Shown here piece by piece: positions 1-64,000 of a stretch of 64,000 bases of DNA. Position 1 is the stretch's first letter, and every line of letters starts with the position of its first letter. Position numbers and translations under genes: made by a program. The stretch is from contig QUJQ01000002.1 in assembly GCA_003480725.1 (NCBI GenBank), forward strand, positions 1 to 64,000. Direction: 5' to 3'. The stretch is from Clostridiaceae bacterium AM27-36LB. Its GTDB lineage: Bacteria; Bacillota; Clostridia; Lachnospirales; Lachnospiraceae. The notes beneath the pieces were generated by a model. The model made no database searches. It saw only the letters and a list, made by a program, of their open reading frames with translations, and was not told the origin of the DNA.

Positions 1-63
1 TGACGGGCGGACCCCCCGTCAGATACCTACTCTGTGTAGTCCCTTGTAAACTGTACTTTCCTG

Positions 64-177
64 GTAAATAAATATAACATCAAAGCGATCCGTTCCTATG
101 ATGCCCTTGATTTTCAGATCGTTGGCGAATGTAATCTTTATGATCAGCCATACTTGTGCTACGAAAAAGCTCTATAA
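64..177 (+). pseudogene. C-terminal remnant of a GNAT acetyltransferase
   Basis: From 64 the sequence reads VNKYNIKAIRSYDALDFQ and continues to a TAA at 175-177. The pattern of Asn, then a residue stretch ending in Ala-Ile-Arg-x-Tyr and a following Gly-Glu is the usual end of GNAT N-acetyltransferases (N-x-x-A-I-x-x-Y-x-x-x-G-F-x-x-x-G). No start codon or acetyl-CoA binding part precedes it, because 1-63 does not encode the rest of the domain. I infer a 3' fragment left by a deletion. It lies directly against another gene fragment in the same frame. Confidence 0.6.
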
Positions 178-342
178 GAAAGAAAGGTAGCAATCTTCGG
201 TTTCGTAAACCCTCTGTGCAGTGTGATGTTGTCTGCACTGGTTCTTGGCGAGGTCCGGCAGGCCTTCAATCTTGGAAGTCTGATTGCACTAGTTCTCGTC
301 TGTGTGGGAATCTATGTTGTAAATTGTAAAAAAGCAACATAA
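178..342 (+). pseudogene. C-terminal remnant of an EamA/DMT-family transporter
   Basis: Directly after the preceding stop codon, and in the same frame, the sequence encodes a hydrophobic stretch containing FGFVNPLCSVMLSALVLGE, then a last membrane helix and a short Lys-rich tail ending at TAA 340-342. A Phe-x-x-Pro turn followed by S-A-x-x-L-G-E and one more helix is typical of the last two helices of EamA (drug/metabolite transporter) proteins. There is no N-terminal part and no start. Two unrelated C-termini abut, so this patch looks like a deletion scar. Confidence 0.6.
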
Positions 343-363
343 TGATCTGGAGGAGATTTTAAT

Positions 364-654
364 ATGAAACATCTACTGATCCTTGTAACCTACAAATTAA
401 AATCTGGCATGCGTGATGCTTTTCTTAAGACCATGTCAGAATCCGGGATTCTGGAAGAAGTACTGAAGGAAGACGGTATCGTCCGCTACCACTACTATCT
501 GGATGAATCTAATCCTGACATCATCCTTCTGGTTGAGGAATGGCTCACTGCTGAACATCAGAAAAAACACTTGGAAACACCGCATATGGCAAGATTCCAG
601 CCTATCAAAGCGAAATACATTCTTGAAACCATCGTTGAGAAATCGGAGATTTAA
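364..654 (+). CDS. antibiotic biosynthesis monooxygenase (ABM/YgiN-like) family protein
   Basis: This is a 96-residue single-domain protein of the dimeric alpha-beta barrel type. It starts with a beta strand (residues 4-11), then K-x-G-x-x-D-A-F, a central R-Y-H-Y-Y segment near residue 41, and V-E-E-W (about 57-60) followed by H-x-x-x-x-H, all typical of ABM-domain proteins. Family members include quinol monooxygenases and heme-degrading enzymes, but most small ones have no known substrate. A GGAGG at 350-354 sits 9 bases before the ATG. It is the only apparently intact gene between the upstream fragments and the RNA locus that follows. The substrate cannot be told from the sequence. Confidence 0.75.
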   Translation: MKHLLILVTYKLKSGMRDAFLKTMSESGILEEVLKEDGIVRYHYYLDESNPDIILLVEEWLTAEHQKKHLETPHMARFQPIKAKYILETIVEKSEI

Positions 655-674
655 ATTAAATTTTTCTAAACTTA

Positions 675-703
675 TTGCATATTTTCTGAAGGCTGTATAT
701 ACT
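675..703 (+). promoter_or_regulatory. promoter of the tandem-repeat RNA
   Basis: TTGCAT at 675-680 and TATACT at 698-703 are separated by exactly 17 bases, close to the sigma-A consensus. Transcription would begin near 710. No ribosome binding site or sensible reading frame follows, and a terminator appears about 160 bases downstream, so the promoter probably drives a short untranslated RNA. Confidence 0.65.
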
Positions 704-766
704 GTAAATAGTAGATGGGCTATATGCTTATCATGTGGGCTGACACATAAAATCCGACTTTCTTTC

Positions 767-874
767 CGGACTTCGGGTGCCGGACAGTTGACTGGCAACG
801 GTAAAACCAGTGTTTCTTATCGGACTTCGGGTGCCGATCAGTTGACGGACAACGGTAAAATCAGTCACTAAAGG
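767..874 (+). repeat. two tandem 54-bp units of the putative antitoxin RNA
   Basis: CGGACTTCGGGTGCC begins at 767 and again at 821, so the period is 54 bases. The units agree at most positions up to ...GGTAAAA(C/T)CAGT and diverge after that. A degenerate half-unit may precede them (about 749-766, AAAATCCGACTTTCTTTC compared with AAAACCAGTGTTTCTTAT). Confidence 0.85.
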
Positions 875-912
875 AAGGTATCATCTGCTACGGTGAATGA
901 ACCTTCCTTTTA
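870..912 (+). terminator. intrinsic terminator between repeat RNA and toxin-like gene
   Basis: AAAGGAAGGT at 870-879 pairs perfectly with ACCTTCCTTT at 901-910 over 10 bp, with T-rich DNA on the 3' side. In type III toxin-antitoxin loci a terminator at this place sets the ratio of antitoxin RNA to toxin message by partial read-through. Confidence 0.8.
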
Positions 913-950
913 AATTTCTATAATTATTTCACATTAAGGATCCCCCTCTC

Positions 951-1574
951 ATGAACAAATCAGAAGCAGTCCGCATTATCAGTAAGTGTGCTAATATTTA
1001 CAAAAAACGTTTAGATGGTTATCAGATCGTTTTTGTATATCGCGATGAAAACAATCATTCCAATTATATGGAAGTAAAATTCCGTTCTTATAATTTTTTA
1101 CATTTCACTGGAGTAATCCCTCGAAATGGATTAAGTGCCAACGATTTCTATCGTTTTGCGTTAAATAATCGATTAAGTGAACGAGATTTTATTTTTAAAA
1201 ATAATCATACAACGATATTAAAATTAAAAATACTTGATGCAATTATGAATATTGATACCAAAGCAAGGATGATAGGAAATTATATTGGTCCTCATTTAGA
1301 CCTTTATACAGAAAAAGTAACCGGCACTACTACTGCATGCCTTGGTTTAATTGAAAAAGAAAACTTTTATTTACCCAATAGTGTTTTGAGCGAAGATATT
1401 CGAGTTATTATTCCAAAACCACCTGGAAAAATATATGCTATCTTCAAAAAACCTATGAATAGTCCTTTGTATACGCAGCTTACATACCATACAAAAAATT
1501 TGAAGATTACGAAAAAGTGTCTTCCGCAAACTTTGGTCACGCAAATCGAACCATTGTTATTGGAAGACACTTAA
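951..1574 (+). CDS. PBECR4-domain protein, predicted RNase toxin
   Basis: This 207-residue protein matches my memory of the PBECR4 family (phage-Barnase-EndoU-ColicinE5/D-RelE-like nuclease 4). It has an N-terminal helix with K-S-E-A-V-R-I, then M-E-V-K-F-R-S-Y-N-F-L-H-F-T-G at about 43-57, L-S-A-N-D-F-Y near 64, R-L-S-x-x-D-F near 77-83, M-I-G-x-Y near 106 and E-K-V-T-G with a downstream L-P-N-S-V-L. The BECR fold is shared by metal-independent RNases such as barnase, RelE and EndoU. The gene is much richer in A and T than its neighbours, which suggests transfer. Its ribosome site is weak (AAGGA about 12 bases upstream) and no good promoter lies between the terminator and the ATG, so expression probably depends on read-through. 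Catalytic residues were not assigned. Confidence 0.7.
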   Translation: MNKSEAVRIISKCANIYKKRLDGYQIVFVYRDENNHSNYMEVKFRSYNFLHFTGVIPRNGLSANDFYRFALNNRLSERDFIFKNNHTTILKLKILDAIMNIDTKARMIGNYIGPHLDLYTEKVTGTTTACLGLIEKENFYLPNSVLSEDIRVIIPKPPGKIYAIFKKPMNSPLYTQLTYHTKNLKITKKCLPQTLVTQIEPLLLEDT

Positions 1575-1579
1575 AAATC

Positions 1580-1852
1580 TTACTCTTCGTCCTCATCCAT
1601 ATCTACATAAGCCTGTGCGATCCGTCTATAATCAAACTCTTTCGCAATCTTCTTTACCGTGAAATCGTCCCCATCCATGATACTCTCATAAATATATCTT
1701 CCTTCATCATCAATGGTATCATCTGTGACAACTGCACCTACCACATAGTGCTTGTCCTCAAAATCAAACTCATCAACTACAGCCATCTCCACGTCTGATC
1801 CGTCACTGGCTGTTACGTGAAATGTTACATACTCTTCAAAAATCTCTTCCAT
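1580..1852 (-). CDS. DUF1292 domain-containing protein
   Basis: A 90-residue acidic protein with the DUF1292 pattern: an N-terminal strand (V-T-F-H-V-T), E-M-A-V-V-D-E-F-D-F-E-D-K-H-Y-V, then Y-I-Y-E-S at about 53-57 and a D-D-F-T-V-K-K-I block. Asp and Glu dominate the last 15 residues. Family members are small cytoplasmic Firmicutes proteins of unknown role. A strong AGGAGG lies upstream of the ATG. It converges with the toxin-like gene, with only five bases between the two stop codons and no visible terminator. Confidence 0.8.
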   Translation of the reverse strand: MEEIFEEYVTFHVTASDGSDVEMAVVDEFDFEDKHYVVGAVVTDDTIDDEGRYIYESIMDGDDFTVKKIAKEFDYRRIAQAYVDMDEDEE

Positions 1853-1867
1853 TGTGTCATCCTCCTT

Positions 1868-2191
1868 TTAAAATACCATCTGCACAAGAATCATATACAG
1901 TATAGTCCCTCCGCCGATGGATAACAAGGTATTTTTCTTCCATTTATGCAGTACCATGATAAACAGGATCGCAATGGCTTCCGGCAATCCATAGGTGGAG
2001 CTGGCTGGCACATCCTTCAGGCAATAAATAACGAGAAGACCGATCACTGCATAGGGAAGCACCTTTCCCAGATACTGAATATAGGCAGGCGGTGTCTTTC
2101 CTTCCGGAAAAATCAGAAATGGCAGGAATCTGGTCACCATGGTTCCCAGTACAACGGCAACAATCGTAATAATACTCTGTGTAGTCGTCAT
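1868..2191 (-). CDS. azlD: branched-chain amino acid exporter small subunit AzlD
   Basis: A 107-residue membrane protein with about four predicted helices (near residues 5-22, 40-58, 65-85 and 88-105) and the AzlD signature T-R-F-L-P-F near residues 20-25. AzlD works with AzlC in the inner membrane to export branched-chain amino acids and their analogues. I chose the ATG at 2191-2189 because it shares its A with the azlC stop codon (TGATG), the usual translational coupling for this pair. A longer open frame to 2356 lies inside azlC and is not needed. Confidence 0.88.
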
Positions 2192-2883
2192 CACTCTTTC
2201 ACCTCCGGCTGCAGGTATTTTTTCAGTGCCATAAAGCATACAATAATCAGTGCCATAGACGGAATAATAAAATTCTGGCTGCCAAAGACAAACAGACAGA
2301 CGATTGGAATCATCAGTCCGATCAGGGCAGGTCTGTGGTCTGGATGCTCTTCCCACTGTCCCATGAACATAACAACGAACAGTGCGGTCATGACGAATTC
2401 AATTCCCGTCGTATCAAAATAGATCACATAACCCAACAGTGCGCCTGCAGTAGCTCCACAGACCCAGTATAGATGATTCAAAAATGTAACAAAAAACATG
2501 AACCATCCTTTGTCCACATCTTCCGGCGGGGTGACTGTACAGTTGATACTGAAGGACTCGTCACACATTCCATAGATCAGATAAAACTTCTTCCAGCCTG
2601 TATGCTCATATTTATCCAGCATGGAAATTCCATAGAACAAGTGCCTTGCATTGACCATCAATGCCAGCAGAAAGGCTGACAGGGGATGAAAGGCTGACAA
2701 CAGCAGATTGACTGTCACAAATTCCATGGAGCCTGCAAAGATAAACATACTCATAAACAGCGGATACCCTACAGAGAATCCTTTGCTCCTCATTAAAAAT
2801 CCATACGACATACCCAGGAACAAAAATCCCACACAGATGGGCAATGTATAGGGCAAGGCCGCTTTGAAAGCTTTTGTTTTCAT
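2191..2883 (-). CDS. azlC: branched-chain amino acid exporter large subunit AzlC
   Basis: A 230-residue polytopic membrane protein of the AzlC/LIV-E family. It opens with a helix ending [11 protein letters not shown], followed by F-A-G-S-M-E-F-V (about 49-56) and [11 protein letters not shown] (about 75-85), the family's best conserved blocks. It forms the transport pathway for branched-chain amino acids with AzlD. The start ATG at 2883 is preceded by GTGAGG at ten bases, and this ribosome site lies in one arm of a long inverted repeat. Regulation of azlCD by amino-acid-sensing regulators is known in Firmicutes; which regulator acts here is not visible. Confidence 0.9.
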
Positions 2884-2893
2884 AAAAAACGAA

Positions 2894-2968
2894 CCTCACT
2901 ATCTTTGGTAAGGTTGTGCACTGCACAACAACTTTTTAATCATACCACCAGATAGTGAGGCACTTCAA
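2894..2968 (-). promoter_or_regulatory. azlCD promoter with nested inverted repeats
   Basis: On the minus strand TTGAAG (2968-2963) and TATGAT (2944-2939) are 18 bases apart. An 11-bp perfect inverted repeat, CCTCACTATCT at 2894-2904 and AGATAGTGAGG at 2950-2960 with further TGGTA/TACCA pairing, has one arm inside the promoter spacer and the other over the azlC ribosome site. A second palindrome, TTGTGC-N3-GCACAA, is at 2914-2928. The arrangement fits a two-site operator, or RNA sequestering of the ribosome site if transcription starts further upstream. Confidence 0.55.
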
Positions 2969-3082
2969 TACTATTTTTTATTCGTCTTTTTCAAGTACGA
3001 TCGCTCTGACTGCTTCCGTCAGATCTACCACTCTGGAAACATTTTATAAGAGCGACACTTTCTCCGTAAAAATCCAAGAACT

Positions 3083-3114
3083 AACAAAGCCGATGCTCTC
3101 GCACCGGCCTCGTT
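3083..3114 (-). terminator. terminator downstream of the 3226-3618 gene
   Basis: AACGAGGCCGGTGC and GCATCGGCTTTGTT on the minus strand can pair over 14 positions (including G-U pairs) around a GAGA loop. The U tract after it is weak (AGTTCTTGG, then TTTTT). Apart from this hairpin and the azlCD control region, I see nothing else in the roughly 340 bases between azlC and the next gene. Confidence 0.5.
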
Positions 3115-3225
3115 AAGATTTGATAAGGGATTTTGGACATCTTCAATATACAATACTTTTCACTTTTTGAACTACCAAATCTATGTAAAATTTTGTAAAA
3201 CCTATGTAAACAAATACGGTGTCAC

Positions 3226-3618
3226 TTATGCATACATTGCCTGAAAATCAAGACGAATCAGGCGATTACCATCCTCGTCCTGCGGATTTCTCATATAAAT
3301 CAGATCCATGTCACTGGCCTGAAATTCCATAACGGCCTGTTCCGGCAGGATCGTCCGATAGGCTCTTGGCCAATGGCCGCCGCTGGGAATTGTCCGTTCG
3401 TTCTTTGGATCCCACAGGATCAGAGATACCACTTTTGCATGGCACGCAAGTGCAAGCTCAATCGTTTTCTGTAAACCTAAAAATTCTGCTGCAAGTGTCA
3501 CCAGCAGCACATCAGAATCTTCCGCTTTTGGATTCCTGCAGTCGAGCTCGTATACCTTCTCGTCTTCGTATTGCTCAATCTGCTGTCTGTGGATGGCATC
3601 CAATAAAGTCTGAATCAC
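3226..3618 (-). CDS. conserved hypothetical protein
   Basis: A 130-residue soluble protein I do not recognise. It starts at GTG 3618, supported by GAGGAGG eight bases upstream. The N-terminus is a charged helix (about 1-20). The middle is a likely beta-alpha-beta region (V-L-L-V-T-L-A-A-E-F-L-G-L near 37-49 and K-V-V-S-L-I-L-W-D near 62-70). A Gly-Gly-His-Trp-Pro motif near 80 precedes a C-terminal strand ending R-L-D-F-Q-A-M-Y-A. No signal peptide, membrane segment or metal cluster is visible. It follows feoB on the same strand after 117 bases, so co-transcription is possible, but a link to iron is only positional. Confidence 0.6.
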   Translation of the reverse strand: MIQTLLDAIHRQQIEQYEDEKVYELDCRNPKAEDSDVLLVTLAAEFLGLQKTIELALACHAKVVSLILWDPKNERTIPSGGHWPRAYRTILPEQAVMEFQASDMDLIYMRNPQDEDGNRLIRLDFQAMYA

Positions 3619-3735
3619 CTTTCATTCCTCCTCGTATGTCGCTCTTCGGTCTATATGTCTGCAATACAGTATTTTCAATGTTTCTATATATTAGACAATT
3701 CATGTATCCAAAAAGTTTCATATTCAGAAAAATTT

Positions 3736-6078
3736 TTAGAAAAATGTTCCGATCAGGTGTACCACAAATGCTGCCAGCCATGCGATCAAGCACTGACCGA
3801 TCACCACTCCACATGCCCATCTGCCTCCGAGCTCCCTCTTTACAGAAGCAATGGCTGCCACACACGGTGTATAGAGAAGGCAGAACACAAGCAAAGCCAT
3901 GGCATCCAGCGGACTCAACAGTCCGGACAGGGCAGTCGTTGTTCCAAAGAGAACAGTCAATGTAGATACTACGCTCTCCTTTGCCATAAATCCAGTGATC
4001 AGTGCAGTAGATATCCTCCAGTCACCAAATCCTACCGGAACAAATAACGGTGCGATCACACCTGCCACTGCAGCCAGTATGCTGTTCTGAGAGTCTGTAA
4101 CCATATTCAGATGCAGATCAAAGCTCTGCAAAAACCAAATCATAATGGTTGCAATAAAAATCACTGTAAAGGCACGATGTAGAAAATCTTTGGCTTTATC
4201 CCACAGCAAGTGTCCGACATTTTTTGCCCCCGGCATCCGATAGTTTGGCAGTTCCATAACAAACGGAACCGGCTCTCCTTTGAACAGCGTCTTACGGAAC
4301 GCGAAAGCCGTTCCAATTCCCATAAGAATGCCGAACAGGTACAGGCCGATCATAACCAGAGCTCCATATCTTGGGAAAAATGCAGCTGTAAAAAATGCGT
4401 AAATCGGAAGTTTTGCAGAGCAGCTCATAAATGGTGTGAGCAGGATCGTCATCTTACGGTCACGCTCCGACGGAAGTGTACGACTTGCCATAACACCTGG
4501 TACCGTACATCCAAAACCGATCAGAAGCGGCACAATACTTCTGCCTGACAATCCCATCTTTCGGAGTAACTTATCCATAATAAATGCGACTCTTGCCATA
4601 TATCCACTGTCTTCCAACATGGACAGGAAGAAAAACAATGTAACGATGATCGGCAGGAAACTTAACACACTTCCAACCCCATGGAAAATGCCATCGATAA
4701 CAAGAGACTGTAACACTTCATTTACATGGAACGTCTCCATTGCCTGAGCGGTAACTTCTGTCAGCTTTCCAATTCCGAGCTCTAACAGGCTTTGCAGTCC
4801 CGCACCAACAACATTGAAGGTCAGGAAAAAGACTATACCCATAATAGCAATAAATGCCGGAATTCCGGTATATTTGCCGGTAAGGACTCTGTCGATCTGC
4901 TTACTGCGGAGCCGTTCTTTGCTTTCATGAGGACGGATGACTGCCGCTTCGCATACTTTTTCAATATACCGAAACCGCATATCTGCAATGGCAGAATTGC
5001 GATCCAGTCCCGTCTCTTCCTCCATCTGACAGATAATATGCTCAAGCATCTCCTTCTCATTCTGACTTAGATTCAGAAGTTCCATCATGCCTTGGTCATT
5101 TTCTGCCAGTTTGCTTGATGCAAAACGAACAGAAATACCAGCTTTTTCTGCATGATCTTCAATCAGATGCATGATTGCATGGAGACATCGATGCACACCT
5201 CCATTCTGATCCTCTTCATCACAGAAATCTGTAACTGCAGGACATTCCTGATATTTTGCCACATGGACTGCATGCTCCACCAGTTCCTCGATTCCTTCTC
5301 CTTTTGCAGCAGAGATAGGAATGACCGGCAGCCCTAAGAAAGATTCCATTTCATTGATTCGAACTGAGCCACCATTTGCCCGTACCTCATCCATCATGTT
5401 TAATGCCACAACCATGGGAATATTTAATTCCATCAGCTGCATGGTCAGATAGAGATTTCGCTCCATATTGGTTGCATCCACAATGTTGATGATTCCCTTT
5501 GGTTTATCTCTCAGTACAAACTCTCTGGTTACAATCTCCTCACTGCTGTACGGAGACATGGAATAGATTCCGGGAAGATCTGTGATCAGTGTCTCCGGAT
5601 GACCTTTGATCACACCATCTTTTCGGTCTACTGTCACACCTGGGAAATTGCCCACATGCTGATTAGATCCTGTGAGCTGATTGAATAATGTCGTCTTTCC
5701 ACAGTTCTGATTTCCTGCCAGCGCAAAGGTCAGTGTAGTTCCTGCAGGGAGCTCATGTTCTTCTTCCTTATTATGATATTTTCCACCTTCACCGTAGCCT
5801 GGATGAGCTTCTGGATCTTTGAAAGGCTTACATTCCGGATGCCATTTTGCTTCATGTGGTTTGCTGATCATAATTTTATCTGCATCATCCAACCGAATCG
5901 TCAGTTCATATCCATGGATCCGTAACTCTACCGGGTCTCCCATAGGTGCATATTTTACAACGGTCACTTCTGTTCCCTGAATCAGTCCCATATCAAGAAG
6001 ATGCTGCCTTAATGCACCTTCTCCTCCTACAGAGAGTATCGTTGCTGTCTTTCCTGGTTGTAATTCTCTCAGTGTCAT
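3736..6078 (-). CDS. feoB: ferrous iron transporter, fused FeoA-FeoB
   Basis: This 780-residue protein imports Fe(II) through the cytoplasmic membrane. Residues 1-72 form a FeoA SH3-like domain (L-L-D-M-G-L near 27-32), normally a separate protein. After a charged linker (73-112) comes the FeoB GTPase domain with G1 G-N-Q-N-C-G-K-T-T at 122-130, then P-G-V-T, D-L-P-G-I-Y, N-M-M-D and S-A-A-K-G-E. The transmembrane part follows with the two Gate regions, including L-L-I-G-F-G-C-T-V-P-G and P-C-V-A-A-I-A-S. The ATG is preceded by GAGGAGACGG. A promoter at 6140-6168 and an AT-rich region before the gene could carry an iron-dependent operator, but I cannot define one. Confidence 0.93.
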   Translation of the reverse strand: MTLRELQPGKTATILSVGGEGALRQHLLDMGLIQGTEVTVVKYAPMGDPVELRIHGYELTIRLDDADKIMISKPHEAKWHPECKPFKDPEAHPGYGEGGKYHNKEEEHELPAGTTLTFALAGNQNCGKTTLFNQLTGSNQHVGNFPGVTVDRKDGVIKGHPETLITDLPGIYSMSPYSSEEIVTREFVLRDKPKGIINIVDATNMERNLYLTMQLMELNIPMVVALNMMDEVRANGGSVRINEMESFLGLPVIPISAAKGEGIEELVEHAVHVAKYQECPAVTDFCDEEDQNGGVHRCLHAIMHLIEDHAEKAGISVRFASSKLAENDQGMMELLNLSQNEKEMLEHIICQMEEETGLDRNSAIADMRFRYIEKVCEAAVIRPHESKERLRSKQIDRVLTGKYTGIPAFIAIMGIVFFLTFNVVGAGLQSLLELGIGKLTEVTAQAMETFHVNEVLQSLVIDGIFHGVGSVLSFLPIIVTLFFFLSMLEDSGYMARVAFIMDKLLRKMGLSGRSIVPLLIGFGCTVPGVMASRTLPSERDRKMTILLTPFMSCSAKLPIYAFFTAAFFPRYGALVMIGLYLFGILMGIGTAFAFRKTLFKGEPVPFVMELPNYRMPGAKNVGHLLWDKAKDFLHRAFTVIFIATIMIWFLQSFDLHLNMVTDSQNSILAAVAGVIAPLFVPVGFGDWRISTALITGFMAKESVVSTLTVLFGTTTALSGLLSPLDAMALLVFCLLYTPCVAAIASVKRELGGRWACGVVIGQCLIAWLAAFVVHLIGTFF

Positions 6079-6139
6079 TCTTCACCGTCTCCTCATTTGT
6101 TATTGATAATTGAGATTTATTTTCAGTTTGTTCGGATTA

Positions 6140-6168
6140 ACTTTAACACTGATGAGACTTTTTTTCAA
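6140..6168 (-). promoter_or_regulatory. putative feoAB promoter
   Basis: On the minus strand TTGAAA (6168-6163) and TAAAGT (6145-6140) are 17 bases apart, about 60 bases before the feoB ATG. The downstream TGATAATTGAGATTTATTTTCA (6103-6124 on the plus strand) is only loosely like a Fur box. Confidence 0.5.
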
Positions 6169-6186
6169 TAATATTTCATCATATAT

Positions 6187-6215
6187 GAAAACCCATCGAA
6201 CAAAATCCGATGGGC
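6187..6215 (-). terminator. terminator after the 6227-7234 gene
   Basis: On the minus strand CCCATCG pairs with CGATGGG around a 9-base loop and is followed by TTTTC. It lies just after the stop codon of the minus-strand gene ending at 6227 and separates it from the feoAB promoter. Confidence 0.6.
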
Positions 6216-6226
6216 TTAGTAATAGC

Positions 6227-7234
6227 TTATTCATAATTCATTACCAAAAACAGTGGTTTGATCACGATGATCTCATCATATTCTTCCTGTTCGACTGTTA
6301 CACTGGCATTCAGCTTCTGAAGATCTTCCTTTAATAGCTGAAGTGCTTCCTCTGCTGTCTGTGCACGGCCAGTTCTCACAATATCCTGCATCCACTTTAT
6401 CACGACTGGATGTGCATAACAAGCAGGAAGCGGAAAATCTGAAGATTTCTGTATGTAATCTTCCATCGTATGTACAGCATTTTCTCTGCGTTTTTCAATG
6501 GCTGTCCTGTTATTTTTGGCTGTAGGCAATACATTTGCGCCAGCAAACAGGAAAATAGCTGCCAGACCAAACAGAAGGAAATACATTCCAAAACCGGCAT
6601 GGGTAATCAGTGCGAAGATTCCATAGATCAATGCTCCGGCTCCCAGCAACGTGATTGCCAGAGCCACCCACTTATACGCAGGGTTGCTCTGTTCATAGAC
6701 TCGTTTCTGTTTCGCAGACTGACTCAGTTCAAGGCACAGCTCCGGTTCTTTTTCCAGATATTTCTTCGCTTTCTCCAATGACTTTACAGTCGCTTCTGCA
6801 TCTTCAGACAGAACCAGACCTTTGTATTTCTCTGCCAGACGCTTTTCTTTTTCCGCCAGTTTCCGCTCTGCCTCTACACTGTGCAATGGAATCCCCGGAA
6901 AATGCGTCTCCACATAAGCAAGCAGACGATCTACATCTTCTTCATGTTTGAAGTTACACTGCTTCTGTTTTCCATCATCGTATTCAACTACCAGATACGG
7001 AAGAGAACCAAAGACTCCTTTTCCGGTAAAACCACCTTTACTCATGGCGATCCTTTTAAAAATTCTTGTCACAGAATCCATAGACACATAGAATCTTCGA
7101 TCAATATAAAAGCTGTTCAGGTAGATTGCCTTCCGTCCCACTCCGCATGGGCCAAATCTTCTGCATGTTTTTTTATCCTGTGCCAGTTCATCATCTGGAA
7201 TAACTATCTGTCCCAGTCTTTGTGGTCTCATCAT
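6227..7234 (-). CDS. hypothetical membrane protein with two central helices
   Basis: A 335-residue protein of no recognised function. Residues 1-95 are a soluble beta-rich region containing R-R-F-G-P-C-G-V-G-R-K-A-I-Y-L-N, a motif that recurs in uncharacterised Lachnospiraceae proteins. A charged, probably coiled-coil helix covers about 115-175, two membrane helices lie near 190-208 and 215-235, and a helical C-terminal region ends in acidic residues. It has no ATPase motifs that I can see. The upstream neighbour is cstA, with a strong hairpin between, so it is probably transcribed alone. Confidence 0.6.
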   Translation of the reverse strand: MMRPQRLGQIVIPDDELAQDKKTCRRFGPCGVGRKAIYLNSFYIDRRFYVSMDSVTRIFKRIAMSKGGFTGKGVFGSLPYLVVEYDDGKQKQCNFKHEEDVDRLLAYVETHFPGIPLHSVEAERKLAEKEKRLAEKYKGLVLSEDAEATVKSLEKAKKYLEKEPELCLELSQSAKQKRVYEQSNPAYKWVALAITLLGAGALIYGIFALITHAGFGMYFLLFGLAAIFLFAGANVLPTAKNNRTAIEKRRENAVHTMEDYIQKSSDFPLPACYAHPVVIKWMQDIVRTGRAQTAEEALQLLKEDLQKLNASVTVEQEEYDEIIVIKPLFLVMNYE

Positions 7235-7260
7235 TGTATCCTCACACTCTTTTTACTATT

Positions 7261-7286
7261 TTGGGGGCAAATTTCTTTGCCCCCAA
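7261..7286 (-). terminator. strong hairpin after cstA
   Basis: TTGGGGGCAAA pairs perfectly with TTTGCCCCCAA around a 4-base loop, 36 bases after the cstA stop. There is no U tract on the minus-strand 3' side (AAAATAG follows), so it may act as a message-end stabiliser or a weak terminator. Confidence 0.4.
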
Positions 7287-7321
7287 TCGTCATTTCTTAT
7301 ATGTAATTCTCATTCTTTCCC

Positions 7322-8776
7322 TTAAGCTGCTGCTTTCATAGGTTTCTTTGTCGCATGGATAAAGATTCCAAGGAAAACTGCTGCCAGGATAATACCTGCC
7401 GGGTATGCGATCGTTGTAGACTGATTCAGGCACTCAGATGCGCAGAAGAAATAGGTCATAGATACAGCACTCATGAATGTTGCCGGTACTGCAGTGATCC
7501 AGTAATTCTTCTTCTCACGGAACAGATACATACTTGCGGTCCACAGAACGATCATAGCCAGCGTCTGGTTGGTCCAGCTGAAGTATCTCCATACGATTGC
7601 ATAATCCAGATGACCTACAAATGCACCAACTGCCAGCAGCGGTACGCAGAGCATCAGTCTCTTCTGGATCTGGTTCTGATCGATCTTGAACCAGTCTGCC
7701 AGTACCAGACGGGCACTTCTGAATGCAGTATCACCAGAAGTGATCGGGCAGACAATAACACCGATCATGGCCAGAGCCACACCAACAGAACCCATGGTCT
7801 TAATGCACACATCATAGATTGCTGCGGACTGTCCATTTGCAAGGATCTCACTTAATCCGGTGCTCAGACCGCCGGTTGCTTCGTATACAGCACATCCAGC
7901 TGCTGCCCAGATCAGAGCAATCACACCTTCAGCTACCATAGCACCATAGAATACAAAGTGTCCCTGTTTCTCAGACTTCATACAACGTGCCATCAACGGC
8001 GACTGTGTGGAATGGAATCCGGAAATCGCACCGCAGGCAACAGTAATAAACATGAAGCTCCAGATCGGTTTTCCATCCGGATGCATATTTGTGAAATGAG
8101 TCCAAATCTCCGGAATGGTGTATGCAGAGTTGGTAAAGATACCAAAGATAACACCAACCGCCATAACGATCAGACAAATACCAAACAGCGGATAGATCCG
8201 TCCAATGATCTTATCAATAGAAATAAAAGTTGCAATAAAGTAATAAGCCAGAATAATCCACAGCCATACCTCTGCACTTGCAAATGTACCTGTGATTCCT
8301 TTGTTTTTCAACAAAGTCACGATCAGTCCAGCCGGTCCTACTGCAAACACTGTACCTACCATAACCAGAAGGACAACACTGAATACACGCATGATGTTCT
8401 TCATCGCACCTCCAAGATAGATACCACATACCTCAGAAATGGATGCACCATCATTTCTCTCAGAAAGCATACCTGAGAAATAATCGTGTACACCACCTGC
8501 AAAGATGGTACCAAAGGTGATCCACAGGAATACGACCGGTCCCCAGAGGGCACCCTGCATGGCACCAAAAATAGGTCCCAAACCTGCGATATTCAGAAGC
8601 TGTACCAGAAACAACTTCCACTGTGGCATAACCACATAGTCGACTCCGTCATTGATCCTGACAGCAGGGGTTTCTCTGTCGTCCGGTGCAAACGTATTCT
8701 CAACGATCTTACCATAGACAAAATACCCTCCAATCAAAAGAGCAAAACAGATAATGAAGCTTAACATAACCAACAC
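7322..8776 (-). CDS. cstA: carbon starvation protein CstA family transporter
   Basis: A 484-residue polytopic membrane protein. The family signature appears as an N-terminal helix with G-G-Y-F-V-Y-G-K, then N-I-A-G-L-G-P-I-F-G-A (about 61-71), G-A-L-W-G-P and F-A-G-G-V-H-D-Y-F-S-G (near 91-101), all highly conserved in CstA/BtsT. These proteins are pyruvate (and proposed peptide) transporters induced on nutrient limitation. At 484 residues this is the shorter Firmicutes form. A GGGAGGTG ribosome site precedes the ATG, and the promoter -10 lies inside a long palindrome. Neighbours handle alanine and serine, which both yield pyruvate, so a pyruvate role fits. Confidence 0.85.
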   Translation of the reverse strand: MLVMLSFIICFALLIGGYFVYGKIVENTFAPDDRETPAVRINDGVDYVVMPQWKLFLVQLLNIAGLGPIFGAMQGALWGPVVFLWITFGTIFAGGVHDYFSGMLSERNDGASISEVCGIYLGGAMKNIMRVFSVVLLVMVGTVFAVGPAGLIVTLLKNKGITGTFASAEVWLWIILAYYFIATFISIDKIIGRIYPLFGICLIVMAVGVIFGIFTNSAYTIPEIWTHFTNMHPDGKPIWSFMFITVACGAISGFHSTQSPLMARCMKSEKQGHFVFYGAMVAEGVIALIWAAAGCAVYEATGGLSTGLSEILANGQSAAIYDVCIKTMGSVGVALAMIGVIVCPITSGDTAFRSARLVLADWFKIDQNQIQKRLMLCVPLLAVGAFVGHLDYAIVWRYFSWTNQTLAMIVLWTASMYLFREKKNYWITAVPATFMSAVSMTYFFCASECLNQSTTIAYPAGIILAAVFLGIFIHATKKPMKAAA

Positions 8777-8784
8777 CTCCCAAT

Positions 8785-8838
8785 GGTTGATATATAATTA
8801 ATACGTTTACATTATATATCAACCTGCACATTTTACAA
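8785..8838 (-). promoter_or_regulatory. cstA promoter with overlapping palindromic operator
   Basis: On the minus strand TTGTAA (8838-8833) and TATAAT (8816-8811) are 16 bases apart. A perfect 14-bp inverted repeat, GGTTGATATATAAT at 8785-8798 and ATTATATATCAACC at 8811-8824 with 12 bases between, covers the -10 and the start point. It would suit a dimeric repressor. It could also form a hairpin just before the ribosome site. Confidence 0.55.
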
Positions 8839-8917
8839 TAGGTGATTTGATTATTTTCGTCAAGTTGCCAAACTTTTCTGCTTTGCTCTTAATATGTACT
8901 ATCAAATTGTATTTATT

Positions 8918-10330
8918 TTATACAAATGCAAATCCGATGACCAGATACAGGATTACTGCCAGTGTTCCACAGCAAAGTGCGTATGGAAGCTGTGTCTGTA
9001 CATGATCAATATGGTCGGATGCCGATCCAGTTGAGGAAAGAACTGTCGTGTCCGACAATGGAGAACAATGGTCTCCGAATACACCGCCGCCTGCTACTGC
9101 ACCGAAGCATGCGTATACCAGTGTTCCAAGCTCCCCGCCAGTAAAGGTAAATGCCAGCGGCAGTGCAATCGGCATACAGATCGCAAAAGTTCCCCAGGAG
9201 GATCCAGTTGCAAATGCCATGATTGCGGAGATGATGAAGATAATTGCCGGAAGCATAGCCGGTGTCAGGAAGCTCTCACTTAAGGATACGATATAGTTTG
9301 CAGTTCCCATATCTTTACTTAAAGCATTGATGGAATATGCCAGTGCCAGCAGAGTAACTGCAGGAACTGCACCTTTAATACCCTGGGTAAGAGTATTCAT
9401 GATCTCCTGGAACGGAATACCCTGGAGCAGCATGCTGATGCTCATGAAAATGATAACAAACAGGAATGCTTCCATAGTCTTTGCAGAACCAAGAGTGATA
9501 TAGGTTCCCAGCGCGATGCTGATGATCATCAACACTGGCAGCAGGAAGTTCAGGAATATCCGTGGTTTGATACCTTCATATGGTTTCATCTCCGTCAGCT
9601 CTTTACCGATCAGCGGAACAGCTCCGTCACGGAGTACTTTTCCTTCATTCATGGCACGCTCTTCTGCTTTCTTCATTGGTCCAAAGTCTTTGATGATTCC
9701 GGAACCAATCAGACCTACCATAATAACAGCAAGAATTGCATAGAAGTTATACGGAATTGCTTTCAGGAACAGGGCAGAACCGTCCTCTTCTGTTACGATG
9801 CAGCCGATGCCAACTGCCAGTCCGCTCAAATATGCAGCCCATCCGGTGATCGGAACCAGCACGCTGACCGGTGCGGATGTGGAGTCTGCGATATAAGCCA
9901 GCTTCTCACGGGAGATTCTTGCTTTATCAGTGATGCTTCTCATGGTAGAACCAACGAACAGCGGGCTGAAGGAATCACTGAAATATACAAAGATTCCAAG
10001 AACCCATGCCATGAGCTGTGCTCCACGGCGGCTTAAATTCTTATCGTGAATCATCTGAGAGAAGCTCTGGATTGCTCCGGTCTTCTGAAAATATGCAACG
10101 ATGATAGCGATAAAAGTATTCAACAGCATGACCCAGGAAAAACTGGTGGTTCCAAGGCTTGTTTTTAAAAGGGTAGGGAACCCTAAAAGTCCCTGACCAG
10201 ACAGCAGCGTACCTACGATGCATGCAACTACCAGTGAAACGATTGTATTTCTGGTTGCAAATGAAAGTACGATAGCAATTAAGGCAGGAATGATGGAGAT
10301 GACCCCCATGTTGATGATTTCTGCTTCCAT
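8918..10330 (-). CDS. Na+/H+ antiporter NhaC family protein
   Basis: A 470-residue protein with about twelve hydrophobic segments. It starts with G-V-I-S-I-I-P-A-L-I-A-I-V-L-S-F-A-T-R. Conserved NhaC-family features are D-S-F-S-P-L-F-V-G-S-T-M-R near 119-131, A-Y-I-A-D-S-T-S-A-P-V-S-V-L-V-P near 145-160, and C-terminal F-A-T-G-S-S-W-G-T-F with G-D-H-C-S-P-L-S-D-T-T. Family members exchange sodium for protons or carry amino or hydroxy acids, and here the flanking cstA and ald genes make an organic-acid or amino-acid substrate possible. Only 54 bases separate it from ald, so the two may be co-transcribed. Confidence 0.85.
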   Translation of the reverse strand: MEAEIINMGVISIIPALIAIVLSFATRNTIVSLVVACIVGTLLSGQGLLGFPTLLKTSLGTTSFSWVMLLNTFIAIIVAYFQKTGAIQSFSQMIHDKNLSRRGAQLMAWVLGIFVYFSDSFSPLFVGSTMRSITDKARISREKLAYIADSTSAPVSVLVPITGWAAYLSGLAVGIGCIVTEEDGSALFLKAIPYNFYAILAVIMVGLIGSGIIKDFGPMKKAEERAMNEGKVLRDGAVPLIGKELTEMKPYEGIKPRIFLNFLLPVLMIISIALGTYITLGSAKTMEAFLFVIIFMSISMLLQGIPFQEIMNTLTQGIKGAVPAVTLLALAYSINALSKDMGTANYIVSLSESFLTPAMLPAIIFIISAIMAFATGSSWGTFAICMPIALPLAFTFTGGELGTLVYACFGAVAGGGVFGDHCSPLSDTTVLSSTGSASDHIDHVQTQLPYALCCGTLAVILYLVIGFAFV

Positions 10331-10384
10331 GTAATGTAAGTCCTCCTATGTATTTCTAAACTTTTCCCTCATATAGATCCAGGC

Positions 10385-11554
10385 TTATTTTAAATGGATC
10401 AGATTTGCAGAGCGGGTAACGGTTGCAGGTGGTGCCTGATCAAGCTGACGATCTGCAATCTCAAGGATTTCCTCCGGGCGGATCCACGGACGATTCTGCA
10501 ATGCGCTGGTCTCCTCATGAGTCAGATATCCTTTATAAGTAGTCATACTTCTTCTTAAGAAACCGTCTCTTGCACATGCTTCAGCAACGCCATTCTTAGC
10601 AATGCTGCGGAAATGCGGCAGTACAGATGCGGCGTATGCAATCGATGCGGAGTTTGCAATTGCTCCCGGAATATTGCTGACACAGAAATGTACAATGCCT
10701 TCTTCAATATAACGCGGGTTCTCATGAGTGGTTTCATGGAAGGACTCAATCGCACCCTGCTCGTCATTACTGATATCTACAATAACAGATCCTTTTTCCA
10801 TCAGTTTCAGCATGGAACGATCGATCAGATAATCTTTGCATCCTTTTGGCCATTTTACACAGTTCAGAACCATATCGGTCTCCGGGAGCAGCTTTGCAAT
10901 GTTCTCTTTTGTAGAGATCATGGTGTTGACCTGCTCCTGATACTGTCTGCTTAAGGAACGAAGTGTTCCGATATTGATATCCATAACGGTACACCATGCT
11001 CCCAGTGCATGAAGAACAGACAAAGCAGCCTGTCCGACAACACCGCCGCCAAGGATCAGGACTTTCATACCCGGAGCTCCGCCAAGACCGCTGACGAATT
11101 TGCCTTTTCCTCCATTGATGGTCAGCATGGACTCAAGACCAAACAGAGCACCCTGTTTACCAGCTGCCTCGCAGTTCGGAGAACCATAACGATGGGAGTC
11201 CTCTGCGGTAAATGCGATGACTTTCTTATCAAGAAGTGCCTGTACCTCTTCCGGATGTGCTGCCGGATGGATGCAGGTAAATACAATCTGACCTTCTCTG
11301 AGCAGATTAAACTCAGACGGTTCAAATTCTTTTACTTTAGTTACAAATTCACAGGTACCGTAAATCTCTTCAGCGGTATCTACCAGTACAGCTCCGGCCT
11401 CTGCATAAGCCTGATCTTCAAATCCTGCTTTTTCTCCGGCTCCTTTCTGTACTTTGACTGTATTTCCATCACCAATCAGAGTTGCTACCTCTCCCGGTGT
11501 GGCAATAACTCGGTTTTCACCTTTTTTGATATCCTTTAAAATACCAATGACCAT
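10385..11554 (-). CDS. ald: alanine dehydrogenase
   Basis: A 389-residue NAD-dependent enzyme that converts L-alanine and NAD+ to pyruvate, ammonia and NADH. It begins M-V-I-G-I-L-K-D-I-K-K-G-E-N-R, the family's N-terminal motif. K-E-F-E-P-S-E near 74-80 and T-A-E-D-S-H-R-Y near 116-123 belong to the substrate domain. The Rossmann domain has L-I-L-G-G-G-V-V-G-Q-A-A near 166-177, and V-S-N-I-P-G-A-I lies near 294-301. The length is close to the usual 370-390. GGAGGCG precedes the ATG. Its own promoter (11636-11664) is followed by an intrinsic terminator inside the leader, so expression may be attenuated. Confidence 0.93.
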   Translation of the reverse strand: MVIGILKDIKKGENRVIATPGEVATLIGDGNTVKVQKGAGEKAGFEDQAYAEAGAVLVDTAEEIYGTCEFVTKVKEFEPSEFNLLREGQIVFTCIHPAAHPEEVQALLDKKVIAFTAEDSHRYGSPNCEAAGKQGALFGLESMLTINGGKGKFVSGLGGAPGMKVLILGGGVVGQAALSVLHALGAWCTVMDINIGTLRSLSRQYQEQVNTMISTKENIAKLLPETDMVLNCVKWPKGCKDYLIDRSMLKLMEKGSVIVDISNDEQGAIESFHETTHENPRYIEEGIVHFCVSNIPGAIANSASIAYAASVLPHFRSIAKNGVAEACARDGFLRRSMTTYKGYLTHEETSALQNRPWIRPEEILEIADRQLDQAPPATVTRSANLIHLK

Positions 11555-11582
11555 GTGTTTGCGCCTCCAAATGTTTTTTCAA

Positions 11583-11616
11583 GAAAAAAGCACAGAAAAG
11601 ATAGTCTTCTGTGCTT
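11583..11616 (-). terminator. intrinsic terminator in the ald leader (possible attenuator)
   Basis: On the minus strand AAGCACAGAA and TTCTGTGCTT pair over 10 bp around a 9-base loop and are followed by TTTTTTC. The hairpin lies after the ald promoter and about 28 bases before the ald ATG, so ald transcripts must pass it. It could also end read-through from the sda operon. Confidence 0.75.
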
Positions 11617-11635
11617 CTTTGCTTTACCATAGCAG

Positions 11636-11664
11636 ATTATACAGTATAACAAGAGATTCTGCAA
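11636..11664 (-). promoter_or_regulatory. ald promoter
   Basis: On the minus strand TTGCAG (11664-11659) and a perfect TATAAT (11641-11636) are 17 bases apart. Confidence 0.7.
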
Positions 11665-11707
11665 GATAAAATTTCATATATTTCCATAATTTGGCATATT
11701 TTGTCTG

Positions 11708-12577
11708 TTATTTGCATCCCAGGCAGGCATCACAGACTGATGGTGCTGTCGCACAGCCACCAAGAGCAGTCTCCCGAAGTTCCACCGGAAGACGTTTCCC
11801 GACACTGTACATCACATCGATCATCTCATCCAGTGGAATCCGCTGTACGATTCCTGACAGGGACATCTCTGCTGCGATCAGTGCATTGGCCACTCCGGCA
11901 GCATTTCTGTTCTGACAAGGATATTCCACCAGACCTCCAACCGGATCGCAGACCAGTCCCAGCATATTCATAAGAACTGTGGATGCCGCATCCAGACAAC
12001 TCTTAGGAGACGCTCCCAGTAGCTCTGCTGCGGCCGATGCTGCCATGGCTGATGCAACTCCCACCTCAGCCTGACAACCACCTACAGCGCCTGCTACAGT
12101 AGCATTTCGCATGGCAAGATAACCAATAGCACCTGCATTATACAGTGCCTGGATCATCTGCTCATCCGTGAATCCATATTCCTCCTGCATAGCGATCATT
12201 AAGCCAGGAACAATTCCTGCAGATCCAGCTGTTGGAGCCGCCACGATCAGTCCCATAGACGAATTGGTCTCAAGAACTGCCATAGCATACATCATCGCCT
12301 TGCCAAGCAGAGAACCACACATGCTCTTTCCAGACTTCTGATGTTCGGATAATCTTTTTGCCTCACCGCCAATCAGGCCTCCCATAGACCGACCCGGTGT
12401 ATTTACCGGTGTTCTGGCGGACTGCTGCATGATCTCATATGCTTTTGCCATACGACAGTCCGCTTCTTCGCCTGTTGTCTCTCCTTGCTCGATTTCACGC
12501 TGACGCATAATCTCTGAGATTGACAGATCTGTCTGCCTGCAAAGCTCAAGCAGTTCTTTTGCATTTCTGAAATCCAT
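11708..12577 (-). CDS. sdaAA: L-serine dehydratase, iron-sulfur type, alpha subunit
   Basis: This 289-residue subunit carries the catalytic [4Fe-4S] domain that deaminates L-serine to pyruvate. Landmarks are M-I-A-M-Q-E near 126, A-A-P-T-A-G-S-A-G-I-V-P-G near 113-125, C-D-P-V-G-G-L-V-E-Y-P-C-Q-N-R-N (cluster cysteines near 209 and 220) and a C-terminal C-D-A-C-L-G-C-K. The beta subunit is encoded 13 bases upstream and a transporter precedes that, giving an uptake-and-deamination operon. The split alpha/beta form is standard in Clostridia and Bacillus. Confidence 0.95.
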   Translation of the reverse strand: MDFRNAKELLELCRQTDLSISEIMRQREIEQGETTGEEADCRMAKAYEIMQQSARTPVNTPGRSMGGLIGGEAKRLSEHQKSGKSMCGSLLGKAMMYAMAVLETNSSMGLIVAAPTAGSAGIVPGLMIAMQEEYGFTDEQMIQALYNAGAIGYLAMRNATVAGAVGGCQAEVGVASAMAASAAAELLGASPKSCLDAASTVLMNMLGLVCDPVGGLVEYPCQNRNAAGVANALIAAEMSLSGIVQRIPLDEMIDVMYSVGKRLPVELRETALGGCATAPSVCDACLGCK

Positions 12578-12590
12578 TCTTGCTGTCCTC

Positions 12591-13259
12591 CTATGGCTGT
12601 ATGATCATGACATTCTGTACATTTTCATTATCTTCCAGTTTCTGTGCCATGTCCTCCGGCAATCTGCCATCAGATTCCACGATCGTATAGGCAATCTCAC
12701 CTTTTGCTTTTCGGAACAGACGCATAAATGCAATATTGACTCCACGATCACTTAAAACCTTTGTAACATGTGCAACTACACCAGGCCGATCCTTCTGGAT
12801 CACGATCACGGCACTGTATTCGCCGGTGAAATCCACATCCACGCCATTGATTCTGGAGATTCTTGCTTTTCCTCCACCAAGAGATTCTCCGCGGACAGTC
12901 ATCTCCTGACCCGCTGCATTTACCATATGAATATCTACGGTATTTGGATGCACATCTGTCTCTTCTTCATTCGGAACAAAGCAAAAGGCGATTCCCTTCT
13001 CTTCTGCAATCCGGAAAGAATCACGGATCCGCATGTCGTCTGTATCAAATCCCATGATACCTCCCAGAAGTGCGCGGTCTGTTCCATGACCGCGATAAGT
13101 TCTGGCAAAAGAACCATACAGAGTAAAGTCCACACGGACCAGTGGCCCGTTGATCATCTTCTGAGCCAGATAAGCAATTCTAGCAGCTCCGGCTGTATGC
13201 GAACTTGACGGTCCGATCATATTCGGACCTAATACATCAAACACGCTGATAAAAGACAT
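12591..13259 (-). CDS. sdaAB: L-serine dehydratase, iron-sulfur type, beta subunit
   Basis: A 222-residue partner of SdaAA. The N-terminal part has the signature D-V-L-G-P-N-M-I-G-P-S-S-S-H-T-A-G (residues 8-24), which helps form the active site, and R-G-H-G-T-D-R-A-L-L-G-G near 55-66. The C-terminal 75 residues are an ACT domain (R-P-G-V-V-A-H-V-T-K-V-L-S near 157-169), likely binding serine for regulation. The gene ends 13 bases before sdaAA and starts one base after the stop of the transporter gene. Confidence 0.95.
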   Translation of the reverse strand: MSFISVFDVLGPNMIGPSSSHTAGAARIAYLAQKMINGPLVRVDFTLYGSFARTYRGHGTDRALLGGIMGFDTDDMRIRDSFRIAEEKGIAFCFVPNEEETDVHPNTVDIHMVNAAGQEMTVRGESLGGGKARISRINGVDVDFTGEYSAVIVIQKDRPGVVAHVTKVLSDRGVNIAFMRLFRKAKGEIAYTIVESDGRLPEDMAQKLEDNENVQNVMIIQP

Positions 13260-13260
13260 C

Positions 13261-14469
13261 CTATGCCTCCTTTTTAATGAATCTCTCGTAAATGGTATTT
13301 ACGATCACACCAATGGCATTATCACCTGATACATTGCAGGCTGTTCCAAAGGAATCCTGAGTAATGTAGAGAGCTACCATGATCGCGCAGATGGCTCCGT
13401 CCGGATCTCCTGCTTCTGCACCGAAGATCATATACAGGAACGGCAGTGCAGTCATAATGGATCCACCCGGTGCTCCCGGAGAAGCAACCATTGCCACACC
13501 GAGCGTCATGATAAACGGAATAACTGTTCCCAGGCTGATCGGCAACTGGTTCATCAGACATACAGCAGTCGCACAGGCTGTGATGGTGATCATGGATCCT
13601 GCCATATGGATATTTGCACAAAGCGGTACTACAAAGTTGCGGATCTGCTCACATACTCCATCATTCTTTGCACATTCCAGATTGACCGGAATGGTGGCAG
13701 CAGAAGACTGCGTTCCAAGAGCGGTGGTATATCCCGGAACCTGATTTTTGATCAGTTCAAATGGATTCTTTTTACTCACTGCTCCGGCGATCACAAACTG
13801 AATCAGAATACAGATCAGATGCATAACGATCACTACCAGGAATACCTTCCACAAAATACTTAAGATTGCAAAGGTTTTACCAGATTTGGTCATATCCACG
13901 AAGGTTCCGCAGATATACAACGGAAGCAGAGGAATAATGACTGTATGGAGTACTTTGTCGATGATCTTGGAGAACTCAGCCATACCATTGTACAGACTGT
14001 TTCCAATCTGTTTTCCTCTCATGGAAGACAGACAAAGTCCCAGGATAAATGCCAGTGCTACAGCAGACAACGTATCCAGGATTGCCTGCAGAGAAATAGA
14101 AAAGTACGGGCTTAAAGATGCATCTGCAGTTGCAGCGATCTGATCCAGTGCATCTGCACTCATAAAGCTTGGAAACAGATTGATAGATACCAGGAACGAT
14201 GCGGTACCTGCAATCAGTGTAGAACCGTATGCAAGTGCTACAGTGATCAGCAGAAGTTTTCCTGCCCCCTGAGACAGATCTGCGATTCCCATAGTTACAT
14301 AAGCCAGGATCATCAATGGAATAACGAATTTCAGGAAGCTGCTGAATAATCCTGATAAAGTTACAACGATCCTGCAGATCTCCTCCGGCAGGAACTGTCC
14401 GATCAGAATACCAAGAATAATGGCAATGATCAATTTTGGCACAAGGCCGAGTTTCTTCTTTTCTTTCAT
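13261..14469 (-). CDS. dicarboxylate/amino acid:cation symporter, likely serine uptake
   Basis: A 402-residue member of the DAACS/SstT family. It opens with a positively charged stretch, then a helix L-I-I-A-I-I-L-G-I-L-I-G-Q-F. The C-terminal half carries T-T-A-L-G-T-Q-S-S-A-A-T-I-P-V-N (the serine-rich re-entrant loop, about 246-261), N-I-H-M-A-G-S and P-G-A-P-G-G. Its place as first gene of the sdaAB-sdaAA operon suggests sodium-coupled uptake of serine or threonine. Specificity is inferred from context. The operon promoter at 14538-14566 faces a LysR gene. Confidence 0.88.
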   Translation of the reverse strand: MKEKKKLGLVPKLIIAIILGILIGQFLPEEICRIVVTLSGLFSSFLKFVIPLMILAYVTMGIADLSQGAGKLLLITVALAYGSTLIAGTASFLVSINLFPSFMSADALDQIAATADASLSPYFSISLQAILDTLSAVALAFILGLCLSSMRGKQIGNSLYNGMAEFSKIIDKVLHTVIIPLLPLYICGTFVDMTKSGKTFAILSILWKVFLVVIVMHLICILIQFVIAGAVSKKNPFELIKNQVPGYTTALGTQSSAATIPVNLECAKNDGVCEQIRNFVVPLCANIHMAGSMITITACATAVCLMNQLPISLGTVIPFIMTLGVAMVASPGAPGGSIMTALPFLYMIFGAEAGDPDGAICAIMVALYITQDSFGTACNVSGDNAIGVIVNTIYERFIKKEA

Positions 14470-14537
14470 TAGTATATCCCCTCCGATAATTATTCACGCC
14501 CTATGTTTCAACTTAACATTGACGTATCGACTGATAA

Positions 14538-14566
14538 ATTATATCATTGGATCATACACGAATCAA
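14538..14566 (-). promoter_or_regulatory. promoter of the serine transporter-sdaAB-sdaAA operon
   Basis: On the minus strand TTGATT (14566-14561) and TATAAT (14543-14538) are 17 bases apart. A palindrome GAAT-CAA-ATTC (14560-14570) and several T-N11-A patterns in the same divergent region are suitable for the LysR protein encoded next door. Confidence 0.6.
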
Positions 14567-14622
14567 ATTCATAGTTTTAATGTATATATTGAATTATTTT
14601 CATAATAAGAGAGGAATCATTC

Positions 14623-15510
14623 ATGGAATTTCGTCAGCTTAACACCTTTATCCAGGTGGCAAAATATCAAAGCTTTTCAAAAGCTGCAGAGCATCTTGGA
14701 TACTCACAGTCTGCTGTCACAGTACAGATCCGAATGCTGGAAAAAGAATTAAATACCCGATTATTTGACAGGATGGGGAAAAAAATTCTTCTAACTTCCC
14801 AAGGACAGGAATTTCTGGAATGTGCCAACACGATTTTATATGATGTAGAAAAAGCAAAATGTTCTATGGAATCAGAGAAGGCAGAACTGAAGAATCCTTT
14901 GCGGATCGGAACTATCGAATCCCTTTGTTTTTCCAAACTTCCTTCCATTATTCATTATTTCCGTGAGCATTATCCGAAAGTGGAATTTCGGATCGTCACA
15001 GCCTCTCCGGAGGAGCTGATCTCACAGATGGAACAAAATGAACTGGATCTCATCTACATACTGGATACTCCCCGATGGACCAAAGACTGGATCAAGGTTA
15101 TGGAAATTCCGGAAGACATGATATTTGTCTGCTCTTCCCACGCAGCTTTTGTATCAGACAAAGAATTTTCGATTGCAGAACTGTTGGATAAGCCTTTCTT
15201 TCTGACAGAGAAAGATGCCAATTATCGACAGGCATTTGATCAGGCACTTGCCCAGAAGTGCCTGGATCTGCACCCACATCTGGAAATCAGTAATACAGAA
15301 TTCATCATTCATATGCTGGAGCAGAATGATGGTATCTCTCTTCTTCCATATTTTGCTGTGCAAAAAGAAGTTGAAGATGACCGTCTGGCAATTCTTCATG
15401 TAAATGATATCCAGATCACCATGTATCGGCAATTGCTGTATCACAAAAGCAAATTTCTGACAGAGGAGATGAAGAAATTTATCTATCTTGCAGAACTGGA
15501 TTATACCTGA
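14623..15510 (+). CDS. LysR family transcriptional regulator
   Basis: A 295-residue regulator with the N-terminal LysR helix-turn-helix: M-E-F-R-Q-L-N-T-F-I-Q-V-A (1-13), S-F-S-K-A-A-E-H-L-G-Y-S-Q-S-A-V-T (17-33) and Q-I-R-M-L-E-K-E-L-N-T-R-L-F-D-R (35-50). Residues from about 90 form the periplasmic-binding-protein-like effector domain. It is divergent from the serine transporter and dehydratase operon, with 153 bases between. LysR proteins usually control the divergent operon, so serine or a product is the likely signal. AGAGAGGA precedes the ATG. A bidirectional terminator follows. Confidence 0.93.
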   Translation: MEFRQLNTFIQVAKYQSFSKAAEHLGYSQSAVTVQIRMLEKELNTRLFDRMGKKILLTSQGQEFLECANTILYDVEKAKCSMESEKAELKNPLRIGTIESLCFSKLPSIIHYFREHYPKVEFRIVTASPEELISQMEQNELDLIYILDTPRWTKDWIKVMEIPEDMIFVCSSHAAFVSDKEFSIAELLDKPFFLTEKDANYRQAFDQALAQKCLDLHPHLEISNTEFIIHMLEQNDGISLLPYFAVQKEVEDDRLAILHVNDIQITMYRQLLYHKSKFLTEEMKKFIYLAELDYT

Positions 15511-15524
15511 TTATTTGCAACACG

Positions 15525-15570
15525 AAAAATGGCTGCTTTCTCAGACATTCCTGTGAAAACAGCCATTTCT
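15525..15570. terminator. bidirectional terminator between the LysR and NUDIX genes
   Basis: AAATGGCTG (15527-15535) pairs with CAGCCATTT (15560-15568). On the plus strand it is followed by CTTTATC, and on the minus strand by TTTTTCG. It separates two convergent genes. Confidence 0.75.
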
Positions 15571-15589
15571 TTATCTATTTCCTTATCGT

Positions 15590-16216
15590 TTATTCATTAT
15601 GAAGAAAATAAAACGGATCTTCCTCTGTGTGATGCAGAAAATGCATCAGCAGATAAGCACAGTTGATGGAAAGTTTTTCCTCCTTCAGTATCCGTCGGAC
15701 CTCCGTTCTGTCTGCCAGGACCACTTCGATCTCTTCATTGTCTTCAAGACCTTCTCTGGACACCTGTCCAGTGGAGCAGCCGTACACAGTAGCCACCGAT
15801 TCATCGGTCATTCCGATCGAACTGAATAAGGGCTTGCAGAACATCTCATCTGCTTTCAACGGAACAAAATCAAGTCCGGTCTCTTCCTTCATCTCGCGAA
15901 TGCCTGCCTGTGCAGGATCTTCGCCTTTATCTACCAGGCCGGCCGGAAATTCGTATACAAAATCGTCGATAGAAAAACGGTACTGGCGAACCAGAACTAC
16001 ATGATCCTTTTTTTCTCCATAGAGAGAATAGATGATCACGCCGTCCGGCTTGTTTTCCCGGGTCTTCATCTTCAGTTCTTCCATAGACATTGCACGGGAT
16101 GCGATGTGATATACACCATGGCCACCCACTTTATTTTCATACTGAAGATCATACATATTCAGGAACTTATTCTCTGTGGTTTTTTCCACCGACAGAACCC
16201 GATCATGTCCTTGCAT
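15590..16216 (-). CDS. NUDIX hydrolase, probable ADP-ribose pyrophosphatase
   Basis: A 208-residue NUDIX enzyme. The box G-x5-E-x7-R-E-x-x-E-E-x-G is seen as G-L-V-D-K-G-E then R-E-M-K-E-E-T-G at about 117-139, which binds the metal ion. E-F-P-A-G just before it and the preceding strand H-V-V-L-V-R-Q-Y-R are typical of ADP-ribose pyrophosphatases, which split ADP-ribose to AMP and ribose 5-phosphate. It closes the rplU-rpmA-obgE-yhbY-nadD-yqeK-rsfS row, three bases after rsfS, so it is probably in that operon. The exact nucleoside diphosphate substrate is not certain. Confidence 0.88.
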   Translation of the reverse strand: MQGHDRVLSVEKTTENKFLNMYDLQYENKVGGHGVYHIASRAMSMEELKMKTRENKPDGVIIYSLYGEKKDHVVLVRQYRFSIDDFVYEFPAGLVDKGEDPAQAGIREMKEETGLDFVPLKADEMFCKPLFSSIGMTDESVATVYGCSTGQVSREGLEDNEEIEVVLADRTEVRRILKEEKLSINCAYLLMHFLHHTEEDPFYFLHNE

Positions 16217-16219
16217 GGT

Positions 16220-16582
16220 TTATGCCTCCAGATCTGCTTTCTCTACCAGGCTTCCATCTCTCCAGATTCTCTCCAGATCGTAGAACAGTCGGTTCTCTTC
16301 ATCAAAAATATGAACAATAATATCCTGGTAATCCATCAGGATCCAGTTAGCAGTCTGATATCCTTCCACCTGTTTTGCCTCATATCCTGCCTTGTACAGC
16401 TTCTCCTGTGCCTCATCAGCCATAGCCTGTACCTGGTTGCGGTTGCTTCCGGAGGCAATGATAAAATAATCTGCCAATACAGAAACACCTGAAATATCCA
16501 GAATCTTGATATCTTTTGCTTTTTTCTCTTCTAATGCTGCGACAGCGATCTTTACCATCTCTTTAGAATTCTTTTCTACCAT
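16220..16582 (-). CDS. rsfS: ribosome silencing factor RsfS
   Basis: A 120-residue protein of the RsfS/Iojap family, which binds L14 on the 50S subunit and stops subunit joining during starvation. The typical core is present: I-L-D-I-S-G-V-S-V-L-A-D-Y-F-I-I-A-S-G (near 23-41), N-R-N-Q-V-Q-A-M-A-D, G-Y-Q-T-A-N-W-I-L-M-D-Y-Q-D-I-I-V-H-I-F (near 78-97) and a final Y-D-L-E-R-I-W-R-D. Length is normal. It follows yqeK by 12 bases in the classic nadD-yqeK-rsfS order. Confidence 0.95.
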   Translation of the reverse strand: MVEKNSKEMVKIAVAALEEKKAKDIKILDISGVSVLADYFIIASGSNRNQVQAMADEAQEKLYKAGYEAKQVEGYQTANWILMDYQDIIVHIFDEENRLFYDLERIWRDGSLVEKADLEA

Positions 16583-16594
16583 ATAATCCTCCTG

Positions 16595-17176
16595 TCAGCC
16601 CTTGATCTGTGCTTTATAGTACTCATAGGTCTCTCTGGTCATGGAGTCAACCTCTTCCGGTGAATCTCCCAGATAACCCAACGTATCTTCCAGTATCTTC
16701 AGAAGTGCCAGATCCAGATCCATAAAAGCAAGTTTACGGATCTCCTTCAGATTCGGAGCTTTATCTCTGCGAGGCTCAATATAATCTGCCACATAGACGA
16801 TCTTCTCCAACAGGTTCATATTCGGCTTTCCAGTGGTATGCCAGCGAATGGCTCCCAGCACTTCTTCATCATCAATATCATATTTTACTTTTGCCAGCAT
16901 GGCTCCAACCTTCGCATGAAGCATGAACGGATTGTTCCGCTCCAGCTCAGTGATCTCCAGCCCATTCTTCTCCGCCAGCTTCAATTTCTTTGCATTTGGT
17001 ATACATTTCGCACAGTCATGCATCAATCCTGCCAGCATGGCACGCTCCATGTCATACTCATAACGCATCGCCAGTGCAGCACTGGTATACATGACGCCCA
17101 GGGTATGCTCATATCGGCTGTCGTCCATCTCACGTTTCAGATCCTTTTTCAGGTCCTTAATACAAATTGCGTCCAT
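16595..17176 (-). CDS. yqeK: YqeK-type HD-domain Ap4A hydrolase
   Basis: A 193-residue HD-superfamily enzyme that splits diadenosine tetraphosphate symmetrically to two ADP. Metal ligands are the H in R-Y-E-H-T-L-G (near 22), H-D in M-L-A-G-L-M-H-D-C-A-K (near 56-57), H in L-H-A-K-V-G-A, and D in Y-V-A-D-Y-I-E-P-R. The ATG at 17176 is chosen because GGAAGGAG lies eight bases before it; an upstream in-frame ATG at 17212 lies inside nadD without such a site. It is translated after nadD with 22 bases between. Confidence 0.93.
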   Translation of the reverse strand: MDAICIKDLKKDLKREMDDSRYEHTLGVMYTSAALAMRYEYDMERAMLAGLMHDCAKCIPNAKKLKLAEKNGLEITELERNNPFMLHAKVGAMLAKVKYDIDDEEVLGAIRWHTTGKPNMNLLEKIVYVADYIEPRRDKAPNLKEIRKLAFMDLDLALLKILEDTLGYLGDSPEEVDSMTRETYEYYKAQIKG

Positions 17177-17198
17177 GAAAACACTCCTTCCTACGTCC

Positions 17199-17813
17199 TT
17201 ATCCCTTTTCATACAGATGATGGCTGCGGATATACGCTTCCACTTCTGCAGGAAGCATCTGAGAAATATCCTCTCCTCCGGCGATTCTTCCGCGAATATC
17301 GGCTGAGGCGATCTCCATATCCGGCGTATTCAGAATCCGGATGTCAGCATCATATTTTTCTTTCAACATTCTGATCTGCTGCTGAATCTCTTCCAGCCGG
17401 CAATGATCTCTGGCAGCCGCCAGAAGGATACATTCCTGACTGATGATTCCAGGTTCTCTCCAGTCTTCAAAATCAAACAGGGAATCTGCCCCCATGATAA
17501 AATAAAACTGTACCTCCGGATACATTCTGTTAAGCGTTAACAGTGTCTGAAAGGTATAATGGTACGCATCTTTCGATTGTTCCAGATCACATACCTTCAC
17601 ATAAGACAATCCCTTCACTGCCAGCCTGAGCATGTCCAGCCGCATATTCACATCTGCTTTTGAGTGATCTCTCTTATGAGGTGGATTCCCGTTCGGAAGC
17701 ATCCACACTTCATCCAGCGAAAACTGCCGGTATGCCTGCCGTGCCAATGCAAGATGTGCATTATGCACCGGGTCAAAAGTTCCACCCATCAGTCCGATCT
17801 TCCGTTTTGCCAT
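17199..17813 (-). CDS. nadD: nicotinate-nucleotide adenylyltransferase
   Basis: This 204-residue enzyme makes deamido-NAD from nicotinate mononucleotide and ATP. The nucleotidyltransferase motif is M-G-G-T-F-D-P-V-H-N-A-H-L (residues 9-21), with the (H/T)-x-x-H box as H-N-A-H. G-N-P-P-H-K lies near 43-48, F-I-M-G-A-D-S near 103-109 and I-A-S-A-D-I-R near 168-174, replacing the usual I-S-S-T-x-I-R. The length is typical. It sits between yhbY and yqeK in the conserved Firmicutes order. Confidence 0.95.
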   Translation of the reverse strand: MAKRKIGLMGGTFDPVHNAHLALARQAYRQFSLDEVWMLPNGNPPHKRDHSKADVNMRLDMLRLAVKGLSYVKVCDLEQSKDAYHYTFQTLLTLNRMYPEVQFYFIMGADSLFDFEDWREPGIISQECILLAAARDHCRLEEIQQQIRMLKEKYDADIRILNTPDMEIASADIRGRIAGGEDISQMLPAEVEAYIRSHHLYEKG

Positions 17814-17847
17814 AGATCTGTTACTCCATGATTCCTGTATATTTCAA

Positions 17848-18141
17848 TTAACGAGGCAATTCGATCTTCTTCTTTTCGTCCTTGCCCTCTTTATACAGTA
17901 CGATTTTTTTGCCGATTACCTGTACAACCTGAGAACGGGTACGCTCACCTACCAGTGCTGCCAGCTCCTTCGGATCGTCCATACAGTTCTGCAGAACACT
18001 GATCTTGATCAGCTCTCTGGCTTCCAGTGCCTCTGCAATTGCTTTTGTATTTTCCGGTGTCAGACTGTTTTTACCAATCTGGAAGATCGGCTCCATAGTC
18101 TGCGCCAGTCCTTTTAAATATGCTCTCTGCTTACTTGTCAT
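17848..18141 (-). CDS. yhbY: YhbY-type CRM-domain RNA-binding protein
   Basis: A 97-residue protein made of one CRM domain, seen in 50S assembly. It starts M-T-S-K-Q-R-A-Y-L-K-G-L-A, then I-F-Q-I-G-K-N-S-L-T near 19-28 (the GxxG-like loop), A-L-E-A-R-E-L-I-K-I-S-V-L near 36-48 and a C-terminal V-I-G-K-K-I-V-L-Y. It follows obgE by ten bases, matching its role in ribosome maturation. Confidence 0.93.
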   Translation of the reverse strand: MTSKQRAYLKGLAQTMEPIFQIGKNSLTPENTKAIAEALEARELIKISVLQNCMDDPKELAALVGERTRSQVVQVIGKKIVLYKEGKDEKKKIELPR

Positions 18142-18151
18142 TGTATTTCCT

Positions 18152-19462
<1,311 letters not shown>

Positions 19463-19489
19463 TCATTCAATTCAGGTTGCACATGTGAT

Positions 19490-19525
19490 AAAAAAGGGCT
19501 CCAAATCTTGCCGACTTGAAGCCCT
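19490..19525 (-). terminator. terminator after rpmA
   Basis: On the minus strand AGGGCT pairs with AGCCCT, with extra pairing inside, and TTTTTTAT follows directly. It lies between rpmA and obgE. Confidence 0.75.
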
Positions 19526-19539
19526 GTTGAGAATGCGGA

Positions 19540-19827
19540 TTATTCAGCTACTACCGGAACGATAGAAACCTGTTTTTTGTCTCTTCCTTTTCTCTCGAAG
19601 CGAACAACACCATCCACTAAAGCGAACAGAGTATCATCGCCGCCGCGTCCTACATTCACGCCCGGATGGATCTTGGTTCCGCGCTGTCTGTAAAGGATAT
19701 TTCCGGCTTTCACAAACTGGCCGTCAGCTCTCTTGGCACCAAGTCTCTTGGACTCGGAATCTCTGCCGTTCTTAGTAGAACCGACTCCCTTCTTATGTGC
19801 GAACATCTGAAGGTTCATATTCAACAT
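19540..19827 (-). CDS. rpmA: 50S ribosomal protein L27
   Basis: A 95-residue L27 whose N-terminus is [14 protein letters not shown]. In Firmicutes this short leader is cut by the Prp protease after the L-Q-x-F motif to expose the mature end that reaches the peptidyl-transfer centre. The remainder ([17 protein letters not shown], then R-Q-R-G-T-K and a C-terminal R-F-E-R-K-G) is standard. The usual Phe at position 8 is Met here. prp is not in its normal place between rplU and rpmA. Confidence 0.97.
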
Positions 19828-19877
19828 AGGTCTACACCTCCTGTAAATCTCATAGTCAATAGATACGATAAGTAAAA

Positions 19878-20186
19878 TTATTTGTTGATCTTTTCGATCT
19901 TCACAGCGGTATACTGCTGTCTGTGACCATTTTTCTTATGATACCCAGTTTTTCTCTTGTACTTGTAAACGATGACTTTTCTAGCTTTTCCATCACCGAT
20001 CACAGATGCTTCTACGGTAGCACCCTCGACTACCGGAGTACCTACGGTAAGAGCGTCATCACATACTGCAAGAACCTGGTCAAATACGTAGTTGGAACCA
20101 GCCTCAGCGCCCAGCTTCTCAACTTTGATCACATCGCCCTCAGATACTTTATACTGTTTACCACCTGTTGCAATAATCGCGTACAT
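19878..20186 (-). CDS. rplU: 50S ribosomal protein L21
   Basis: A 102-residue L21: [14 protein letters not shown] at the start, V-G-T-P-V-V near 48-53 and the C-terminal [17 protein letters not shown] motif that binds 23S rRNA. It is first in the operon. A sigma-A promoter (20269-20297) and a structured L21 leader precede it. Only 50 bases separate it from rpmA, leaving no room for prp. Confidence 0.97.
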
Positions 20187-20262
20187 ATGGCACCTCCTGA
20201 ATATTTACTCGCCAGCTACGGTGCTGCCTTACGGCAAACTTATAACCTCACTGCGCGGCATC
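20187..20262 (-). ncRNA. L21 ribosomal protein leader
   Basis: Between the promoter and the rplU ATG the minus strand reads a structured 5' leader with short stems (GCCG TAAGG CAGC region, and GCCGCGCAGTGAGG followed by TTATAAGTTTGCCG) ending in AGGAGGTGCCAT. This matches my memory of the L21 leader found before rplU in Firmicutes, through which L21 is thought to control its own operon. Confidence 0.65.
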
Positions 20263-20268
20263 TATTGA

Positions 20269-20297
20269 ATAGTATCATAGAAACCGACAGGTGTCAA
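20269..20297 (-). promoter_or_regulatory. rplU operon promoter
   Basis: On the minus strand a perfect TTGACA (20297-20292) and TACTAT (20274-20269) are separated by 17 bases. Confidence 0.8.
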
Positions 20298-20344
20298 CTG
20301 GTTTTTGAAATTATTTTTTCGATTTTGAGACCGATTTTTCGACC

Positions 20345-21121
20345 TTATCGATTCACAAAATTTAATACTAACACAAGCACCAGCATATGAACGGGATAAA
20401 ACGCATAGCAGACATACTGGAATGGTTTGCTATGATATCCCTGACGGCCACGATACAGCCAGATAGGGATCAGTGCCAATAATGCGAGTCCCTGCTGGCA
20501 AACTTCAAATTCTGCTCCGAATAACTGAACAGGATACATCAAACCACCCAGAAACTCCACATTCAACCAGTAAAGTGCAAGGAACTGCCCTAACAGACAC
20601 CACCATCTCCGGCCTCGGAAAAAGTAAAAGACAAAGACTGTCAATACACCAACGCCATAGTAATCTACCATACACAGAGTTCCGAAAATCATTCCGAATA
20701 CAACTGTAACGAATGCTGTCAGAACGTATAACCATCTTTTCTGGTTCTTATGTACTGTCTCCATCAGATGAATTCCAAGAAGCCCCATCAGCAGAGTCCA
20801 GATCACATTCTGATGAATGGGATAAAACCATGTTCCCCCATACATCAGATCAAATGGAATCTCAGATATCAATGCAAACAGCAGCAATCGAAGCATATAT
20901 TTTTTTAAGTTATGAGTATGAAAATACCCTTCCACTGTCATAAATGCAAAGACAGGAAATGCAATTCTTCCAATGCAGGTCAGCCAGTCCTGTGCCGGAA
21001 GCAAGGTTGCCCAAAGGTGATCCATCAGCATAAAAGTCATAGCAATGATGTGGAGTGCCGCAGCACTGATCTCTATTCTTTTTGCAGATCGATCTGTGGA
21101 TCCGATAACTATCTTATTCAT
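20345..21121 (-). CDS. TraX family protein
   Basis: A 258-residue polytopic membrane protein of the TraX family. N-terminal L-H-I-I-A-M-T-F-M-L-M-D-H-L-W (about 23-37) and G-R-I-A-F-P-V-F-A-F-M-T-V-E-G-Y (about 47-62) are its signature, followed by about six more helices and a C-terminal Y-P-V-H-M-L. TraX acetylates F-pilin in enterobacteria, but chromosomal homologues in Firmicutes have no proven target and resemble acyltransferases. It starts three bases after the prp stop and is followed by the rplU promoter, so it splits prp from its ribosomal partners. Confidence 0.88.
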   Translation of the reverse strand: MNKIVIGSTDRSAKRIEISAAALHIIAMTFMLMDHLWATLLPAQDWLTCIGRIAFPVFAFMTVEGYFHTHNLKKYMLRLLLFALISEIPFDLMYGGTWFYPIHQNVIWTLLMGLLGIHLMETVHKNQKRWLYVLTAFVTVVFGMIFGTLCMVDYYGVGVLTVFVFYFFRGRRWWCLLGQFLALYWLNVEFLGGLMYPVQLFGAEFEVCQQGLALLALIPIWLYRGRQGYHSKPFQYVCYAFYPVHMLVLVLVLNFVNR

Positions 21122-21124
21122 ATC

Positions 21125-21448
21125 TTATTTTTCCACCATCTCAACTTTGAGATATTCTTCTCCATAGGCTTCCACAATATTGGCAAGGCCAAGCATCAGG
21201 GAATCCATCAGAAGCTCGGTGGCTGCTGATAGATCATTGGTAAACTCCCAGCTCTCAATCATGCCGTCCCGACAATCACAGGTAAATGGATCATCGGTAA
21301 ACTCCTCAATCGAATTGATCGTATTGATCACCAGTGCAGACACTGCTGCACACACGATATCTGAACCTGCCTCCGCATACATGGCATGTCCATTGATGTG
21401 AAAGCTTTTATAATGTCCGTTTTCTTTTTTTGCCTGTACATTGATCAT
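21125..21448 (-). CDS. prp: ribosomal-processing cysteine protease Prp
   Basis: A 107-residue protease that removes the N-terminal leader of L27. Catalytic His21 lies in the motif I-N-G-H-A-M-Y-A-E-A-G, and Cys33 lies in D-I-V-C-A-A-V-S-A-L. The ATG at 21448 overlaps the stop of the ribonuclease gene as ATGA, with AAGGAG upstream. In most Firmicutes prp lies between rplU and rpmA; here it is upstream of traX, in an operon with the ribonuclease and the radical SAM genes. Its substrate L27 (with the M-F-A leader) is still encoded close by. Confidence 0.92.
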   Translation of the reverse strand: MINVQAKKENGHYKSFHINGHAMYAEAGSDIVCAAVSALVINTINSIEEFTDDPFTCDCRDGMIESWEFTNDLSAATELLMDSLMLGLANIVEAYGEEYLKVEMVEK

Positions 21449-22647
21449 AAGATTCCGCACTCCTTTGCCTGTTCTTTTAATGTTTTCCGCTGTTTTTTCC
21501 GGGTCACTTCCATAAGACCCAGAGAAGTAATGTCAATCGCTGCTGCTTTCATCGGATCATACTTTAACTGTTCCCGCATGGTCTCCAGAAGTCTCTGTTC
21601 ATCCTCCGGATCTTCCATATCAACAAAATCCACAATAATGATACCGGACAGATTACGAAGTCTGAGCTGCCTTGCTGTTTCCTTTGTCGCTTCCAGATTG
21701 ATCTTCCGGATCGTTTCCTGCTTATTCTTCCCAGTCACACATTTGCCGGTGTTCACATCGATCACCGTCAATGCCTCTGTTGGCTCAATAATGAGATAGG
21801 CACCGGATTTCATCCACACTTTTGTGGACAATGCCTCATCCATGCCTTTTTCCAGTCTCCATGCTGCCTTCAGCGGGTAACTTCTGTCTTCATAAAATCG
21901 AAGCTTATTACAATCTTCCGGCATCTCTTCCTGCAAAAATGCGGACAGCTCTTCATAGATTTTCTTATCATCTGTCCGGATTTCTTTCAGAAAATTACTT
22001 CTGCTTCCCAACACAGAACTTAAATACGCCGGTCTGGCACGCAGCACACAGGAGCAGGCTGTCCTGTGAGTTGCCGGACCTTTCAGATAGGTATACTGTT
22101 CCATCAGGCGCACAAATTCTGTATTCAGATCTTCTTCTGCAACACCTGATGCATTGGTTCGGATGATCATGCCCAGATCTTCTGGAAGTTTCTGTTCCTG
22201 TCCCCACTGACGAAGTCTTGTCTTCTCCGCCCCTGACAGCTTTCCGGAACAGCCAAGCTTTCCATTTCCGATTGTGAAGACCAGATATTTTCCATTCATA
22301 CTGATCTTGGTAGTCACCGACGGCTGCTTGGTCTTGACCGCTTCCCGGCTGACCTGAACCAACAGTTCATCCCCCTGCACCAGAGGCTGTCCTTCTTTTT
22401 TCGGCTTTGTATAGACCGGTGCTTGTGCATCCTCAAAAGGAAGATAACAAAGCATACCATTCTCGATCTCCACAAATGCTGCCTGAATATTTTTGACAAT
22501 ATTTCTAACTTTTCCGATATAAATATTTCCAAGGATGGACGCATGCTCCAGTGGATGCAGCGACAATTCCATCAGCTTTCCATCTTCATACAATGCATCC
22601 GCGAGCACACCCTCCTGGATGCAGGTGAACAGTCTTGTACTATCCAA
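21445..22647 (-). CDS. rng: ribonuclease E/G family protein
   Basis: About 400 residues, an RNase G-like endoribonuclease for rRNA and mRNA processing. An S1 domain opens it (I-L-G-N-I-Y-I-G-K-V near 39-48). The catalytic DNase I-like part has T-V-I-D-V-N-T-G-K and I-I-I-V-D-F-V-D-M, giving the two metal-binding Asp. The zinc-link cysteine pair of E. coli RNase E is not seen. I place the start at TTG 22647, which overlaps the upstream gene's stop and follows GGGGGAAGAG; an ATG at 22710 would lie deep in the previous gene. Confidence 0.88.
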   Translation of the reverse strand: MDSTRLFTCIQEGVLADALYEDGKLMELSLHPLEHASILGNIYIGKVRNIVKNIQAAFVEIENGMLCYLPFEDAQAPVYTKPKKEGQPLVQGDELLVQVSREAVKTKQPSVTTKISMNGKYLVFTIGNGKLGCSGKLSGAEKTRLRQWGQEQKLPEDLGMIIRTNASGVAEEDLNTEFVRLMEQYTYLKGPATHRTACSCVLRARPAYLSSVLGSRSNFLKEIRTDDKKIYEELSAFLQEEMPEDCNKLRFYEDRSYPLKAAWRLEKGMDEALSTKVWMKSGAYLIIEPTEALTVIDVNTGKCVTGKNKQETIRKINLEATKETARQLRLRNLSGIIIVDFVDMEDPEDEQRLLETMREQLKYDPMKAAAIDITSLGLMEVTRKKQRKTLKEQAKECGIL

Positions 22648-23344
22648 TCTCTTCCCCCAGTTCTTCCAGTGCAACCAGTTTGCGTTCTGTCTCGCTTCCT
22701 TCATCTGCATACATTTCTTTTCTGCAGATCAGCAGGGCAAATGCGGGAATCTCCACACCGGCCCAATCTCCGAAGGCTTTCAGCAGAAGCTCCGGTTTCA
22801 AGTTATGAACGCTTCCTGCGGATACTTTCAGGAAAATCGTCTGGTCTTTGATATGATAATCATAGACCCATGGACGGATATCCACTTCCTGCTCACCTTT
22901 TTTAGTCTCTTTCATGATACGGATCTCTGGCAGAGCAAGAAACTCTTCCAGCTTCTTTTCCCAGCCTTCTTCCAGTTCATAGCCTTCTCGGAAACGGACT
23001 TCATAATCAGCCCCGGCCACACTTGCCATGGCATTTTTGCTGTTCTCCGGAAGCTCTCTCCAGCTTAACACTTCGATACCTTCTGCCATCACCGCATTCA
23101 GTCTCTCCACTGCTTCTTTTGAAGACGGAGACTGTTTCACGCTGATATCCATATATTCCCCATCACTCTCAAGTCCAAGCCCCAGAGGAGAAGCAAAAGA
23201 CATGATCATGTGTGGGCTGAAGCCTTCTGAATAACACATATCTATTTCCGCACGGCGCATGGCCTTCTGAAAATATCTCATTACATCCAGATGTCCGATG
23301 AATTTCAGACATCCATGTTTGCTGAAACGGACTCTAATGTTCAT
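22640..23344 (-). CDS. TIGR03936 family radical SAM-associated protein (DUF2344)
   Basis: A 234-residue protein of the family that accompanies TIGR03960 radical SAM enzymes. It begins M-N-I-R-V-R-F-S-K-H-G-C-L-K-F-I-G-H-L-D-V, a conserved start, followed by R-A-E-I-D-M-C-Y-S-E-G-F-S-P-H near 36-50 and F-A-S-P-L-G-L-G near 55-62. The ATG at 23344 has GGAGGAGGTG upstream and overlaps the radical SAM gene by 11 bases. In other Firmicutes the two are fused or adjacent, next to RNase E/G and L21, and the target is unknown but is likely ribosomal or RNA. Confidence 0.85.
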   Translation of the reverse strand: MNIRVRFSKHGCLKFIGHLDVMRYFQKAMRRAEIDMCYSEGFSPHMIMSFASPLGLGLESDGEYMDISVKQSPSSKEAVERLNAVMAEGIEVLSWRELPENSKNAMASVAGADYEVRFREGYELEEGWEKKLEEFLALPEIRIMKETKKGEQEVDIRPWVYDYHIKDQTIFLKVSAGSVHNLKPELLLKAFGDWAGVEIPAFALLICRKEMYADEGSETERKLVALEELGEEIG

Positions 23345-25193
23345 AGCAGACACCTCCTCCAAATGTAGCCGCACCGCATCCGGAACATCCCTGTCTGCAG
23401 TTGGTCGTAATCTTCTCTTCATGCGCTTTTTTCCATTCCCGGAGCAGGAATTTCTTTGTCACGCCGATATCAATGAAATCCCAGGGGAATACTTCTTCTT
23501 CGGAACGCTCTCTGACTGTATAGAAATCAGGATCCACTCCAGTCTGGGCAAATGCTTCCATCCACAGATCATTATGAAAATATTCACCCCAGGAATCAAA
23601 GAGACATCCTTTCTCATAGGCACTGCGGATAGCTTTTGCCACCTTCCGGTCACCACGGGCAAGAATTCCCTCCAGCACCGTCACATCCGCTTCATGCCAG
23701 TTATATTTGATACTCTTCTTATTCTTCTGCTCCTTGATCTCATGGTTCACCACATAGGCACGATGGAGGAACTCTTCCTTGGTACACATCTGTGCCCACT
23801 GGAACGGAGTGAACGGCTTTGGCACAAAGAACGATGTACTTACCACGATCTGGCATTTTCCATTTCTCTGCTCCTTCGGCACCTCATAATACCGCTCAGA
23901 GATCTTCTCAGCCAGCCATGCAATCCCTTTCATATCTTCTTCCGTCTCTGTAGGCTGTCCCAGCATAAAATACAGCTTTACACGGTTCCAGCCGCCCTCA
24001 AAGGCCTGTCCGGCTCCATCCAGGATCACTTCTTCTGTCAGACCCTTGTTGATCACATCACGGAGTCTCTGACTTCCAGCCTCAGGTGCGAAGGTCAGGC
24101 TGCTCTTACGAATATCCTGTACTTTGCTCACAACATCCAGAGAAAATGCATCGATTCTTAAAGAAGGAAGGGAAATATTGATTCCCTTAGAGCCGAACTC
24201 GTCGATCAGGAAATTCACCAGTTCACCAAGCTGGGAATAATCGCTGGAGCTTAAGGAGCTTAAGGAAATCTCCTCATATCCAGTATTTTTCAACATTGCA
24301 TAAGCTGATTTTTTCAGCATCTCCAGATCACGCTCTCTGGTGGGACGGTACAGCATACCTGCCTGACAGAAACGACAGCCGCGGATACAGCCTCTCTGGA
24401 TCTCCAGTACCACGCGGTCCTGTGTTGCTTTCATATAAGGGACCACCGGCTTCTCTGGATAAAAGGTGTTGGTCACATCCATGACGATCTGCTTCTTCAC
24501 CTTTTCCGGTGCCTCCGGGCAGATCGGTTTCATCTCGGCGATCGTTTCATCCTCCGCATAAGTCACTTCGTATAAAGAAGGCACATAGATACCCGGGATC
24601 TGGGCTGCTGCCTTCAGAAAATCCTGACGGCTCTTTCCGCTGTTTTTCCATTCCTTGTAAAGATCCAGCAGGGCAAAATACTGAGTCTCCCCCTCTCCGA
24701 TATAGAACAGGTCAAAAAACTCTGCCAGCGGCTCCGGATTATAGGTACAGGGACCGCCGCCGATCACAAACGGATCATCCATGGTACGGTCTTCTGCAGA
24801 CAGCGGAATGCCTGACAGATCCAGGATCTGCAGAATGTTGGTATAACACATCTCATACTGGATTGTAATTCCAAGAAAATCAAATTTCTTCACCGGATCC
24901 TGAGATTCCAGTGCAAACAATGGAATCTGTTTCTCTTTCAATACTTTATGAAGATCCGGCCACGGCGAATAAACACGTTCACACCAGGTATCTTCTCTTC
25001 GGTTAAACATATCGTACAGAATCTGAATACCCAGATGGGACATTCCGATCTCATACACATCAGGGAAACACATGGCAAAACGAATGTCCACCTGATCTTT
25101 GTCCTTCATGACTGCATTGACTTCTCCGCCAATATAGCGTGCCGGCTTCTCGACAGTCATCAGGATCTCGTCTGATAAAGCTAATTTACGCAT
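23334..25193 (-). CDS. TIGR03960 family B12-binding-type radical SAM protein
   Basis: A 619-residue enzyme. The N-terminal ~200 residues resemble a B12-binding fold (H-L-G-I-Q-I-L-Y-D near 52-60). The radical SAM motif C-I-R-G-C-R-F-C is near 266-273 and holds the [4Fe-4S] cluster, followed by the usual Y-E-E-I-S-L-S-S-L-S-S-S-D-Y. The C-terminus has an extra Cys cluster, N-C-R-Q-G-C-S-G-C-G, probably a second metal site. The reaction is unknown. It heads an operon with its DUF2344 partner, RNase E/G and prp. Confidence 0.88.
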   Translation of the reverse strand: MRKLALSDEILMTVEKPARYIGGEVNAVMKDKDQVDIRFAMCFPDVYEIGMSHLGIQILYDMFNRREDTWCERVYSPWPDLHKVLKEKQIPLFALESQDPVKKFDFLGITIQYEMCYTNILQILDLSGIPLSAEDRTMDDPFVIGGGPCTYNPEPLAEFFDLFYIGEGETQYFALLDLYKEWKNSGKSRQDFLKAAAQIPGIYVPSLYEVTYAEDETIAEMKPICPEAPEKVKKQIVMDVTNTFYPEKPVVPYMKATQDRVVLEIQRGCIRGCRFCQAGMLYRPTRERDLEMLKKSAYAMLKNTGYEEISLSSLSSSDYSQLGELVNFLIDEFGSKGINISLPSLRIDAFSLDVVSKVQDIRKSSLTFAPEAGSQRLRDVINKGLTEEVILDGAGQAFEGGWNRVKLYFMLGQPTETEEDMKGIAWLAEKISERYYEVPKEQRNGKCQIVVSTSFFVPKPFTPFQWAQMCTKEEFLHRAYVVNHEIKEQKNKKSIKYNWHEADVTVLEGILARGDRKVAKAIRSAYEKGCLFDSWGEYFHNDLWMEAFAQTGVDPDFYTVRERSEEEVFPWDFIDIGVTKKFLLREWKKAHEEKITTNCRQGCSGCGAATFGGGVCYEH

Positions 25194-25212
25194 AACTCTC
25201 CTTTAAGCAAGA

Positions 25213-25243
25213 GAAGACACCGGTACTTACGGCCGGTGTCTTC
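25213..25243 (-). terminator. terminator after xpt
   Basis: On the minus strand GAAGACACCGG pairs with CCGGTGTCTTC around a 9-base loop, followed by a modest T-rich tail (TCTTGCTT). Confidence 0.6.
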
Positions 25244-25265
25244 CGTATGGTTTTTCTTCTGTTCA

Positions 25266-25844
25266 TTAGTGACGGAAAACAATCTCTCCGGTTGCCGGAT
25301 CCATGCTTTCCACAACGGCCAGAGACTCCAGCTGGTAACCCTGATCACGAAGGGTCTTTCCGCCGATCTGCCAGCCTTTTTCAACAGCAATTCCGATTCC
25401 TTCTACTGTTGCACCGGATTTTTCAATGATCTCAATCAGTCCATTGACTGCACAGCCATTAGCAAGGAAATCATCAATGATCAGAACATGATCATCCGGG
25501 CTTAAATATTTCTTGGATACGATCACGTCATAGACTCTCTTATGAGTAAAGGACTCTACTTTAGAGCTGTATACCTCTCCATCAATGTTGATACTTTGTG
25601 TTTTCTTTGCAAATACTACCGGCACATGAAAATGTCTTGCCACGACACAGGCAATTCCGATTCCCGATGCTTCAATCGTAAGAATCTTGTTGATCGGTTT
25701 GTCAGCAAACAAACGCTTAAATTCTTTTCCCATTTCATCAAACAGTTCAATATCCATCTGATGATTCAGAAAATTGTCCACTTTCAGTACATTTCCTTCT
25801 TTTACAATACCGTCTTTTCTAATTCTCTCTTCCAGAAGTTCCAT
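25266..25844 (-). CDS. xpt: xanthine phosphoribosyltransferase
   Basis: A 192-residue purine salvage enzyme that turns xanthine and PRPP into XMP. It starts [12 protein letters not shown], matching Bacillus Xpt, with [11 protein letters not shown] near 20-30. [10 protein letters not shown] (about 58-67) and the PRPP loop [11 protein letters not shown] near 121-131 are standard. I prefer ATG 25844 over an in-frame ATG at 25865 because of AAAGGA at nine bases and family length. No purine riboswitch was seen in the short upstream gap. Confidence 0.92.
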
Positions 25845-25952
25845 TTCTTTGCATCCTTTGTCCATTGTTATTTTTCAAAAAATGTTGTTCATGTCACTTA
25901 CCGGAGTCAGCTTCAGACTCCGAACATTAAAGACATTCTAGCATCTGTCACC

Positions 25953-26234
25953 CTATTCGTAAAGTCCTAATTTTATCAGACAGTCAGAAATCTGACCTTG
26001 CAGAATATCTGATTCAACAGCTGCTTCAATCTGATCAGCTGATATATGATAGATTTCCTTTCCTGTCAGACTCATCCATGCAAAAAATCCGAACAGACAC
26101 AGACTGATAGTGAACCGAATCTTAAATGTAGTCAGAAAACCGGAGGGCATCTCTTCACCCCGGTTCTGCATATGCAGTTCCTTCGTAGATCTCCCTCCGG
26201 TTTCTCTTAATAGCTGTTCTCTGTATGCGCCCAT
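25953..26234 (-). CDS. small hypothetical membrane-anchored protein
   Basis: About 93 residues, not recognised. The first 38 residues are charged, then one clear membrane helix (F-T-I-S-L-C-L-F-G-F-F-A-W-M-S-L, about 44-59) and a C-terminal helical segment with acidic residues, ending L-I-K-L-G-L-Y-E. The start at ATG 26234 is supported by AGAGG eight bases upstream. It stands between the his genes and xpt with no clear partner, and I infer only a membrane location. Confidence 0.55.
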   Translation of the reverse strand: MGAYREQLLRETGGRSTKELHMQNRGEEMPSGFLTTFKIRFTISLCLFGFFAWMSLTGKEIYHISADQIEAAVESDILQGQISDCLIKLGLYE

Positions 26235-26324
26235 ATGCATCACCTCTGTACAATGTATGCATATGTCCCGGCTCTCATGCCGGATCTGCCACTCACATGG
26301 CCGGCTTTTATAAAATGCTCTTCT

Positions 26325-27566
26325 CTAGCGGTTTGCCAGTTCTTCCGTAATATCCTCCCAGGTCACGCCACGCTCTACCATCAGCACCATGGCATGATAC
26401 AGGAAATCAGACATCTCATACTTGATCTCCTCTGGATCCGGATTCTTGGCTGCGATCACCAGCTCTGTACACTCTTCTCCTACTTTTTTCAGGATTTTAT
26501 CAATCCCTTTGTCAAACAGGTAATTGGTGTAAGAGCCTTCCTTCGGATGCTCTTTTCTGTCTTTGATGATCTGGTATACATTTTCAAAGACTTCCAATGG
26601 ATTCACATTGTTAAATTCCTTCTTTACCAGATCTCTGTAGAAACAGGTACGGTTGCCTGTGTGGCAGGCAGCACCCACCTGGCTTACTTTTGCAAGGATC
26701 GTATCATTGTCACAGTCGATGGACAACTGCTTTACATACTGGAAATGCCCACTGGTCATACCCTTAGTCCACAGCTCCTGACGACTTCTGCTCCAGTATG
26801 TCATTCTTCCGAGCTTCAGAGTTGTATAAAAGGCCTCTTCATTCATATAGGCGAGCATCAGCACTTCATCTGTTCTGTAATCCTGTACAACAACCGGCAC
26901 CAGTCCATCGCTGTTTGGACGGAACTGATCCCAGGAAAGGCTGCTGACCAGCACATCCATCTGAAGTCCTCGGTCTGCACATTTCTGCTTCAGGGACATA
27001 AAATCAGCCACTTCCGTTGAAAAATACGCAGTTGCAATACCATCTGCCCATTTATTGGACAGTACATTGATAATATCCTCATCTGTCGCAGCCGAGCTGA
27101 CGCTGATCACCGGCATCTTCTCGCCGAACGGACAGCTGCTGTCTGAGCCGGACCAGAAGATCATGCTTCCATATTCCGGCAGCTTGTCTGTGTACTGAGC
27201 AGCATCCGAGATGCTAAATGCAATCTTTTCCTGTCCGAACCGCTTGGATACCTCTTCGGTCATCTCCACATTACTGGATCTTCCATAATTGAGCACCGCC
27301 TTCTGGCAGCCTGCATACAGAATCTTTTTTACATCCTCCACACGACGAATATGACCACCTGCATAGATAGGGATTTCCACCCGGCGTGCCATCTCCTTGA
27401 GCAGCAGAATATTTTTCTCATGCTCTTCATCCGAATCAGACAGATCAAAGACAAGGATTGCATCTGCACCATTGTCACTATAGAAGCCAGCGAGCTTCAC
27501 GCCGTCCTGTCCGTTTACTTTCCCGTTTCTCACCGGCATAACCGGTACTAAATGTTTGATCTTCAT
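26325..27566 (-). CDS. hisIE: HisIE with an N-terminal HisA/HisF-like domain
   Basis: About 413 residues. The C-terminal half is HisI (phosphoribosyl-AMP cyclohydrolase; D-C-D-N-D and [12 protein letters not shown] around 285-310) followed by HisE (phosphoribosyl-ATP pyrophosphatase; K-V-G-E-E-C-T-E-L and a final helix with Y-E-M-S-D-F-L-Y-H). These do steps 2 and 3 of histidine synthesis. The first ~200 residues look like a HisA/HisF TIM barrel ([11 protein letters not shown], then I-Y-A-G-G-H-I-R), but the catalytic Asp at the start (L-D in HisF) reads M-P here, so this part is probably inactive. Start at ATG 27566 follows hisB by one base. Confidence 0.88.
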
Positions 27567-27567
27567 C

Positions 27568-28155
27568 TTATAAACTGCCTTTCGTTGATAATACATCGGT
27601 GATTCTCGGATCTACGGACACTGCCATATCCAGTGCTTTGGCAAATGCCTTGAACATAGCTTCACAGATATGATGGCTGTTTGTTCCTGACAACACCTTA
27701 AAATGCAGATTCATAGCTGCACTGTAGGAGACTGCGTAGAAAAACTCACTGATGGTCTCTGTATCCAGTTCTCCGATCATCGGTGCAGAAAACACCGCAT
27801 CTGATACATAATAAGGTCTGCCGGACAGATCTACTGCACACAGCACCAGCGCCTCATCCATGGGAAGGATACAGCTTCCATATCTGCGGATACCCTTTTT
27901 GTCCCCCACAGCTTCCTTGATCGCATTTCCAAGAACGATACCCGTATCCTCCACCGTATGATGACAGTCCACATCCAGATCACCGTCCACATAAACATTC
28001 AGGTCAAACAGACCATGTCTTGCAAATCCATCCAGCATATGGTCAAAGAATCCGATCCCTGTATCAAGTTCTGCCTGACCGGTTCCATCCAGCTCCAACG
28101 TTACACGGATATCTGTTTCTTTTGTATTTCTCTCGATACTTGCTGATCTGCTCAT
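27568..28155 (-). CDS. hisB: imidazoleglycerol-phosphate dehydratase
   Basis: A 195-residue enzyme for the sixth step of histidine synthesis. The metal-binding motifs are [11 protein letters not shown] (about 60-70), F-F-D-H-M-L-D-G (about 35-42) and, near the end, [13 protein letters not shown]. Only the dehydratase domain is present; there is no phosphatase fusion. It lies between hisD and hisIE, 12 bases after the hisD stop. Confidence 0.96.
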
Positions 28156-28167
28156 ACACCTTCTCCT

Positions 28168-29466
28168 TTAGTTTTCATCTTCAAAACGCACTGCAATGGA
28201 ATTAGCATGTGCAGTCAGCTGTTCAGCCTTTGCAAAATACTCGATATCCTTGTGAACACGCTGCAGTGCCTCTCTGGAATAGTAAATGATACTGGATTTT
28301 TTGATGAAATCATCCACTGATACCGGAGAAAAGAATCTGGCAGTTCCGTTCGTAGGCAGGATATGGTTCGGTCCTGCAAAATAATCCCCCAACGGCTCAC
28401 TGCTGTACTCTCCAAGGAAGATCGCTCCGGCATTCTTTACTTTCATCATCACTTCAAAAGGATTCTTTGTCACAATCTCCAGATGCTCGGATGCAATCAG
28501 ATCGACGGTCTCAATGGCATCCTCCAGTGTCTCTGCCACCAGAATGTATCCATAATTATCCAGTGATTTGCTGATGATCTCTTTTCTGGAAAGGATTTTT
28601 ACAAATGCATCCACTTCCTCTGACACCTTTTCTGCCAGTTCTTTGCTGGTAGTCACAAGGATCGCACTTGCCATCTCATCATGCTCTGCCTGAGACAGAA
28701 GATCAGCCGCCACATATCTTGGGTTGGCTGTCTCATCTGCCAGTACCAGGATCTCGCTGGGACCTGCAATAGAATCGATACTGACAAATCCTGATACAGC
28801 TTTCTTAGCCAGTGCCACAAAAATATTTCCAGGACCCGTGATCTTATCAACTTTTGGTATGCTCTCTGTTCCAAATGCCATAGCTGCAATAGCCTGAGCC
28901 CCACCTACTTTATAGACTTCATCTGCACCTGCTTCTTTTGCGGCCACCAGCACAGCCGGATTCACTTTTCCTTCTTTATTACATGGCGTACACATCACCA
29001 CATGTGCCACACCAGCGATCTTCGCCGGAACAATATTCATCAGAACCGAAGACGGATACACTGCTTTTCCGCCTGGCACATAGACACCTGCACTGGCAAG
29101 CGGAGTTACCTTCTGGCCAAGCATTGTTCCCTCCGGGGTAGTATCAAACCAGCTGTACTGCTTCTGCTTCTCATGATACTCACGGATGTTTTTCAGAGAC
29201 TTGCGGATTGTCTCTACCAGCTGCGGATCAATGGTGTCATAGGCTTCCTGCACTTCTGCCTCTGTCACTTTCACATTAGAAGCATCTATGCCCTCCCAGT
29301 CAAACTTTCTGGTCAGTTCAAACAGTGCCTGATCTCCTTTTGTCTTTACCCGGTCCACGATCTCCTGTACCGTATCCTGGTACTGTCCATAGTTTCCCGG
29401 ACTTCTTTTTAACAGGCTGTCCAGCAGATTCTGTCTGGATTCCTTGCTCAGCGTTACGATTCTCAT
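28168..29466 (-). CDS. hisD: histidinol dehydrogenase
   Basis: A 432-residue zinc enzyme that oxidises histidinol to histidine in two steps. Signature blocks are [16 protein letters not shown] (about 132-147), [28 protein letters not shown] and S-E-H-L-E-I with the C-terminal H-I-L-P-T-N-G. It follows hisG by 12 bases. Confidence 0.96.
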
Positions 29467-29478
29467 CTTCTCTGCCTC

Positions 29479-30114
29479 CTATAAGACTGCTTTCAGATCT
29501 GCGATCAGCTTGCCGATCCGCTCATTTTCCATCTTCATACTGACCTGATTAACCACCATACGGGCAGACAGCGGGCAAACCTCTTCCAGAACCTGCAGTC
29601 CGTTCTCCCTGAGAGTTGATCCGGTCTCCACAATATCCACAATGACCTCTGACAGCCCTACGATTGGTGCCAGTTCAATGGAACCGTTCAGTTTGATGAT
29701 CTCCACTGTCTGATGCTTTCGATTGTAAAAATAATCCTTTGCAATATGCGGGTATTTGGTTGCCACACGGATCAGTTCCTGATGTTCCAGAAGCTCCTTT
29801 GCAGATTCCGGTCCGCACACGCACATACGGCATTTTCCATATCCCAGATCCAGCACCTCATACATGCGGCGTCCTTCCTCCAGAATGGTATCCTTGCCGA
29901 CAATACCAATATCTGCCGCACCATACTCTACATACGTAGGCACATCCGGTCCTTTTGCCAGGAAAAATTTCAGTTTCAGTTCTTCATTTACAAAGATCAG
30001 CTTTCTGGTATCCGGGTCTTTCATCTCCTCGCAGGTAATGCCGATCTGTTCAAAAAGCTCCATCGTCTTCTTTGCCAGACGCCCTTTTCCAAGGGCAAAA
30101 GTCAGGTATCTCAT
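29479..30114 (-). CDS. hisG: ATP phosphoribosyltransferase, short form
   Basis: A 211-residue catalytic subunit for the first step of histidine synthesis. It begins with [22 protein letters not shown] (about 65-76) and the PRPP-binding [11 protein letters not shown] (about 160-170) are present. This short form lacks the C-terminal ACT-like regulatory domain and needs HisZ, which is encoded directly upstream with a 4-base ATGA overlap. Confidence 0.96.
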
Positions 30115-31355
30115 CTTCTCTCCACTCCCGGTCTCTCAATCTCTTTCAGGGTCTCTGCCACAAAATGTCCATCCTTATAGTAACAAAGCTTGGACACATC
30201 CCGTTTCTTCGCATAAGCCCGGTAATCGTCAACATTCTTATCCGCATCCATGCAGAGCAGCTCCGTGTCTTCCTGCGTCTGACGGAGCTTTCCTGCACAT
30301 GTGATCGCGGTCTGCGCTTCTTCCGGATAATACAAGAGAAGAGTCAGTGGACGATCCATACCCACGCGGATATTCTGACGGTTCAATGCACTTAAGAGCC
30401 TGTCTGTCACACAGACAAATCCAATGGCTGGTGCCGGTTTTCCAAAATGATCCATCAATGTATCATAACGACCGCCCTTTGCAACCGCCTCACCAGTTCC
30501 GTAGGTATATGCCTGAAAGATGATTCCTGTATAATATTTATATTTGCTTACTACACCCAGATCGAATGTAATATATTTCTCATATCCATAGTACTCCATC
30601 AGATGGTAGATCTTCCTGAGCCGGGCAAGCGCAGCCTTGGCATCCGCAGATACCGCACAGCTTTCTGCCCGATCCAGAACATCCACGGATCCAAACAGGT
30701 TCGGAATACTTGCCAGTGCCTCTTTCAGCGGATCCGGCAATTCCAGCGGATCCAGGAGCTCTTTCACGCCAAAAATATTTTTATTGGAAATAAATTCCCG
30801 AAGTTCCAGTTCCATCTCTTCCGGAAGATCTGCTTCTTTGAGAAGGCTCTGAAAGAAATCCACATGTCCCACACTCACCTGAAACTCTTTAAGACCGGCT
30901 TTTAACAGAGATTCCACTACCAGTGCCAGCAGCTCTGCATCAGTCTCCGCACTGCCGTCACCGATCAGTTCAGCGCCCAGCTGCGTAGTCTCCTTTAATC
31001 TTCCCTGCAGTTCCGAACTGTTGATAAAGGTATTTGCCATGTAGCACAGCCGAACCGGCATGTCCTCTTCTGTGAAATATTTTGCGACTGCTCTTGCAAT
31101 AGACGGTGTCACATCAGGCCGAAGCACCAGTGTATTTCCTTCCCGGTCAAAGAATTTGTATAATTCTCTGGACGGTACCGTACCGATCTCACGGCTGAAT
31201 ACATCGAAAAATTCAAATGTCGGTGTCTGAATATCCTCATATCCATAACTCAACAGGACCTGATGAAGCTGATCCTGAATAAACTGCTTGCGGCGACACT
31301 CGCCATTGTAAATATCCCGTACCCCTTCCGGAGTGTGTAATATCTGTTTGTACAT
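30111..31355 (-). CDS. hisZ: ATP phosphoribosyltransferase regulatory subunit HisZ
   Basis: A 414-residue HisRS-like protein without tRNA charging. It starts H-T-P-E-G-V-R-D-I, then [10 protein letters not shown] and [11 protein letters not shown] (about 76-86). The class II motif 2 region is present, but the anticodon domain is weak. It pairs with short HisG to give an allosteric enzyme regulated by histidine. It is the first gene of the his operon and has a near-perfect promoter 55 bases upstream. Confidence 0.93.
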
Positions 31356-31410
31356 CGGGCTTCTCCTTTTACTTTACTATGGTAAATTGCTAATTCATTA
31401 AACAATCGTT

Positions 31411-31438
31411 ATTATACCATGCATGTAGGAATTGTCAA
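31411..31438 (-). promoter_or_regulatory. his operon promoter
   Basis: On the minus strand a perfect TTGACA (31438-31433) and a perfect TATAAT (31416-31411) are separated by 16 bases. The leader to hisZ is only about 50 bases, too short for a T-box. Confidence 0.8.
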
Positions 31439-31471
31439 CTACGGATTCAAAATCCAAGCTTCAGCGCATGC

Positions 31472-32011
31472 TCATCCTTCCTGTTCCTGCTCAAGATCCA
31501 GACTCAGCGGTTCCAGGAACGGCACCAGATATCCTTTGCTGCTCTCAAAGAAATATGCCGGATCCAGCTCATCCATCCGAAAGCTTTTGCGTCCACCCTC
31601 CTGCGCCCGATTCCAGAATCTCAGCAGCTGACGGATATGTAAATAGTAAAACTTCTGTTCTGATGTAAAATGAATGATCAAAAATGCTTTTCCACCCTGC
31701 CGTTCAAAGTCATCCATAAAACGCACCTGATGCTCATGCACATTCTGCATAGGAAATGTGGTCACATCACACTCCTTGGCATCAAAGCAGACCGGGATGC
31801 CCTGCACTGCTCCAATATAGTCCACAGTACTTTTCTGATCAAAATACGCAAGCGTAATATGCCGGTGTTCCTTGTCAATCTTGATGGGGGTGATCGGGGT
31901 AGGAACCTTCTGGATTAATGCCAGTCCTTTTTCCCGGTATCGCTCATTGGTCCGATTGATCATATCCTCCAGAGTCGAACCTCTCAATCCTCTGGAATTC
32001 CAGGTTGCCAT
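31472..32011 (-). CDS. recU: Holliday junction resolvase RecU
   Basis: About 179 residues. The start M-A-T-W-N-S-R-G-L-R-G-S-x-L-E is the conserved RecU opening. K-S-T-V-D-Y-I-G (about 60-67, catalytic Asp) and F-D-A-K-E-C (about 76-81, catalytic Asp and Glu-Lys) match the nuclease core. It cuts four-way junctions during recombination and segregation. Start at ATG 32011 inside the end of the upstream pseudouridine synthase gene; a GTG at 32020 is an alternative. In many Firmicutes it is beside a penicillin-binding protein, which is not the case here. Confidence 0.9.
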   Translation of the reverse strand: MATWNSRGLRGSTLEDMINRTNERYREKGLALIQKVPTPITPIKIDKEHRHITLAYFDQKSTVDYIGAVQGIPVCFDAKECDVTTFPMQNVHEHQVRFMDDFERQGGKAFLIIHFTSEQKFYYLHIRQLLRFWNRAQEGGRKSFRMDELDPAYFFESSKGYLVPFLEPLSLDLEQEQEG

Positions 32012-32016
32012 AAAGG

Positions 32017-32985
32017 TCACATCACTTTCTGCATAATTTTATTCATCAGCTCCGGCACAGGAGCTTCCACCACTTTTTGGGACAAGTCCGTCAGCGGTGC
32101 TGCCAGTTCCGGAAACTCCAGACGCCACGCATGGAGCAGCTGACGGTTCAGTTTGAATTCTTTACGATAGTACTCATTGATCTGCACATCCCCATATTTA
32201 GGATCTCCGATGATCGGATGTCCCACAGATGCCAGATGTGCGCGGATCTGATGAGGTTTTCCTGTCACCAGCTTCACTTTTAAAAGAGTAGCCTCAGAGG
32301 AAACCTTCATTGGCTCATATTCTGTGATGATCTGAGCAGCATCTTCCACTGGAGCTTTCAGGATCTCCACCTGGTTAGACTTTTCATCCTTCCGAAGCCA
32401 TCCTTCCAGCCGCTGTCCTTCCTTCATGGCACCATGAATCAGACACAGATAATACTTGTGAAGGGAGCGATCCTGCAAAAGCTCTGCCATTCTCTGCAGA
32501 CCGATCATAGATTTTCCGCAGATGACGATTCCACTGGTATTCCGGTCCAGACGGTTGCATACTGACGGACGAAATGCTTTTTCTTCCGGGCTCCACTGAC
32601 CGCTTTTACTAAGATACCCTAAGACATACTCATTGAGAGATACATCCTTATAGGCTGCCTTCTGGGTCAACATGCCCGCCGGTTTGTTCACCAGCAGCAC
32701 ATGGGAATCTTCATATAAGATGTCCAGCTTTGCAGTTGGAAACTGTTCTTTTGCAGTCTGCTGTTTTCCTGCAAACTTTTCATAAGTCTCATCCGATAAA
32801 AAGAGACGGATCTCATCCCCGGCTTTCAATTTTTCACTGCCATCTGCCTTTTTCCCATTTAATGTAATATTTTTCTTCCGAAGCATTTTATGAAGAAATC
32901 CGCCAGAAGCCTCTTTCAGATAACTTCCCAACAGCTTTAAGAGCTTCTGTCCTTCCTCCTGCTCATGTACGGTGATTAATTTCAT
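32017..32985 (-). CDS. RluA family RNA pseudouridine synthase
   Basis: A 322-residue enzyme. An S4-like RNA-binding domain is at 1-80 (L-L-K-L-L-G-S-Y-L then K-N-I-T-L-N-G-K-K). The catalytic motif C-N-R-L-D-R-N-T-S-G (near 142-151) includes the nucleophilic Asp. V-T-G-K-P-H-Q-I-R-A-H-L near 242-253 is the RluA-type C-terminal motif. Site (rRNA or tRNA) cannot be assigned. It overlaps recU by several bases, so the two genes are coupled. Confidence 0.92.
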   Translation of the reverse strand: MKLITVHEQEEGQKLLKLLGSYLKEASGGFLHKMLRKKNITLNGKKADGSEKLKAGDEIRLFLSDETYEKFAGKQQTAKEQFPTAKLDILYEDSHVLLVNKPAGMLTQKAAYKDVSLNEYVLGYLSKSGQWSPEEKAFRPSVCNRLDRNTSGIVICGKSMIGLQRMAELLQDRSLHKYYLCLIHGAMKEGQRLEGWLRKDEKSNQVEILKAPVEDAAQIITEYEPMKVSSEATLLKVKLVTGKPHQIRAHLASVGHPIIGDPKYGDVQINEYYRKEFKLNRQLLHAWRLEFPELAAPLTDLSQKVVEAPVPELMNKIMQKVM

Positions 32986-33020
32986 TGCTAAAATCTCACT
33001 TTATCATACTATACATAATA

Positions 33021-33620
33021 TTATAATGTAATTGCCATCAACAGATATTTGACAATCTCATCCCGGCTTAAGCCTGGATAACGGTCATCCTCACGGAACG
33101 GAACCTCCTCCGGTTCTCTGGTTCCCAAGGATTCCACCCGATCCATAAATGCTCGTTTTTCCGTAAATATCTTCACATTCTGCTTATAAGAATTTTTTTT
33201 CAGAATGTCCTTGATATGCGCCTCCAGCCTGGAGCTGTCGGTGTTCTTATCACTGGCATATCCGATCACATCCCGTCCAGACAACACGATACAGTCCACG
33301 TAATAATTTTTCTCATATGTGGTAAATACATTTTCATAGATGGAAATGCAGTCTCCCTTCAACTTTTCCGTCTCCTCACACAAGCTCTTGTCCATAGAAT
33401 GATATTTACTTGCCAGAAGGGCATGTACCACCTGATTGCAGCCGGGCAGACAGCCAACGATGACCATGACAGTAACCACTGTATTGCGGGTTCCGTTGAT
33501 CGCCCATGCCACTAAAAATATAATGATCGGAATGGACAGAAATAATGCTGCCTTTTTCCATTCATGAGCTTTCAGTCTGTCTAAATATCCGTAGGTTCCT
33601 TTGTTTAACTTGTTTTTCAT
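33021..33620 (-). CDS. conserved hypothetical membrane protein
   Basis: A 199-residue protein of unknown function. Positive residues at the start (M-K-N-K-L-N-K-G), then two closely spaced membrane helices (about 25-43 and 47-65) with a C-L-P-G-C-N-Q pair, and a soluble C-terminal domain of about 125 residues that is rich in Lys and Glu. No catalytic motif is apparent. It lies downstream of the ygiQ gene by six bases, on the same strand, and could be co-transcribed. Confidence 0.6.
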   Translation of the reverse strand: MKNKLNKGTYGYLDRLKAHEWKKAALFLSIPIIIFLVAWAINGTRNTVVTVMVIVGCLPGCNQVVHALLASKYHSMDKSLCEETEKLKGDCISIYENVFTTYEKNYYVDCIVLSGRDVIGYASDKNTDSSRLEAHIKDILKKNSYKQNVKIFTEKRAFMDRVESLGTREPEEVPFREDDRYPGLSRDEIVKYLLMAITL

Positions 33621-33626
33621 CTGTCT

Positions 33627-35633
33627 CTACTTCTTTCTGTGTACATTTCGGATGGTCTTTTTCTTCTGTGTCGGGCGGCGTTCCTGAGTCTGTTCCTGGT
33701 TCTGACTGCGGCTCTGCGTATTGTTACGGTCAGCAGTTCTTCCAGACGATGCTCCCCGTCCTCGACCTGCAGACCTTTTCTCCACACGTCTATTATCGTC
33801 TCTATGTGCCGCACGTCCGTCACCTCGCGCCTGATCAGGTCTTAGCAGACATTTTGGTCCATATCCGATCAGATCTTCTCTTCCTGCTTTCAGCAGTGCT
33901 TCCCGCACCAGTACACGATTTGCCGGATTCCGATACTGGATCAGTGCACGCTGCATCTCCTTTTCATGAGGATCCTTCGGAACATATACAGCTGTCATGG
34001 TTCTTGGATCCAGTCCCGTATAATACATACAGGTAGAGATGGTGGACGGTGTAGGATAAAAATCCTGTACCTGTTCTGGCATATAGCCCAGATCTCTACA
34101 GTATTCTGCCAGTTCCACAGCTTCCTTCATGGTACTTCCCGGATGGGAGGACATAAGATAGGGTACCAGATACTGCTTCAGTCCCAGACGCTCGTTCATC
34201 TTCTTATATTGTCTGCAGAACTCCTGATAAACTGCTGCCTTTGGCTTTCCAAGGCAGGCAAGTACCGGATCAGACACATGCTCCGGCGCCACCTTTAACT
34301 GCCCACTCACATGATAACGGCACAATTCTTCCAGAAATGTGCTCTTTTTGTCTGCCAGCACATAATCAAATCGGATGCCTGACCGGATAAACACTTTCTT
34401 TACTTTTGGCAATGCACGCAGTTTTCGAAGCAGTGCAATATAATCGCTGTGATCTGCTCTCAGATTCTTGCATGGTTCCGGGAACAGACATTGCTTATGT
34501 GGACATACACCCTTTGTCATCTGCTTCTCACAGGCCGGTGCCCGGAAGTCTGCGGTAGGTCCTCCCACATCATGGATATAGCCCTTAAAATCTGGTTCTT
34601 CAATCATCAGCTTCGCTTCTTTGATCAGAGACTCATGGCTTCTCGCCTGAATGATCCGTCCCTGATGGAAGGTCAGCGCACAGAAAGAACAGCCTCCAAA
34701 GCAGCCGCGGCAGCTGACCAGACTGAATTTTACTTCGGAAAGTGCAGGAATGCCGCCTGCTGCGTCATACATAGGATGCCATGTTCTCTGAAACGGCAGA
34801 TCATAGACCTGATCCATCTCTTCCATGGTCAGCGGTTCTGAAGCCGGGTTCTGCACGATAAAACAGTTCTGAGAATAAGGCTCCACCAGCCGTTTTCCAG
34901 AAAACGGATCTGTATTGCTGTACTGAATATAGAAGCTCTCCGCATATTTTTTCTTATCTTTACAGATGCTTTCATAGTCAGGAAGCACCGTATAGTCACT
35001 GATCTCATCCAGAGAGCGCACCTTGCAGACAGTTCCCGGAATATAAGTAATGTCTTTTACCGGCATACCGGCATCCAGAGCATCTGCAATAGCAACGATC
35101 GACCTTTCTCCCATACCATAAGATACCAGATCAGCACCGCTTTCCAGCAAAATCGATCTGCGCAGGCTGTCTGACCAGTAATCATAATGTGCCATACGCC
35201 TAAGAGACGCTTCGATTCCTCCCGCAATGATCGGCACATGCTTATATTTCTGACGGATCAGGTTACAGTAGACGATCACTGCCCGATCCGGTCTTTTTCC
35301 CATCTCTCCGCCCGGCGTGTAGGAATCCACTTTTCTATGCTTCTTTGCCACCGAATAATGATTCACCATGGAATCCATATTACCGGCGCTGACAAGAAAT
35401 CCAAGCCGTGGCTCTCCCAGTGCCATGATACTTTCCGCATGACGGAAATCCGGCTGGGCAATGATCCCCACCTGATAGCCATGACTCTCCAGCAGTCTGC
35501 TGATGATCGCCGGTCCAAAAGACGGATGATCCACATAGGCATCACCGATCACATAGACAAAATCCAGCTGATTGATCCCCCGCGCCTCCATATCCGCTCT
35601 GCTCACCGGCAGAAATCTCATTCTGTCACTCAT
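33627..35633 (-). CDS. ygiQ: YgiQ family radical SAM protein
   Basis: A 668-residue radical SAM protein. The YgiQ-specific N-terminal domain has D-Y-V/F-x-D-H-P-S-F-G (residues 33-40) and I-A-G-G-I-E-A-S-L-R-R. The cluster motif C-R-G-C-F-G-G-C-S-F-C is near 307-317. A basic, repetitive tail (about 600-668) rich in Arg, Gln and Lys closes the protein, with no predicted fold and perhaps for RNA or ribosome binding. Function of the family is unknown. It overlaps the end of the RsuA-type synthase gene by eight bases. Confidence 0.9.
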   Translation of the reverse strand: MSDRMRFLPVSRADMEARGINQLDFVYVIGDAYVDHPSFGPAIISRLLESHGYQVGIIAQPDFRHAESIMALGEPRLGFLVSAGNMDSMVNHYSVAKKHRKVDSYTPGGEMGKRPDRAVIVYCNLIRQKYKHVPIIAGGIEASLRRMAHYDYWSDSLRRSILLESGADLVSYGMGERSIVAIADALDAGMPVKDITYIPGTVCKVRSLDEISDYTVLPDYESICKDKKKYAESFYIQYSNTDPFSGKRLVEPYSQNCFIVQNPASEPLTMEEMDQVYDLPFQRTWHPMYDAAGGIPALSEVKFSLVSCRGCFGGCSFCALTFHQGRIIQARSHESLIKEAKLMIEEPDFKGYIHDVGGPTADFRAPACEKQMTKGVCPHKQCLFPEPCKNLRADHSDYIALLRKLRALPKVKKVFIRSGIRFDYVLADKKSTFLEELCRYHVSGQLKVAPEHVSDPVLACLGKPKAAVYQEFCRQYKKMNERLGLKQYLVPYLMSSHPGSTMKEAVELAEYCRDLGYMPEQVQDFYPTPSTISTCMYYTGLDPRTMTAVYVPKDPHEKEMQRALIQYRNPANRVLVREALLKAGREDLIGYGPKCLLRPDQARGDGRAAHRDDNRRVEKRSAGRGRGASSGRTADRNNTQSRSQNQEQTQERRPTQKKKTIRNVHRKK

Positions 35634-36360
35634 TCTTATCAGTTCCTCTCTGCTTCGTCAGACCTTCCAGTTCTGCTTCTGTCAACGGCCGGTACTCTCC
35701 CGGCGGCAATGTCTCGTCCAGCACCAGGCTTCCCATGGACAGACGCTTTAAGTAAGTCACTTTACATCCAACCGCTTCAAACATTCGCTTGATCTGATGA
35801 AACCGTCCTTCGTGGATCGTAACCTCGATCTCACTGACCTGACCGGATAACAGGATCGTCAGAACTGCCGGCAGTGTCTTCTTCTCGTCTCCAATATCCA
35901 GGCCCTCACGGAACTGCTTAACATGTTCCTCAGTGACCTGTCCGTCGATCTTTGCATAGTAAGTCTTATCCACATGCTTTTTCGGGGACAGCAGCCGGTG
36001 TGCCAGCTCACCGTCATCGGTCAAAAGCAATAAGCCTTCCGTATCTTTGTCCAGTCTTCCCACCGGAAACAGACCATTTTTCCGATCTTCCGGTCTCACA
36101 AGATCCAGCACCGTTTTCTCCCGGTTGTCTTCGGTTGCAGATACCACCCCTGCAGGTTTATGGAGCATCAGATAGATGTTCTTCTGATAAGATGCTTTTT
36201 TCCCCTGGCAGAGAATCTGATCTGTTGTCTCATTGATCTTTAATTCAGGCTTTTTTACCACTTCGCCATTAACCATGACCTGTCCTTTTTTCAACAGATC
36301 TTTCACCTGGCTTCTGGTGCCAAATCCGGTCTCACATAAATATTTATCCAGGCGCATCAT
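35626..36360 (-). CDS. RsuA/RluB family pseudouridine synthase
   Basis: A 244-residue synthase with an S4 domain (M-R-L-D-K-Y-L-C-E-T-G-F-G-T-R-S, 2-17) and the catalytic motif G-R-L-D-K-D-T-E-G-L-L-L-L-T near 99-112, whose first Asp is the nucleophile. L-T-E-A-E-L-E is at the C-terminal end. It modifies 16S or 23S rRNA; the site is unknown. It overlaps the 4-base end of the RsmF-like gene, forming an rRNA-modifying operon. Confidence 0.92.
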   Translation of the reverse strand: MMRLDKYLCETGFGTRSQVKDLLKKGQVMVNGEVVKKPELKINETTDQILCQGKKASYQKNIYLMLHKPAGVVSATEDNREKTVLDLVRPEDRKNGLFPVGRLDKDTEGLLLLTDDGELAHRLLSPKKHVDKTYYAKIDGQVTEEHVKQFREGLDIGDEKKTLPAVLTILLSGQVSEIEVTIHEGRFHQIKRMFEAVGCKVTYLKRLSMGSLVLDETLPPGEYRPLTEAELEGLTKQRGTDKNE

Positions 36361-37733
36361 GCGTTCATCCTCCAGCCGGAGAAATATTTATTCCGAAGAG
36401 TTCCACGGATCAGCTTTCCCCAGCCCAGCGGATACCCATCCACACATACCAGCTGCCAGCCTGCATCTTTGGTACTCTCTCCATCCTCAATCTCGATGGT
36501 CTCTCCCTTCAGATAGCGGATGATCCGCTCGTCTGTAGCTGGAAGATCGATGACTGATGCATATTCCTCCTTTTTCAGAACCATGGCAAATGCCTGACTC
36601 GGCTCAAATCGTTTTTTCAGAAGTTCACCCATATAAAGACCGGAGCGTAAGAATCGAAGCCCTTTGCAGCCGCTTAAGCCCTCCGGCATCAAAAATACTT
36701 TGGTATCTTTGATCTGAATTCTGGTTGTATCAACAGGCATGGACACATCTTTCAGAAAATCTGTCAGCTCCTGCGGAAGCTTCGACGGTTTTCCAGCTGA
36801 CTCCAGCGCATTTGGCGTACGCTCTCCATCTTTCTGAAGCAATGCCAGAAAATGCCCCTCCCCATCGATCTTATGAGGAAACAGACGAACACATTTTTCC
36901 AGTGGAAATGTACTGTCCACCAGTTCTGGCTGTCCTGGTGCAAAGCCTTCACTCTGCGGAATATCCAGCAGATGGAACTCCGGGTGATTGCTCAGAAAAT
37001 AATCCATGCTTCCTTCATTTTCCAGTTTAGAGAAGGTACAGGTAGAATAAAGCATGGTTCCACCCGGCTTCAGCAGGTTTGCTGCCTGATCCAGAATCTC
37101 CCGCTGCATTTTGGAAAACACCTCCGGTCCCTGGCGTTCCCACGCCGGGATCATATGAGCCTGTTTCCGGAACATTCCCTCACCGGAGCAGGGAGCATCG
37201 ATCAGGATCTTATCAAAATATTCATGAAAATACCGGTCCAGCTTGTCTCCCATCTCACTGGTCACCAGAATATTGGGGAGACCAAATACTTCCAGATTCT
37301 TCAGCAGAGCTTTTGTCCTGGATGCGCTGGCATCGTTGGCGACCAGCAGGCCCTCATGGCGAAGCTTTGCACCAAGCTCCGTTGCTTTTCCACCCGGAGC
37401 CGCACACAGATCCAGTACCCGTTCTCCCGGCTCCACCGGAAGGACACTTGCCGGCGTCATGGCACTTGGCTCCTGAATATAATAAAGACCTGCATAGTAA
37501 TAAGGATGCTTTGTCGGCGCATCCTCTTCTGTATAATAATATCCGTTGGGAGTCCATGGTACTCTCCGAAGAGTCTTGAATGGGCTGATCCTCTCAAATT
37601 CCTCGACAGAAATCTTGGAAGTATTGACTCTTAAGCCTGTAAACTTCGGTTTCTCGTAGCTTTCCAGATATTCTGGAAGCTCCGGACCTAATATTTCTTT
37701 CATTTGTTCTACAAATATCTGTGGAAGATTCAT
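36357..37733 (-). CDS. RsmF-like class I SAM-dependent rRNA cytosine methyltransferase
   Basis: A 458-residue NOL1/NOP2/Sun family enzyme that makes 5-methylcytosine in rRNA. V-L-D-L-C-A-A-P-G-G-K-A-T-E (near 106-119) binds SAM. D-A-P-C-S-G-E-G-M-F-R-K (near 178-189) and Y-S-T-C-T-F hold the two catalytic Cys. The C-terminal region (about 320-458) is like the RsmF RNA-binding and PUA-like domains. It overlaps recD2 by four bases. Confidence 0.9.
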   Translation of the reverse strand: MNLPQIFVEQMKEILGPELPEYLESYEKPKFTGLRVNTSKISVEEFERISPFKTLRRVPWTPNGYYYTEEDAPTKHPYYYAGLYYIQEPSAMTPASVLPVEPGERVLDLCAAPGGKATELGAKLRHEGLLVANDASASRTKALLKNLEVFGLPNILVTSEMGDKLDRYFHEYFDKILIDAPCSGEGMFRKQAHMIPAWERQGPEVFSKMQREILDQAANLLKPGGTMLYSTCTFSKLENEGSMDYFLSNHPEFHLLDIPQSEGFAPGQPELVDSTFPLEKCVRLFPHKIDGEGHFLALLQKDGERTPNALESAGKPSKLPQELTDFLKDVSMPVDTTRIQIKDTKVFLMPEGLSGCKGLRFLRSGLYMGELLKKRFEPSQAFAMVLKKEEYASVIDLPATDERIIRYLKGETIEIEDGESTKDAGWQLVCVDGYPLGWGKLIRGTLRNKYFSGWRMNA

Positions 37734-40615
37734 CTATCGTTATCTGTTCCTTTCTGTATTTCTCCCTGCAGCCTTTCCTTCAGCAGCGTATTCCGCCGGT
37801 TGACTGTTACATGATGTACTGCGTAGGAAATGGCTTTCTTCGTTCCTACCAATACCAGTATTTTCTTTGCTCTCGTGATGCCTGTATAGATCAGATTCCG
37901 CTGAAGCATGACATAATGATTCATGAGCACCGGCATCACGACAATCGGATATTCACTTCCCTGTGCCTTATGGATCGTAGTTGCATAAGCATGAACCAGT
38001 TCATCCAGCTCCGATGCATCATATTCGATCAGATGTCCGTCAAAATCCACCTGAAGTGTCCGCCCCTGAATATCCACAGAGGCAACGATTCCGATATCTC
38101 CGTTAAATATCTCTTTATCATAATTATTACGGATCTGCATGACCTTGTCATTGACCCGGAATATATAACCACTGCGCCGTAAGCCATCGCCCGTCGGATT
38201 CAAAGCCGCCTGTAATGCCAGATTCAGATTGGTCGCACCTACCACGCCTTTCTGCATCGGTGTGAGCACCTGAATCTGAGAGGATGGTGTCTGGTAATAT
38301 CTGGATAGCTTCGTCTGCACCAGATTCACGATCTCAGCCACTGCTTCTTCCGGATCCTCCTTTTCTGTAAAGAAGAAATCGGTAGTCTTCCCATTAGACA
38401 GATCCGGCATCAGTCCTTCATTGATCCGATGAGCATTCATGATGATCCTGCTGGACTGCGCCTGTCGGAAAATCTTCGTCAGACGCACTACCTTACACAC
38501 ACCCGAATCCATCAGATCCCGCAGTACATTTCCTGCCCCCACCGATGGAAGCTGATCAATATCACCCACCAGCACCAGACGCATATGTGGAGGAATGGCG
38601 CGTAGCAGAGCATTCATCAGCACAATATCAATCATAGAACACTCATCTACGATCAACACATCCCCTTCTAGCGGATTCTCTTCATTTTTCTGATAACCTT
38701 CCGGCGGTTTTGCTTCCAGCAGCCGGTGGAGCGTCTTTGCTTCCAGCCCTGTCGCTTCCGTCATCCGCTTGGCTGCCCGCCCTGTCGGTGCCGCCAGCAA
38801 TATGTTCAATCCAAATGTCTGATATGCGGAAATGATGCCTCTGACAGTGGTGGTCTTACCTGTTCCTGGACCACCCGTGAGCACCATCACTTTGCAGGTC
38901 GCCGCCTGCCTGATGGCCTCCGCCTGTACCTCATCATACTCCATCTGCAGTTTCTGTTCAATCTTTCTGACATCTATGGAAAGCTCCTGATTGCAGGTCT
39001 TCTCCCTGGCAGCCATTAAGGATTTCCACAAAGGATCCTCCGCCGGAGCCTCCAATAACCGCTTCAGCTTTCCAGCCGTTCCCGTCTCCGCATAATAAAA
39101 TGCCGGCAGATAGATTGCCTGTTCTTCTTCCGCGATCTTCTGTCCGAACAGATCCTGATCTGCCATCATCTGATCCAGCGTCATGATCACCGAAGACTCT
39201 TCCGCCTCCAGAAGTTCCGTCGCCCGGTCGATCAGCTGCTTCTTTCTGGCATAGACATGTCCTTCATCCGCCAGACTGCTCAGTGTATATAAGATTCCAC
39301 TCCGTAATCGTACAAAGGCTTCTTTTTCAAATCCCAGCTTCTGTGCGATCCCATCTGCTGTCCGAAATCCAATGCCCCAGATATCATCCGCCAGCCGAAA
39401 TGGATTTTCTTTCACCTTTTCAATACTTTCATTGCCATACTGTCGATAGATCTTTGCTGCATATGCAGTACTGACTCCATGATCCTGCAAAAACAGCATG
39501 ACATTTTTAATCTCTTTTTGCTTCTGCCAGCTCTCTTTAATCTGCCGGATCCGCTTCTCGCCGATTCCTTCTACTTCCTTCAGACGGGAGATCTCGCATT
39601 CAATCACATCCAGTGTCTCCGTGCCAAACAGTCCTACGATCCGTTTGGCAAATTTCGGTCCAACACCCTTGATCAGACCAGATCCCAGATATTTTTCAAT
39701 TCCATATATAGTTGCGGGGAGTGTCTCCTCCCAAGTCTCAGCCACAAACTGCCTGCCATACTTACTGTCCACCTTCCAGTTGCCATAGATCAGCAAGACA
39801 GATCCTACATTTACATCCAGAAGACTTCCGATGACCGTCACAAGATCCTTATGATTCTTGACCGCACATTTCAGAACTGTGTAACCGTTCTCAGGATTCT
39901 GGTAAGTGATCCGCTCAACCACACCACGAAGTGTCACCGTGGGATGCGCGGGCTTCGCTGACTGCTTCGCGATCCCATTCCTGTCTGCAGCATTTCCTTC
40001 GGTCTTTGAGACGCCAGTATTGTCCGTCTCTGCCTTCCGCCCTGTATATTCATGCTGTATCGCCCGCTTCTTACGCATCTCAGCTACCATCCGCTCGTAG
40101 ACCTGCTGGTTCATGCGGCAGTCATTGAGTGCCCGGTGTGCTCCCTCCGACGATATGCCATAATACTCTGCCAGATCCACCAGCCGATGTCTGGGAAGTT
40201 CTGACAGATGCCGTCTTGCCACCTTCAACGTATCTACATAATCATTAGGAACCAACTCTCCGTAATATTTCTCTGCATCACGCCAGATGAATTTCATATC
40301 GAAGCTGGCAATATTGTGTCCCACCAGAGTCAATCCTTCTGTGAAATTCAAAAATTCCTGCAGTACCTGTGAAAACAGCGGACAGTCAGCCACCATCTGA
40401 TCTGTAATGCCATTGACCTGGCTGGCTCCTGCCGGAATGTGCCGTCCAGGATTGACCAGTGTGCTGAACTCATCCACCACCTGACCGGAACGCACCTTCA
40501 CCGCAGAAATCTCCACCACATCATCAAAGGTGCGGGAGATTCCGGTAGTTTCCAGATCGAATACCACATAATCCGGAGTATATTTATTCAGTTGGATTCC
40601 CTGTTTCTGTGGCAT
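37730..40615 (-). CDS. DnaQ-type exonuclease fused to RecD2 helicase
   Basis: A 961-residue protein joining two activities. Residues 15-185 are a 3'-5' exonuclease of the DEDDh type, with D20 and E22 in F-D-L-E-T-T, D106 in H-N-I-A-S-F-D, and H160 and D165 in H-R-A-L-N-D. A low-complexity linker (about 185-225) leads to a RecD2 helicase: an OB-like N-terminal region, helix-hairpin-helix repeats (about 315-420), Walker A G-G-P-G-T-G-K-T-T at 581-589, then D-E-C-S-M and a C-terminal motif with V-H-A-Y-A-T-T-I-H-K-A-Q-G. It would unwind DNA 5'-3' and digest an end. RecD2 proteins are normally about 740 residues without the nuclease. Confidence 0.88.
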   Translation of the reverse strand: MPQKQGIQLNKYTPDYVVFDLETTGISRTFDDVVEISAVKVRSGQVVDEFSTLVNPGRHIPAGASQVNGITDQMVADCPLFSQVLQEFLNFTEGLTLVGHNIASFDMKFIWRDAEKYYGELVPNDYVDTLKVARRHLSELPRHRLVDLAEYYGISSEGAHRALNDCRMNQQVYERMVAEMRKKRAIQHEYTGRKAETDNTGVSKTEGNAADRNGIAKQSAKPAHPTVTLRGVVERITYQNPENGYTVLKCAVKNHKDLVTVIGSLLDVNVGSVLLIYGNWKVDSKYGRQFVAETWEETLPATIYGIEKYLGSGLIKGVGPKFAKRIVGLFGTETLDVIECEISRLKEVEGIGEKRIRQIKESWQKQKEIKNVMLFLQDHGVSTAYAAKIYRQYGNESIEKVKENPFRLADDIWGIGFRTADGIAQKLGFEKEAFVRLRSGILYTLSSLADEGHVYARKKQLIDRATELLEAEESSVIMTLDQMMADQDLFGQKIAEEEQAIYLPAFYYAETGTAGKLKRLLEAPAEDPLWKSLMAAREKTCNQELSIDVRKIEQKLQMEYDEVQAEAIRQAATCKVMVLTGGPGTGKTTTVRGIISAYQTFGLNILLAAPTGRAAKRMTEATGLEAKTLHRLLEAKPPEGYQKNEENPLEGDVLIVDECSMIDIVLMNALLRAIPPHMRLVLVGDIDQLPSVGAGNVLRDLMDSGVCKVVRLTKIFRQAQSSRIIMNAHRINEGLMPDLSNGKTTDFFFTEKEDPEEAVAEIVNLVQTKLSRYYQTPSSQIQVLTPMQKGVVGATNLNLALQAALNPTGDGLRRSGYIFRVNDKVMQIRNNYDKEIFNGDIGIVASVDIQGRTLQVDFDGHLIEYDASELDELVHAYATTIHKAQGSEYPIVVMPVLMNHYVMLQRNLIYTGITRAKKILVLVGTKKAISYAVHHVTVNRRNTLLKERLQGEIQKGTDNDR

Positions 40616-40640
40616 TCGTCTGTTCCCCTGTCGTTTATCA

Positions 40641-41909
40641 TTACGGCTCCAGCATGATCTTCAGAATCTCCACATCTGTAGAACGCATGCCTTCTCTTCC
40701 CATCCGTCCAAAGCTCTTGATAGTTGCTTCTACATCTTTTTTCACCAGACCTTCACCGCTCTGGAAGCCTCTGTGCTCTGCTGCCATATAATACGCCATG
40801 ATCGCTGCATTTACAGATGATGCTATCTTGGCTGCACAGGAAGCTTTCGCTCCATCACAGACAATACCGGATACATTGGCCAGTGTGTTCGTGATCGTCT
40901 CAGCAATTGTATCAAAATCCGCTCCGTGCAAATAGGCAATACCGGCACCTGCTCCTGTGGCAGCTGACACTGCTCCACAATATGCACTCAGCTTTCCAAG
41001 CTCATTTTTCTGGTAAATCGCCACCAGATTGGATAATACCAGCGCCCGATATTCCTTTTCCTTATCGGCAAACAGATAATCCGCAAATACCGCCACCGGA
41101 AGGCTGACCGTCATTCCCTGATTGCCGCTTCCAGAATTGATCATAACCGGAAGTACGCAGCCGTTCATTCTTGCATCACTTCCCGCTGCCGGAAGGGCTT
41201 TGGCACGATTTCGTACATCATCACCATAATATTTCAGAATCGTTGCCCCTACATTTGCTCCGTAGGATTTTGTCAGACCTTCTTTGGCAATGCTCATGTT
41301 ATAAGCCAGCTGCCGGTCAATCAGATCCTTGATCTCATCGATCTTCACTGTCTGGGCAAATTCATAAATATCTTTCAGATTCAGAAGTGTCCTGTCTGTG
41401 GAAGCTGCACTGTCTGCCTCCATCTCCTTGGAAAAGATCACCTGTCCGTTTTTCTCCAGTCGTACAATATTCGTATGGGAAAATGCGATCTCCGCCAGTG
41501 CGGTATCCTCACCAGCCTTCAGTTCTACGATAATCTGCAGATTGGATACCCCTTCCAGCAGTTCCACATGACAGATCTTCTTTTTCAGGAGCTCTCTTGT
41601 AATCTTAAGATCCTCATCTGTCACATCCACCAGCACTTCCAGTTTCTTCTCTGCATTACCGCCTACAGCTCCAAGAATGGCACTGGTTTCGATTCCTTTT
41701 AAGTCTCCCGTCGTAGGAACAATGACAGCCTTCACATTTTTGATAATATTTCCACTACAGCTCACCACGATCTCTTCTGGCAGCTTTCCAAGAATCTCAC
41801 GGGCTTTTGCAGCCGCATAAGCAATGGCGATCGGTTCGGTACATCCAAGTGCCGGGACCAGTTCCTCCTTCAAAATAGCTATATATTCTTCATAAACGTG
41901 CTGATCCAT
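40641..41909 (-). CDS. L-cysteine desulfidase / UPF0597 family protein
   Basis: A 422-residue protein of the serine-dehydratase-like family to which CyuA/YhaM and archaeal CdsA belong; these release sulfide from cysteine using an iron-sulfur cluster. P-A-L-G-C-T-E-P-I-A-I-A-Y (20-32) carries the conserved Cys, and C-terminal C-D-G-A-K-A-S-C-A-A-K is typical. Start at ATG 41909 with GGAAAGG upstream; a longer frame to 41963 would start inside the promoter -10 element. It is transcribed alone, facing a zinc-ribbon gene. Confidence 0.85.
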   Translation of the reverse strand: MDQHVYEEYIAILKEELVPALGCTEPIAIAYAAAKAREILGKLPEEIVVSCSGNIIKNVKAVIVPTTGDLKGIETSAILGAVGGNAEKKLEVLVDVTDEDLKITRELLKKKICHVELLEGVSNLQIIVELKAGEDTALAEIAFSHTNIVRLEKNGQVIFSKEMEADSAASTDRTLLNLKDIYEFAQTVKIDEIKDLIDRQLAYNMSIAKEGLTKSYGANVGATILKYYGDDVRNRAKALPAAGSDARMNGCVLPVMINSGSGNQGMTVSLPVAVFADYLFADKEKEYRALVLSNLVAIYQKNELGKLSAYCGAVSAATGAGAGIAYLHGADFDTIAETITNTLANVSGIVCDGAKASCAAKIASSVNAAIMAYYMAAEHRGFQSGEGLVKKDVEATIKSFGRMGREGMRSTDVEILKIMLEP

Positions 41910-41954
41910 CTTCTGTTCAACCCTTTCCACATGTATTTCTCTTATACCCCTTAC

Positions 41955-41983
41955 ACTATACAATATTTCATGAACTTTTCCAA
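41955..41983 (-). promoter_or_regulatory. promoter of the cysteine desulfidase gene
   Basis: On the minus strand TTGGAA (41983-41978) and TATAGT (41960-41955) are separated by 17 bases, so transcription begins downstream of the longest open frame and supports the ATG at 41909. Confidence 0.7.
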
Positions 41984-42070
41984 TAAAAAAATACCCCTCC
42001 CGGACCTGATGATCCGATTCACCAGATTTTTACTTATATTTTACGTTGCTGTGCTAGTGTTTTTTACATA

Positions 42071-42089
42071 CGCCTGCCTATAATACAGG
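42071..42089 (+). promoter_or_regulatory. -10 element inside a palindrome before the zinc-ribbon gene
   Basis: GCCTG-CCTATAATA-CAGGC at 42071-42089 is a 5-bp inverted repeat around TATAAT (42078-42083). The matching -35 is poor (TAGTGT), so an activator or a repressor at this palindrome is possible. GAGAGGTG follows before the ATG at 42113. Confidence 0.4.
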
Positions 42090-42112
42090 CATAAAAGAGA
42101 GGTGTAAAGAAT

Positions 42113-42415
42113 ATGAAAAATCCAAATGTATGTAGAAAGATTATGTATGCTCTTATATTTAGTGGTCTGATCATTGCCAATGGTTCCGCTGTCTTATTCG
42201 GAACAGATACCATGTCACCCGGATTTATCATGGGTGGGTTTGTAGCGGTTATCGGAATCGTTTTCGGATTCCTGACTGTCCGTTGCCCTCACTGTGGAAA
42301 GCTGCTGAATCTGAAGGGCTGGGACACCGAATATTGTTTACACTGCGGAGAATCCGTAGTGCTTGAAAAAGCTGATAAAGCCCTTGATTGTAAGTCCTAT
42401 AAGGAATTTGCCTGA
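42113..42415 (+). CDS. small membrane protein with a C-terminal zinc ribbon
   Basis: A 100-residue protein with two membrane helices (about 10-28 and 36-56) and then C-P-H-C-G-K (from residue 58) and C-L-H-C-G-E (from residue 75), a four-Cys zinc ribbon on the inner face. Such short ribbon proteins are common in Lachnospiraceae but of unknown role. GAGAGGTG precedes the ATG. It is one of very few plus-strand genes here and is followed by a hairpin terminator. Confidence 0.7.
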   Translation: MKNPNVCRKIMYALIFSGLIIANGSAVLFGTDTMSPGFIMGGFVAVIGIVFGFLTVRCPHCGKLLNLKGWDTEYCLHCGESVVLEKADKALDCKSYKEFA

Positions 42416-42440
42416 CAAGAAAACAATCGTATCAACAAAT

Positions 42441-42481
42441 AAGAAGCCAGCAAAGCCCTTTGGGCAATGTTGACTTCTTTT
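42441..42481. terminator. bidirectional terminator between the zinc-ribbon and oleate hydratase genes
   Basis: AAGAAG pairs with CTTCTT, then CAGCA with TGTTG, and a GCCC-TTT-GGGC tip. T runs follow on both strands (CTTTTTATAT on plus, and TTATTTG on minus). Confidence 0.7.
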
Positions 42482-42495
42482 TATATGGCAGAATA

Positions 42496-44457
42496 TCAGT
42501 TTACCATTCCGCATTCCCGAAGTAGCTTTCCAACTGCTGTCCGATCCACCCGCTTCAATAGTTTCTTCTTTACTTTTTCAAGAGGCAGCGGAAGTTCCAG
42601 TTCCAGCGGAGATTTTCCATCCATCAGTTTGACTGAGCTTGCCAGCAGTTCCCGCACGTCATAGACGCTTCCCCATACTTCCGGTATACCCCGATCCACG
42701 CCGCACAATCCATAGACCGCTTCCATGGCAGTACGGACCGAATATTCTGTAGTAAAGATCGTATCTCGCGGCGTCTCTGCAAACTGTCCTAAAAATGCGG
42801 CATTCACACAGCCATCCGGGATCACATCCGGCCGGTCACCTGCCGCCCGTGGCATAAAAAATGCAGTAATATAAGGCATCATCGTTGGCACACAAACTGC
42901 ATGATACTCTGCCAGTTCCTCGATCTCTGACACCGGCACACCCAGATGATACAGCCACTCCGCAGTAATTTCTTTTCCCGTACATATTTTCATCGGCTTC
43001 TTTATATAATCTCCCGGCACATCGGTGAACAGTCCGTAAAGCCAGACGCAGATTTCTTCCTTCTTCTGGTTCTTAAACTGCCCCTGCCGGTTGATGGTCC
43101 AACTCAGCAGCCAGCTTGAGTCTTTACAGCTTACGATTCCTCCTGTCACCACTTGTCCGCTTCGCGGATCACGTCTGCAGATTTTCCGAATATAAGACAG
43201 GATCGTTTCATCGGAAGTAGTCACTGTTGCTGATTCCCAGTTGGTTTTTTCAATATCAGAACAGAATTTCTCCGGATGACCAAAGGCAGGATCCTGTGCA
43301 GCAATGTTCTTCCAGAGATTCCAGCAGCCACTTTTCTTCACTTCTGCATTTCCCACAGGTGCATGATCCTGATCACCATAAATCGTCTCTTCCGTACAGC
43401 TTCCATTTGTGATAAAGACAAGATCATCCTCCGTCAGTGGAATCTCCTGCTTTTCACCCTTGATCCGACACTCAATGGCTCTTGCCGTCTTCTTCTCACC
43501 CTTGATCACGAATCTCACATTGGTCACTTCTGTTCCCAGTCGGATCTCCACCCCTGCATGTTCCAGATATTTTAGCATCGGCAGAATCAAGGATTCATAC
43601 TGATTATATCTGGTGAATTTCAAGGCTGAGAAATCCGGCAGTCCTCCGATATGATGAATAAAACGCTGAAAATACAGCTTCATTTCCAGTGCACTATGCC
43701 AGTTTTCAAAGGCAAACATAGTTCTCCAGTACAACCAGAAATCAGACTTGAATACTTCATCATCAAACACGTCCTCTATGGTTTTGTCATACAGATCTTC
43801 ATTTTTTGTGAAAAACAATTTAATGATCTCCATGCTCCCCTTCTGGCTTAAACGAAATTTTCCATCCGTGTGAGCATCTTCCCCACGGTTTTTCGTGGCG
43901 CGACACAACGAATAATTAGGGTCATGCTTATTGAGCCAGTAAAATTCATCCAGAACTGATGCCCCCGAAATCTCCAATGATGGAATACTGTGGAACAGAT
44001 CCCACAGACACTCAAAATGATCTTCCATCTCCCGTCCACCCCTCATCACATAGCCTCTGGTCGGATCATGGATTCCATCGCAGGAACCTCCAGTAATGTC
44101 CATGGCTTCCAATATATGAATATTTTCGCCTGGCATCTGTGCATCCCTTATCAGGAAACAGGCCGCCGCCAGGGAACCAAGGCCGCTTCCTATCAGATAC
44201 GCAGTTTTTCCTTCTATTCCCACTGGTTTCTCTGGTCTGGCAAATGCCTCATAGTTTCCCTTCGCATAATAAATACCCTTGCTGTTCTTTTTCTGACTGC
44301 CCCGCTCGGTATTCCGATAGTCGGATTCCGGAATCTTCGTCTGTCTCATATGATCCACAGACTGCATCTGTCTCTTTCTTGTCTCCGCAAGAAGAACGGT
44401 TCCTGTTCCTACCGCCAATGCAGATGCCATCCCCACTTTCCATGCATTCTTTCCCAT
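42496..44457 (-). CDS. ohyA: oleate hydratase
   Basis: A 653-residue FAD-dependent enzyme of the myosin-cross-reactive antigen family, which adds water to the cis-9 double bond of unsaturated fatty acids, making 10-hydroxystearate from oleate. The flavin fold starts A-Y-L-I-G-S-G-L-G-S-L-A-A-A (near 85-98), and M-R-G-G-R-E-M-E near 143-150 includes the catalytic Glu region. Unlike many homologues it has an N-terminal hydrophobic segment (A-W-K-V-G-M-A-S-A-L-A-V-G-T-G-T, about 5-22) that could anchor it. Start at ATG 44457 follows AAAGGA at nine bases. Confidence 0.92.
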   Translation of the reverse strand: MGKNAWKVGMASALAVGTGTVLLAETRKRQMQSVDHMRQTKIPESDYRNTERGSQKKNSKGIYYAKGNYEAFARPEKPVGIEGKTAYLIGSGLGSLAAACFLIRDAQMPGENIHILEAMDITGGSCDGIHDPTRGYVMRGGREMEDHFECLWDLFHSIPSLEISGASVLDEFYWLNKHDPNYSLCRATKNRGEDAHTDGKFRLSQKGSMEIIKLFFTKNEDLYDKTIEDVFDDEVFKSDFWLYWRTMFAFENWHSALEMKLYFQRFIHHIGGLPDFSALKFTRYNQYESLILPMLKYLEHAGVEIRLGTEVTNVRFVIKGEKKTARAIECRIKGEKQEIPLTEDDLVFITNGSCTEETIYGDQDHAPVGNAEVKKSGCWNLWKNIAAQDPAFGHPEKFCSDIEKTNWESATVTTSDETILSYIRKICRRDPRSGQVVTGGIVSCKDSSWLLSWTINRQGQFKNQKKEEICVWLYGLFTDVPGDYIKKPMKICTGKEITAEWLYHLGVPVSEIEELAEYHAVCVPTMMPYITAFFMPRAAGDRPDVIPDGCVNAAFLGQFAETPRDTIFTTEYSVRTAMEAVYGLCGVDRGIPEVWGSVYDVRELLASSVKLMDGKSPLELELPLPLEKVKKKLLKRVDRTAVGKLLRECGMVN

Positions 44458-44672
44458 ACAAACAAATCCTTTCTTTTTGCAGATATTTTCCGCAGAAAGA
44501 AAGGATTTATTCAGGACTTGATTATTTACAGGTATCACTTTCTACATTTAATTCCCGATATGTCCTTGCAATGATGATCGCCGAGATTACAAATGATTTT
44601 CTTAAATTGCTCTTCCATTGGAAATAGTAATAACGCACAAAAAACTATTCATATTTTTATGCAAAACTGCTT

Positions 44673-44701
44673 TTGAAAGCAGACAGAATTTTTCCTATAC
44701 T
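44673..44701 (+). promoter_or_regulatory. promoter of the 44737 small gene
   Basis: TTGAAA (44673-44678) and TATACT (44696-44701) are separated by 17 bases, 35 bases before the ATG. Confidence 0.7.
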
Positions 44702-44736
44702 ATATGTATGACAGCTCATTACAGGAGGATATTTTT

Positions 44737-44958
44737 ATGCATGACTACGAAATCTTTATTGAAGAAATCAACCCCTGCGGTGGAGAAAAACACAGCCAGA
44801 AGACACTGATAGAAGCGGAAGCTGCCAGCCCGGAAGCTTATGTAAAAGAAAATGGAAGATATCCGATTCTCGAAACTACAACCACCGATAAAGGAGATGT
44901 TGTGATTGTAACCGGAGATAATCAAGGAACATTTGTACGGTATACATTCACCGAATAA
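44737..44958 (+). CDS. small acidic hypothetical protein
   Basis: 73 residues, acidic, with no membrane segment. M-H-D-Y-E-I-F-I-E-E-I-N-P-C-G-G is followed by an A-E-A-A-S-P-E-A-Y-V helix and a terminal beta-rich stretch. GGAGG lies eight bases before ATG 44737, and a promoter and a downstream hairpin make it an independent unit. I do not recognise a family. An upstream in-frame ATG at 44704 lies too near the promoter to be used. Confidence 0.6.
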   Translation: MHDYEIFIEEINPCGGEKHSQKTLIEAEAASPEAYVKENGRYPILETTTTDKGDVVIVTGDNQGTFVRYTFTE

Positions 44959-44980
44959 CACTTTTCAGCTAATAAACACG

Positions 44981-45004
44981 CAGGGATAGCTCAAGCTATC
45001 CCTG
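44981..45004. terminator. perfect hairpin between convergent genes
   Basis: CAGGGATAGC-TCAA-GCTATCCCTG is a perfect 10-bp stem. On the minus strand it is followed by CGTGTTTATT and would end the long nitrogenase-like operon about 80 bases after cutC. On the plus strand it follows the 73-residue gene. Confidence 0.6.
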
Positions 45005-45084
45005 TGATTATCTGTTATAAATTACAGATATAATTCTGTCCCGACTCGATTACTTTGTTAATCCCGATTGAGATTTCACTTGTT

Positions 45085-45831
45085 TTAACGAATCTGCGCT
45101 GCCAGTGCTTTCACCAGTTCAACATCCACGAATTCATAATCCATCCGATGTGGATCTGACAGATATGCATAACTTACACTACCAGTTTCTGTAGTAGAAT
45201 CCATGCGGTAGGATTTGCAGGAAGAATGTATCTGACGAATGCCTGTCTTTTCCATGAGTTCCCGTACATTTCCAGCGTTGACACCGCTTCCAGCCAACAA
45301 TTCGATCTTATCTCCGTACTTATTCTGAAGCTCTGCGAGCAATGTCGCGCCCTCCGACGCTTTTGCCTGCTGCCCACTGGTAAGCAACCGATTCACACCG
45401 CAGTCTATCATTGTCTCGATAGCTTTTTCCGGTTCCGGTGTCACATCAAAGGCTCTGTGGAATACAGCCTCTCCGCCTTTCACATGAATCAGTTCCACCA
45501 TTTTTTTCGTCTTCTCCGCGTCCACAGTTCTGTCTGCTTTCAGAAATCCGAAAGCAATTCCATCAGCTCCATGCTCCAGAAACAGTTCCGCCTCCTCCAG
45601 CATAAGCTGTGCTTCTGTTTCATCATAGCAGAACCCACCTGCCCGCGGTCGTACCATACACACAATCTTGAGGGATGTCTCCTTCTTTGCCCGCATAAGA
45701 CTGATAAGTGATGGTGTCAGTCCACCCACGCTTAAAGCACTGTTCAGTTCTACCCGGTCTGCTCCTCCCTTTTCTGCAGCCAGACAGTCCTGATAACTTC
45801 CGGCACACACTTCAAATGTAATCTTCTGCAT
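45085..45831 (-). CDS. cutC: CutC family protein
   Basis: A 248-residue TIM-barrel protein of the CutC family. It begins F-E-V-C-A-G-S-Y-Q-D-C (6-16). V-E-L-N-S-A-L-S-V-G-G-L-T-P-S (27-41) and V-R-P-R-A-G-G-F-C-Y are its signature. CutC was linked to copper tolerance, but this role is uncertain. Here it is the last gene of the nitrogenase-like/Hyp operon, three bases after the preceding stop codon, so it is probably translated with it. I infer a role linked to metal or cofactor handling in this system. Confidence 0.9.
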   Translation of the reverse strand: MQKITFEVCAGSYQDCLAAEKGGADRVELNSALSVGGLTPSLISLMRAKKETSLKIVCMVRPRAGGFCYDETEAQLMLEEAELFLEHGADGIAFGFLKADRTVDAEKTKKMVELIHVKGGEAVFHRAFDVTPEPEKAIETMIDCGVNRLLTSGQQAKASEGATLLAELQNKYGDKIELLAGSGVNAGNVRELMEKTGIRQIHSSCKSYRMDSTTETGSVSYAYLSDPHRMDYEFVDVELVKALAAQIR

Positions 45832-45834
45832 CTT

Positions 45835-46986
45835 TTAACCCTCCCTAAAATCTTGTATCCTGTGCATATGATCAATAAACATTCTTCCCGAAAATGCCAC
45901 ATGTGGGATTTCATAAAAGGTTCTGTCCTTCGGACAGATCGGACGATACAGAGGGTCTGCTACAATAATCTTCGTATTCTTCAGTTCCTCTTCCATCGCT
46001 TCTTCTCCCAGCACTGCCTTATCATTTTTCCCAAGTAAGACTTCACAACCCTTTAACGGACACAGTACACGGGTCATGCGTCCATATTTTTTCTCGATAC
46101 CTGCTGCCAACGATCCCATAGTGACCGGCTCTCCAATCAGAGTGATCTCTGTCTCCTGCTGCATACGGTTCTGCAAATATACATTTGCAGTGGCTGTCTG
46201 CTGCGTAACCGCCATCTCCAGTGCATAGGAAATATCTTCTGCCAGCCACTGATTCGGTGTTCCGATCACATAAGGGATGTGGCAAGTTTCCCAGAGAACC
46301 TTTGCTGCCCGCAGTCCCACTGCAGATACCACCAGATTGACATCTGCATTTCCTGATGTCTGTAAAGTCTCGAAGTCATCTCCCATAGCCCATGTAGACA
46401 AAACATTCCATCCATATTTATTCAGATTTTCTTTTAATGTATCTACATTTTCCTGTGGGCCAAAATCCAGTGGTGTTATGCCCAGAAGGTTGACACTGCG
46501 AGAAGAACCACTTTTCGCCTGACAGCCAGGTGCTTTGACGAAGCGCCTTGCAATCTCTTCTAAAGCCATCCCAGCTCCATATACATAATCATGCATGCCA
46601 TTTGTCGGCACAGAAAATGTGGGGATACCTGTTTTATTTTCAATCACTCGCGCGATTGCCGGAAAGTCCGTACCATTCATATAAGGAATCGGCGAACCCG
46701 CCAGGGCAATGAATGCAGGCTGCAGTTCACTGGCTGCATCTACAATATCATCAATAAATTTCCGGTCATTTCCCATGATTGCATCTGTTTCTGTAAGTCC
46801 GGAGATATAGATCAGGCTGTCCTGATCATACCAGCGGATCTCGTCATGGGTATTATAAGTAGAATTACATCCGGAAGGGTCATGCATGACTGTCATTCCG
46901 CCCAGTTCATACAAGGCAGAACAGACACCTGACACATCTGCCGTATATACCGGTATGATTCGATATGATTGTCTCATAGGCAGCAT
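45835..46986 (-). CDS. nitrogenase component 1-like protein, pair 2 small subunit
   Basis: About 383 residues of the NifD/NifK/NifE/NifN superfamily. Near the start are C22 and H-D-P-S-G-C (C40) followed by N-S-T-Y-N-T-H-D-E-I-R-W, which sit where NifD has its cluster-ligand cysteine. L-A-G-S-P-I-P-Y-M-N-G-T-D-F lies where NifD has a Thr-x-Cys, but Cys is absent. It is clearly similar to the protein at 53404-54465 (S-G-x-x-S/C...-Y-E, D-E-x-R-W, G-S/T-P-x-P, G-T-D). It likely forms a dimer with the preceding gene product, whose end it overlaps. ATG 46977 is an alternative start. Confidence 0.75.
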   Translation of the reverse strand: MLPMRQSYRIIPVYTADVSGVCSALYELGGMTVMHDPSGCNSTYNTHDEIRWYDQDSLIYISGLTETDAIMGNDRKFIDDIVDAASELQPAFIALAGSPIPYMNGTDFPAIARVIENKTGIPTFSVPTNGMHDYVYGAGMALEEIARRFVKAPGCQAKSGSSRSVNLLGITPLDFGPQENVDTLKENLNKYGWNVLSTWAMGDDFETLQTSGNADVNLVVSAVGLRAAKVLWETCHIPYVIGTPNQWLAEDISYALEMAVTQQTATANVYLQNRMQQETEITLIGEPVTMGSLAAGIEKKYGRMTRVLCPLKGCEVLLGKNDKAVLGEEAMEEELKNTKIIVADPLYRPICPKDRTFYEIPHVAFSGRMFIDHMHRIQDFREG

Positions 46987-48275
46987 TCGCACCCCCATCC
47001 CTTTTGAACGACCAGTTTTTCTGTATTTTTTTCATTTTGATATGCATCCATCATCAGCTCTGCAGTTCTTCGGATACCATCGAATCCATACAGACCTTCT
47101 CCCTGTACCAGATTGACAAAATGTCGGCTGCGACTGAAATAAGCTGCTTTCTGCCCGATTGCAAGCACTTCTTCACCGCTGCCTCTTGGCAGGATCCGCA
47201 TCTTTGGCTGGATCGTCGCGATCAGTTCCAGTTCCGATGCGTGCTCTTTAAGCCAGAAGAACTCCTCTTTCTCTTCCGGGCTGATACTGTCCAGATAGAC
47301 TGCTTTCACACGGAAACCATGTTTCAGAAGCAGCTTTGCCAGTCCCAGTGGTCTTGGATGGTATAGATAATCTAAGACAATCGGTGTCTCCTGGATCAGA
47401 TTTCTTGCTTCTGTAAGCTTTTCCTCACAGATCGCACGTTCGTGCGCCAGCTCGTCTTTCGTCAGCTCCGGTAATCCAAGCATGTCTGTTAACTGCTTTA
47501 ACTGCCGTTCGATCTCTTCATAAGAAAAACTACCCGGAAGATAAAGATGCTCGCGATCCAGACGTCTTGCCTGCGCTTCCATTCCATATTTTCCGGCAGG
47601 ATAACAGTTAATAAACAGACAACCCTTACTCATCTCCAGCAGTTCCTGCCAGGTATTGCAGACAGGCAGTTCTCTCACTGTATACCCATATCGCTTCAAT
47701 AACCGCTTGATGTCACTGCTCTCATCCAGGGCAAAATCACTGCCAAATACAGAGACGCTCTTTTCCTCTGCTTTACAGGCTGGAAGCATATCATACATAG
47801 CTTTCCGAAGCTTCTGATCCGGAGTCAGACTATGCTTTTGCATGATCGGATCCATATAGCATCGAATAAAACAGATATCTGGAAAACGTTCCTCTAATTT
47901 CCGATAAATATATTTCAGATCGCTTCCCAGAAAATGATGCAGACAGACAGTGAATAATAAAACAGCTTTGGGATGGTCTCCCCGTTTGTTCAGTACGTCA
48001 GTCACTCCCTCAATAGTAAGATCCTCCAGATTACTGTATAAGACATCTTTCTGCTCCACAATGACATAGGAAAAACGATCTGACGCATTCATCTCCGCAG
48101 CAGTCAGCACAACTCCACGCATACAGTTCTCTGCACAGACATAAATCTGTATAGACTCTGGAACCTGCATCCCTGTGTGCACAATATTCCAGTTGCCGTG
48201 CACTGGCGAATTATATTCCAGCTTCGATGCGAACGGTGCAGGAAATGAAGCATCTTTTATTGCTATCCTGCTCAA
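46974..48275 (-). CDS. nitrogenase component 1-like protein, pair 2 large subunit
   Basis: A 433-residue NifD/K-superfamily member. Y-N-S-P-V-H-G (21-27), V-P-E-S-I, cysteines C47 and C51 in C-A-E-N-C, and C111 in F-T-V-C-L-H-H-F-L-G-S-D align with the protein at 54452-55750 (F-N-S-P-G, V-P-D-S-I, C70 C71, [12 protein letters not shown]). A Cys-rich tail, W-G-C-E-C-C-L, ends the chain and may bind metal. The start is TTG 48275, overlapping the stop of the TM1266-like gene and following GGAGGAG. Partner and substrate unknown. Confidence 0.78.
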   Translation of the reverse strand: MSRIAIKDASFPAPFASKLEYNSPVHGNWNIVHTGMQVPESIQIYVCAENCMRGVVLTAAEMNASDRFSYVIVEQKDVLYSNLEDLTIEGVTDVLNKRGDHPKAVLLFTVCLHHFLGSDLKYIYRKLEERFPDICFIRCYMDPIMQKHSLTPDQKLRKAMYDMLPACKAEEKSVSVFGSDFALDESSDIKRLLKRYGYTVRELPVCNTWQELLEMSKGCLFINCYPAGKYGMEAQARRLDREHLYLPGSFSYEEIERQLKQLTDMLGLPELTKDELAHERAICEEKLTEARNLIQETPIVLDYLYHPRPLGLAKLLLKHGFRVKAVYLDSISPEEKEEFFWLKEHASELELIATIQPKMRILPRGSGEEVLAIGQKAAYFSRSRHFVNLVQGEGLYGFDGIRRTAELMMDAYQNEKNTEKLVVQKGWGCECCL

Positions 48276-48547
48276 TCGTCTGCTCCTCCTTCTGCCGGAG
48301 TGATCACATTAGAATAAGCCGTCTTCGCTGATATGCCTTTTAAGTGTCCGATCTTTCCAGAAAGTGCGCTGATCTTATCCTGCGGCGCATCAATGGCAAT
48401 GCTGATGATGCTGATTCCTTTTGCACGGTATGGAATCCCCATTCTGCCGATAATGTACTGGCGCGCTTCATGAAGCAACGTGTTTAATTCCTCGATCGCA
48501 TTATCCTGTTCTACAATAATGGAAATAACTGCCACTCTGGTGTCCAT
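48272..48547 (-). CDS. TM1266 family iron-only hydrogenase system putative regulator
   Basis: A 91-residue ACT-like protein. D-T-R-V-A-V-I-S-I-I-V-E at the start, R-Q-Y-I-I-G-R-M-G-I-P near 28-38, and I-S-I-I-S-I-A-I-D-A-P near 45-55 match the TM1266/NikR-C-like family, usually encoded with [FeFe]-hydrogenase genes. No such hydrogenase is near here. GGAGG lies nine bases before the ATG. The position in the operon suggests it may sense a ligand of the pathway. Confidence 0.85.
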   Translation of the reverse strand: MDTRVAVISIIVEQDNAIEELNTLLHEARQYIIGRMGIPYRAKGISIISIAIDAPQDKISALSGKIGHLKGISAKTAYSNVITPAEGGADD

Positions 48548-48588
48548 GCTTTGATTCCTCCTGTTTATTTACAACGATTCACAGCTGT

Positions 48589-49596
48589 TTAACAGATCCG
48601 CGGTAAAAGCTCTCCTCCCGGCTGGGGAAGCAGTGCCTGCGTTCCGATCTCAGTCTCCATGATCACTCTTCCTGGTTCATCTGCGATCACCTCTCCAATG
48701 ATCGCTGCATCTGCGGAATAAGGACATTTCCGCAATGTCTCTACAACGGCATCTGCCTCTTTTTTCGGTGCCATGATCACGAGTCTTCCTTCACATGCCA
48801 GATATAAAGGCTCCAGACCCAACATTCCACAGACACCTTTTACTTCTGGCTGTACCGGGACAGCTTTTGCATCCAGACGAATGCCCACATTACTCTGCCC
48901 GGCAATCTCATACAGAACTGTTCCCACACCACCTCTGGTGGCATCACGGATCACATGCAGATCGTGTGTGGTATCCATGACTGCCTTTACCGTATTCCAC
49001 AGAGGTGCACAGTCACTGGTCACATCCGCATCAATTCCGAAATCTTCCCGTTCCAGCAGGATCGTACATCCATGTCGCCCGATATCGCCAGTCACAATGA
49101 TCGCATCGCCCGGTTGTGCCAGTGCTCCACCAACAGTGACTCCTTCTTCAATCGCGCCTATTCCCGTTGTAGTGATAAATACACCATCCACCTGACCTTT
49201 TCCGGCTACCTTGGTATCTCCTGACACAATATGTACACCTGCTTCTTTTGCCGTTTTCTCCATGGCAGAAGCGATCTCCTCCAGTTTTTCCATAGGAAAT
49301 CCTTCTTCAATGACAAATGCACAGGTAAGATACAGTGGTCTTGCTCCCATACAGGCAAGGTCATTGACCGTTCCACAGATAGACAGTTTGCCAATATTTC
49401 CTCCCGGGAAAAATGCCGGAGAAACAATGAAACCATCCGTAGAAACTGCCATTTTCCCCACAGGCGGAAGTAGTACCGCTGCATCATCAGCCGTCAGATC
49501 CTTATTTGCAAAATGTGCCTTGAATATCTGATCGATCAATTCAGATGTCTGCTTACCACCAGCACCATGCGCCATTGTTACTGTTTTATTTTCCAT
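48589..49596 (-). CDS. hypE: hydrogenase maturation protein HypE
   Basis: A 335-residue PurM-like ATP-binding protein. With HypF it turns a thiocarboxamide on its C-terminal Cys into thiocyanate, giving cyanide ligands. M-A-H-G-A-G-G-K-Q-T near the start and D-D-A-A-V-L near 38-43 bind nucleotide and metal. T-G-D-I-G-R-H-G near 175 and R-D-A-T-R-G-G-V-G-T near 221-230 are typical. The chain ends L-P-R-I-C with the required C-terminal Cys. ATG 49596 is preferred to GTG 49599 for spacing from AAGGA. Confidence 0.95.
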   Translation of the reverse strand: MENKTVTMAHGAGGKQTSELIDQIFKAHFANKDLTADDAAVLLPPVGKMAVSTDGFIVSPAFFPGGNIGKLSICGTVNDLACMGARPLYLTCAFVIEEGFPMEKLEEIASAMEKTAKEAGVHIVSGDTKVAGKGQVDGVFITTTGIGAIEEGVTVGGALAQPGDAIIVTGDIGRHGCTILLEREDFGIDADVTSDCAPLWNTVKAVMDTTHDLHVIRDATRGGVGTVLYEIAGQSNVGIRLDAKAVPVQPEVKGVCGMLGLEPLYLACEGRLVIMAPKKEADAVVETLRKCPYSADAAIIGEVIADEPGRVIMETEIGTQALLPQPGGELLPRIC

Positions 49597-49626
49597 CACA
49601 TTTTCCTTCTTTCTTTAGGTATTGGC

Positions 49627-49776
49627 AACTATTCAGAGCCACATTCGCAAAACCGCTTCTTCGAAGCTTTCCTTTTGCTCATGTATGGCTTCTCGCCATA
49701 TACAGGCACCGAAATATGTTCCTGTATGCAAGCATACGTCACATATTTACGAGCCTGTGCATGGCTCTGAATAGTT
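49627..49776 (-). repeat. 150-bp MITE-like inverted-repeat element between hypD and hypE
   Basis: AACTATTCAGAGCCA (49627-49641) and TGGCTCTGAATAGTT (49762-49776) are perfect 15-bp inverted ends. Inside are further hairpins, such as GTATGC-AA-GCATAC, ATGGC-TTCTC-GCCAT and GCTTC-TTC-GAAGC. The outer end overlaps the hypD stop codon. A shorter relative is at 51039-51075. Confidence 0.8.
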
Positions 49777-50803
49777 ATGCATATTGATAGTACGCAGAAC
49801 ATGCTCCCTCACCGGATACCATACAAGCCCCCACCGGATGCTGCGGCGTACAGACTTTTCCGAACACTTTACAATCGGAGGGTCTGCATTTTCCCTGCAG
49901 CACATCGCCGCAACGACAGGCAGGATTCGGTTTTCCTTCTATCTTTGGCATCTGATATTTAATCCGCGCATCAAACTCCTGCCACTCCTGTCTTAGCCTC
50001 ATTCCAGATGCAGGGATCACCCCCAGCCCTCGCCATTCACTGTCACAGGCTTCCATCATCTCATCTACCAGCTGCTGTGCCTCCCTGCTTCCATCCTGTG
50101 TCACCACACGTGGATAACAGTTTACAAAAAATGGCTTTCCTTCCTGAAATTTTGCCAGTGCAACTGCAAGTGCTGTCATCAGCTCTTTTGCCGTAAATCC
50201 TGCCACAACACCGCTGATGCCTTCTTCTGCCAATGTCTCACACAGATGTGTTCCTGTGATGGCATTGACATGTCCCGGATATAAAAATACATCGGCACTT
50301 CCCTTTAACGCTTCATAAGCCTGAGGCATGGTTTTGTTGGCAGTCAGTATGGAGTAATTAGAACATCCGTCTTCCTTTGCTGCTTTGACTGAAAGACATC
50401 CCGCCGGTGTTGTTGTCTCGAATCCAACCGACAAAAATACCACCTGCTCATCCCCGTGTTCTCTGGCATATTTTTCAGCATCCGCCGGAGAATACACAAT
50501 GCGGACCTTTGCCCCCTGTTCCCGCGCACCCGCAAGACTCATCTTCGTTCCTGGCACACGGACCAGATCTCCAAAAGTACAGATAGTAACCCTCTTTTCC
50601 AGTGCCAGGTAAATTGCTTCGTCAATAAAACTGACCGGAGTTACACATACCGGACATCCCGGTCCTGAGATCAGCTCTACCTGTTCCGGCAGTAATTTAC
50701 GGATTCCCAGCCGGAAGATCTCATGAGTATGTGTCCCACACACTTCCATGATCCGCACATGAGGACCATCATAGGTTTCAATTATCTCTCTGGCTGTCTT
50801 CAT
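49775..50803 (-). CDS. hypD: hydrogenase maturation protein HypD
   Basis: A 342-residue iron-sulfur protein that, with HypC, holds the Fe(CN)2CO unit during assembly. It has E-V-C-G-T-H-T-H (20-27), G-P-G-C-P-V-C-V-T-P near 48-57, and a C-terminal Cys-rich region (C-R-C-G-D-V-L-Q-G-K-C and C-T-P-Q-H-P-V-G-A-C) that binds [4Fe-4S]. All these are canonical. It overlaps hypC by four bases. The stop codon lies on the edge of the inverted-repeat element. Confidence 0.95.
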   Translation of the reverse strand: MKTAREIIETYDGPHVRIMEVCGTHTHEIFRLGIRKLLPEQVELISGPGCPVCVTPVSFIDEAIYLALEKRVTICTFGDLVRVPGTKMSLAGAREQGAKVRIVYSPADAEKYAREHGDEQVVFLSVGFETTTPAGCLSVKAAKEDGCSNYSILTANKTMPQAYEALKGSADVFLYPGHVNAITGTHLCETLAEEGISGVVAGFTAKELMTALAVALAKFQEGKPFFVNCYPRVVTQDGSREAQQLVDEMMEACDSEWRGLGVIPASGMRLRQEWQEFDARIKYQMPKIEGKPNPACRCGDVLQGKCRPSDCKVFGKVCTPQHPVGACMVSGEGACSAYYQYA

Positions 50804-51012
50804 TGTAAAAATTCCTCCATGAGATGCTCTGTCTCGCTGTCATCCTCTTCTGTGATCTTTGCGATGGCCACGCCAGCATGAACCATCACATAATCTCCCG
50901 GCTCCAGATCCTCCAGAAGCTGGGCGGAAACCTCTCTTTTTGCACCGCCTGCATCAATAACTGCAGTACCATTGCTGATCTTTACTACTTTCGCAGATAA
51001 ACCTACACACAT
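50800..51012 (-). CDS. hypC: hydrogenase maturation chaperone HypC
   Basis: A 70-residue chaperone beginning M-C-V-G, with the invariant Cys2 that binds the iron complex and, in hydrogenase systems, the large subunit precursor. V-D-A-G-G-A-K-R-E-V (about 20-29) and G-D-Y-V-M-V-H-A-G-V-A-I form the small OB barrel. ATG 51012 is certain from the M-C-V/L-G rule and GGGAGG upstream. It lies between hypF and hypD. Confidence 0.95.
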   Translation of the reverse strand: MCVGLSAKVVKISNGTAVIDAGGAKREVSAQLLEDLEPGDYVMVHAGVAIAKITEEDDSETEHLMEEFLQ

Positions 51013-51038
51013 TTTTATAGCCTCCCATTCTATACTGT

Positions 51039-51075
51039 AACTATTCAGAGCCCATGTGCATAGCTCTGAATAGTT
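51039..51075 (-). repeat. short copy of the MITE-like element, overlapping the end of hypF
   Basis: AACTATTCAGAGC (51039-51051) and GCTCTGAATAGTT (51063-51075) form a 13-bp inverted repeat around CCATGTGCATA. It matches the two ends of the 150-bp element, joined through an internal deletion. The hypF stop codon TAG (51043-51041) and the last residues L-F-R-A-M-H-M-G-S-E are encoded by it. Confidence 0.75.
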
Positions 51076-53383
51076 GTGCCATACCATATGCCGCCTGTCC
51101 GACAGCGATTCCTCCGTCATTTGGCGGAACCATACGGTGCCGCAGCACTTCAAATCCTTCTTCTGTCAACCGTTCTTCTGTCAGACGCAACAACAGGCGA
51201 TTCTGAAACACGCCACCGCTTAAGACAGCTTTCTGCCTGCCGCTTACATTTCGAGCTTCCACACAGACAGCTGTGATCTGCTCTGCCAGTATCTCATGGA
51301 ACCAATACGCCAGTCTGCCACTATCTGCCCCCTGCAGCTTTGCTTCCACAATCCGCTGCACCAACAATTGGGTATTCAGAATAACATGTCCGTCTTCTTC
51401 ATATACCAACGGATCTATTTTCTCATTTTGTTTCTGTTCATGATCTTTTTGCTCATATGCTTCTGCTGCAAATTCCAGTGCCATGGATGCCTCGCCTTCA
51501 AAGCTGGACTTATGTCTGATACCAAGAATTGCACTGACTGCATCAAATAGCCGTCCCACACTGGTAGAGAGCACTGCATTCAACTTCCTGTCTGCCATGG
51601 CAAACTGTACCTTGCTCTCTTTTTCACTGCACAGATCAAGCTTTTTCATAATCTCCCCTGCAAGCTCACGGTCTTTGGTATAGCCGTAGATCATAGATAC
51701 TGCGATCCGCCAGCCTTCTTTTGCAGAGACATCTCCGCCAATCTGTAAAAATGGAGTTATATTTCCAAATCTGGTAAAGTCCTCATAATCTGCCAGCAGA
51801 ATCTCTCCACCCCAGATCGTACCATCTGTTCCATATCCGGTTCCGTCAAAGGCAACTCCAATAACCGGCTCCTGACAGTCATTTTCTACCATACAGGATA
51901 AAATATGTGCATAATGGTGCTGCACCTTTACTATCGGATAACCCAGCTCTTCTGCCACCACTGTGGAATTATATTTCGGATGCAGATCACAGACTACCAC
52001 CTGTGGATGTACTTCCAACAGTGTCTGAAACCGTTGGATCGTCTCCTGCAATGCTTTTACTGTCCTTAAGTCTTCCAGGTCTCCCACATATGGAGACGGA
52101 TAAAACCGACTGTCCACACCAATACAAAAGGTATTCTTCAGCTCTCCGCCGACTGCGAGCACCTTCCCTTTCCAGTCTGTCGACATCATAAATGGAAGCG
52201 GTGCATAACCTCTGGAACGTCGGATCATATACGGTTCATTTTTGTAAAAGTCCATGACCGTATCATCTGCCCGGATCCTGATCTTTCGATTATGGGACAG
52301 CATGGCATCACACAGATGTGACAGCTCCGCAACTGCCTCCGTATCCTCGCGGCAGATCGGTGCGCCGGAAGTATTTCCACTTGTCATGACCAGAATATCC
52401 GGCATCTCGATTCCGTCATCATACTGAAAAATCAATAATTGCACAGGCGCATATGGAAGCATCACTCCAACTTTTGGATTGCCCGGTGCAATAGAAGGCG
52501 CCAGTCTGCCTCCATTTTCTTTATCCAGCAGAAGGATTGGTTTCTGATGACCGGTCAGGATCATCTCCTGCTCCGGTGTCACCACGCATTCCCGCTTTAC
52601 CACCGATTCATCCTTTGCCATAACTGCAAAAGGCTTGGCCGGACGTCTCTTTAATGTCCGCAGACGCTGGACTGCTTCTTCGTTGGTGGCATCACAACAC
52701 AGATGGAAACCGCCGATTCCTTTGATTGCCACAATCTTGCCTTCGCTGATCATCCGACGTGTATAAGTGATGGCATCCTTTCCTCGCTCTGATCTGCCGA
52801 TCAGATAAACTTCCGGCCCACATTTATTACAGCACACCGGCTGCGCATCATAGCGCCTTGTCGTTTCATCCTCATATTCCTCTGCACAGTCCGGGCACAT
52901 GGGAAATTCTTTCATGCTCGTCCGTTCCCGGTCATAGGGCAGCGCATCCAGAATGGTAAGTCTTGGTCCACAGCAGGTACAGTTGATAAATGGATGCAGA
53001 TACCGCCTGTCCTTTGGATCATACATTTCTTCCTTACATTCTTCGCAGATCGCAATATCCGGCGAAACAAAGATCTCTCCCTTGGTCTTTTCACTTTCAA
53101 TAATATTAAACGTCTCAAAATGCATGTCTGTCTCTGCTGTGACATCCTCTGTATTGATTTTTAAAATAGCTGCACGTTTGGGTGGTTGGACTTCCAGTGC
53201 CTTCAGGAATCCTTCCATCTGTTTCTTTTGCCCCTGAGCATATATTTCCACATAAGGTCCCTTATTGCAGACCGTTCCGCAAATTCCGTTGGATGTCGCA
53301 TGACGACTCACCGTTGGCCGAAAACCAACCCCCTGAACGATACCATATACTCGGATACGCCAGGTCAGTTCCTTCTTGTTCAT
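51041..53383 (-). CDS. hypF: carbamoyltransferase HypF
   Basis: A 780-residue enzyme that carries carbamoyl from carbamoyl phosphate to HypE for cyanide synthesis. Domains: acylphosphatase (1-90), two zinc fingers (C-E-E-C ... C-T-C-C and C-P-D-C ... C-N-K-C, about 108-185), a YrdC-like part (about 200-385) with I-K-G-I-G-G-F-H-L, and the Kae1-like carbamoyl-transfer part (Y-N-S-T-V, V-Q-H-H-Y-A-H, D-G-T-G-Y-G). The end has L-S-G-G-V-F-Q-N. The last ten residues come from an inverted-repeat insertion. Confidence 0.94.
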   Translation of the reverse strand: MNKKELTWRIRVYGIVQGVGFRPTVSRHATSNGICGTVCNKGPYVEIYAQGQKKQMEGFLKALEVQPPKRAAILKINTEDVTAETDMHFETFNIIESEKTKGEIFVSPDIAICEECKEEMYDPKDRRYLHPFINCTCCGPRLTILDALPYDRERTSMKEFPMCPDCAEEYEDETTRRYDAQPVCCNKCGPEVYLIGRSERGKDAITYTRRMISEGKIVAIKGIGGFHLCCDATNEEAVQRLRTLKRRPAKPFAVMAKDESVVKRECVVTPEQEMILTGHQKPILLLDKENGGRLAPSIAPGNPKVGVMLPYAPVQLLIFQYDDGIEMPDILVMTSGNTSGAPICREDTEAVAELSHLCDAMLSHNRKIRIRADDTVMDFYKNEPYMIRRSRGYAPLPFMMSTDWKGKVLAVGGELKNTFCIGVDSRFYPSPYVGDLEDLRTVKALQETIQRFQTLLEVHPQVVVCDLHPKYNSTVVAEELGYPIVKVQHHYAHILSCMVENDCQEPVIGVAFDGTGYGTDGTIWGGEILLADYEDFTRFGNITPFLQIGGDVSAKEGWRIAVSMIYGYTKDRELAGEIMKKLDLCSEKESKVQFAMADRKLNAVLSTSVGRLFDAVSAILGIRHKSSFEGEASMALEFAAEAYEQKDHEQKQNEKIDPLVYEEDGHVILNTQLLVQRIVEAKLQGADSGRLAYWFHEILAEQITAVCVEARNVSGRQKAVLSGGVFQNRLLLRLTEERLTEEGFEVLRHRMVPPNDGGIAVGQAAYGMAQLFRAMHMGSE

Positions 53384-53403
53384 ACTCTTCCCTCATCACA
53401 GGA

Positions 53404-54465
53404 TCATTGGCAACCCTGTTCTCTCACTTCCGTAAGACGTCCCGATACAGCAAAATGCACCGCGTCCACAAAAGTTCCGGAAAATTCCGGTGTCATCCGC
53501 TCCATGCAGTGATCCGCATAGATCACATCGAAAGCTCCGCTTTCCACCAACTGGATATAATCTTCTTCATCCCTCAGATGAAGATCTCCATCCTTACGAA
53601 GTTCCGGCTTTACCATGAACCAGCTCGCCACCGTTATCTGTGCATCCGGTGCCTTTCTTAAGATTTCTTCCCGAATGGCAGAACCAATTACCTGCTGCTG
53701 TACAATCAATACCTTTTTCCTATGATAATCCATGTCAAAAATCAGTTCATCCACCAGCGGATATCCAACCTCATAAGGTGTTCCATAGGTTCGTTCCAGA
53801 TATTTCGCCGCTTCCAGGGCTGCCGGAGATACCACAATATGTCTCTCCACATTGGAAACCTTCTTCACAGCCCCCAGTCCATCTCCCATTCCATAACAGA
53901 CAGCTGTCTTTCCTTCCTCTGCAAAACGTTTCCTGATACGATCTGCAGCATGCAGATCACTGATATCCTGCGGTGTCATGCCAAGGATCCCGACCCTGCC
54001 CGGGATCACATCTTCCTTTTCACCTGCAAATACATAAAACAGTTCCATCCATGCTTTTTCTTCGCCTTTATCATACAATTCCATGCCATCCGTATCCACA
54101 GTCATGATCGGCAGATCCACCTTTTTCTCTGTCATACGCTTTAATGCATGATAATCGGTTCCGATCACGGCAGGAACCGGTGTTCCGATAATCGCTGCAA
54201 ATTTTGCATCCAGCTTCGTGGCTGCATCTGCAAGCTTTGCCACCAGTCTGTCATCCCGACCAAGAATTGCATCCATATCACGAAGTCCCGCACTGAACAG
54301 GGCACTTTTGCTTTCAAACCACCGCGGCTCATCAAATCCACAGATATTTCCGGTGCAGCCACCGGCATCACAGATCACGATAATCCCGTCAAATTCATAA
54401 AATACAGACACTGCGCCGGACTGATCCGGTGCAAAAGGTGTCAGGAATTTTCTAAGTCCTCTCAT
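53404..54465 (-). CDS. nitrogenase component 1-like protein, pair 1 small subunit
   Basis: About 353 residues in the NifD/NifK superfamily. C32, C37 and C42 in I-C-D-A-G-G-C-T-G-N-I-C-G, followed by F-D-E-P-R-W, occupy the cluster-ligand region. G-T-P-V-P-A-V-I-G-T-D-Y replaces the second Cys motif. It is paralogous to the protein at 45835-46986. ATG 54465 follows GGAGG and overlaps the upstream partner by 14 bases, which supports a heteromeric pair. It precedes hypF, with 20 bases between. Confidence 0.78.
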   Translation of the reverse strand: MRGLRKFLTPFAPDQSGAVSVFYEFDGIIVICDAGGCTGNICGFDEPRWFESKSALFSAGLRDMDAILGRDDRLVAKLADAATKLDAKFAAIIGTPVPAVIGTDYHALKRMTEKKVDLPIMTVDTDGMELYDKGEEKAWMELFYVFAGEKEDVIPGRVGILGMTPQDISDLHAADRIRKRFAEEGKTAVCYGMGDGLGAVKKVSNVERHIVVSPAALEAAKYLERTYGTPYEVGYPLVDELIFDMDYHRKKVLIVQQQVIGSAIREEILRKAPDAQITVASWFMVKPELRKDGDLHLRDEEDYIQLVESGAFDVIYADHCMERMTPEFSGTFVDAVHFAVSGRLTEVREQGCQ

Positions 54466-55750
54466 TATATGATACCTCCGCCAATGCCTCAAACAGTCTG
54501 CGCACTCCTGCATAGCCAAATGGCTGCTGTTCCTCATTCCAGCGCACATTTGGACATTCCTTGTGATAATACCCGGCATCTTTTCCGATAGTCAGATCAA
54601 TGTCGGACTGGCTTCCATCATAATACAGCATGGTTGGTTCCAGATTGGAAAATACTTTTGTCTCTGGACTTATCTTCGCCAGCTGTTTTACATAGACGAA
54701 ATTTTCTCCTGACAAAGTTCCATAGATCTCCGGCACACGGAATCCATAACGAACCAGCGCAAGTGCCAGTTCAAAAGGATCTGCATTCATCCATTCTCCA
54801 ACGGCAAAGGATGCATCAGGATGCAGTTCCCGGAATTTTATGATAACATCCTCCGCTGCCTTACGCGGTGCTTTATCATCGAACTCTACTCCCAGTGCCG
54901 CCCCAAAAGCTTGATACTGGCTGGCAATTTTGTCAGTCTGATAAAGTCTTCTAAGCTCGATATAGGGAATTTTCAACCGGTCATGAAAATCTTCTGCTGC
55001 GAATCGTGCTTCCGGGTGCAATACCAGATTAAAATTTGCTTCTGCCATAGTCTGATATTCTGCGTAATCCCTGCACCTGGAGATCTCATGAATGGTTTTC
55101 ACACCCGCTCCGCGAAGTAACTCATACAGCTCACAATCGTCAATCAGCGGCGAAAAATATCCCAGCAGATTTACCACATTTCCTTTTTTCTTCTTCGGTT
55201 CTAGCAGAGAATAGATGGACTGCCGTACATGCACCATAGGCGGCTTCCTGCCCTCTCTGGTCAATGCATACATATAACAGGGTCTCACTGGAATTCCAAC
55301 AGACTCCTCCGCCTTATGACAGACGCGCTCCATATCCGTGCCAAGCAGTGCATCCACGCAGGTGATACAGATCATTATGACCGATGGCTTTTTCTCCAGA
55401 CCTTCACAGATCTCCGCCACAGCCTTCGGGATCTTTTTCAAATGTCTTCCTGTCACAATATCCGTCTCGTCCATCAGCAGATAATAAAACCGGTCATGGT
55501 ACGCTCGCATGGAACTGAGAACTGACGTATTGCGTCCACAGCATCCCGGAGATACGATCAGCATAATGGAATCTGGCACTGCCAGTCCTGCTCGTTTGAC
55601 ACCAAATCCTTCGGCTCCCGGCGAGTTGAATGCCAGCGTGGCTGGAGAACTGTAGATCAGATGCGTATGAGATATCAACTGCTGCGGAATGTTATTTTTT
55701 CCCAGCTCATCCAGTTCTTTTACTGTACAAAAATAAGCTTCCTGTCTCAT
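54452..55750 (-). CDS. nitrogenase component 1-like protein, pair 1 large subunit
   Basis: A 432-residue NifD/NifK-superfamily protein. F-N-S-P-G-A-E-G (41-48), V-S-P-G-C-C-G-R-N (C70, C71), then [13 protein letters not shown] (C128, C131, near 127-139) resemble NifD's S-P-x-x-C and T-C-x-x-x-x-I-G-D-D blocks that bind the P-cluster. It directly follows the NifH-like gene with an ATGA overlap, so the two are probably made together as reductase and acceptor. The C-terminal half is a set of Rossmann-like domains. The substrate is unknown. Confidence 0.8.
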
Positions 55751-56508
55751 GCACCTTCCTCTTCTTTCCACAGCAGTGCCGCAAGGTCAAGGAAACATTT
55801 ACTGATCCTGGAAGTTGGATCTCCTTCGATCACCGTCTTTCCCTGCTCTTCCCAGTGGATGATCTCATCACTTCGTGGCACCTCTCCCACGATGGGCACT
55901 CCGATCTTCTCTGAAAATGCCTGTACTTTCTCTGTCTCGTTTTCTACATTTCTGTGATTTAACACGATTCCAAATACCCGGGCATAACTGCGATCCTCAA
56001 AGTTTCGAACTGCACTGGAAATATTGTTGGCGGCATACAATGCCATTTTCTCCCCGGATGTAACGATCAGGACTTTATCCGCATATCCTTCACGAATAGG
56101 TGCTGCAAATCCACCGCATACCACATCACCCAAGACATCGTACAAAACCACATCTGGTTTATAATGTTCAAATAATTCCATATCTTCTAACAACTGAAAT
56201 GTTGCAATAATGCCTCGCCCAGCACAGCCAAGTCCCGGTGTCGGACCTCCGGTCTCAATACAGAGGATCCCCCCATAACCCTCTTTAGAAATCTGCGAAA
56301 GATCATCTGGCTCCTCGTCTTCTTCTCTCATATAATTCATCACCGGGCGAAGCGGCTCACCTCCAAGTAAATTGATGGTAGAATCTGCTTTCGGATCACA
56401 CCCGATCTGAATAACACGTTTCCCCATAGTGGCAAATGCCGCCGCCAGATTCGAAGTTACCGTAGATTTTCCGATTCCACCCTTTCCATATACTGCTACC
56501 TTTAACAT
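55747..56508 (-). CDS. nitrogenase iron protein NifH-like reductase
   Basis: A 253-residue ATP-dependent reductase of the NifH/BchL/CfbC family. The P-loop G-K-G-G-I-G-K-S-T is at 8-16, G-C-D-P-K-A-D-S-T at 36-44, C95 in G-L-G-C-A-G-R-G, and C131 in [11 protein letters not shown]. Both cysteines that hold the [4Fe-4S] cluster between subunits are present, as is the Arg after the first. It heads an operon of four nitrogenase-like and four Hyp proteins. No nifE/N/B or classical nifDK is present, so nitrogen fixation is unlikely. Confidence 0.88.
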
Positions 56509-56534
56509 GTTCCCCTCCTGTTATTTTTCTACAC

Positions 56535-56577
56535 AAAAAGAACCACTTTCCCGGCAGTTCGTCAGAAAAATGGTTCT
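56535..56577 (-). terminator. terminator in the leader of the nitrogenase-like operon
   Basis: On the minus strand AGAACCATTTTTC pairs with GGGAAAGTGGTTCT (G-U pairs allowed) over about 13 bp, with a 12-base loop, and is followed by TTTTTGTG. It lies only 27 bases before the NifH-like ATG and after the nearest promoter, so it probably acts as an attenuator. Confidence 0.75.
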
Positions 56578-56585
56578 GTAAAATC

Positions 56586-56651
56586 TTATTTCGCAACTAT
56601 TCCTGCTCGGATCATCCTTGCCGTCAGAGTTCTCTTATTCATTTTTGCCAT
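56586..56651 (-). CDS. candidate 21-residue leader peptide or gene remnant
   Basis: ATG 56651 to TAA 56586 encodes M-A-K-M-N-K-R-T-L-T-A-R-M-I-R-A-G-I-V-A-K. The frame is open further upstream (I-T-I-P-D-S-H-I-Y-R-V-F-G-E-K-D-K precedes it) but without a standard start. It could be a short leader peptide controlling the following terminator, or the end of a lost gene. Ribosome-site support is weak (GGTGA about 12 bases upstream). Confidence 0.35.
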   Translation of the reverse strand: MAKMNKRTLTARMIRAGIVAK

Positions 56652-56712
56652 CTTGTCTTTTTCACCAAATACTCTGTAGATGTGTGAATCAGGTATAGTA
56701 ATTTCATTGATT

Positions 56713-56741
56713 ATTTTATCATCTTAGATACGGATTATCAA
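56713..56741 (-). promoter_or_regulatory. promoter of the nitrogenase-like operon leader
   Basis: On the minus strand TTGATA (56741-56736) and TAAAAT (56718-56713) are separated by 17 bases, just after the stop of the preceding lipoprotein gene. Transcription would begin near 56706, about 200 bases before the NifH-like gene. Confidence 0.6.
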
Positions 56742-56759
56742 GGGAATATGTTTTTTACT

Positions 56760-57674
56760 CTAATGGCAAACAATCACATCGTCCATAACATCTAACGATG
56801 TTCCATATGCAAGGTTCAGTGCTCCTGACTGGTCAAATGAGAGTTCATAGCAATCGTCATATCCATCTCTTTCGATCTTGAAAATAATCGTATCTTCTGT
56901 ATAACCATATACATCAAGATCTGATAAGATACCTCCGCCCGTGACCCAGACCGTCCAACTGCTTCCTTTCACTCCATAATCACAGTCTTCAGATTTAGCA
57001 ACACCAACACATGCACCACGGCTTTCGTCAAAGATCCATTGCCCTTCAAACTTTGCAAAAACATCATCCAAACTCAGATTATCTGCATCTATACTCTTCT
57101 GGATCTCAAGCGGAATCGAGAAAGATTCCTTTCTTACATCAGCCAGATATCCGGCAAGGATGTATGCTCTCGCACGAGTTATTTCCTCTGCGACGGTATT
57201 TTCCAACTGCGGCTGAAGGCTTCCACCATTAACCTCCATTCCGGCACCTTTTACACGTGCTTCTTTTTGCTTGATCCATGCCCGCTGTTCTTCCAGCACC
57301 TTTGCTTTCGTTTCCGCATCCAGTTCATCACTCAATCTGCTCCATAAGGAATTCAGTTCATCATCCCAAAGCTGATACCACTGTGCTGTGGTCTGATTCA
57401 TGTCCGCTTGCCCCATGCTGCTCCAGTCAGCATTTTCATATCCGTTGGACTGCTCCTCTATCTTTGCAAGTTCCTTCTGAATATCACAAGCCTCATCAGT
57501 CTCTTCTGTTTCAGTGTCAGTCTTTGCATCTTCTCCATCTTCAATCTCTGTATTCTCTGTAGACTGGGGCTGTATCTGCTCCTGCTGTTCCTTCTCTTGT
57601 TTTGGTTCCTCTTTTGCACTGCATCCACTGCAAAAAAGCATGAGCATAATTCCAAATAATACTACTCTTTTCAT
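56760..57674 (-). CDS. DUF1311-containing lipoprotein (LprI-like)
   Basis: A 304-residue exported protein. A signal ends in the lipobox L-F-C-S-G-C (13-18), with Cys18 to be lipidated. A low-complexity Glu/Thr/Gln linker (20-62) leads to a helical domain with M-N-Q-T-T-A-Q-W-Y-Q-L-W-D near 91-103 and L-E-E-Q-R-A-W-I-K-Q-K-E-A near 127-139, the DUF1311/LprI lysozyme-inhibitor-like pattern. The last 90 residues form a beta-rich domain of unknown role. It overlaps the upstream small membrane gene as ATGA. Confidence 0.8.
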   Translation of the reverse strand: MKRVVLFGIMLMLFCSGCSAKEEPKQEKEQQEQIQPQSTENTEIEDGEDAKTDTETEETDEACDIQKELAKIEEQSNGYENADWSSMGQADMNQTTAQWYQLWDDELNSLWSRLSDELDAETKAKVLEEQRAWIKQKEARVKGAGMEVNGGSLQPQLENTVAEEITRARAYILAGYLADVRKESFSIPLEIQKSIDADNLSLDDVFAKFEGQWIFDESRGACVGVAKSEDCDYGVKGSSWTVWVTGGGILSDLDVYGYTEDTIIFKIERDGYDDCYELSFDQSGALNLAYGTSLDVMDDVIVCH

Positions 57675-57916
57675 TTGTGATTCATTCTCTCCCTGATATC
57701 CTGAAATACTCCATATCCCAGAAATAAAATTCCAACTACTAATGCTACGGTCGCAGCCATCAGCAGAAGTGGCCCCTCATACTCCAGACCTGCTGCAAAC
57801 AGTCCCGCATTCCAGGATGTTACATTGCTCATAAAGATTGCTGCTGTCAGATAATATACTGAAATTAAAATCGCAGCTATCAGACAGAAAATTGCACCAA
57901 TTCCTTTATTGTTCAT
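57671..57916 (-). CDS. small two-helix membrane protein
   Basis: 81 residues with two membrane helices (about 5-29 and 47-69), a short polar loop containing N-V-T-S-W-N-A-G, and a basic C-terminus (R-E-R-M-N-H-K). No family is recognised. GGAGG precedes the ATG. It overlaps the lipoprotein gene by four bases, so the two may act together at the membrane. Confidence 0.65.
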   Translation of the reverse strand: MNNKGIGAIFCLIAAILISVYYLTAAIFMSNVTSWNAGLFAAGLEYEGPLLLMAATVALVVGILFLGYGVFQDIRERMNHK

Positions 57917-57995
57917 GTTTTAATTCCTCCTTTATCCTCTGACTCTCCTGTTCTCATTATACTACATCCTATACCATTCATCCTTCGTCATATCA

Positions 57996-58400
57996 TCACC
58001 ACAAATCGTATGGTTTCATGGTTTCTGAATTTCGATATTCATGTTTCTCATAATATCCTATCAGCTTACCCTCATCTCTGAGTGCCACCATGTAAACATC
58101 TTTATTCTGTTTCTCATTGTGAAAAGTATAGACGATATTATGACTTTCATCTACTGCAAACCAATCCACTACCTGCCTTATTTTATCCCTGGATTCTGGA
58201 TTATGACAATCTAACAGACTTCTTCCAATAAGTTTATCGCCACCTCGCTTCGCATAGCTGATAACAGCTGCCGGATTCATGTAAATAATCTCATGCTTAA
58301 GATTGCATATAACAACGGATGCCCTGTCCTGATCAACAATACTCTTATAAAAGCTGACATCTATCTTTTTATGTATTTTGGGGTTCTTACTTTTTTCCAT
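57996..58400 (-). CDS. PAS domain-containing protein
   Basis: A 134-residue protein made of one PAS fold. D-R-A-S-V-V-I-C-N-L-K-H-E-I-I-Y-M-N-P-A-A (near 23-43) is the usual PAS start, followed by G-R-S-L-L-D-C-H-N-P-E-S near 59-70 and a strand with N-K-D-V-Y-M-V-A-L-R-D-E. The family is one of small sensors that may bind a ligand or cofactor. No output domain is attached. It follows the next flavin-like oxidase gene by 13 bases. Confidence 0.85.
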   Translation of the reverse strand: MEKSKNPKIHKKIDVSFYKSIVDQDRASVVICNLKHEIIYMNPAAVISYAKRGGDKLIGRSLLDCHNPESRDKIRQVVDWFAVDESHNIVYTFHNEKQNKDVYMVALRDEGKLIGYYEKHEYRNSETMKPYDLW

Positions 58401-58413
58401 CTTCAGCTATCCT

Positions 58414-58806
58414 TTAAAACTTCACTATTTCCGGTTCGTGTGTAAATGATGAGAATGTAGCTGTCGCATTTTTTAAATAGAACACCTCTGTATTTCCATC
58501 ATCTGCTGAATACATATTCTGTAAAGATGGATAAGCATCGAGCATAGACTGTCTTGCTTCTCTTCTGTCATCTTCTACAAGTTCTCCGGCTACACGAAGC
58601 CACTCGCCATTTTTAAATGCGCAGATTTCTACCTTCGGGTTTGCATGAATCTGCTTTGAAACATCCTTTACCTTTCCAGTCTGAATATACAGCTTCCCTT
58701 CAAAAATGTGTGCTGTTCCAAAAGGTCTTACTCTTGGCTGGTCACCTTCTACTGTTGCCAAATAATATGTCTCTGCTTCTTTTAAAAATTGTACTACTCG
58801 TTCCAT
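58414..58806 (-). CDS. pyridoxamine 5'-phosphate oxidase family protein
   Basis: About 130 residues, a split beta-barrel of the PNPOx-like flavin or heme-binding family. Y-Y-L-A-T-V-E-G-D-Q-P-R-V-R-P-F-G near 14-30 and I-Q-T-G-K-V-K-D-V-S-K-Q-I near 41-53 are the FMN-binding features. Reductase or oxidase activity is not known. ATG 58806 follows GGAGG at eight bases. The PAS protein gene follows, giving a possible redox-sensing pair. Confidence 0.85.
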   Translation of the reverse strand: MERVVQFLKEAETYYLATVEGDQPRVRPFGTAHIFEGKLYIQTGKVKDVSKQIHANPKVEICAFKNGEWLRVAGELVEDDRREARQSMLDAYPSLQNMYSADDGNTEVFYLKNATATFSSFTHEPEIVKF

Positions 58807-58887
58807 GATGTAATCCTCCTGCACTTTTTTTGTACCCTGGAATTAAAGCTTTCTTAATAAGAATATGGAAAAAGCCCTTTCCAGTTT

Positions 58888-60120
58888 CTACTGACAAATC
58901 CAGAGTTCGCCCCACACAGAATTACATAAATCTATGCAATACTCTACGGAAAATTCCGGATCCTGCGTAGTAATCTCATTCTCTGCTTCCAACTGCTCGG
59001 TGTAATCTTTCAGAAAATAAGCCGACACGCTACCCGGCTCTGATGTCACATGACTGACCAGCGGACGAACTCCATAATCAATGACCTTCACTTCACCGGT
59101 ATCATCCTTGGAAATGGTTACTTCTGCCATACCGCCTACCATACGGTTAGCAATTCCTTCTCCGATTCCAGAAGTCCAGTTTACAAAATTACCCAGTGAA
59201 TAGTAGACCAGCATTTCATGCCCCGTCTCTTCATCTGTTACCCATTCAACTGGCTCGATCACATGAGGATGGGTTCCCAGAACCAGATCTGCACCATTTT
59301 TCAGAAAAATTTGTGTCCACTTTTCTTGCATATCATCTGGTGTCAACCGATATTCTGTTCCCCAGTGTGGACACACGATTGTAAAATCTGCCAGTTCTTC
59401 TGCTCTTTGAATGTCTGCAGCCACCTGTTCCTCATCCAACAGATCCACCGCATAAGGCATATCCGATGGAAGTGCGATTCCATTGGTTCCATATGTATAG
59501 TTCAGAACAGCAACCTTCATATCCGGCAGCTCTATAATTGATGGATCTGCGCCACGGGATGTGGATGTTTCTTCCGTATCATGAATTCCAAGAACCGTGA
59601 TCTGCGGATATTGCTCTTTCCAGTGTTCCGCACAGTTTACAAGTCCTGCACGCCCTTTGTCCATAGCATGATTCGTCGCATGGCAGATCACATCAAAACC
59701 TGCATCCACTAAAGCATCACTAAGGCCGAAGTCCGCATTGAAACATGGATAACCGCTAATGCCAAGCTCCGCGCCACCGATGATCACCTCCTGATTCACC
59801 AGTGCCAGATCTGCTGATGCGATCTCGTCCTTCGTATGTGCAAACAACGAACTATAATCATAACTTCCATCTGCCTGTCTGCAATTTTCCTCTATGGGAG
59901 TATGTAACAGCACATCTCCTACCATGATAATCTTGTATTCATCTGATACTGGTTCTTCCGTCTCCGGAACAGTATCCTGCATTTTCGCTTCCATATCTTC
60001 TTCAACCACAGGAATGCTGACTGCGGATGGCTGGTCTGATACGGCATTATCTGATCTCGCACAACCAGATAAACAAATGATTGCCAGTATACAAGCAAAA
60101 AGTAATGTACTTTTCTTCAT
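58888..60120 (-). CDS. CapA family lipoprotein
   Basis: A 410-residue protein with a lipobox (L-S-G-C at 17-20). The CapA/PgsA metallophosphatase-like domain has M-V-G-D-V-L-L-H (70-77), D-L-A-L-V-N-Q-E near 107-113, A-T-N-H-A-M-D-K-G near 149-157, and H-W-G-T-E-Y near 255-260 with G-T-H-P-H-V-I-E-P. Members are linked to poly-gamma-glutamate synthesis, but many CapA lipoproteins have no known role. A promoter at 60161-60189 precedes it. No pgs operon is near. Confidence 0.85.
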   Translation of the reverse strand: MKKSTLLFACILAIICLSGCARSDNAVSDQPSAVSIPVVEEDMEAKMQDTVPETEEPVSDEYKIIMVGDVLLHTPIEENCRQADGSYDYSSLFAHTKDEIASADLALVNQEVIIGGAELGISGYPCFNADFGLSDALVDAGFDVICHATNHAMDKGRAGLVNCAEHWKEQYPQITVLGIHDTEETSTSRGADPSIIELPDMKVAVLNYTYGTNGIALPSDMPYAVDLLDEEQVAADIQRAEELADFTIVCPHWGTEYRLTPDDMQEKWTQIFLKNGADLVLGTHPHVIEPVEWVTDEETGHEMLVYYSLGNFVNWTSGIGEGIANRMVGGMAEVTISKDDTGEVKVIDYGVRPLVSHVTSEPGSVSAYFLKDYTEQLEAENEITTQDPEFSVEYCIDLCNSVWGELWICQ

Positions 60121-60160
60121 AAGTCACCTTTTTTCTGTTCTCATGCCTTTCTTTGCATCA

Positions 60161-60189
60161 TTTATCCAGATATTCTTTTATTCTGTCAA
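60161..60189 (-). promoter_or_regulatory. CapA gene promoter
   Basis: On the minus strand a perfect TTGACA (60189-60184) and GATAAA (60166-60161) are separated by 17 bases. Confidence 0.55.
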
Positions 60190-60240
60190 AATTTACATAT
60201 TCATGTTTCTTATTTTATTATTTCAAAATGCTCGAGTCAA

Positions 60241-60339
60241 CATTTTTCAGGCGGAGTTTTAGCTGTATATACACACTTTTCAGGACGTAAATTTATGTTC
60301 CACATACATTTTTCAGGATGTAAACATCTAATTTCAGTA
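60241..60339. repeat. three direct repeats with a 33-bp period
   Basis: CATTTTTCAGG at 60241, CACTTTTCAGG at 60274 and CATTTTTCAGG at 60307 are exactly 33 bases apart, and copies 2 and 3 share CAGGA(C/T)GTAAA. Multiple spaced repeats of this kind are found at IS21-family ends, where transposase binds, so the tract may be an insertion-sequence scar. Apart from the CapA promoter, I see nothing else in 60121-60376. Confidence 0.5.
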
Positions 60340-60376
60340 TTTCTTCCTTCAATTTTCCTATGATCTGATCATGACC

Positions 60377-61063
60377 CTATTTTGCCTTTTTCTCTTTTCT
60401 CATAAAAAGACAAACACAGACAGATGCAAAGACCGCCGATGCTGCCACAAGTACTGGCAACACCGGAATCGGACAGACATCTGTGCTGATGAGCTTCAAG
60501 CCCTGGAACAGTGTATATACACCGAACACAGAGAAGATTCCAAATGCCAGTGTGTTAAGCAGTCCCTCCGGTGTCTTGCTCTTCAGCAGATAACCGGCCA
60601 GCATTCCTAAGATGTCCGCTGCAAAAAGTCCCAGAGAACAGGCGATCCATACAATCAATGCAACATTCATTCCTTCATTTGCACCAAATGTAATCGCAGT
60701 CAATTGTGTCTTATCTCCCAGTTCTGCTACGAAAAATGTACAAAATACTGCAAGCGGAGCAAACTTGATCTTTGATCTACCGCCCTCTTCCTCTTCATCG
60801 TCATCATCACCGGCAATCGTTGATGCAGCAAAATAGAGAAATGCAAATGCTGCAATAACTTTGATGAGCCAGTCAGGAATGAATTCACTGACAAATCCTC
60901 CAGCAAGAACGGCCAGTCCATTCAACACAAGGATTGCTGCAGCAGTTCCCAATATAATATCTCTTAACTTATACTTGGAAGTAAGAGCAATGAGCATGAG
61001 CTGCGTTTTGTCTCCCATCTCCGCGATGAATTCCGTTAAAAACACTTTCAAAAATAATAACAT
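60377..61063 (-). CDS. TMEM165/GDT1 family cation transporter, likely Mn2+ exporter
   Basis: About 228 residues with six helices in two related halves, each with the E-x-G-D-K-T motif: F-I-A-E-M-G-D-K-T-Q-L (12-22) and F-V-A-E-L-G-D-K-T-Q-L near 110-120. Members export manganese or calcium. An acidic loop (D-D-D-D-E-E-E-E) links the halves. ATG 61063 with AAAGGAG upstream is preferred over a longer frame to 61150. A yybP-ykoY riboswitch before it supports the manganese role. Confidence 0.9.
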   Translation of the reverse strand: MLLFLKVFLTEFIAEMGDKTQLMLIALTSKYKLRDIILGTAAAILVLNGLAVLAGGFVSEFIPDWLIKVIAAFAFLYFAASTIAGDDDDEEEEGGRSKIKFAPLAVFCTFFVAELGDKTQLTAITFGANEGMNVALIVWIACSLGLFAADILGMLAGYLLKSKTPEGLLNTLAFGIFSVFGVYTLFQGLKLISTDVCPIPVLPVLVAASAVFASVCVCLFMRKEKKAK

Positions 61064-61110
61064 CTGTCTACTCCTTTTGTCCTCCACATCAGAAGTATAC
61101 CCAAACCAAT

Positions 61111-61179
61111 AAAAAAACTCATGTATATCAACCGCCAGCCTGTGTCTCACACCGGAACTGTTCAGCGATATACATGAGT
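61111..61179 (-). terminator. riboswitch-controlled terminator
   Basis: On the minus strand ACTCATGTATATC (61179-61167) pairs with GATATACATGAGT (61129-61117) over 13 bp and is followed by TTTTTTT. The 5' arm includes the P1 3' strand of the riboswitch, so the two structures exclude each other. Confidence 0.85.
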
Positions 61180-61266
61180 CTCATTATTTAAGATTTGCCA
61201 GATTATATGTATCTCTATAATCAGAATGTTGACAAACCACACTTTCGCGCTAACTACTCCCTCATG
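61173..61266 (-). ncRNA. yybP-ykoY manganese riboswitch
   Basis: On the minus strand the leader reads CATGAG-GGAGTAG at its 5' end, with GTCAACA further in and TGAGACTCATG at its 3' end. CATGAG and CTCATG form P1, and the GGAGUAG and GUCAAC blocks are family landmarks. Mn2+ binding would hold P1 closed and prevent the terminator. It lies before a GDT1-type exporter, a known target family. Confidence 0.8.
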
Positions 61267-61287
61267 GAATATTGAATTTCTTGATAA

Positions 61288-61316
61288 AGAGTATCAAATA
61301 TATTCCTGTTTGTCAA
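61288..61316 (-). promoter_or_regulatory. promoter of the riboswitch-GDT1 transcript
   Basis: On the minus strand TTGACA (61316-61311) and TACTCT (61293-61288) are separated by 17 bases, directly before the riboswitch. Confidence 0.7.
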
Positions 61317-61333
61317 CAGAATTCGACATTTTT

Positions 61334-62029
61334 TCAACTGTCAGTCAATGCAATTTGAACTGCCTTTTTTGTATGAATAACTGTTGTATCAAATACCGGG
61401 ACAGAGACATCTGACTGATGAATCAGTAAACCGATCTCTGTGCATCCCAGAATAACACCTTCTGCACCCTTTTTCTGCATTTTTTCAATAATCTTCTGAA
61501 ATATCTTTCTGGATTTCTCATTAATCTTACCAACACACAATTCTTCAAATATGATCCTGTTTACAACATCCACATCGACATCATCTGGAATAATCACCTC
61601 AATTCCTCTGTCGGACAGGCGATCTTTGTAAAAATCCTGTTTCATCGTATATCTGGTACCCAGTAGTCCAACACGTTTTATGTGGCATGTCTTAAGTTCA
61701 TCGGCTGTCGCATCTGCAATATGTACTACTGGTATCTGTAGCATAGAAGCAATCTGCGATGTGACTTTATGTATGGTATTAGAACATATAAGAATGAAAT
61801 CTGCTCCTGCATCTTCCAGTTTCTTTGCAGCTCTTCCCAAGATCTCGCCACATTTTTCCCATTGATTGCTGGACTGATAGTTTTCAATTTCAGCAAATTC
61901 AACACTATACAGAATGATCCTTGCTGAATGTAATCCACCCAGCTTATTTTTCACTTCTTCATTTATAATTTGATAATAATGGACTGTGCTTTCCCAGCTC
62001 ATTCCACCAAGCAACCCGATTGTTTTCAT
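61334..62029 (-). CDS. aspartate/glutamate racemase family protein
   Basis: A 231-residue two-Cys racemase. I-G-L-L-G-G-M-S-W-E-S-T (4-15) is the family start. The two catalytic Cys are in I-L-I-C-S-N-T-I-H (near 80-88) and I-L-G-C-T-E-I-G-L-L (near 193-202), each used to move the alpha proton. The E-I-G-L form is typical of aspartate racemases. It would supply D-Asp or D-Glu for wall peptides. It ends just before the riboswitch promoter. Confidence 0.9.
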   Translation of the reverse strand: MKTIGLLGGMSWESTVHYYQIINEEVKNKLGGLHSARIILYSVEFAEIENYQSSNQWEKCGEILGRAAKKLEDAGADFILICSNTIHKVTSQIASMLQIPVVHIADATADELKTCHIKRVGLLGTRYTMKQDFYKDRLSDRGIEVIIPDDVDVDVVNRIIFEELCVGKINEKSRKIFQKIIEKMQKKGAEGVILGCTEIGLLIHQSDVSVPVFDTTVIHTKKAVQIALTDS

Positions 62030-62074
62030 TTTATACTATCCTCGTCACATAAAAGAATGTTGTCTATTTCTTAC

Positions 62075-63517
62075 CTATTCACCGGTGGCCTCCCGATACT
62101 CCGATGTTCCCACATCTCCCCATGCCTGTCTGCCGGAATCGATCACCTCTCCTGTGTCGATCACATAGGCATACATATCCAGAATTCTTGCTTCCTGCAG
62201 ACTATAGCTGCCATCAGATGCTTTATCCGCTTCATGATAAACATAGAGCAGACATTTTTCATTCTTAGACACTCTATCATAAACCAGGAACCTTACCTTA
62301 TCATCATCTTCATAGACAAGCATCCTCGAATTGCCTTTGGCATCCTGGGTAGTCTGAAAACGGGCTCCGTCTGCATCCGCCATATATTCAGAATAGATCG
62401 CCACATATCCATCATTGATCTGATTATAGAACTCTGTCTGATCCTGCCCTTCTGGTGCTTCTTCTGCATCATCTCCACCTGAATAGACCGTATCATCATA
62501 AGCATGATTGCTGCTGTCTGGCTCTTCCACCCAGGATCCTGATTGCTGATACTGAATCAGTTCTGTGTGGAGACAGCTCTGGATCACTTCTGCTGTAACA
62601 TCTGCACCATAAACCCAGCTGTCGGATGGATGTACACTGAATGGAAGATTAAATGACCAGCCTTCTGGATCGTCCACTGAACTTTTCAATATGATAAAAA
62701 TGCTTCCCTGTACATGATCAAACAGACCGGTTTTTAGTTCTTCCTGCATAAATACAGCGATCTTCGCTCCTGCGGCATCCATCTGATCTGCAGGAATCGT
62801 CAATGCCGTCACTTCATAACTTGGATTATCCTCCAGATTCATCTGCTCCGCAGTCGTCTGCTGCTTTTTGGTCAGCTGTACAGCGTCACCAAAATAGGCC
62901 TGTCCTTTTTTCTCAATCTCCGATGAGGTGAGCAGATAGGACAGATTCTCTTTTAATTCCGGGTCAGCTGTACGATCCACTCCCCACACCTGCACCTTCA
63001 CATCTGGATAATCTTCAGATATGTAGACCTGCCCTTTCCTCTCATCCATCATCGGCACAAACTCCGTATCATAGATTCTGGAAAGGCTCTGTGCATAATG
63101 CTCTGTATCCCAGGTAAATTTCCGTCTTGCAATTCCATATACAGGCTCCGCATAATATACCTCGTTGGGAGTACCATAAGCGGCAGATTCTGTAATCCGC
63201 AGATAGCCATCCTTCATCCGATATTCATCTTCCAGCTGTGCCACCTGGATAAATGCAGCACAGACACTCACCAGTGCCATGACGATCACATAAGTAAGAA
63301 ATAGTCCGAACCAAAGCCCTGCCTGTTTCTTCTGATACGCTCTCCAGAGAAACGATCCAATCAGCAACACTGGTAAACACCATAGAAAAATGCCTGTCAC
63401 CAGTTTTATTTTCAGAAGATATTCCATTCCATTTTGTTGAAGATACCAGTCTCCTGCAAAATAACCTGTTACAATCATCAGATAACAGATTATAATAACT
63501 ATCCGGTTTTTTCCCAT
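62075..63517 (-). CDS. hypothetical membrane protein with an extracytoplasmic domain
   Basis: A 480-residue protein. Three membrane helices near the N-terminus (about 5-22, 36-58 and 68-90) precede a ~390-residue soluble part that should lie outside. That part is rich in Tyr, Asp and Glu, has G-D-D-A-E-E-A-P-E-G as a flexible insert near 350, and shows no enzyme signature. No sortase or lipobox signal is seen. It is flanked by a racemase gene and a terminator and looks like its own unit. I do not recognise it. Confidence 0.6.
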   Translation of the reverse strand: MGKNRIVIIICYLMIVTGYFAGDWYLQQNGMEYLLKIKLVTGIFLWCLPVLLIGSFLWRAYQKKQAGLWFGLFLTYVIVMALVSVCAAFIQVAQLEDEYRMKDGYLRITESAAYGTPNEVYYAEPVYGIARRKFTWDTEHYAQSLSRIYDTEFVPMMDERKGQVYISEDYPDVKVQVWGVDRTADPELKENLSYLLTSSEIEKKGQAYFGDAVQLTKKQQTTAEQMNLEDNPSYEVTALTIPADQMDAAGAKIAVFMQEELKTGLFDHVQGSIFIILKSSVDDPEGWSFNLPFSVHPSDSWVYGADVTAEVIQSCLHTELIQYQQSGSWVEEPDSSNHAYDDTVYSGGDDAEEAPEGQDQTEFYNQINDGYVAIYSEYMADADGARFQTTQDAKGNSRMLVYEDDDKVRFLVYDRVSKNEKCLLYVYHEADKASDGSYSLQEARILDMYAYVIDTGEVIDSGRQAWGDVGTSEYREATGE

Positions 63518-63596
63518 ATATCTACTCTCCTCTTACATCCAGATTATATTCCGTGTTAATAGAAACATCAGACATTGCTTCCTGCCCCATTATAAC

Positions 63597-63633
63597 AAAA
63601 AGTGAGAGATTTTGCTTAAAAATCTCTCACTTA
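63597..63633 (-). terminator. terminator after the 63668 gene
   Basis: On the minus strand AAGTGAGAGATTTTT and AAAATCTCTCACTT form a 12-bp stem with a short loop, followed by TTTTGTT. Confidence 0.8.
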
Positions 63634-63667
63634 ATCAAACCTTAATCAATTTTTTATTGATACAAGT

Positions 63668-64000
63668 CTATTTCCAATGAATTACAGCTTCCACCGAATC
63701 CGTATATTGATCATCGGTGATGGATTTATAACGAGATCCATCGTACCAGTCGGTGAAGCCGTTGTCAATTTTGTAGATATTTCCTGTCTCAGTGTCCACA
63801 ATACGCTCATAGCCCAAGGTCGCATCACTCTGCTTCTGACTCATGATATCCTGACTCCGGTTCCGGTTCTCCCAGGAGGACATGATGCTGTCGGACATCT
63901 CATTGGCCGACTGACTGAGGGACTGGGAGGTGGATGCCGCCTGATTGCTCTGAGACATGGCAAAGCTCTGAAATTCCGGCGTATAATTAAGACTGCTGAG
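63668..64000 (-). CDS. hypothetical protein, 5' end outside window
   Basis: The last 110 residues are visible, and the frame stays open to the window edge (L-S-S-L-N-Y-T-P-E-F-Q-S-F-A precedes an internal Met). A Ser/Gln-rich stretch with M-S-Q-S-N-Q and S-Q-S-L-S-Q-S is followed by S-S-W-E-N-R-N-R-S-Q and a beta-rich end, D-T-E-T-G-N-I-Y-K-I-D-N-G-F-T-D-W-Y-D-G, as in small uncharacterised Firmicutes exported or surface proteins. The start and full domain plan lie outside the window. A terminator follows the stop. Confidence 0.55.
   Translation of the reverse strand, partial: LSSLNYTPEFQSFAMSQSNQAASTSQSLSQSANEMSDSIMSSWENRNRSQDIMSQKQSDATLGYERIVDTETGNIYKIDNGFTDWYDGSRYKSITDDQYTDSVEAVIHWK

What the first reader, a model, noticed from the sequence alone, without database searches (positions are those of the whole stretch)
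45085..56508. Nitrogenase-like operon combined with HypCDEF: candidate undescribed metalloenzyme or cofactor pathway
Seen: one co-directional run, mostly overlapping, encodes a NifH-like reductase, two pairs of NifD/K-like proteins, HypF, HypC, HypD, HypE, a TM1266-like regulator and CutC. Known: HypCDEF make the Fe(CN)2CO group for [NiFe]-hydrogenases; nitrogenase-like systems include Chl/Bch, CfbCD and methylthio-alkane reductase, none of which uses Hyp proteins to my knowledge. Inference: the Fe(CN)2CO unit, or a related iron carbonyl/cyanide centre, may be delivered to or built on the nitrogenase-like subunits for an unknown reduction.
Basis: partly seen in the sequence, partly recalled or inferred. 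Interest (0 to 1): 0.95.

Follow-up and report, generated by a model that had tools for sequence, protein, structure and literature searches.

The report
HydG-free route to hydrogenase cofactor
A conserved gut-bacterial gene set joining nitrogenase-like proteins with cyanide-making Hyp proteins is found in bacteria that have iron hydrogenases but mostly lack the enzyme thought to be needed to build their metal centre, so it probably builds that centre by another route.

Summary
The operon is real: NifH-X1-X2-HypF-HypC-HypD-HypE-TM1266-X3-X4 (X1-X4: divergent nitrogenase component-1 proteins). The order X1-HypF-HypC-HypD-HypE on one strand holds in 55 of 55 relatives' loci where all five were called. 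CutC is not part of it. Relatives include Roseburia, Blautia, Anaerobutyricum, Clostridium acetogens and Coriobacteria.

[NiFe]-hydrogenase is not the usual target: 31 of 40 operon genomes have no match. All 40 have [FeFe]-hydrogenase and 39 have HydF and HydE, but only 2 have HydG, which makes the Fe(CO)2(CN) building block. In samples of 243 and 190 genomes, all 20 X1 carriers have HydF and none has HydG; none of 239 distinct HydF+HydG+ genomes has X1. HydF or HydE lie near the operon in 22 of 80 loci.

Best explanation: the operon replaces HydG, making the iron carbonyl/cyanide synthon through Hyp chemistry and ATP-driven reduction. This would resolve a published puzzle of HydG-less acetogens (PMC9431212). 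The chemistry is inferred and untested. Papers listed by my searches did not describe it.

The parts
55747..56508 (-). NifH1: NifH-like Fe protein (ATP-dependent reductase)
   Evidence: PF00142 9e-89; below NCBIfam cut-offs for nifH, CfbC, BchL, BchX; C37, C83, C95 and C131 conserved in at least 95% of 76 aligned rows
54452..55771 (-). X1: NifD/NifE-like subunit; fused to X2 in 11 of 80 loci
   Evidence: PF00148 2e-31; AlphaFold2 model pLDDT 83.4, best solved folds MoFe protein, VFe protein and NifEN; fusions
53404..54465 (-). X2: NifK/NifN-like partner of X1 (ORF start 54579; family start about 54465)
   Evidence: PF00148 6e-16; alignment A5, conserved C75 and C80
51041..53383 (-). HypF carbamoyltransferase
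   Evidence: TIGR00143 771 bits, cut-off 466
50800..51012 (-). HypC
   Evidence: TIGR00074 61 bits, cut-off 48; Cys2 conserved in at least 95% of 63 rows
49775..50803 (-). HypD
   Evidence: TIGR00075 387 bits, cut-off 193; GPGCPVC cysteines C50 and C53 conserved in at least 95% of 68 rows
48589..49599 (-). HypE with C-terminal cysteine (C336)
   Evidence: TIGR02124 429 bits, cut-off 252; C336 conserved in at least 95% of 58 rows
48272..48547 (-). TM1266-family protein (family named by NCBIfam as putative regulator of iron-only hydrogenase systems)
   Evidence: TIGR03959 112 bits, cut-off 61; called in 37 of 80 loci
46974..48275 (-). X3: NifD/BchN-like subunit of the second pair; its first five codons are the remnant of a deleted second NifH
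   Evidence: PF00148 3e-13; model pLDDT 85.4, folds like AnfK, NifK, NifEN, DPOR, Mar; junction
45835..46998 (-). X4: second subunit of the second pair (BchB/NifE-like)
   Evidence: PF00148 2e-26; profile search of solved structures; C44 conserved
45085..45831 (-). CutC: adjacent on the same strand, probably not part of the system
   Evidence: PF03932 3e-57; no homologue found in the 80 relatives' loci

Best explanation
[quoted passage not shown] Normally HydG splits tyrosine to make Fe(CO)2(CN)(Cys), which HydE and HydF turn into the [2Fe] subcluster. Here HypF, HypE and HypCD would make iron-bound cyanide and carbonyl from carbamoyl phosphate. NifH1 with X1-X2, and NifH2 (or NifH1 in this window) with X3-X4, would then use ATP-driven low-potential electrons on NifEN-like scaffolds to convert the Hyp product into the unit that HydE/HydF accept, perhaps by making the extra CO from CO2 or by reducing the iron. 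Shown by computation: gene content, conserved order, conserved cysteines, folds of X1 and X3, association with HydA/E/F and near-exclusion of HydG. Inferred from family knowledge: the Hyp chemistry. Inferred only: the hand-over between Hyp, the nitrogenase-like pairs and HydE/HydF, and what each pair does.
For: (1) 40 operon genomes: [FeFe]-hydrogenase 40 of 40, HydF 39 of 40, HydE 39 of 40 (seven ORFs tested, the weakest included, pass the NCBIfam cut-off), HydG 2 of 40, no [NiFe] large-subunit match in 31 of 40. (2) 243-genome sample: X1 in 7 of 12 HydF+HydG- and 0 of 153 HydF+HydG+ genomes, Fisher 1.4e-9. (3) 190-genome family sample: X1 in 13 of 21 against 0 of 87, Fisher 9.9e-12. (4) Linkage: HydF in 19 loci (one an edge fragment) and HydE in 14, either in 22 of 80; HydF within 12 kb of X1 and on its strand in 8 of the 20 sample carriers (coordinates); a group A6 HydA directly upstream in L259. 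(5) Twelve of the 40 genomes have only one HydG-like match at E up to 0.001, and it is the HydE ORF, so no ThiH-like substitute is left in them. (6) Conserved Cys of HypC, HypD and HypE. (7) X1-X2 fused in 11 loci and NifH2-X3 in 2. (8) PMC9431212 (passages) reports acetogens with HydE and HydF but no HydG found, and HypCDEF without HypAB, unexplained.
Against: Two operon genomes also have HydG. Thirteen of 33 HydF+HydG- sample genomes lack X1, and four of these have no PF00148 match, so a missing HydG can have other causes. X4-like pairs also occur in genomes without HydF or with HydG. Hyp proteins are known to give Fe(CN)2CO, whereas HydE takes Fe(CO)2(CN): the ligand ratio does not match without an extra step. 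The window's own genome is not held and no HydE or HydF lies in the window, so its HydA/E/F/G content is inferred from relatives. HydA was seen beside the operon at only one place. Among HydE/HydF neighbours, those in several Coriobacterial loci are on the opposite strand. PMC9431212 proposes a candidate HydG in C. autoethanogenum and atypical ones elsewhere.
Confidence: 0.75

Rival explanations
1. One reading: the Hyp-made iron unit sits in the X1-X4 proteins as a permanent active site for an unknown reduction, and the link to hydrogenase is indirect, for example because the enzyme needs H2 or low-potential electrons.
For: The nitrogenase fold is mostly catalytic (folds); related NifH-X3-X4 pairs occur with importers in genomes in which no HydF was found.
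Against: Does not explain why none of 239 distinct HydF+HydG+ sample genomes but 20 of 33 HydF+HydG- genomes carry X1, nor HydE/HydF near the operon in 22 of 80 loci. In the printed alignments the Cys of the NifD CHRS motif, recalled as a cofactor ligand, is not kept in X1 or X4.
Confidence: 0.12
2. The operon matures a [NiFe]-hydrogenase and the nitrogenase-like genes are passengers.
For: HypCDEF are the standard [NiFe] set; six Clostridium genomes have strong PF00374 hits, and there the Hyp set may serve both.
Against: 31 of 40 operon genomes have no PF00374 match at 1e-8, and three more have only short N-terminal matches. PMC9431212 reports two sets of HypCDE in C. carboxidivorans.
Confidence: 0.03
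3. HydG is replaced by an unrecognised radical-SAM enzyme; the operon only supplies part of the ligands, for example free CO or CN-, or does something parallel.
For: PMC9431212 proposes atypical HydG candidates; many operon genomes have a second HydG-like match at 169-228 bits, which I take for ThiH without having tested it.
Against: Twelve of the 40 genomes have only the HydE match. The operon is a gene set whose presence tracks HydG absence.
Confidence: 0.08

Closest known systems
HydG-dependent H-cluster maturation (HydE, HydF, HydG)
   Same: Same proposed target enzyme, with HydE and HydF each present in 39 of 40 operon genomes
   Different: HydG is absent in 38 of 40; its place is taken, on this reading, by Hyp plus nitrogenase-like proteins
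HypCDEF pathway for the Fe(CN)2CO group of [NiFe]-hydrogenases
   Same: Full HypF, HypE, HypC, HypD with conserved cysteines
   Different: No [NiFe] large-subunit match in 31 of 40 genomes; built into a nitrogenase-like operon
NifEN, the nitrogenase cofactor scaffold
   Same: NifEN is among the listed fold matches of the X1 and X3 models; NifE is among the best profiles of X1, X2 and X4
   Different: 10-20% identity, far below the family cut-offs; sits with Hyp and Hyd genes
Protochlorophyllide reductase (BchLNB) and CfbCD
   Same: Fe protein plus two-subunit partner; X4 scores BchB first and X3 scores BchN first
   Different: Below cut-offs; associated with hydrogenase maturation genes
Methylthio-alkane reductase (Mar)
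   Same: Same fold; among the structural matches of X1 and X3
   Different: About 16% identity; its gene partners were not compared here

Membership tests
HydG-type H-cluster maturation | HydG encoded in the genome | tested here: not met
   2 of 40 operon genomes have it; 0 of 20 X1 carriers in the samples
HydG-type H-cluster maturation | HydA, HydE and HydF encoded in the genome | tested here: met
   40, 39 and 39 of 40, in relatives; the window's own genome is not held
[NiFe]-hydrogenase maturation | A [NiFe] large subunit to receive the group | tested here: not met
   31 of 40 genomes have no PF00374 match; strong matches in six Clostridium members
[NiFe]-hydrogenase maturation | HypC, HypD, HypE, HypF with conserved cysteines | tested here: met
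   that these cysteines are catalytic is family knowledge
[NiFe]-hydrogenase maturation | HypA and HypB | not tested
Nitrogenase | NifH/NifD above family cut-off and the cofactor Cys ligand | tested here: not met
   NifH 313 against 394 bits; X1 reaches no NifD cut-off; Cys of the NifD CHRS motif not kept in the printed alignments (that it is the ligand is recalled)
CfbCD (F430) or BchLNB | Profile above curated cut-off | tested here: not met
HydG-independent H-cluster pathway (proposed) | Operon required for [FeFe]-hydrogenase activity | not testable with these tools
   Needs genetics or reconstitution

The most novel reading that the evidence does not exclude
There is a second natural route to the H-cluster, built from [NiFe]-hydrogenase cyanide chemistry and two nitrogenase-like assembly machines. 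Its core, NifH2-X3-X4 with HydE and HydF, can be fed either by the operon's own NifH1-X1-X2-HypCDEF module or, in other bacteria, by an ABC importer that takes up an iron complex from outside: two HydG-less genomes without X1 carry complete HydE-NifH2-X3-X4-importer-HydF clusters, and four more carry parts of it. H-cluster precursors might thus be traded between gut bacteria.
Probability: 0.25. Interest if true: 0.98.

Novelty: categorically new. Interest (0 to 1): 0.93.

Why it matters
[quoted passage not shown] If this operon replaces it, the H2-handling enzymes of many gut bacteria and of industrial acetogens mature by an unknown route. It would settle one published puzzle, HydG-less acetogens that carry HypCDEF without HypAB (PMC9431212), and might explain part of the abundant cluster IV NifH genes and transcripts of unknown function in human faeces (PMC4995403). 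It would also make nitrogenase-like proteins organometallic assembly factors for hydrogenase, and the idea is directly testable with existing strains and assays.

Tried and rejected
Searching the window's own genome failed because none is held. A scan of viral contigs with X2 matched no pattern, and plasmids had no near match. I first considered the Hyp set to serve a [NiFe]-hydrogenase; rejected for the gut lineages. I considered CutC part of the system; rejected because no relative's fetched locus has it. I considered a ThiH-like HydG substitute; not universal. I hoped that X3-X4 would be confined to HydG-negative genomes. It is not: of 190 genomes 33 matched X4 at 1e-20 and 23 at 1e-75. The 23 are the 13 X1 carriers, three importer genomes, and seven others: G424, G408, G284 and G328 (no HydF, no HydG found) and G463, G401 and G338 (both). 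The seven show importer-linked pairs, so the salvage idea is kept only as the novel case. The independent-pairs test printed is circular, because the HydG rows were chosen as HydG-positive and X1-negative with mostly high HydF scores; only the count of label changes is used. I called the 626-aa ORF before HydA in L259 HydB in my notes; one search names it an NAD(P)-binding protein (NF009410) instead.

Rows and limits: one search filtered sequences by length, and its rows count the window twice; the NifH tree used 55 of 151 sequences, FastTree, midpoint root; 40 of the 80 loci's genomes were given, chosen mainly as isolates and better assemblies. One HydF match in the family sample (G350) is under the cut-off. 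In one search the five loci of 60 without a HypC call had it; my overlap filter dropped it. Literature searches were made; none of the papers listed joins nitrogenase-like proteins, HypCDEF and H-cluster maturation by title, abstract start or the passages read. One search listed 15 of 264. Subscription journals and preprints are not held. Three short PF00374 matches (G020, G022, G040) were not examined further.
Full report
What is there. On the minus strand, 56508 down to 45835, lie NifH1, X1, X2, HypF, HypC, HypD, HypE, TM1266, X3 and X4, followed by CutC. HypF, HypC, HypD, HypE and TM1266 pass curated NCBIfam cut-offs. X1-X4 are PF00148 proteins (E from 2e-31 to 3e-13) and NifH1 is PF00142 (9e-89). 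They fall well under the cut-offs of each nitrogenase, NifE/NifEN, BchL/N/B/X/Y and CfbC/D model that they match. AlphaFold2 models of X1 (pLDDT 83.4) and X3 (85.4) have the nitrogenase component-1 fold, with MoFe, VFe and FeFe proteins, NifEN, protochlorophyllide reductase and methylthio-alkane reductase among the listed solved matches at 10-20% identity. X2 and X4 were not modelled.

How conserved it is. A scan of one genome per species found 420 stretches encoding X1 relatives; the best 80 were kept as loci L001-L080. They come from Roseburia, Eubacterium, Coprococcus, Blautia, Anaerobutyricum, Anaerostipes, Clostridium acetogens and Coriobacteria/Atopobiaceae, many as metagenome bins. Of 60 loci with at least 10.5 kb after X1, all five of X1, HypF, HypC, HypD and HypE were called in 55, in that order on one strand in all 55; in the other five my overlap filter dropped the HypC that one search lists. 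X1 and X2 are one ORF in 11 loci and NifH2 and X3 are one ORF in 2, which supports X1-X2 as a complex and NifH2 as a partner of X3. CutC was seen in none of the 80. HypC Cys2, the HypD cysteines and the HypE C-terminal cysteine are conserved; that these are catalytic is family knowledge.

The clue. Among gene clusters recurring in at least four loci, two of the three commonest were HydF and HydE, the [FeFe]-hydrogenase maturases; the other holds ABC ATPases by the look of its representative. HydF was called in 19 loci (one a 55-aa fragment at the edge) and HydE in 14, either in 22 of 80, on either strand. I therefore searched 40 of the 80 loci's genomes. HydG passed its cut-off in 2 of 40 (C. 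drakei and C. thailandense), HydF in 39, and [FeFe]-hydrogenase (PF02906, E up to 1e-40) was in 40. HydE ORFs with a CX3CX2C motif were found in 39; seven of them, the weakest included, were tested and pass the HydE cut-off. The one genome without HydE also lacks HydF. PF00374, the [NiFe] large subunit, was matched at 1e-8 in 9 of 40: six Clostridium genomes strongly and three only by short N-terminal stretches. Assemblies in one or a few large contigs, such as C. carboxidivorans P7, Blautia massiliensis GD8 and BL-3, are among the HydG-negative ones, so incompleteness does not explain the loss there.

Samples drawn by the tool. In 243 genomes of the class of C. ljungdahlii, HydF was in 165, HydG in 159 and X1 in 7. 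X1 was in 7 of 12 HydF+HydG- genomes and in 0 of 153 HydF+HydG+ (Fisher 1.4e-9). In 190 genomes of the family of Roseburia faecis, HydF was in 108 (107 over the cut-off), HydG in 89 and X1 in 13; X1 was in 13 of 21 and 0 of 87 (9.9e-12). Six of the 20 carriers are also among the 40 above. At least three genomes are in both samples (G116, G215, G278); only G116 counts as HydF+HydG+, so these are 239 distinct genomes. Fisher values ignore kinship. On a HydF tree of 90 genomes (42 X1, 40 HydG, 6 importer, 2 both) the X1 label needs 14 changes, at least 8 forced by well-supported branches, so the pattern is not one clade; HydF itself may have moved between genomes. From the coordinates, HydF lies within 12 kb of X1 and on its strand in 8 of the 20 carriers. 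In one (G178, L259) a HydA over the group A6 cut-off, itself after a 626-aa NAD(P)-binding protein, stands directly before NifH1 on the same strand. A search of the ORFs of the loci then held found no other place with HydA beside the operon.

A second architecture. Of the 33 HydF+HydG- sample genomes, 13 lack X1. Six of these (G101, G166, G234, G318, G380, G393) carry NifH2-X3-X4 beside a binding protein, FecCD permease and ATPase. In two the whole cluster reads HydE-NifH2-X3-X4-importer-HydF-TM1266 (L150, L151). In a NifH tree the NifH2 proteins of five of these six group with the operon's NifH2, and that of G318 (L154) does not. None of the 80 X1 loci has that binding protein within its fetched stretch, and only one has a weak permease match (56 bits, L034). 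This suggests a core that is fed either by synthesis or by import. But similar importer-linked pairs also occur in genomes in which no HydF was found (G424, G408, G284, G328) and in genomes with HydG (G463, G401, G338), so this remains a lead. Three of the 13 (G279, G317, G400) have other nitrogenase-like pairs, and four (G180, G377, G385, G429) have no PF00148 match. G317 has no [FeFe]-hydrogenase match.

Mechanism. Known: HydG makes Fe(Cys)(CO)2(CN) from tyrosine, HydE and HydF convert it, and synthetic Fe2(SH)2(CN)2(CO)4 bypasses HydG and HydE (PMC11736057, passages). Deleting hydG in C. thermocellum was used to inactivate its three [FeFe]-hydrogenases (PMC4355364, abstract). HypCDEF make Fe(CN)2CO (PMC9431212, passages). 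Proposed: HypCDEF supply iron-bound CN and CO; X1-X2 with NifH1 and X3-X4 with NifH2 complete and reduce the unit and pass it to HydE or HydF. The ligand ratio (two CN and one CO against one CN and two CO per iron) requires extra CO or an asymmetric pairing; nitrogenase-type CO2 reduction to CO is one possible source (recalled, not tested). In the window the second NifH is deleted in frame and no other NifH lies in the window, so NifH1 may serve both pairs there, as it may in loci with a single NifH, such as many Coriobacteria.

Literature. PMC9431212 found HydE and HydF in eight acetogens but a HydG candidate in only three, wrote that it had no straightforward explanation, and found HypCDEF without HypAB in five; in its main text 'nifH' does not occur and 'nitrogenase' occurs once, in a reference title. 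For C. ljungdahlii, C. ragsdalei and C. carboxidivorans I agree on the absence, and for C. drakei on the presence. [quoted passage not shown] NifH1 of this operon is a plausible member, not tested by alignment. PMC11736057 links ammonia-lyase genes to hyd operons; an aspartate ammonia-lyase follows HydF in G019 (L089). The papers listed by my searches do not describe this pathway.

Verdict. The most likely function is a HydG replacement in H-cluster maturation (0.75). The chemistry and the hand-over are inference. No known system tested contains it.

Noticed in passing
window 48260-48280: In-frame deletion of a second NifH gene: the X3 ORF begins with the first five NifH2 codons; a 97% identical database cluster with 1024 members has the same protein start.
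   Followed up: yes
L150:4430-13448, L151, L152, L153, L154, L155: NifH2-X3-X4 clusters with a FecCD-type ABC importer, several with HydE, HydF or TM1266, in HydG-negative genomes lacking X1.
   Followed up: partly
L198, L199, L200, L201, L202: A more distant group of importer-linked NifH/X3/X4-like clusters with no HydF or TM1266 called nearby; function unknown.
   Followed up: partly
L203:8662-11665 and L204:4932-7300: A third kind of nitrogenase-like pair (X2-like, X1-like), with a NifH in L203, in genomes that also carry the operon.
   Followed up: no
L160:3718-6322: In HydG-negative G429 an ABC importer of another kind, with a binding protein I take for the NMT1/SsuA type by eye, lies between TM1266 and HydF.
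   Followed up: no
L012:11317-14179: Blautia sp. MSJ-19 has about 2.9 kb with extra ORFs between X1 and X2.
   Followed up: no
L036, L038, L046: HydE and HydF lie between X1 and X2 in three metagenome bins.
   Followed up: no
window 42496-44538: MCRA-family (oleate hydratase type, recalled) protein next to the operon.
   Followed up: no
window 37730-40615: RecD2-like helicase carrying an N-terminal exonuclease domain.
   Followed up: no
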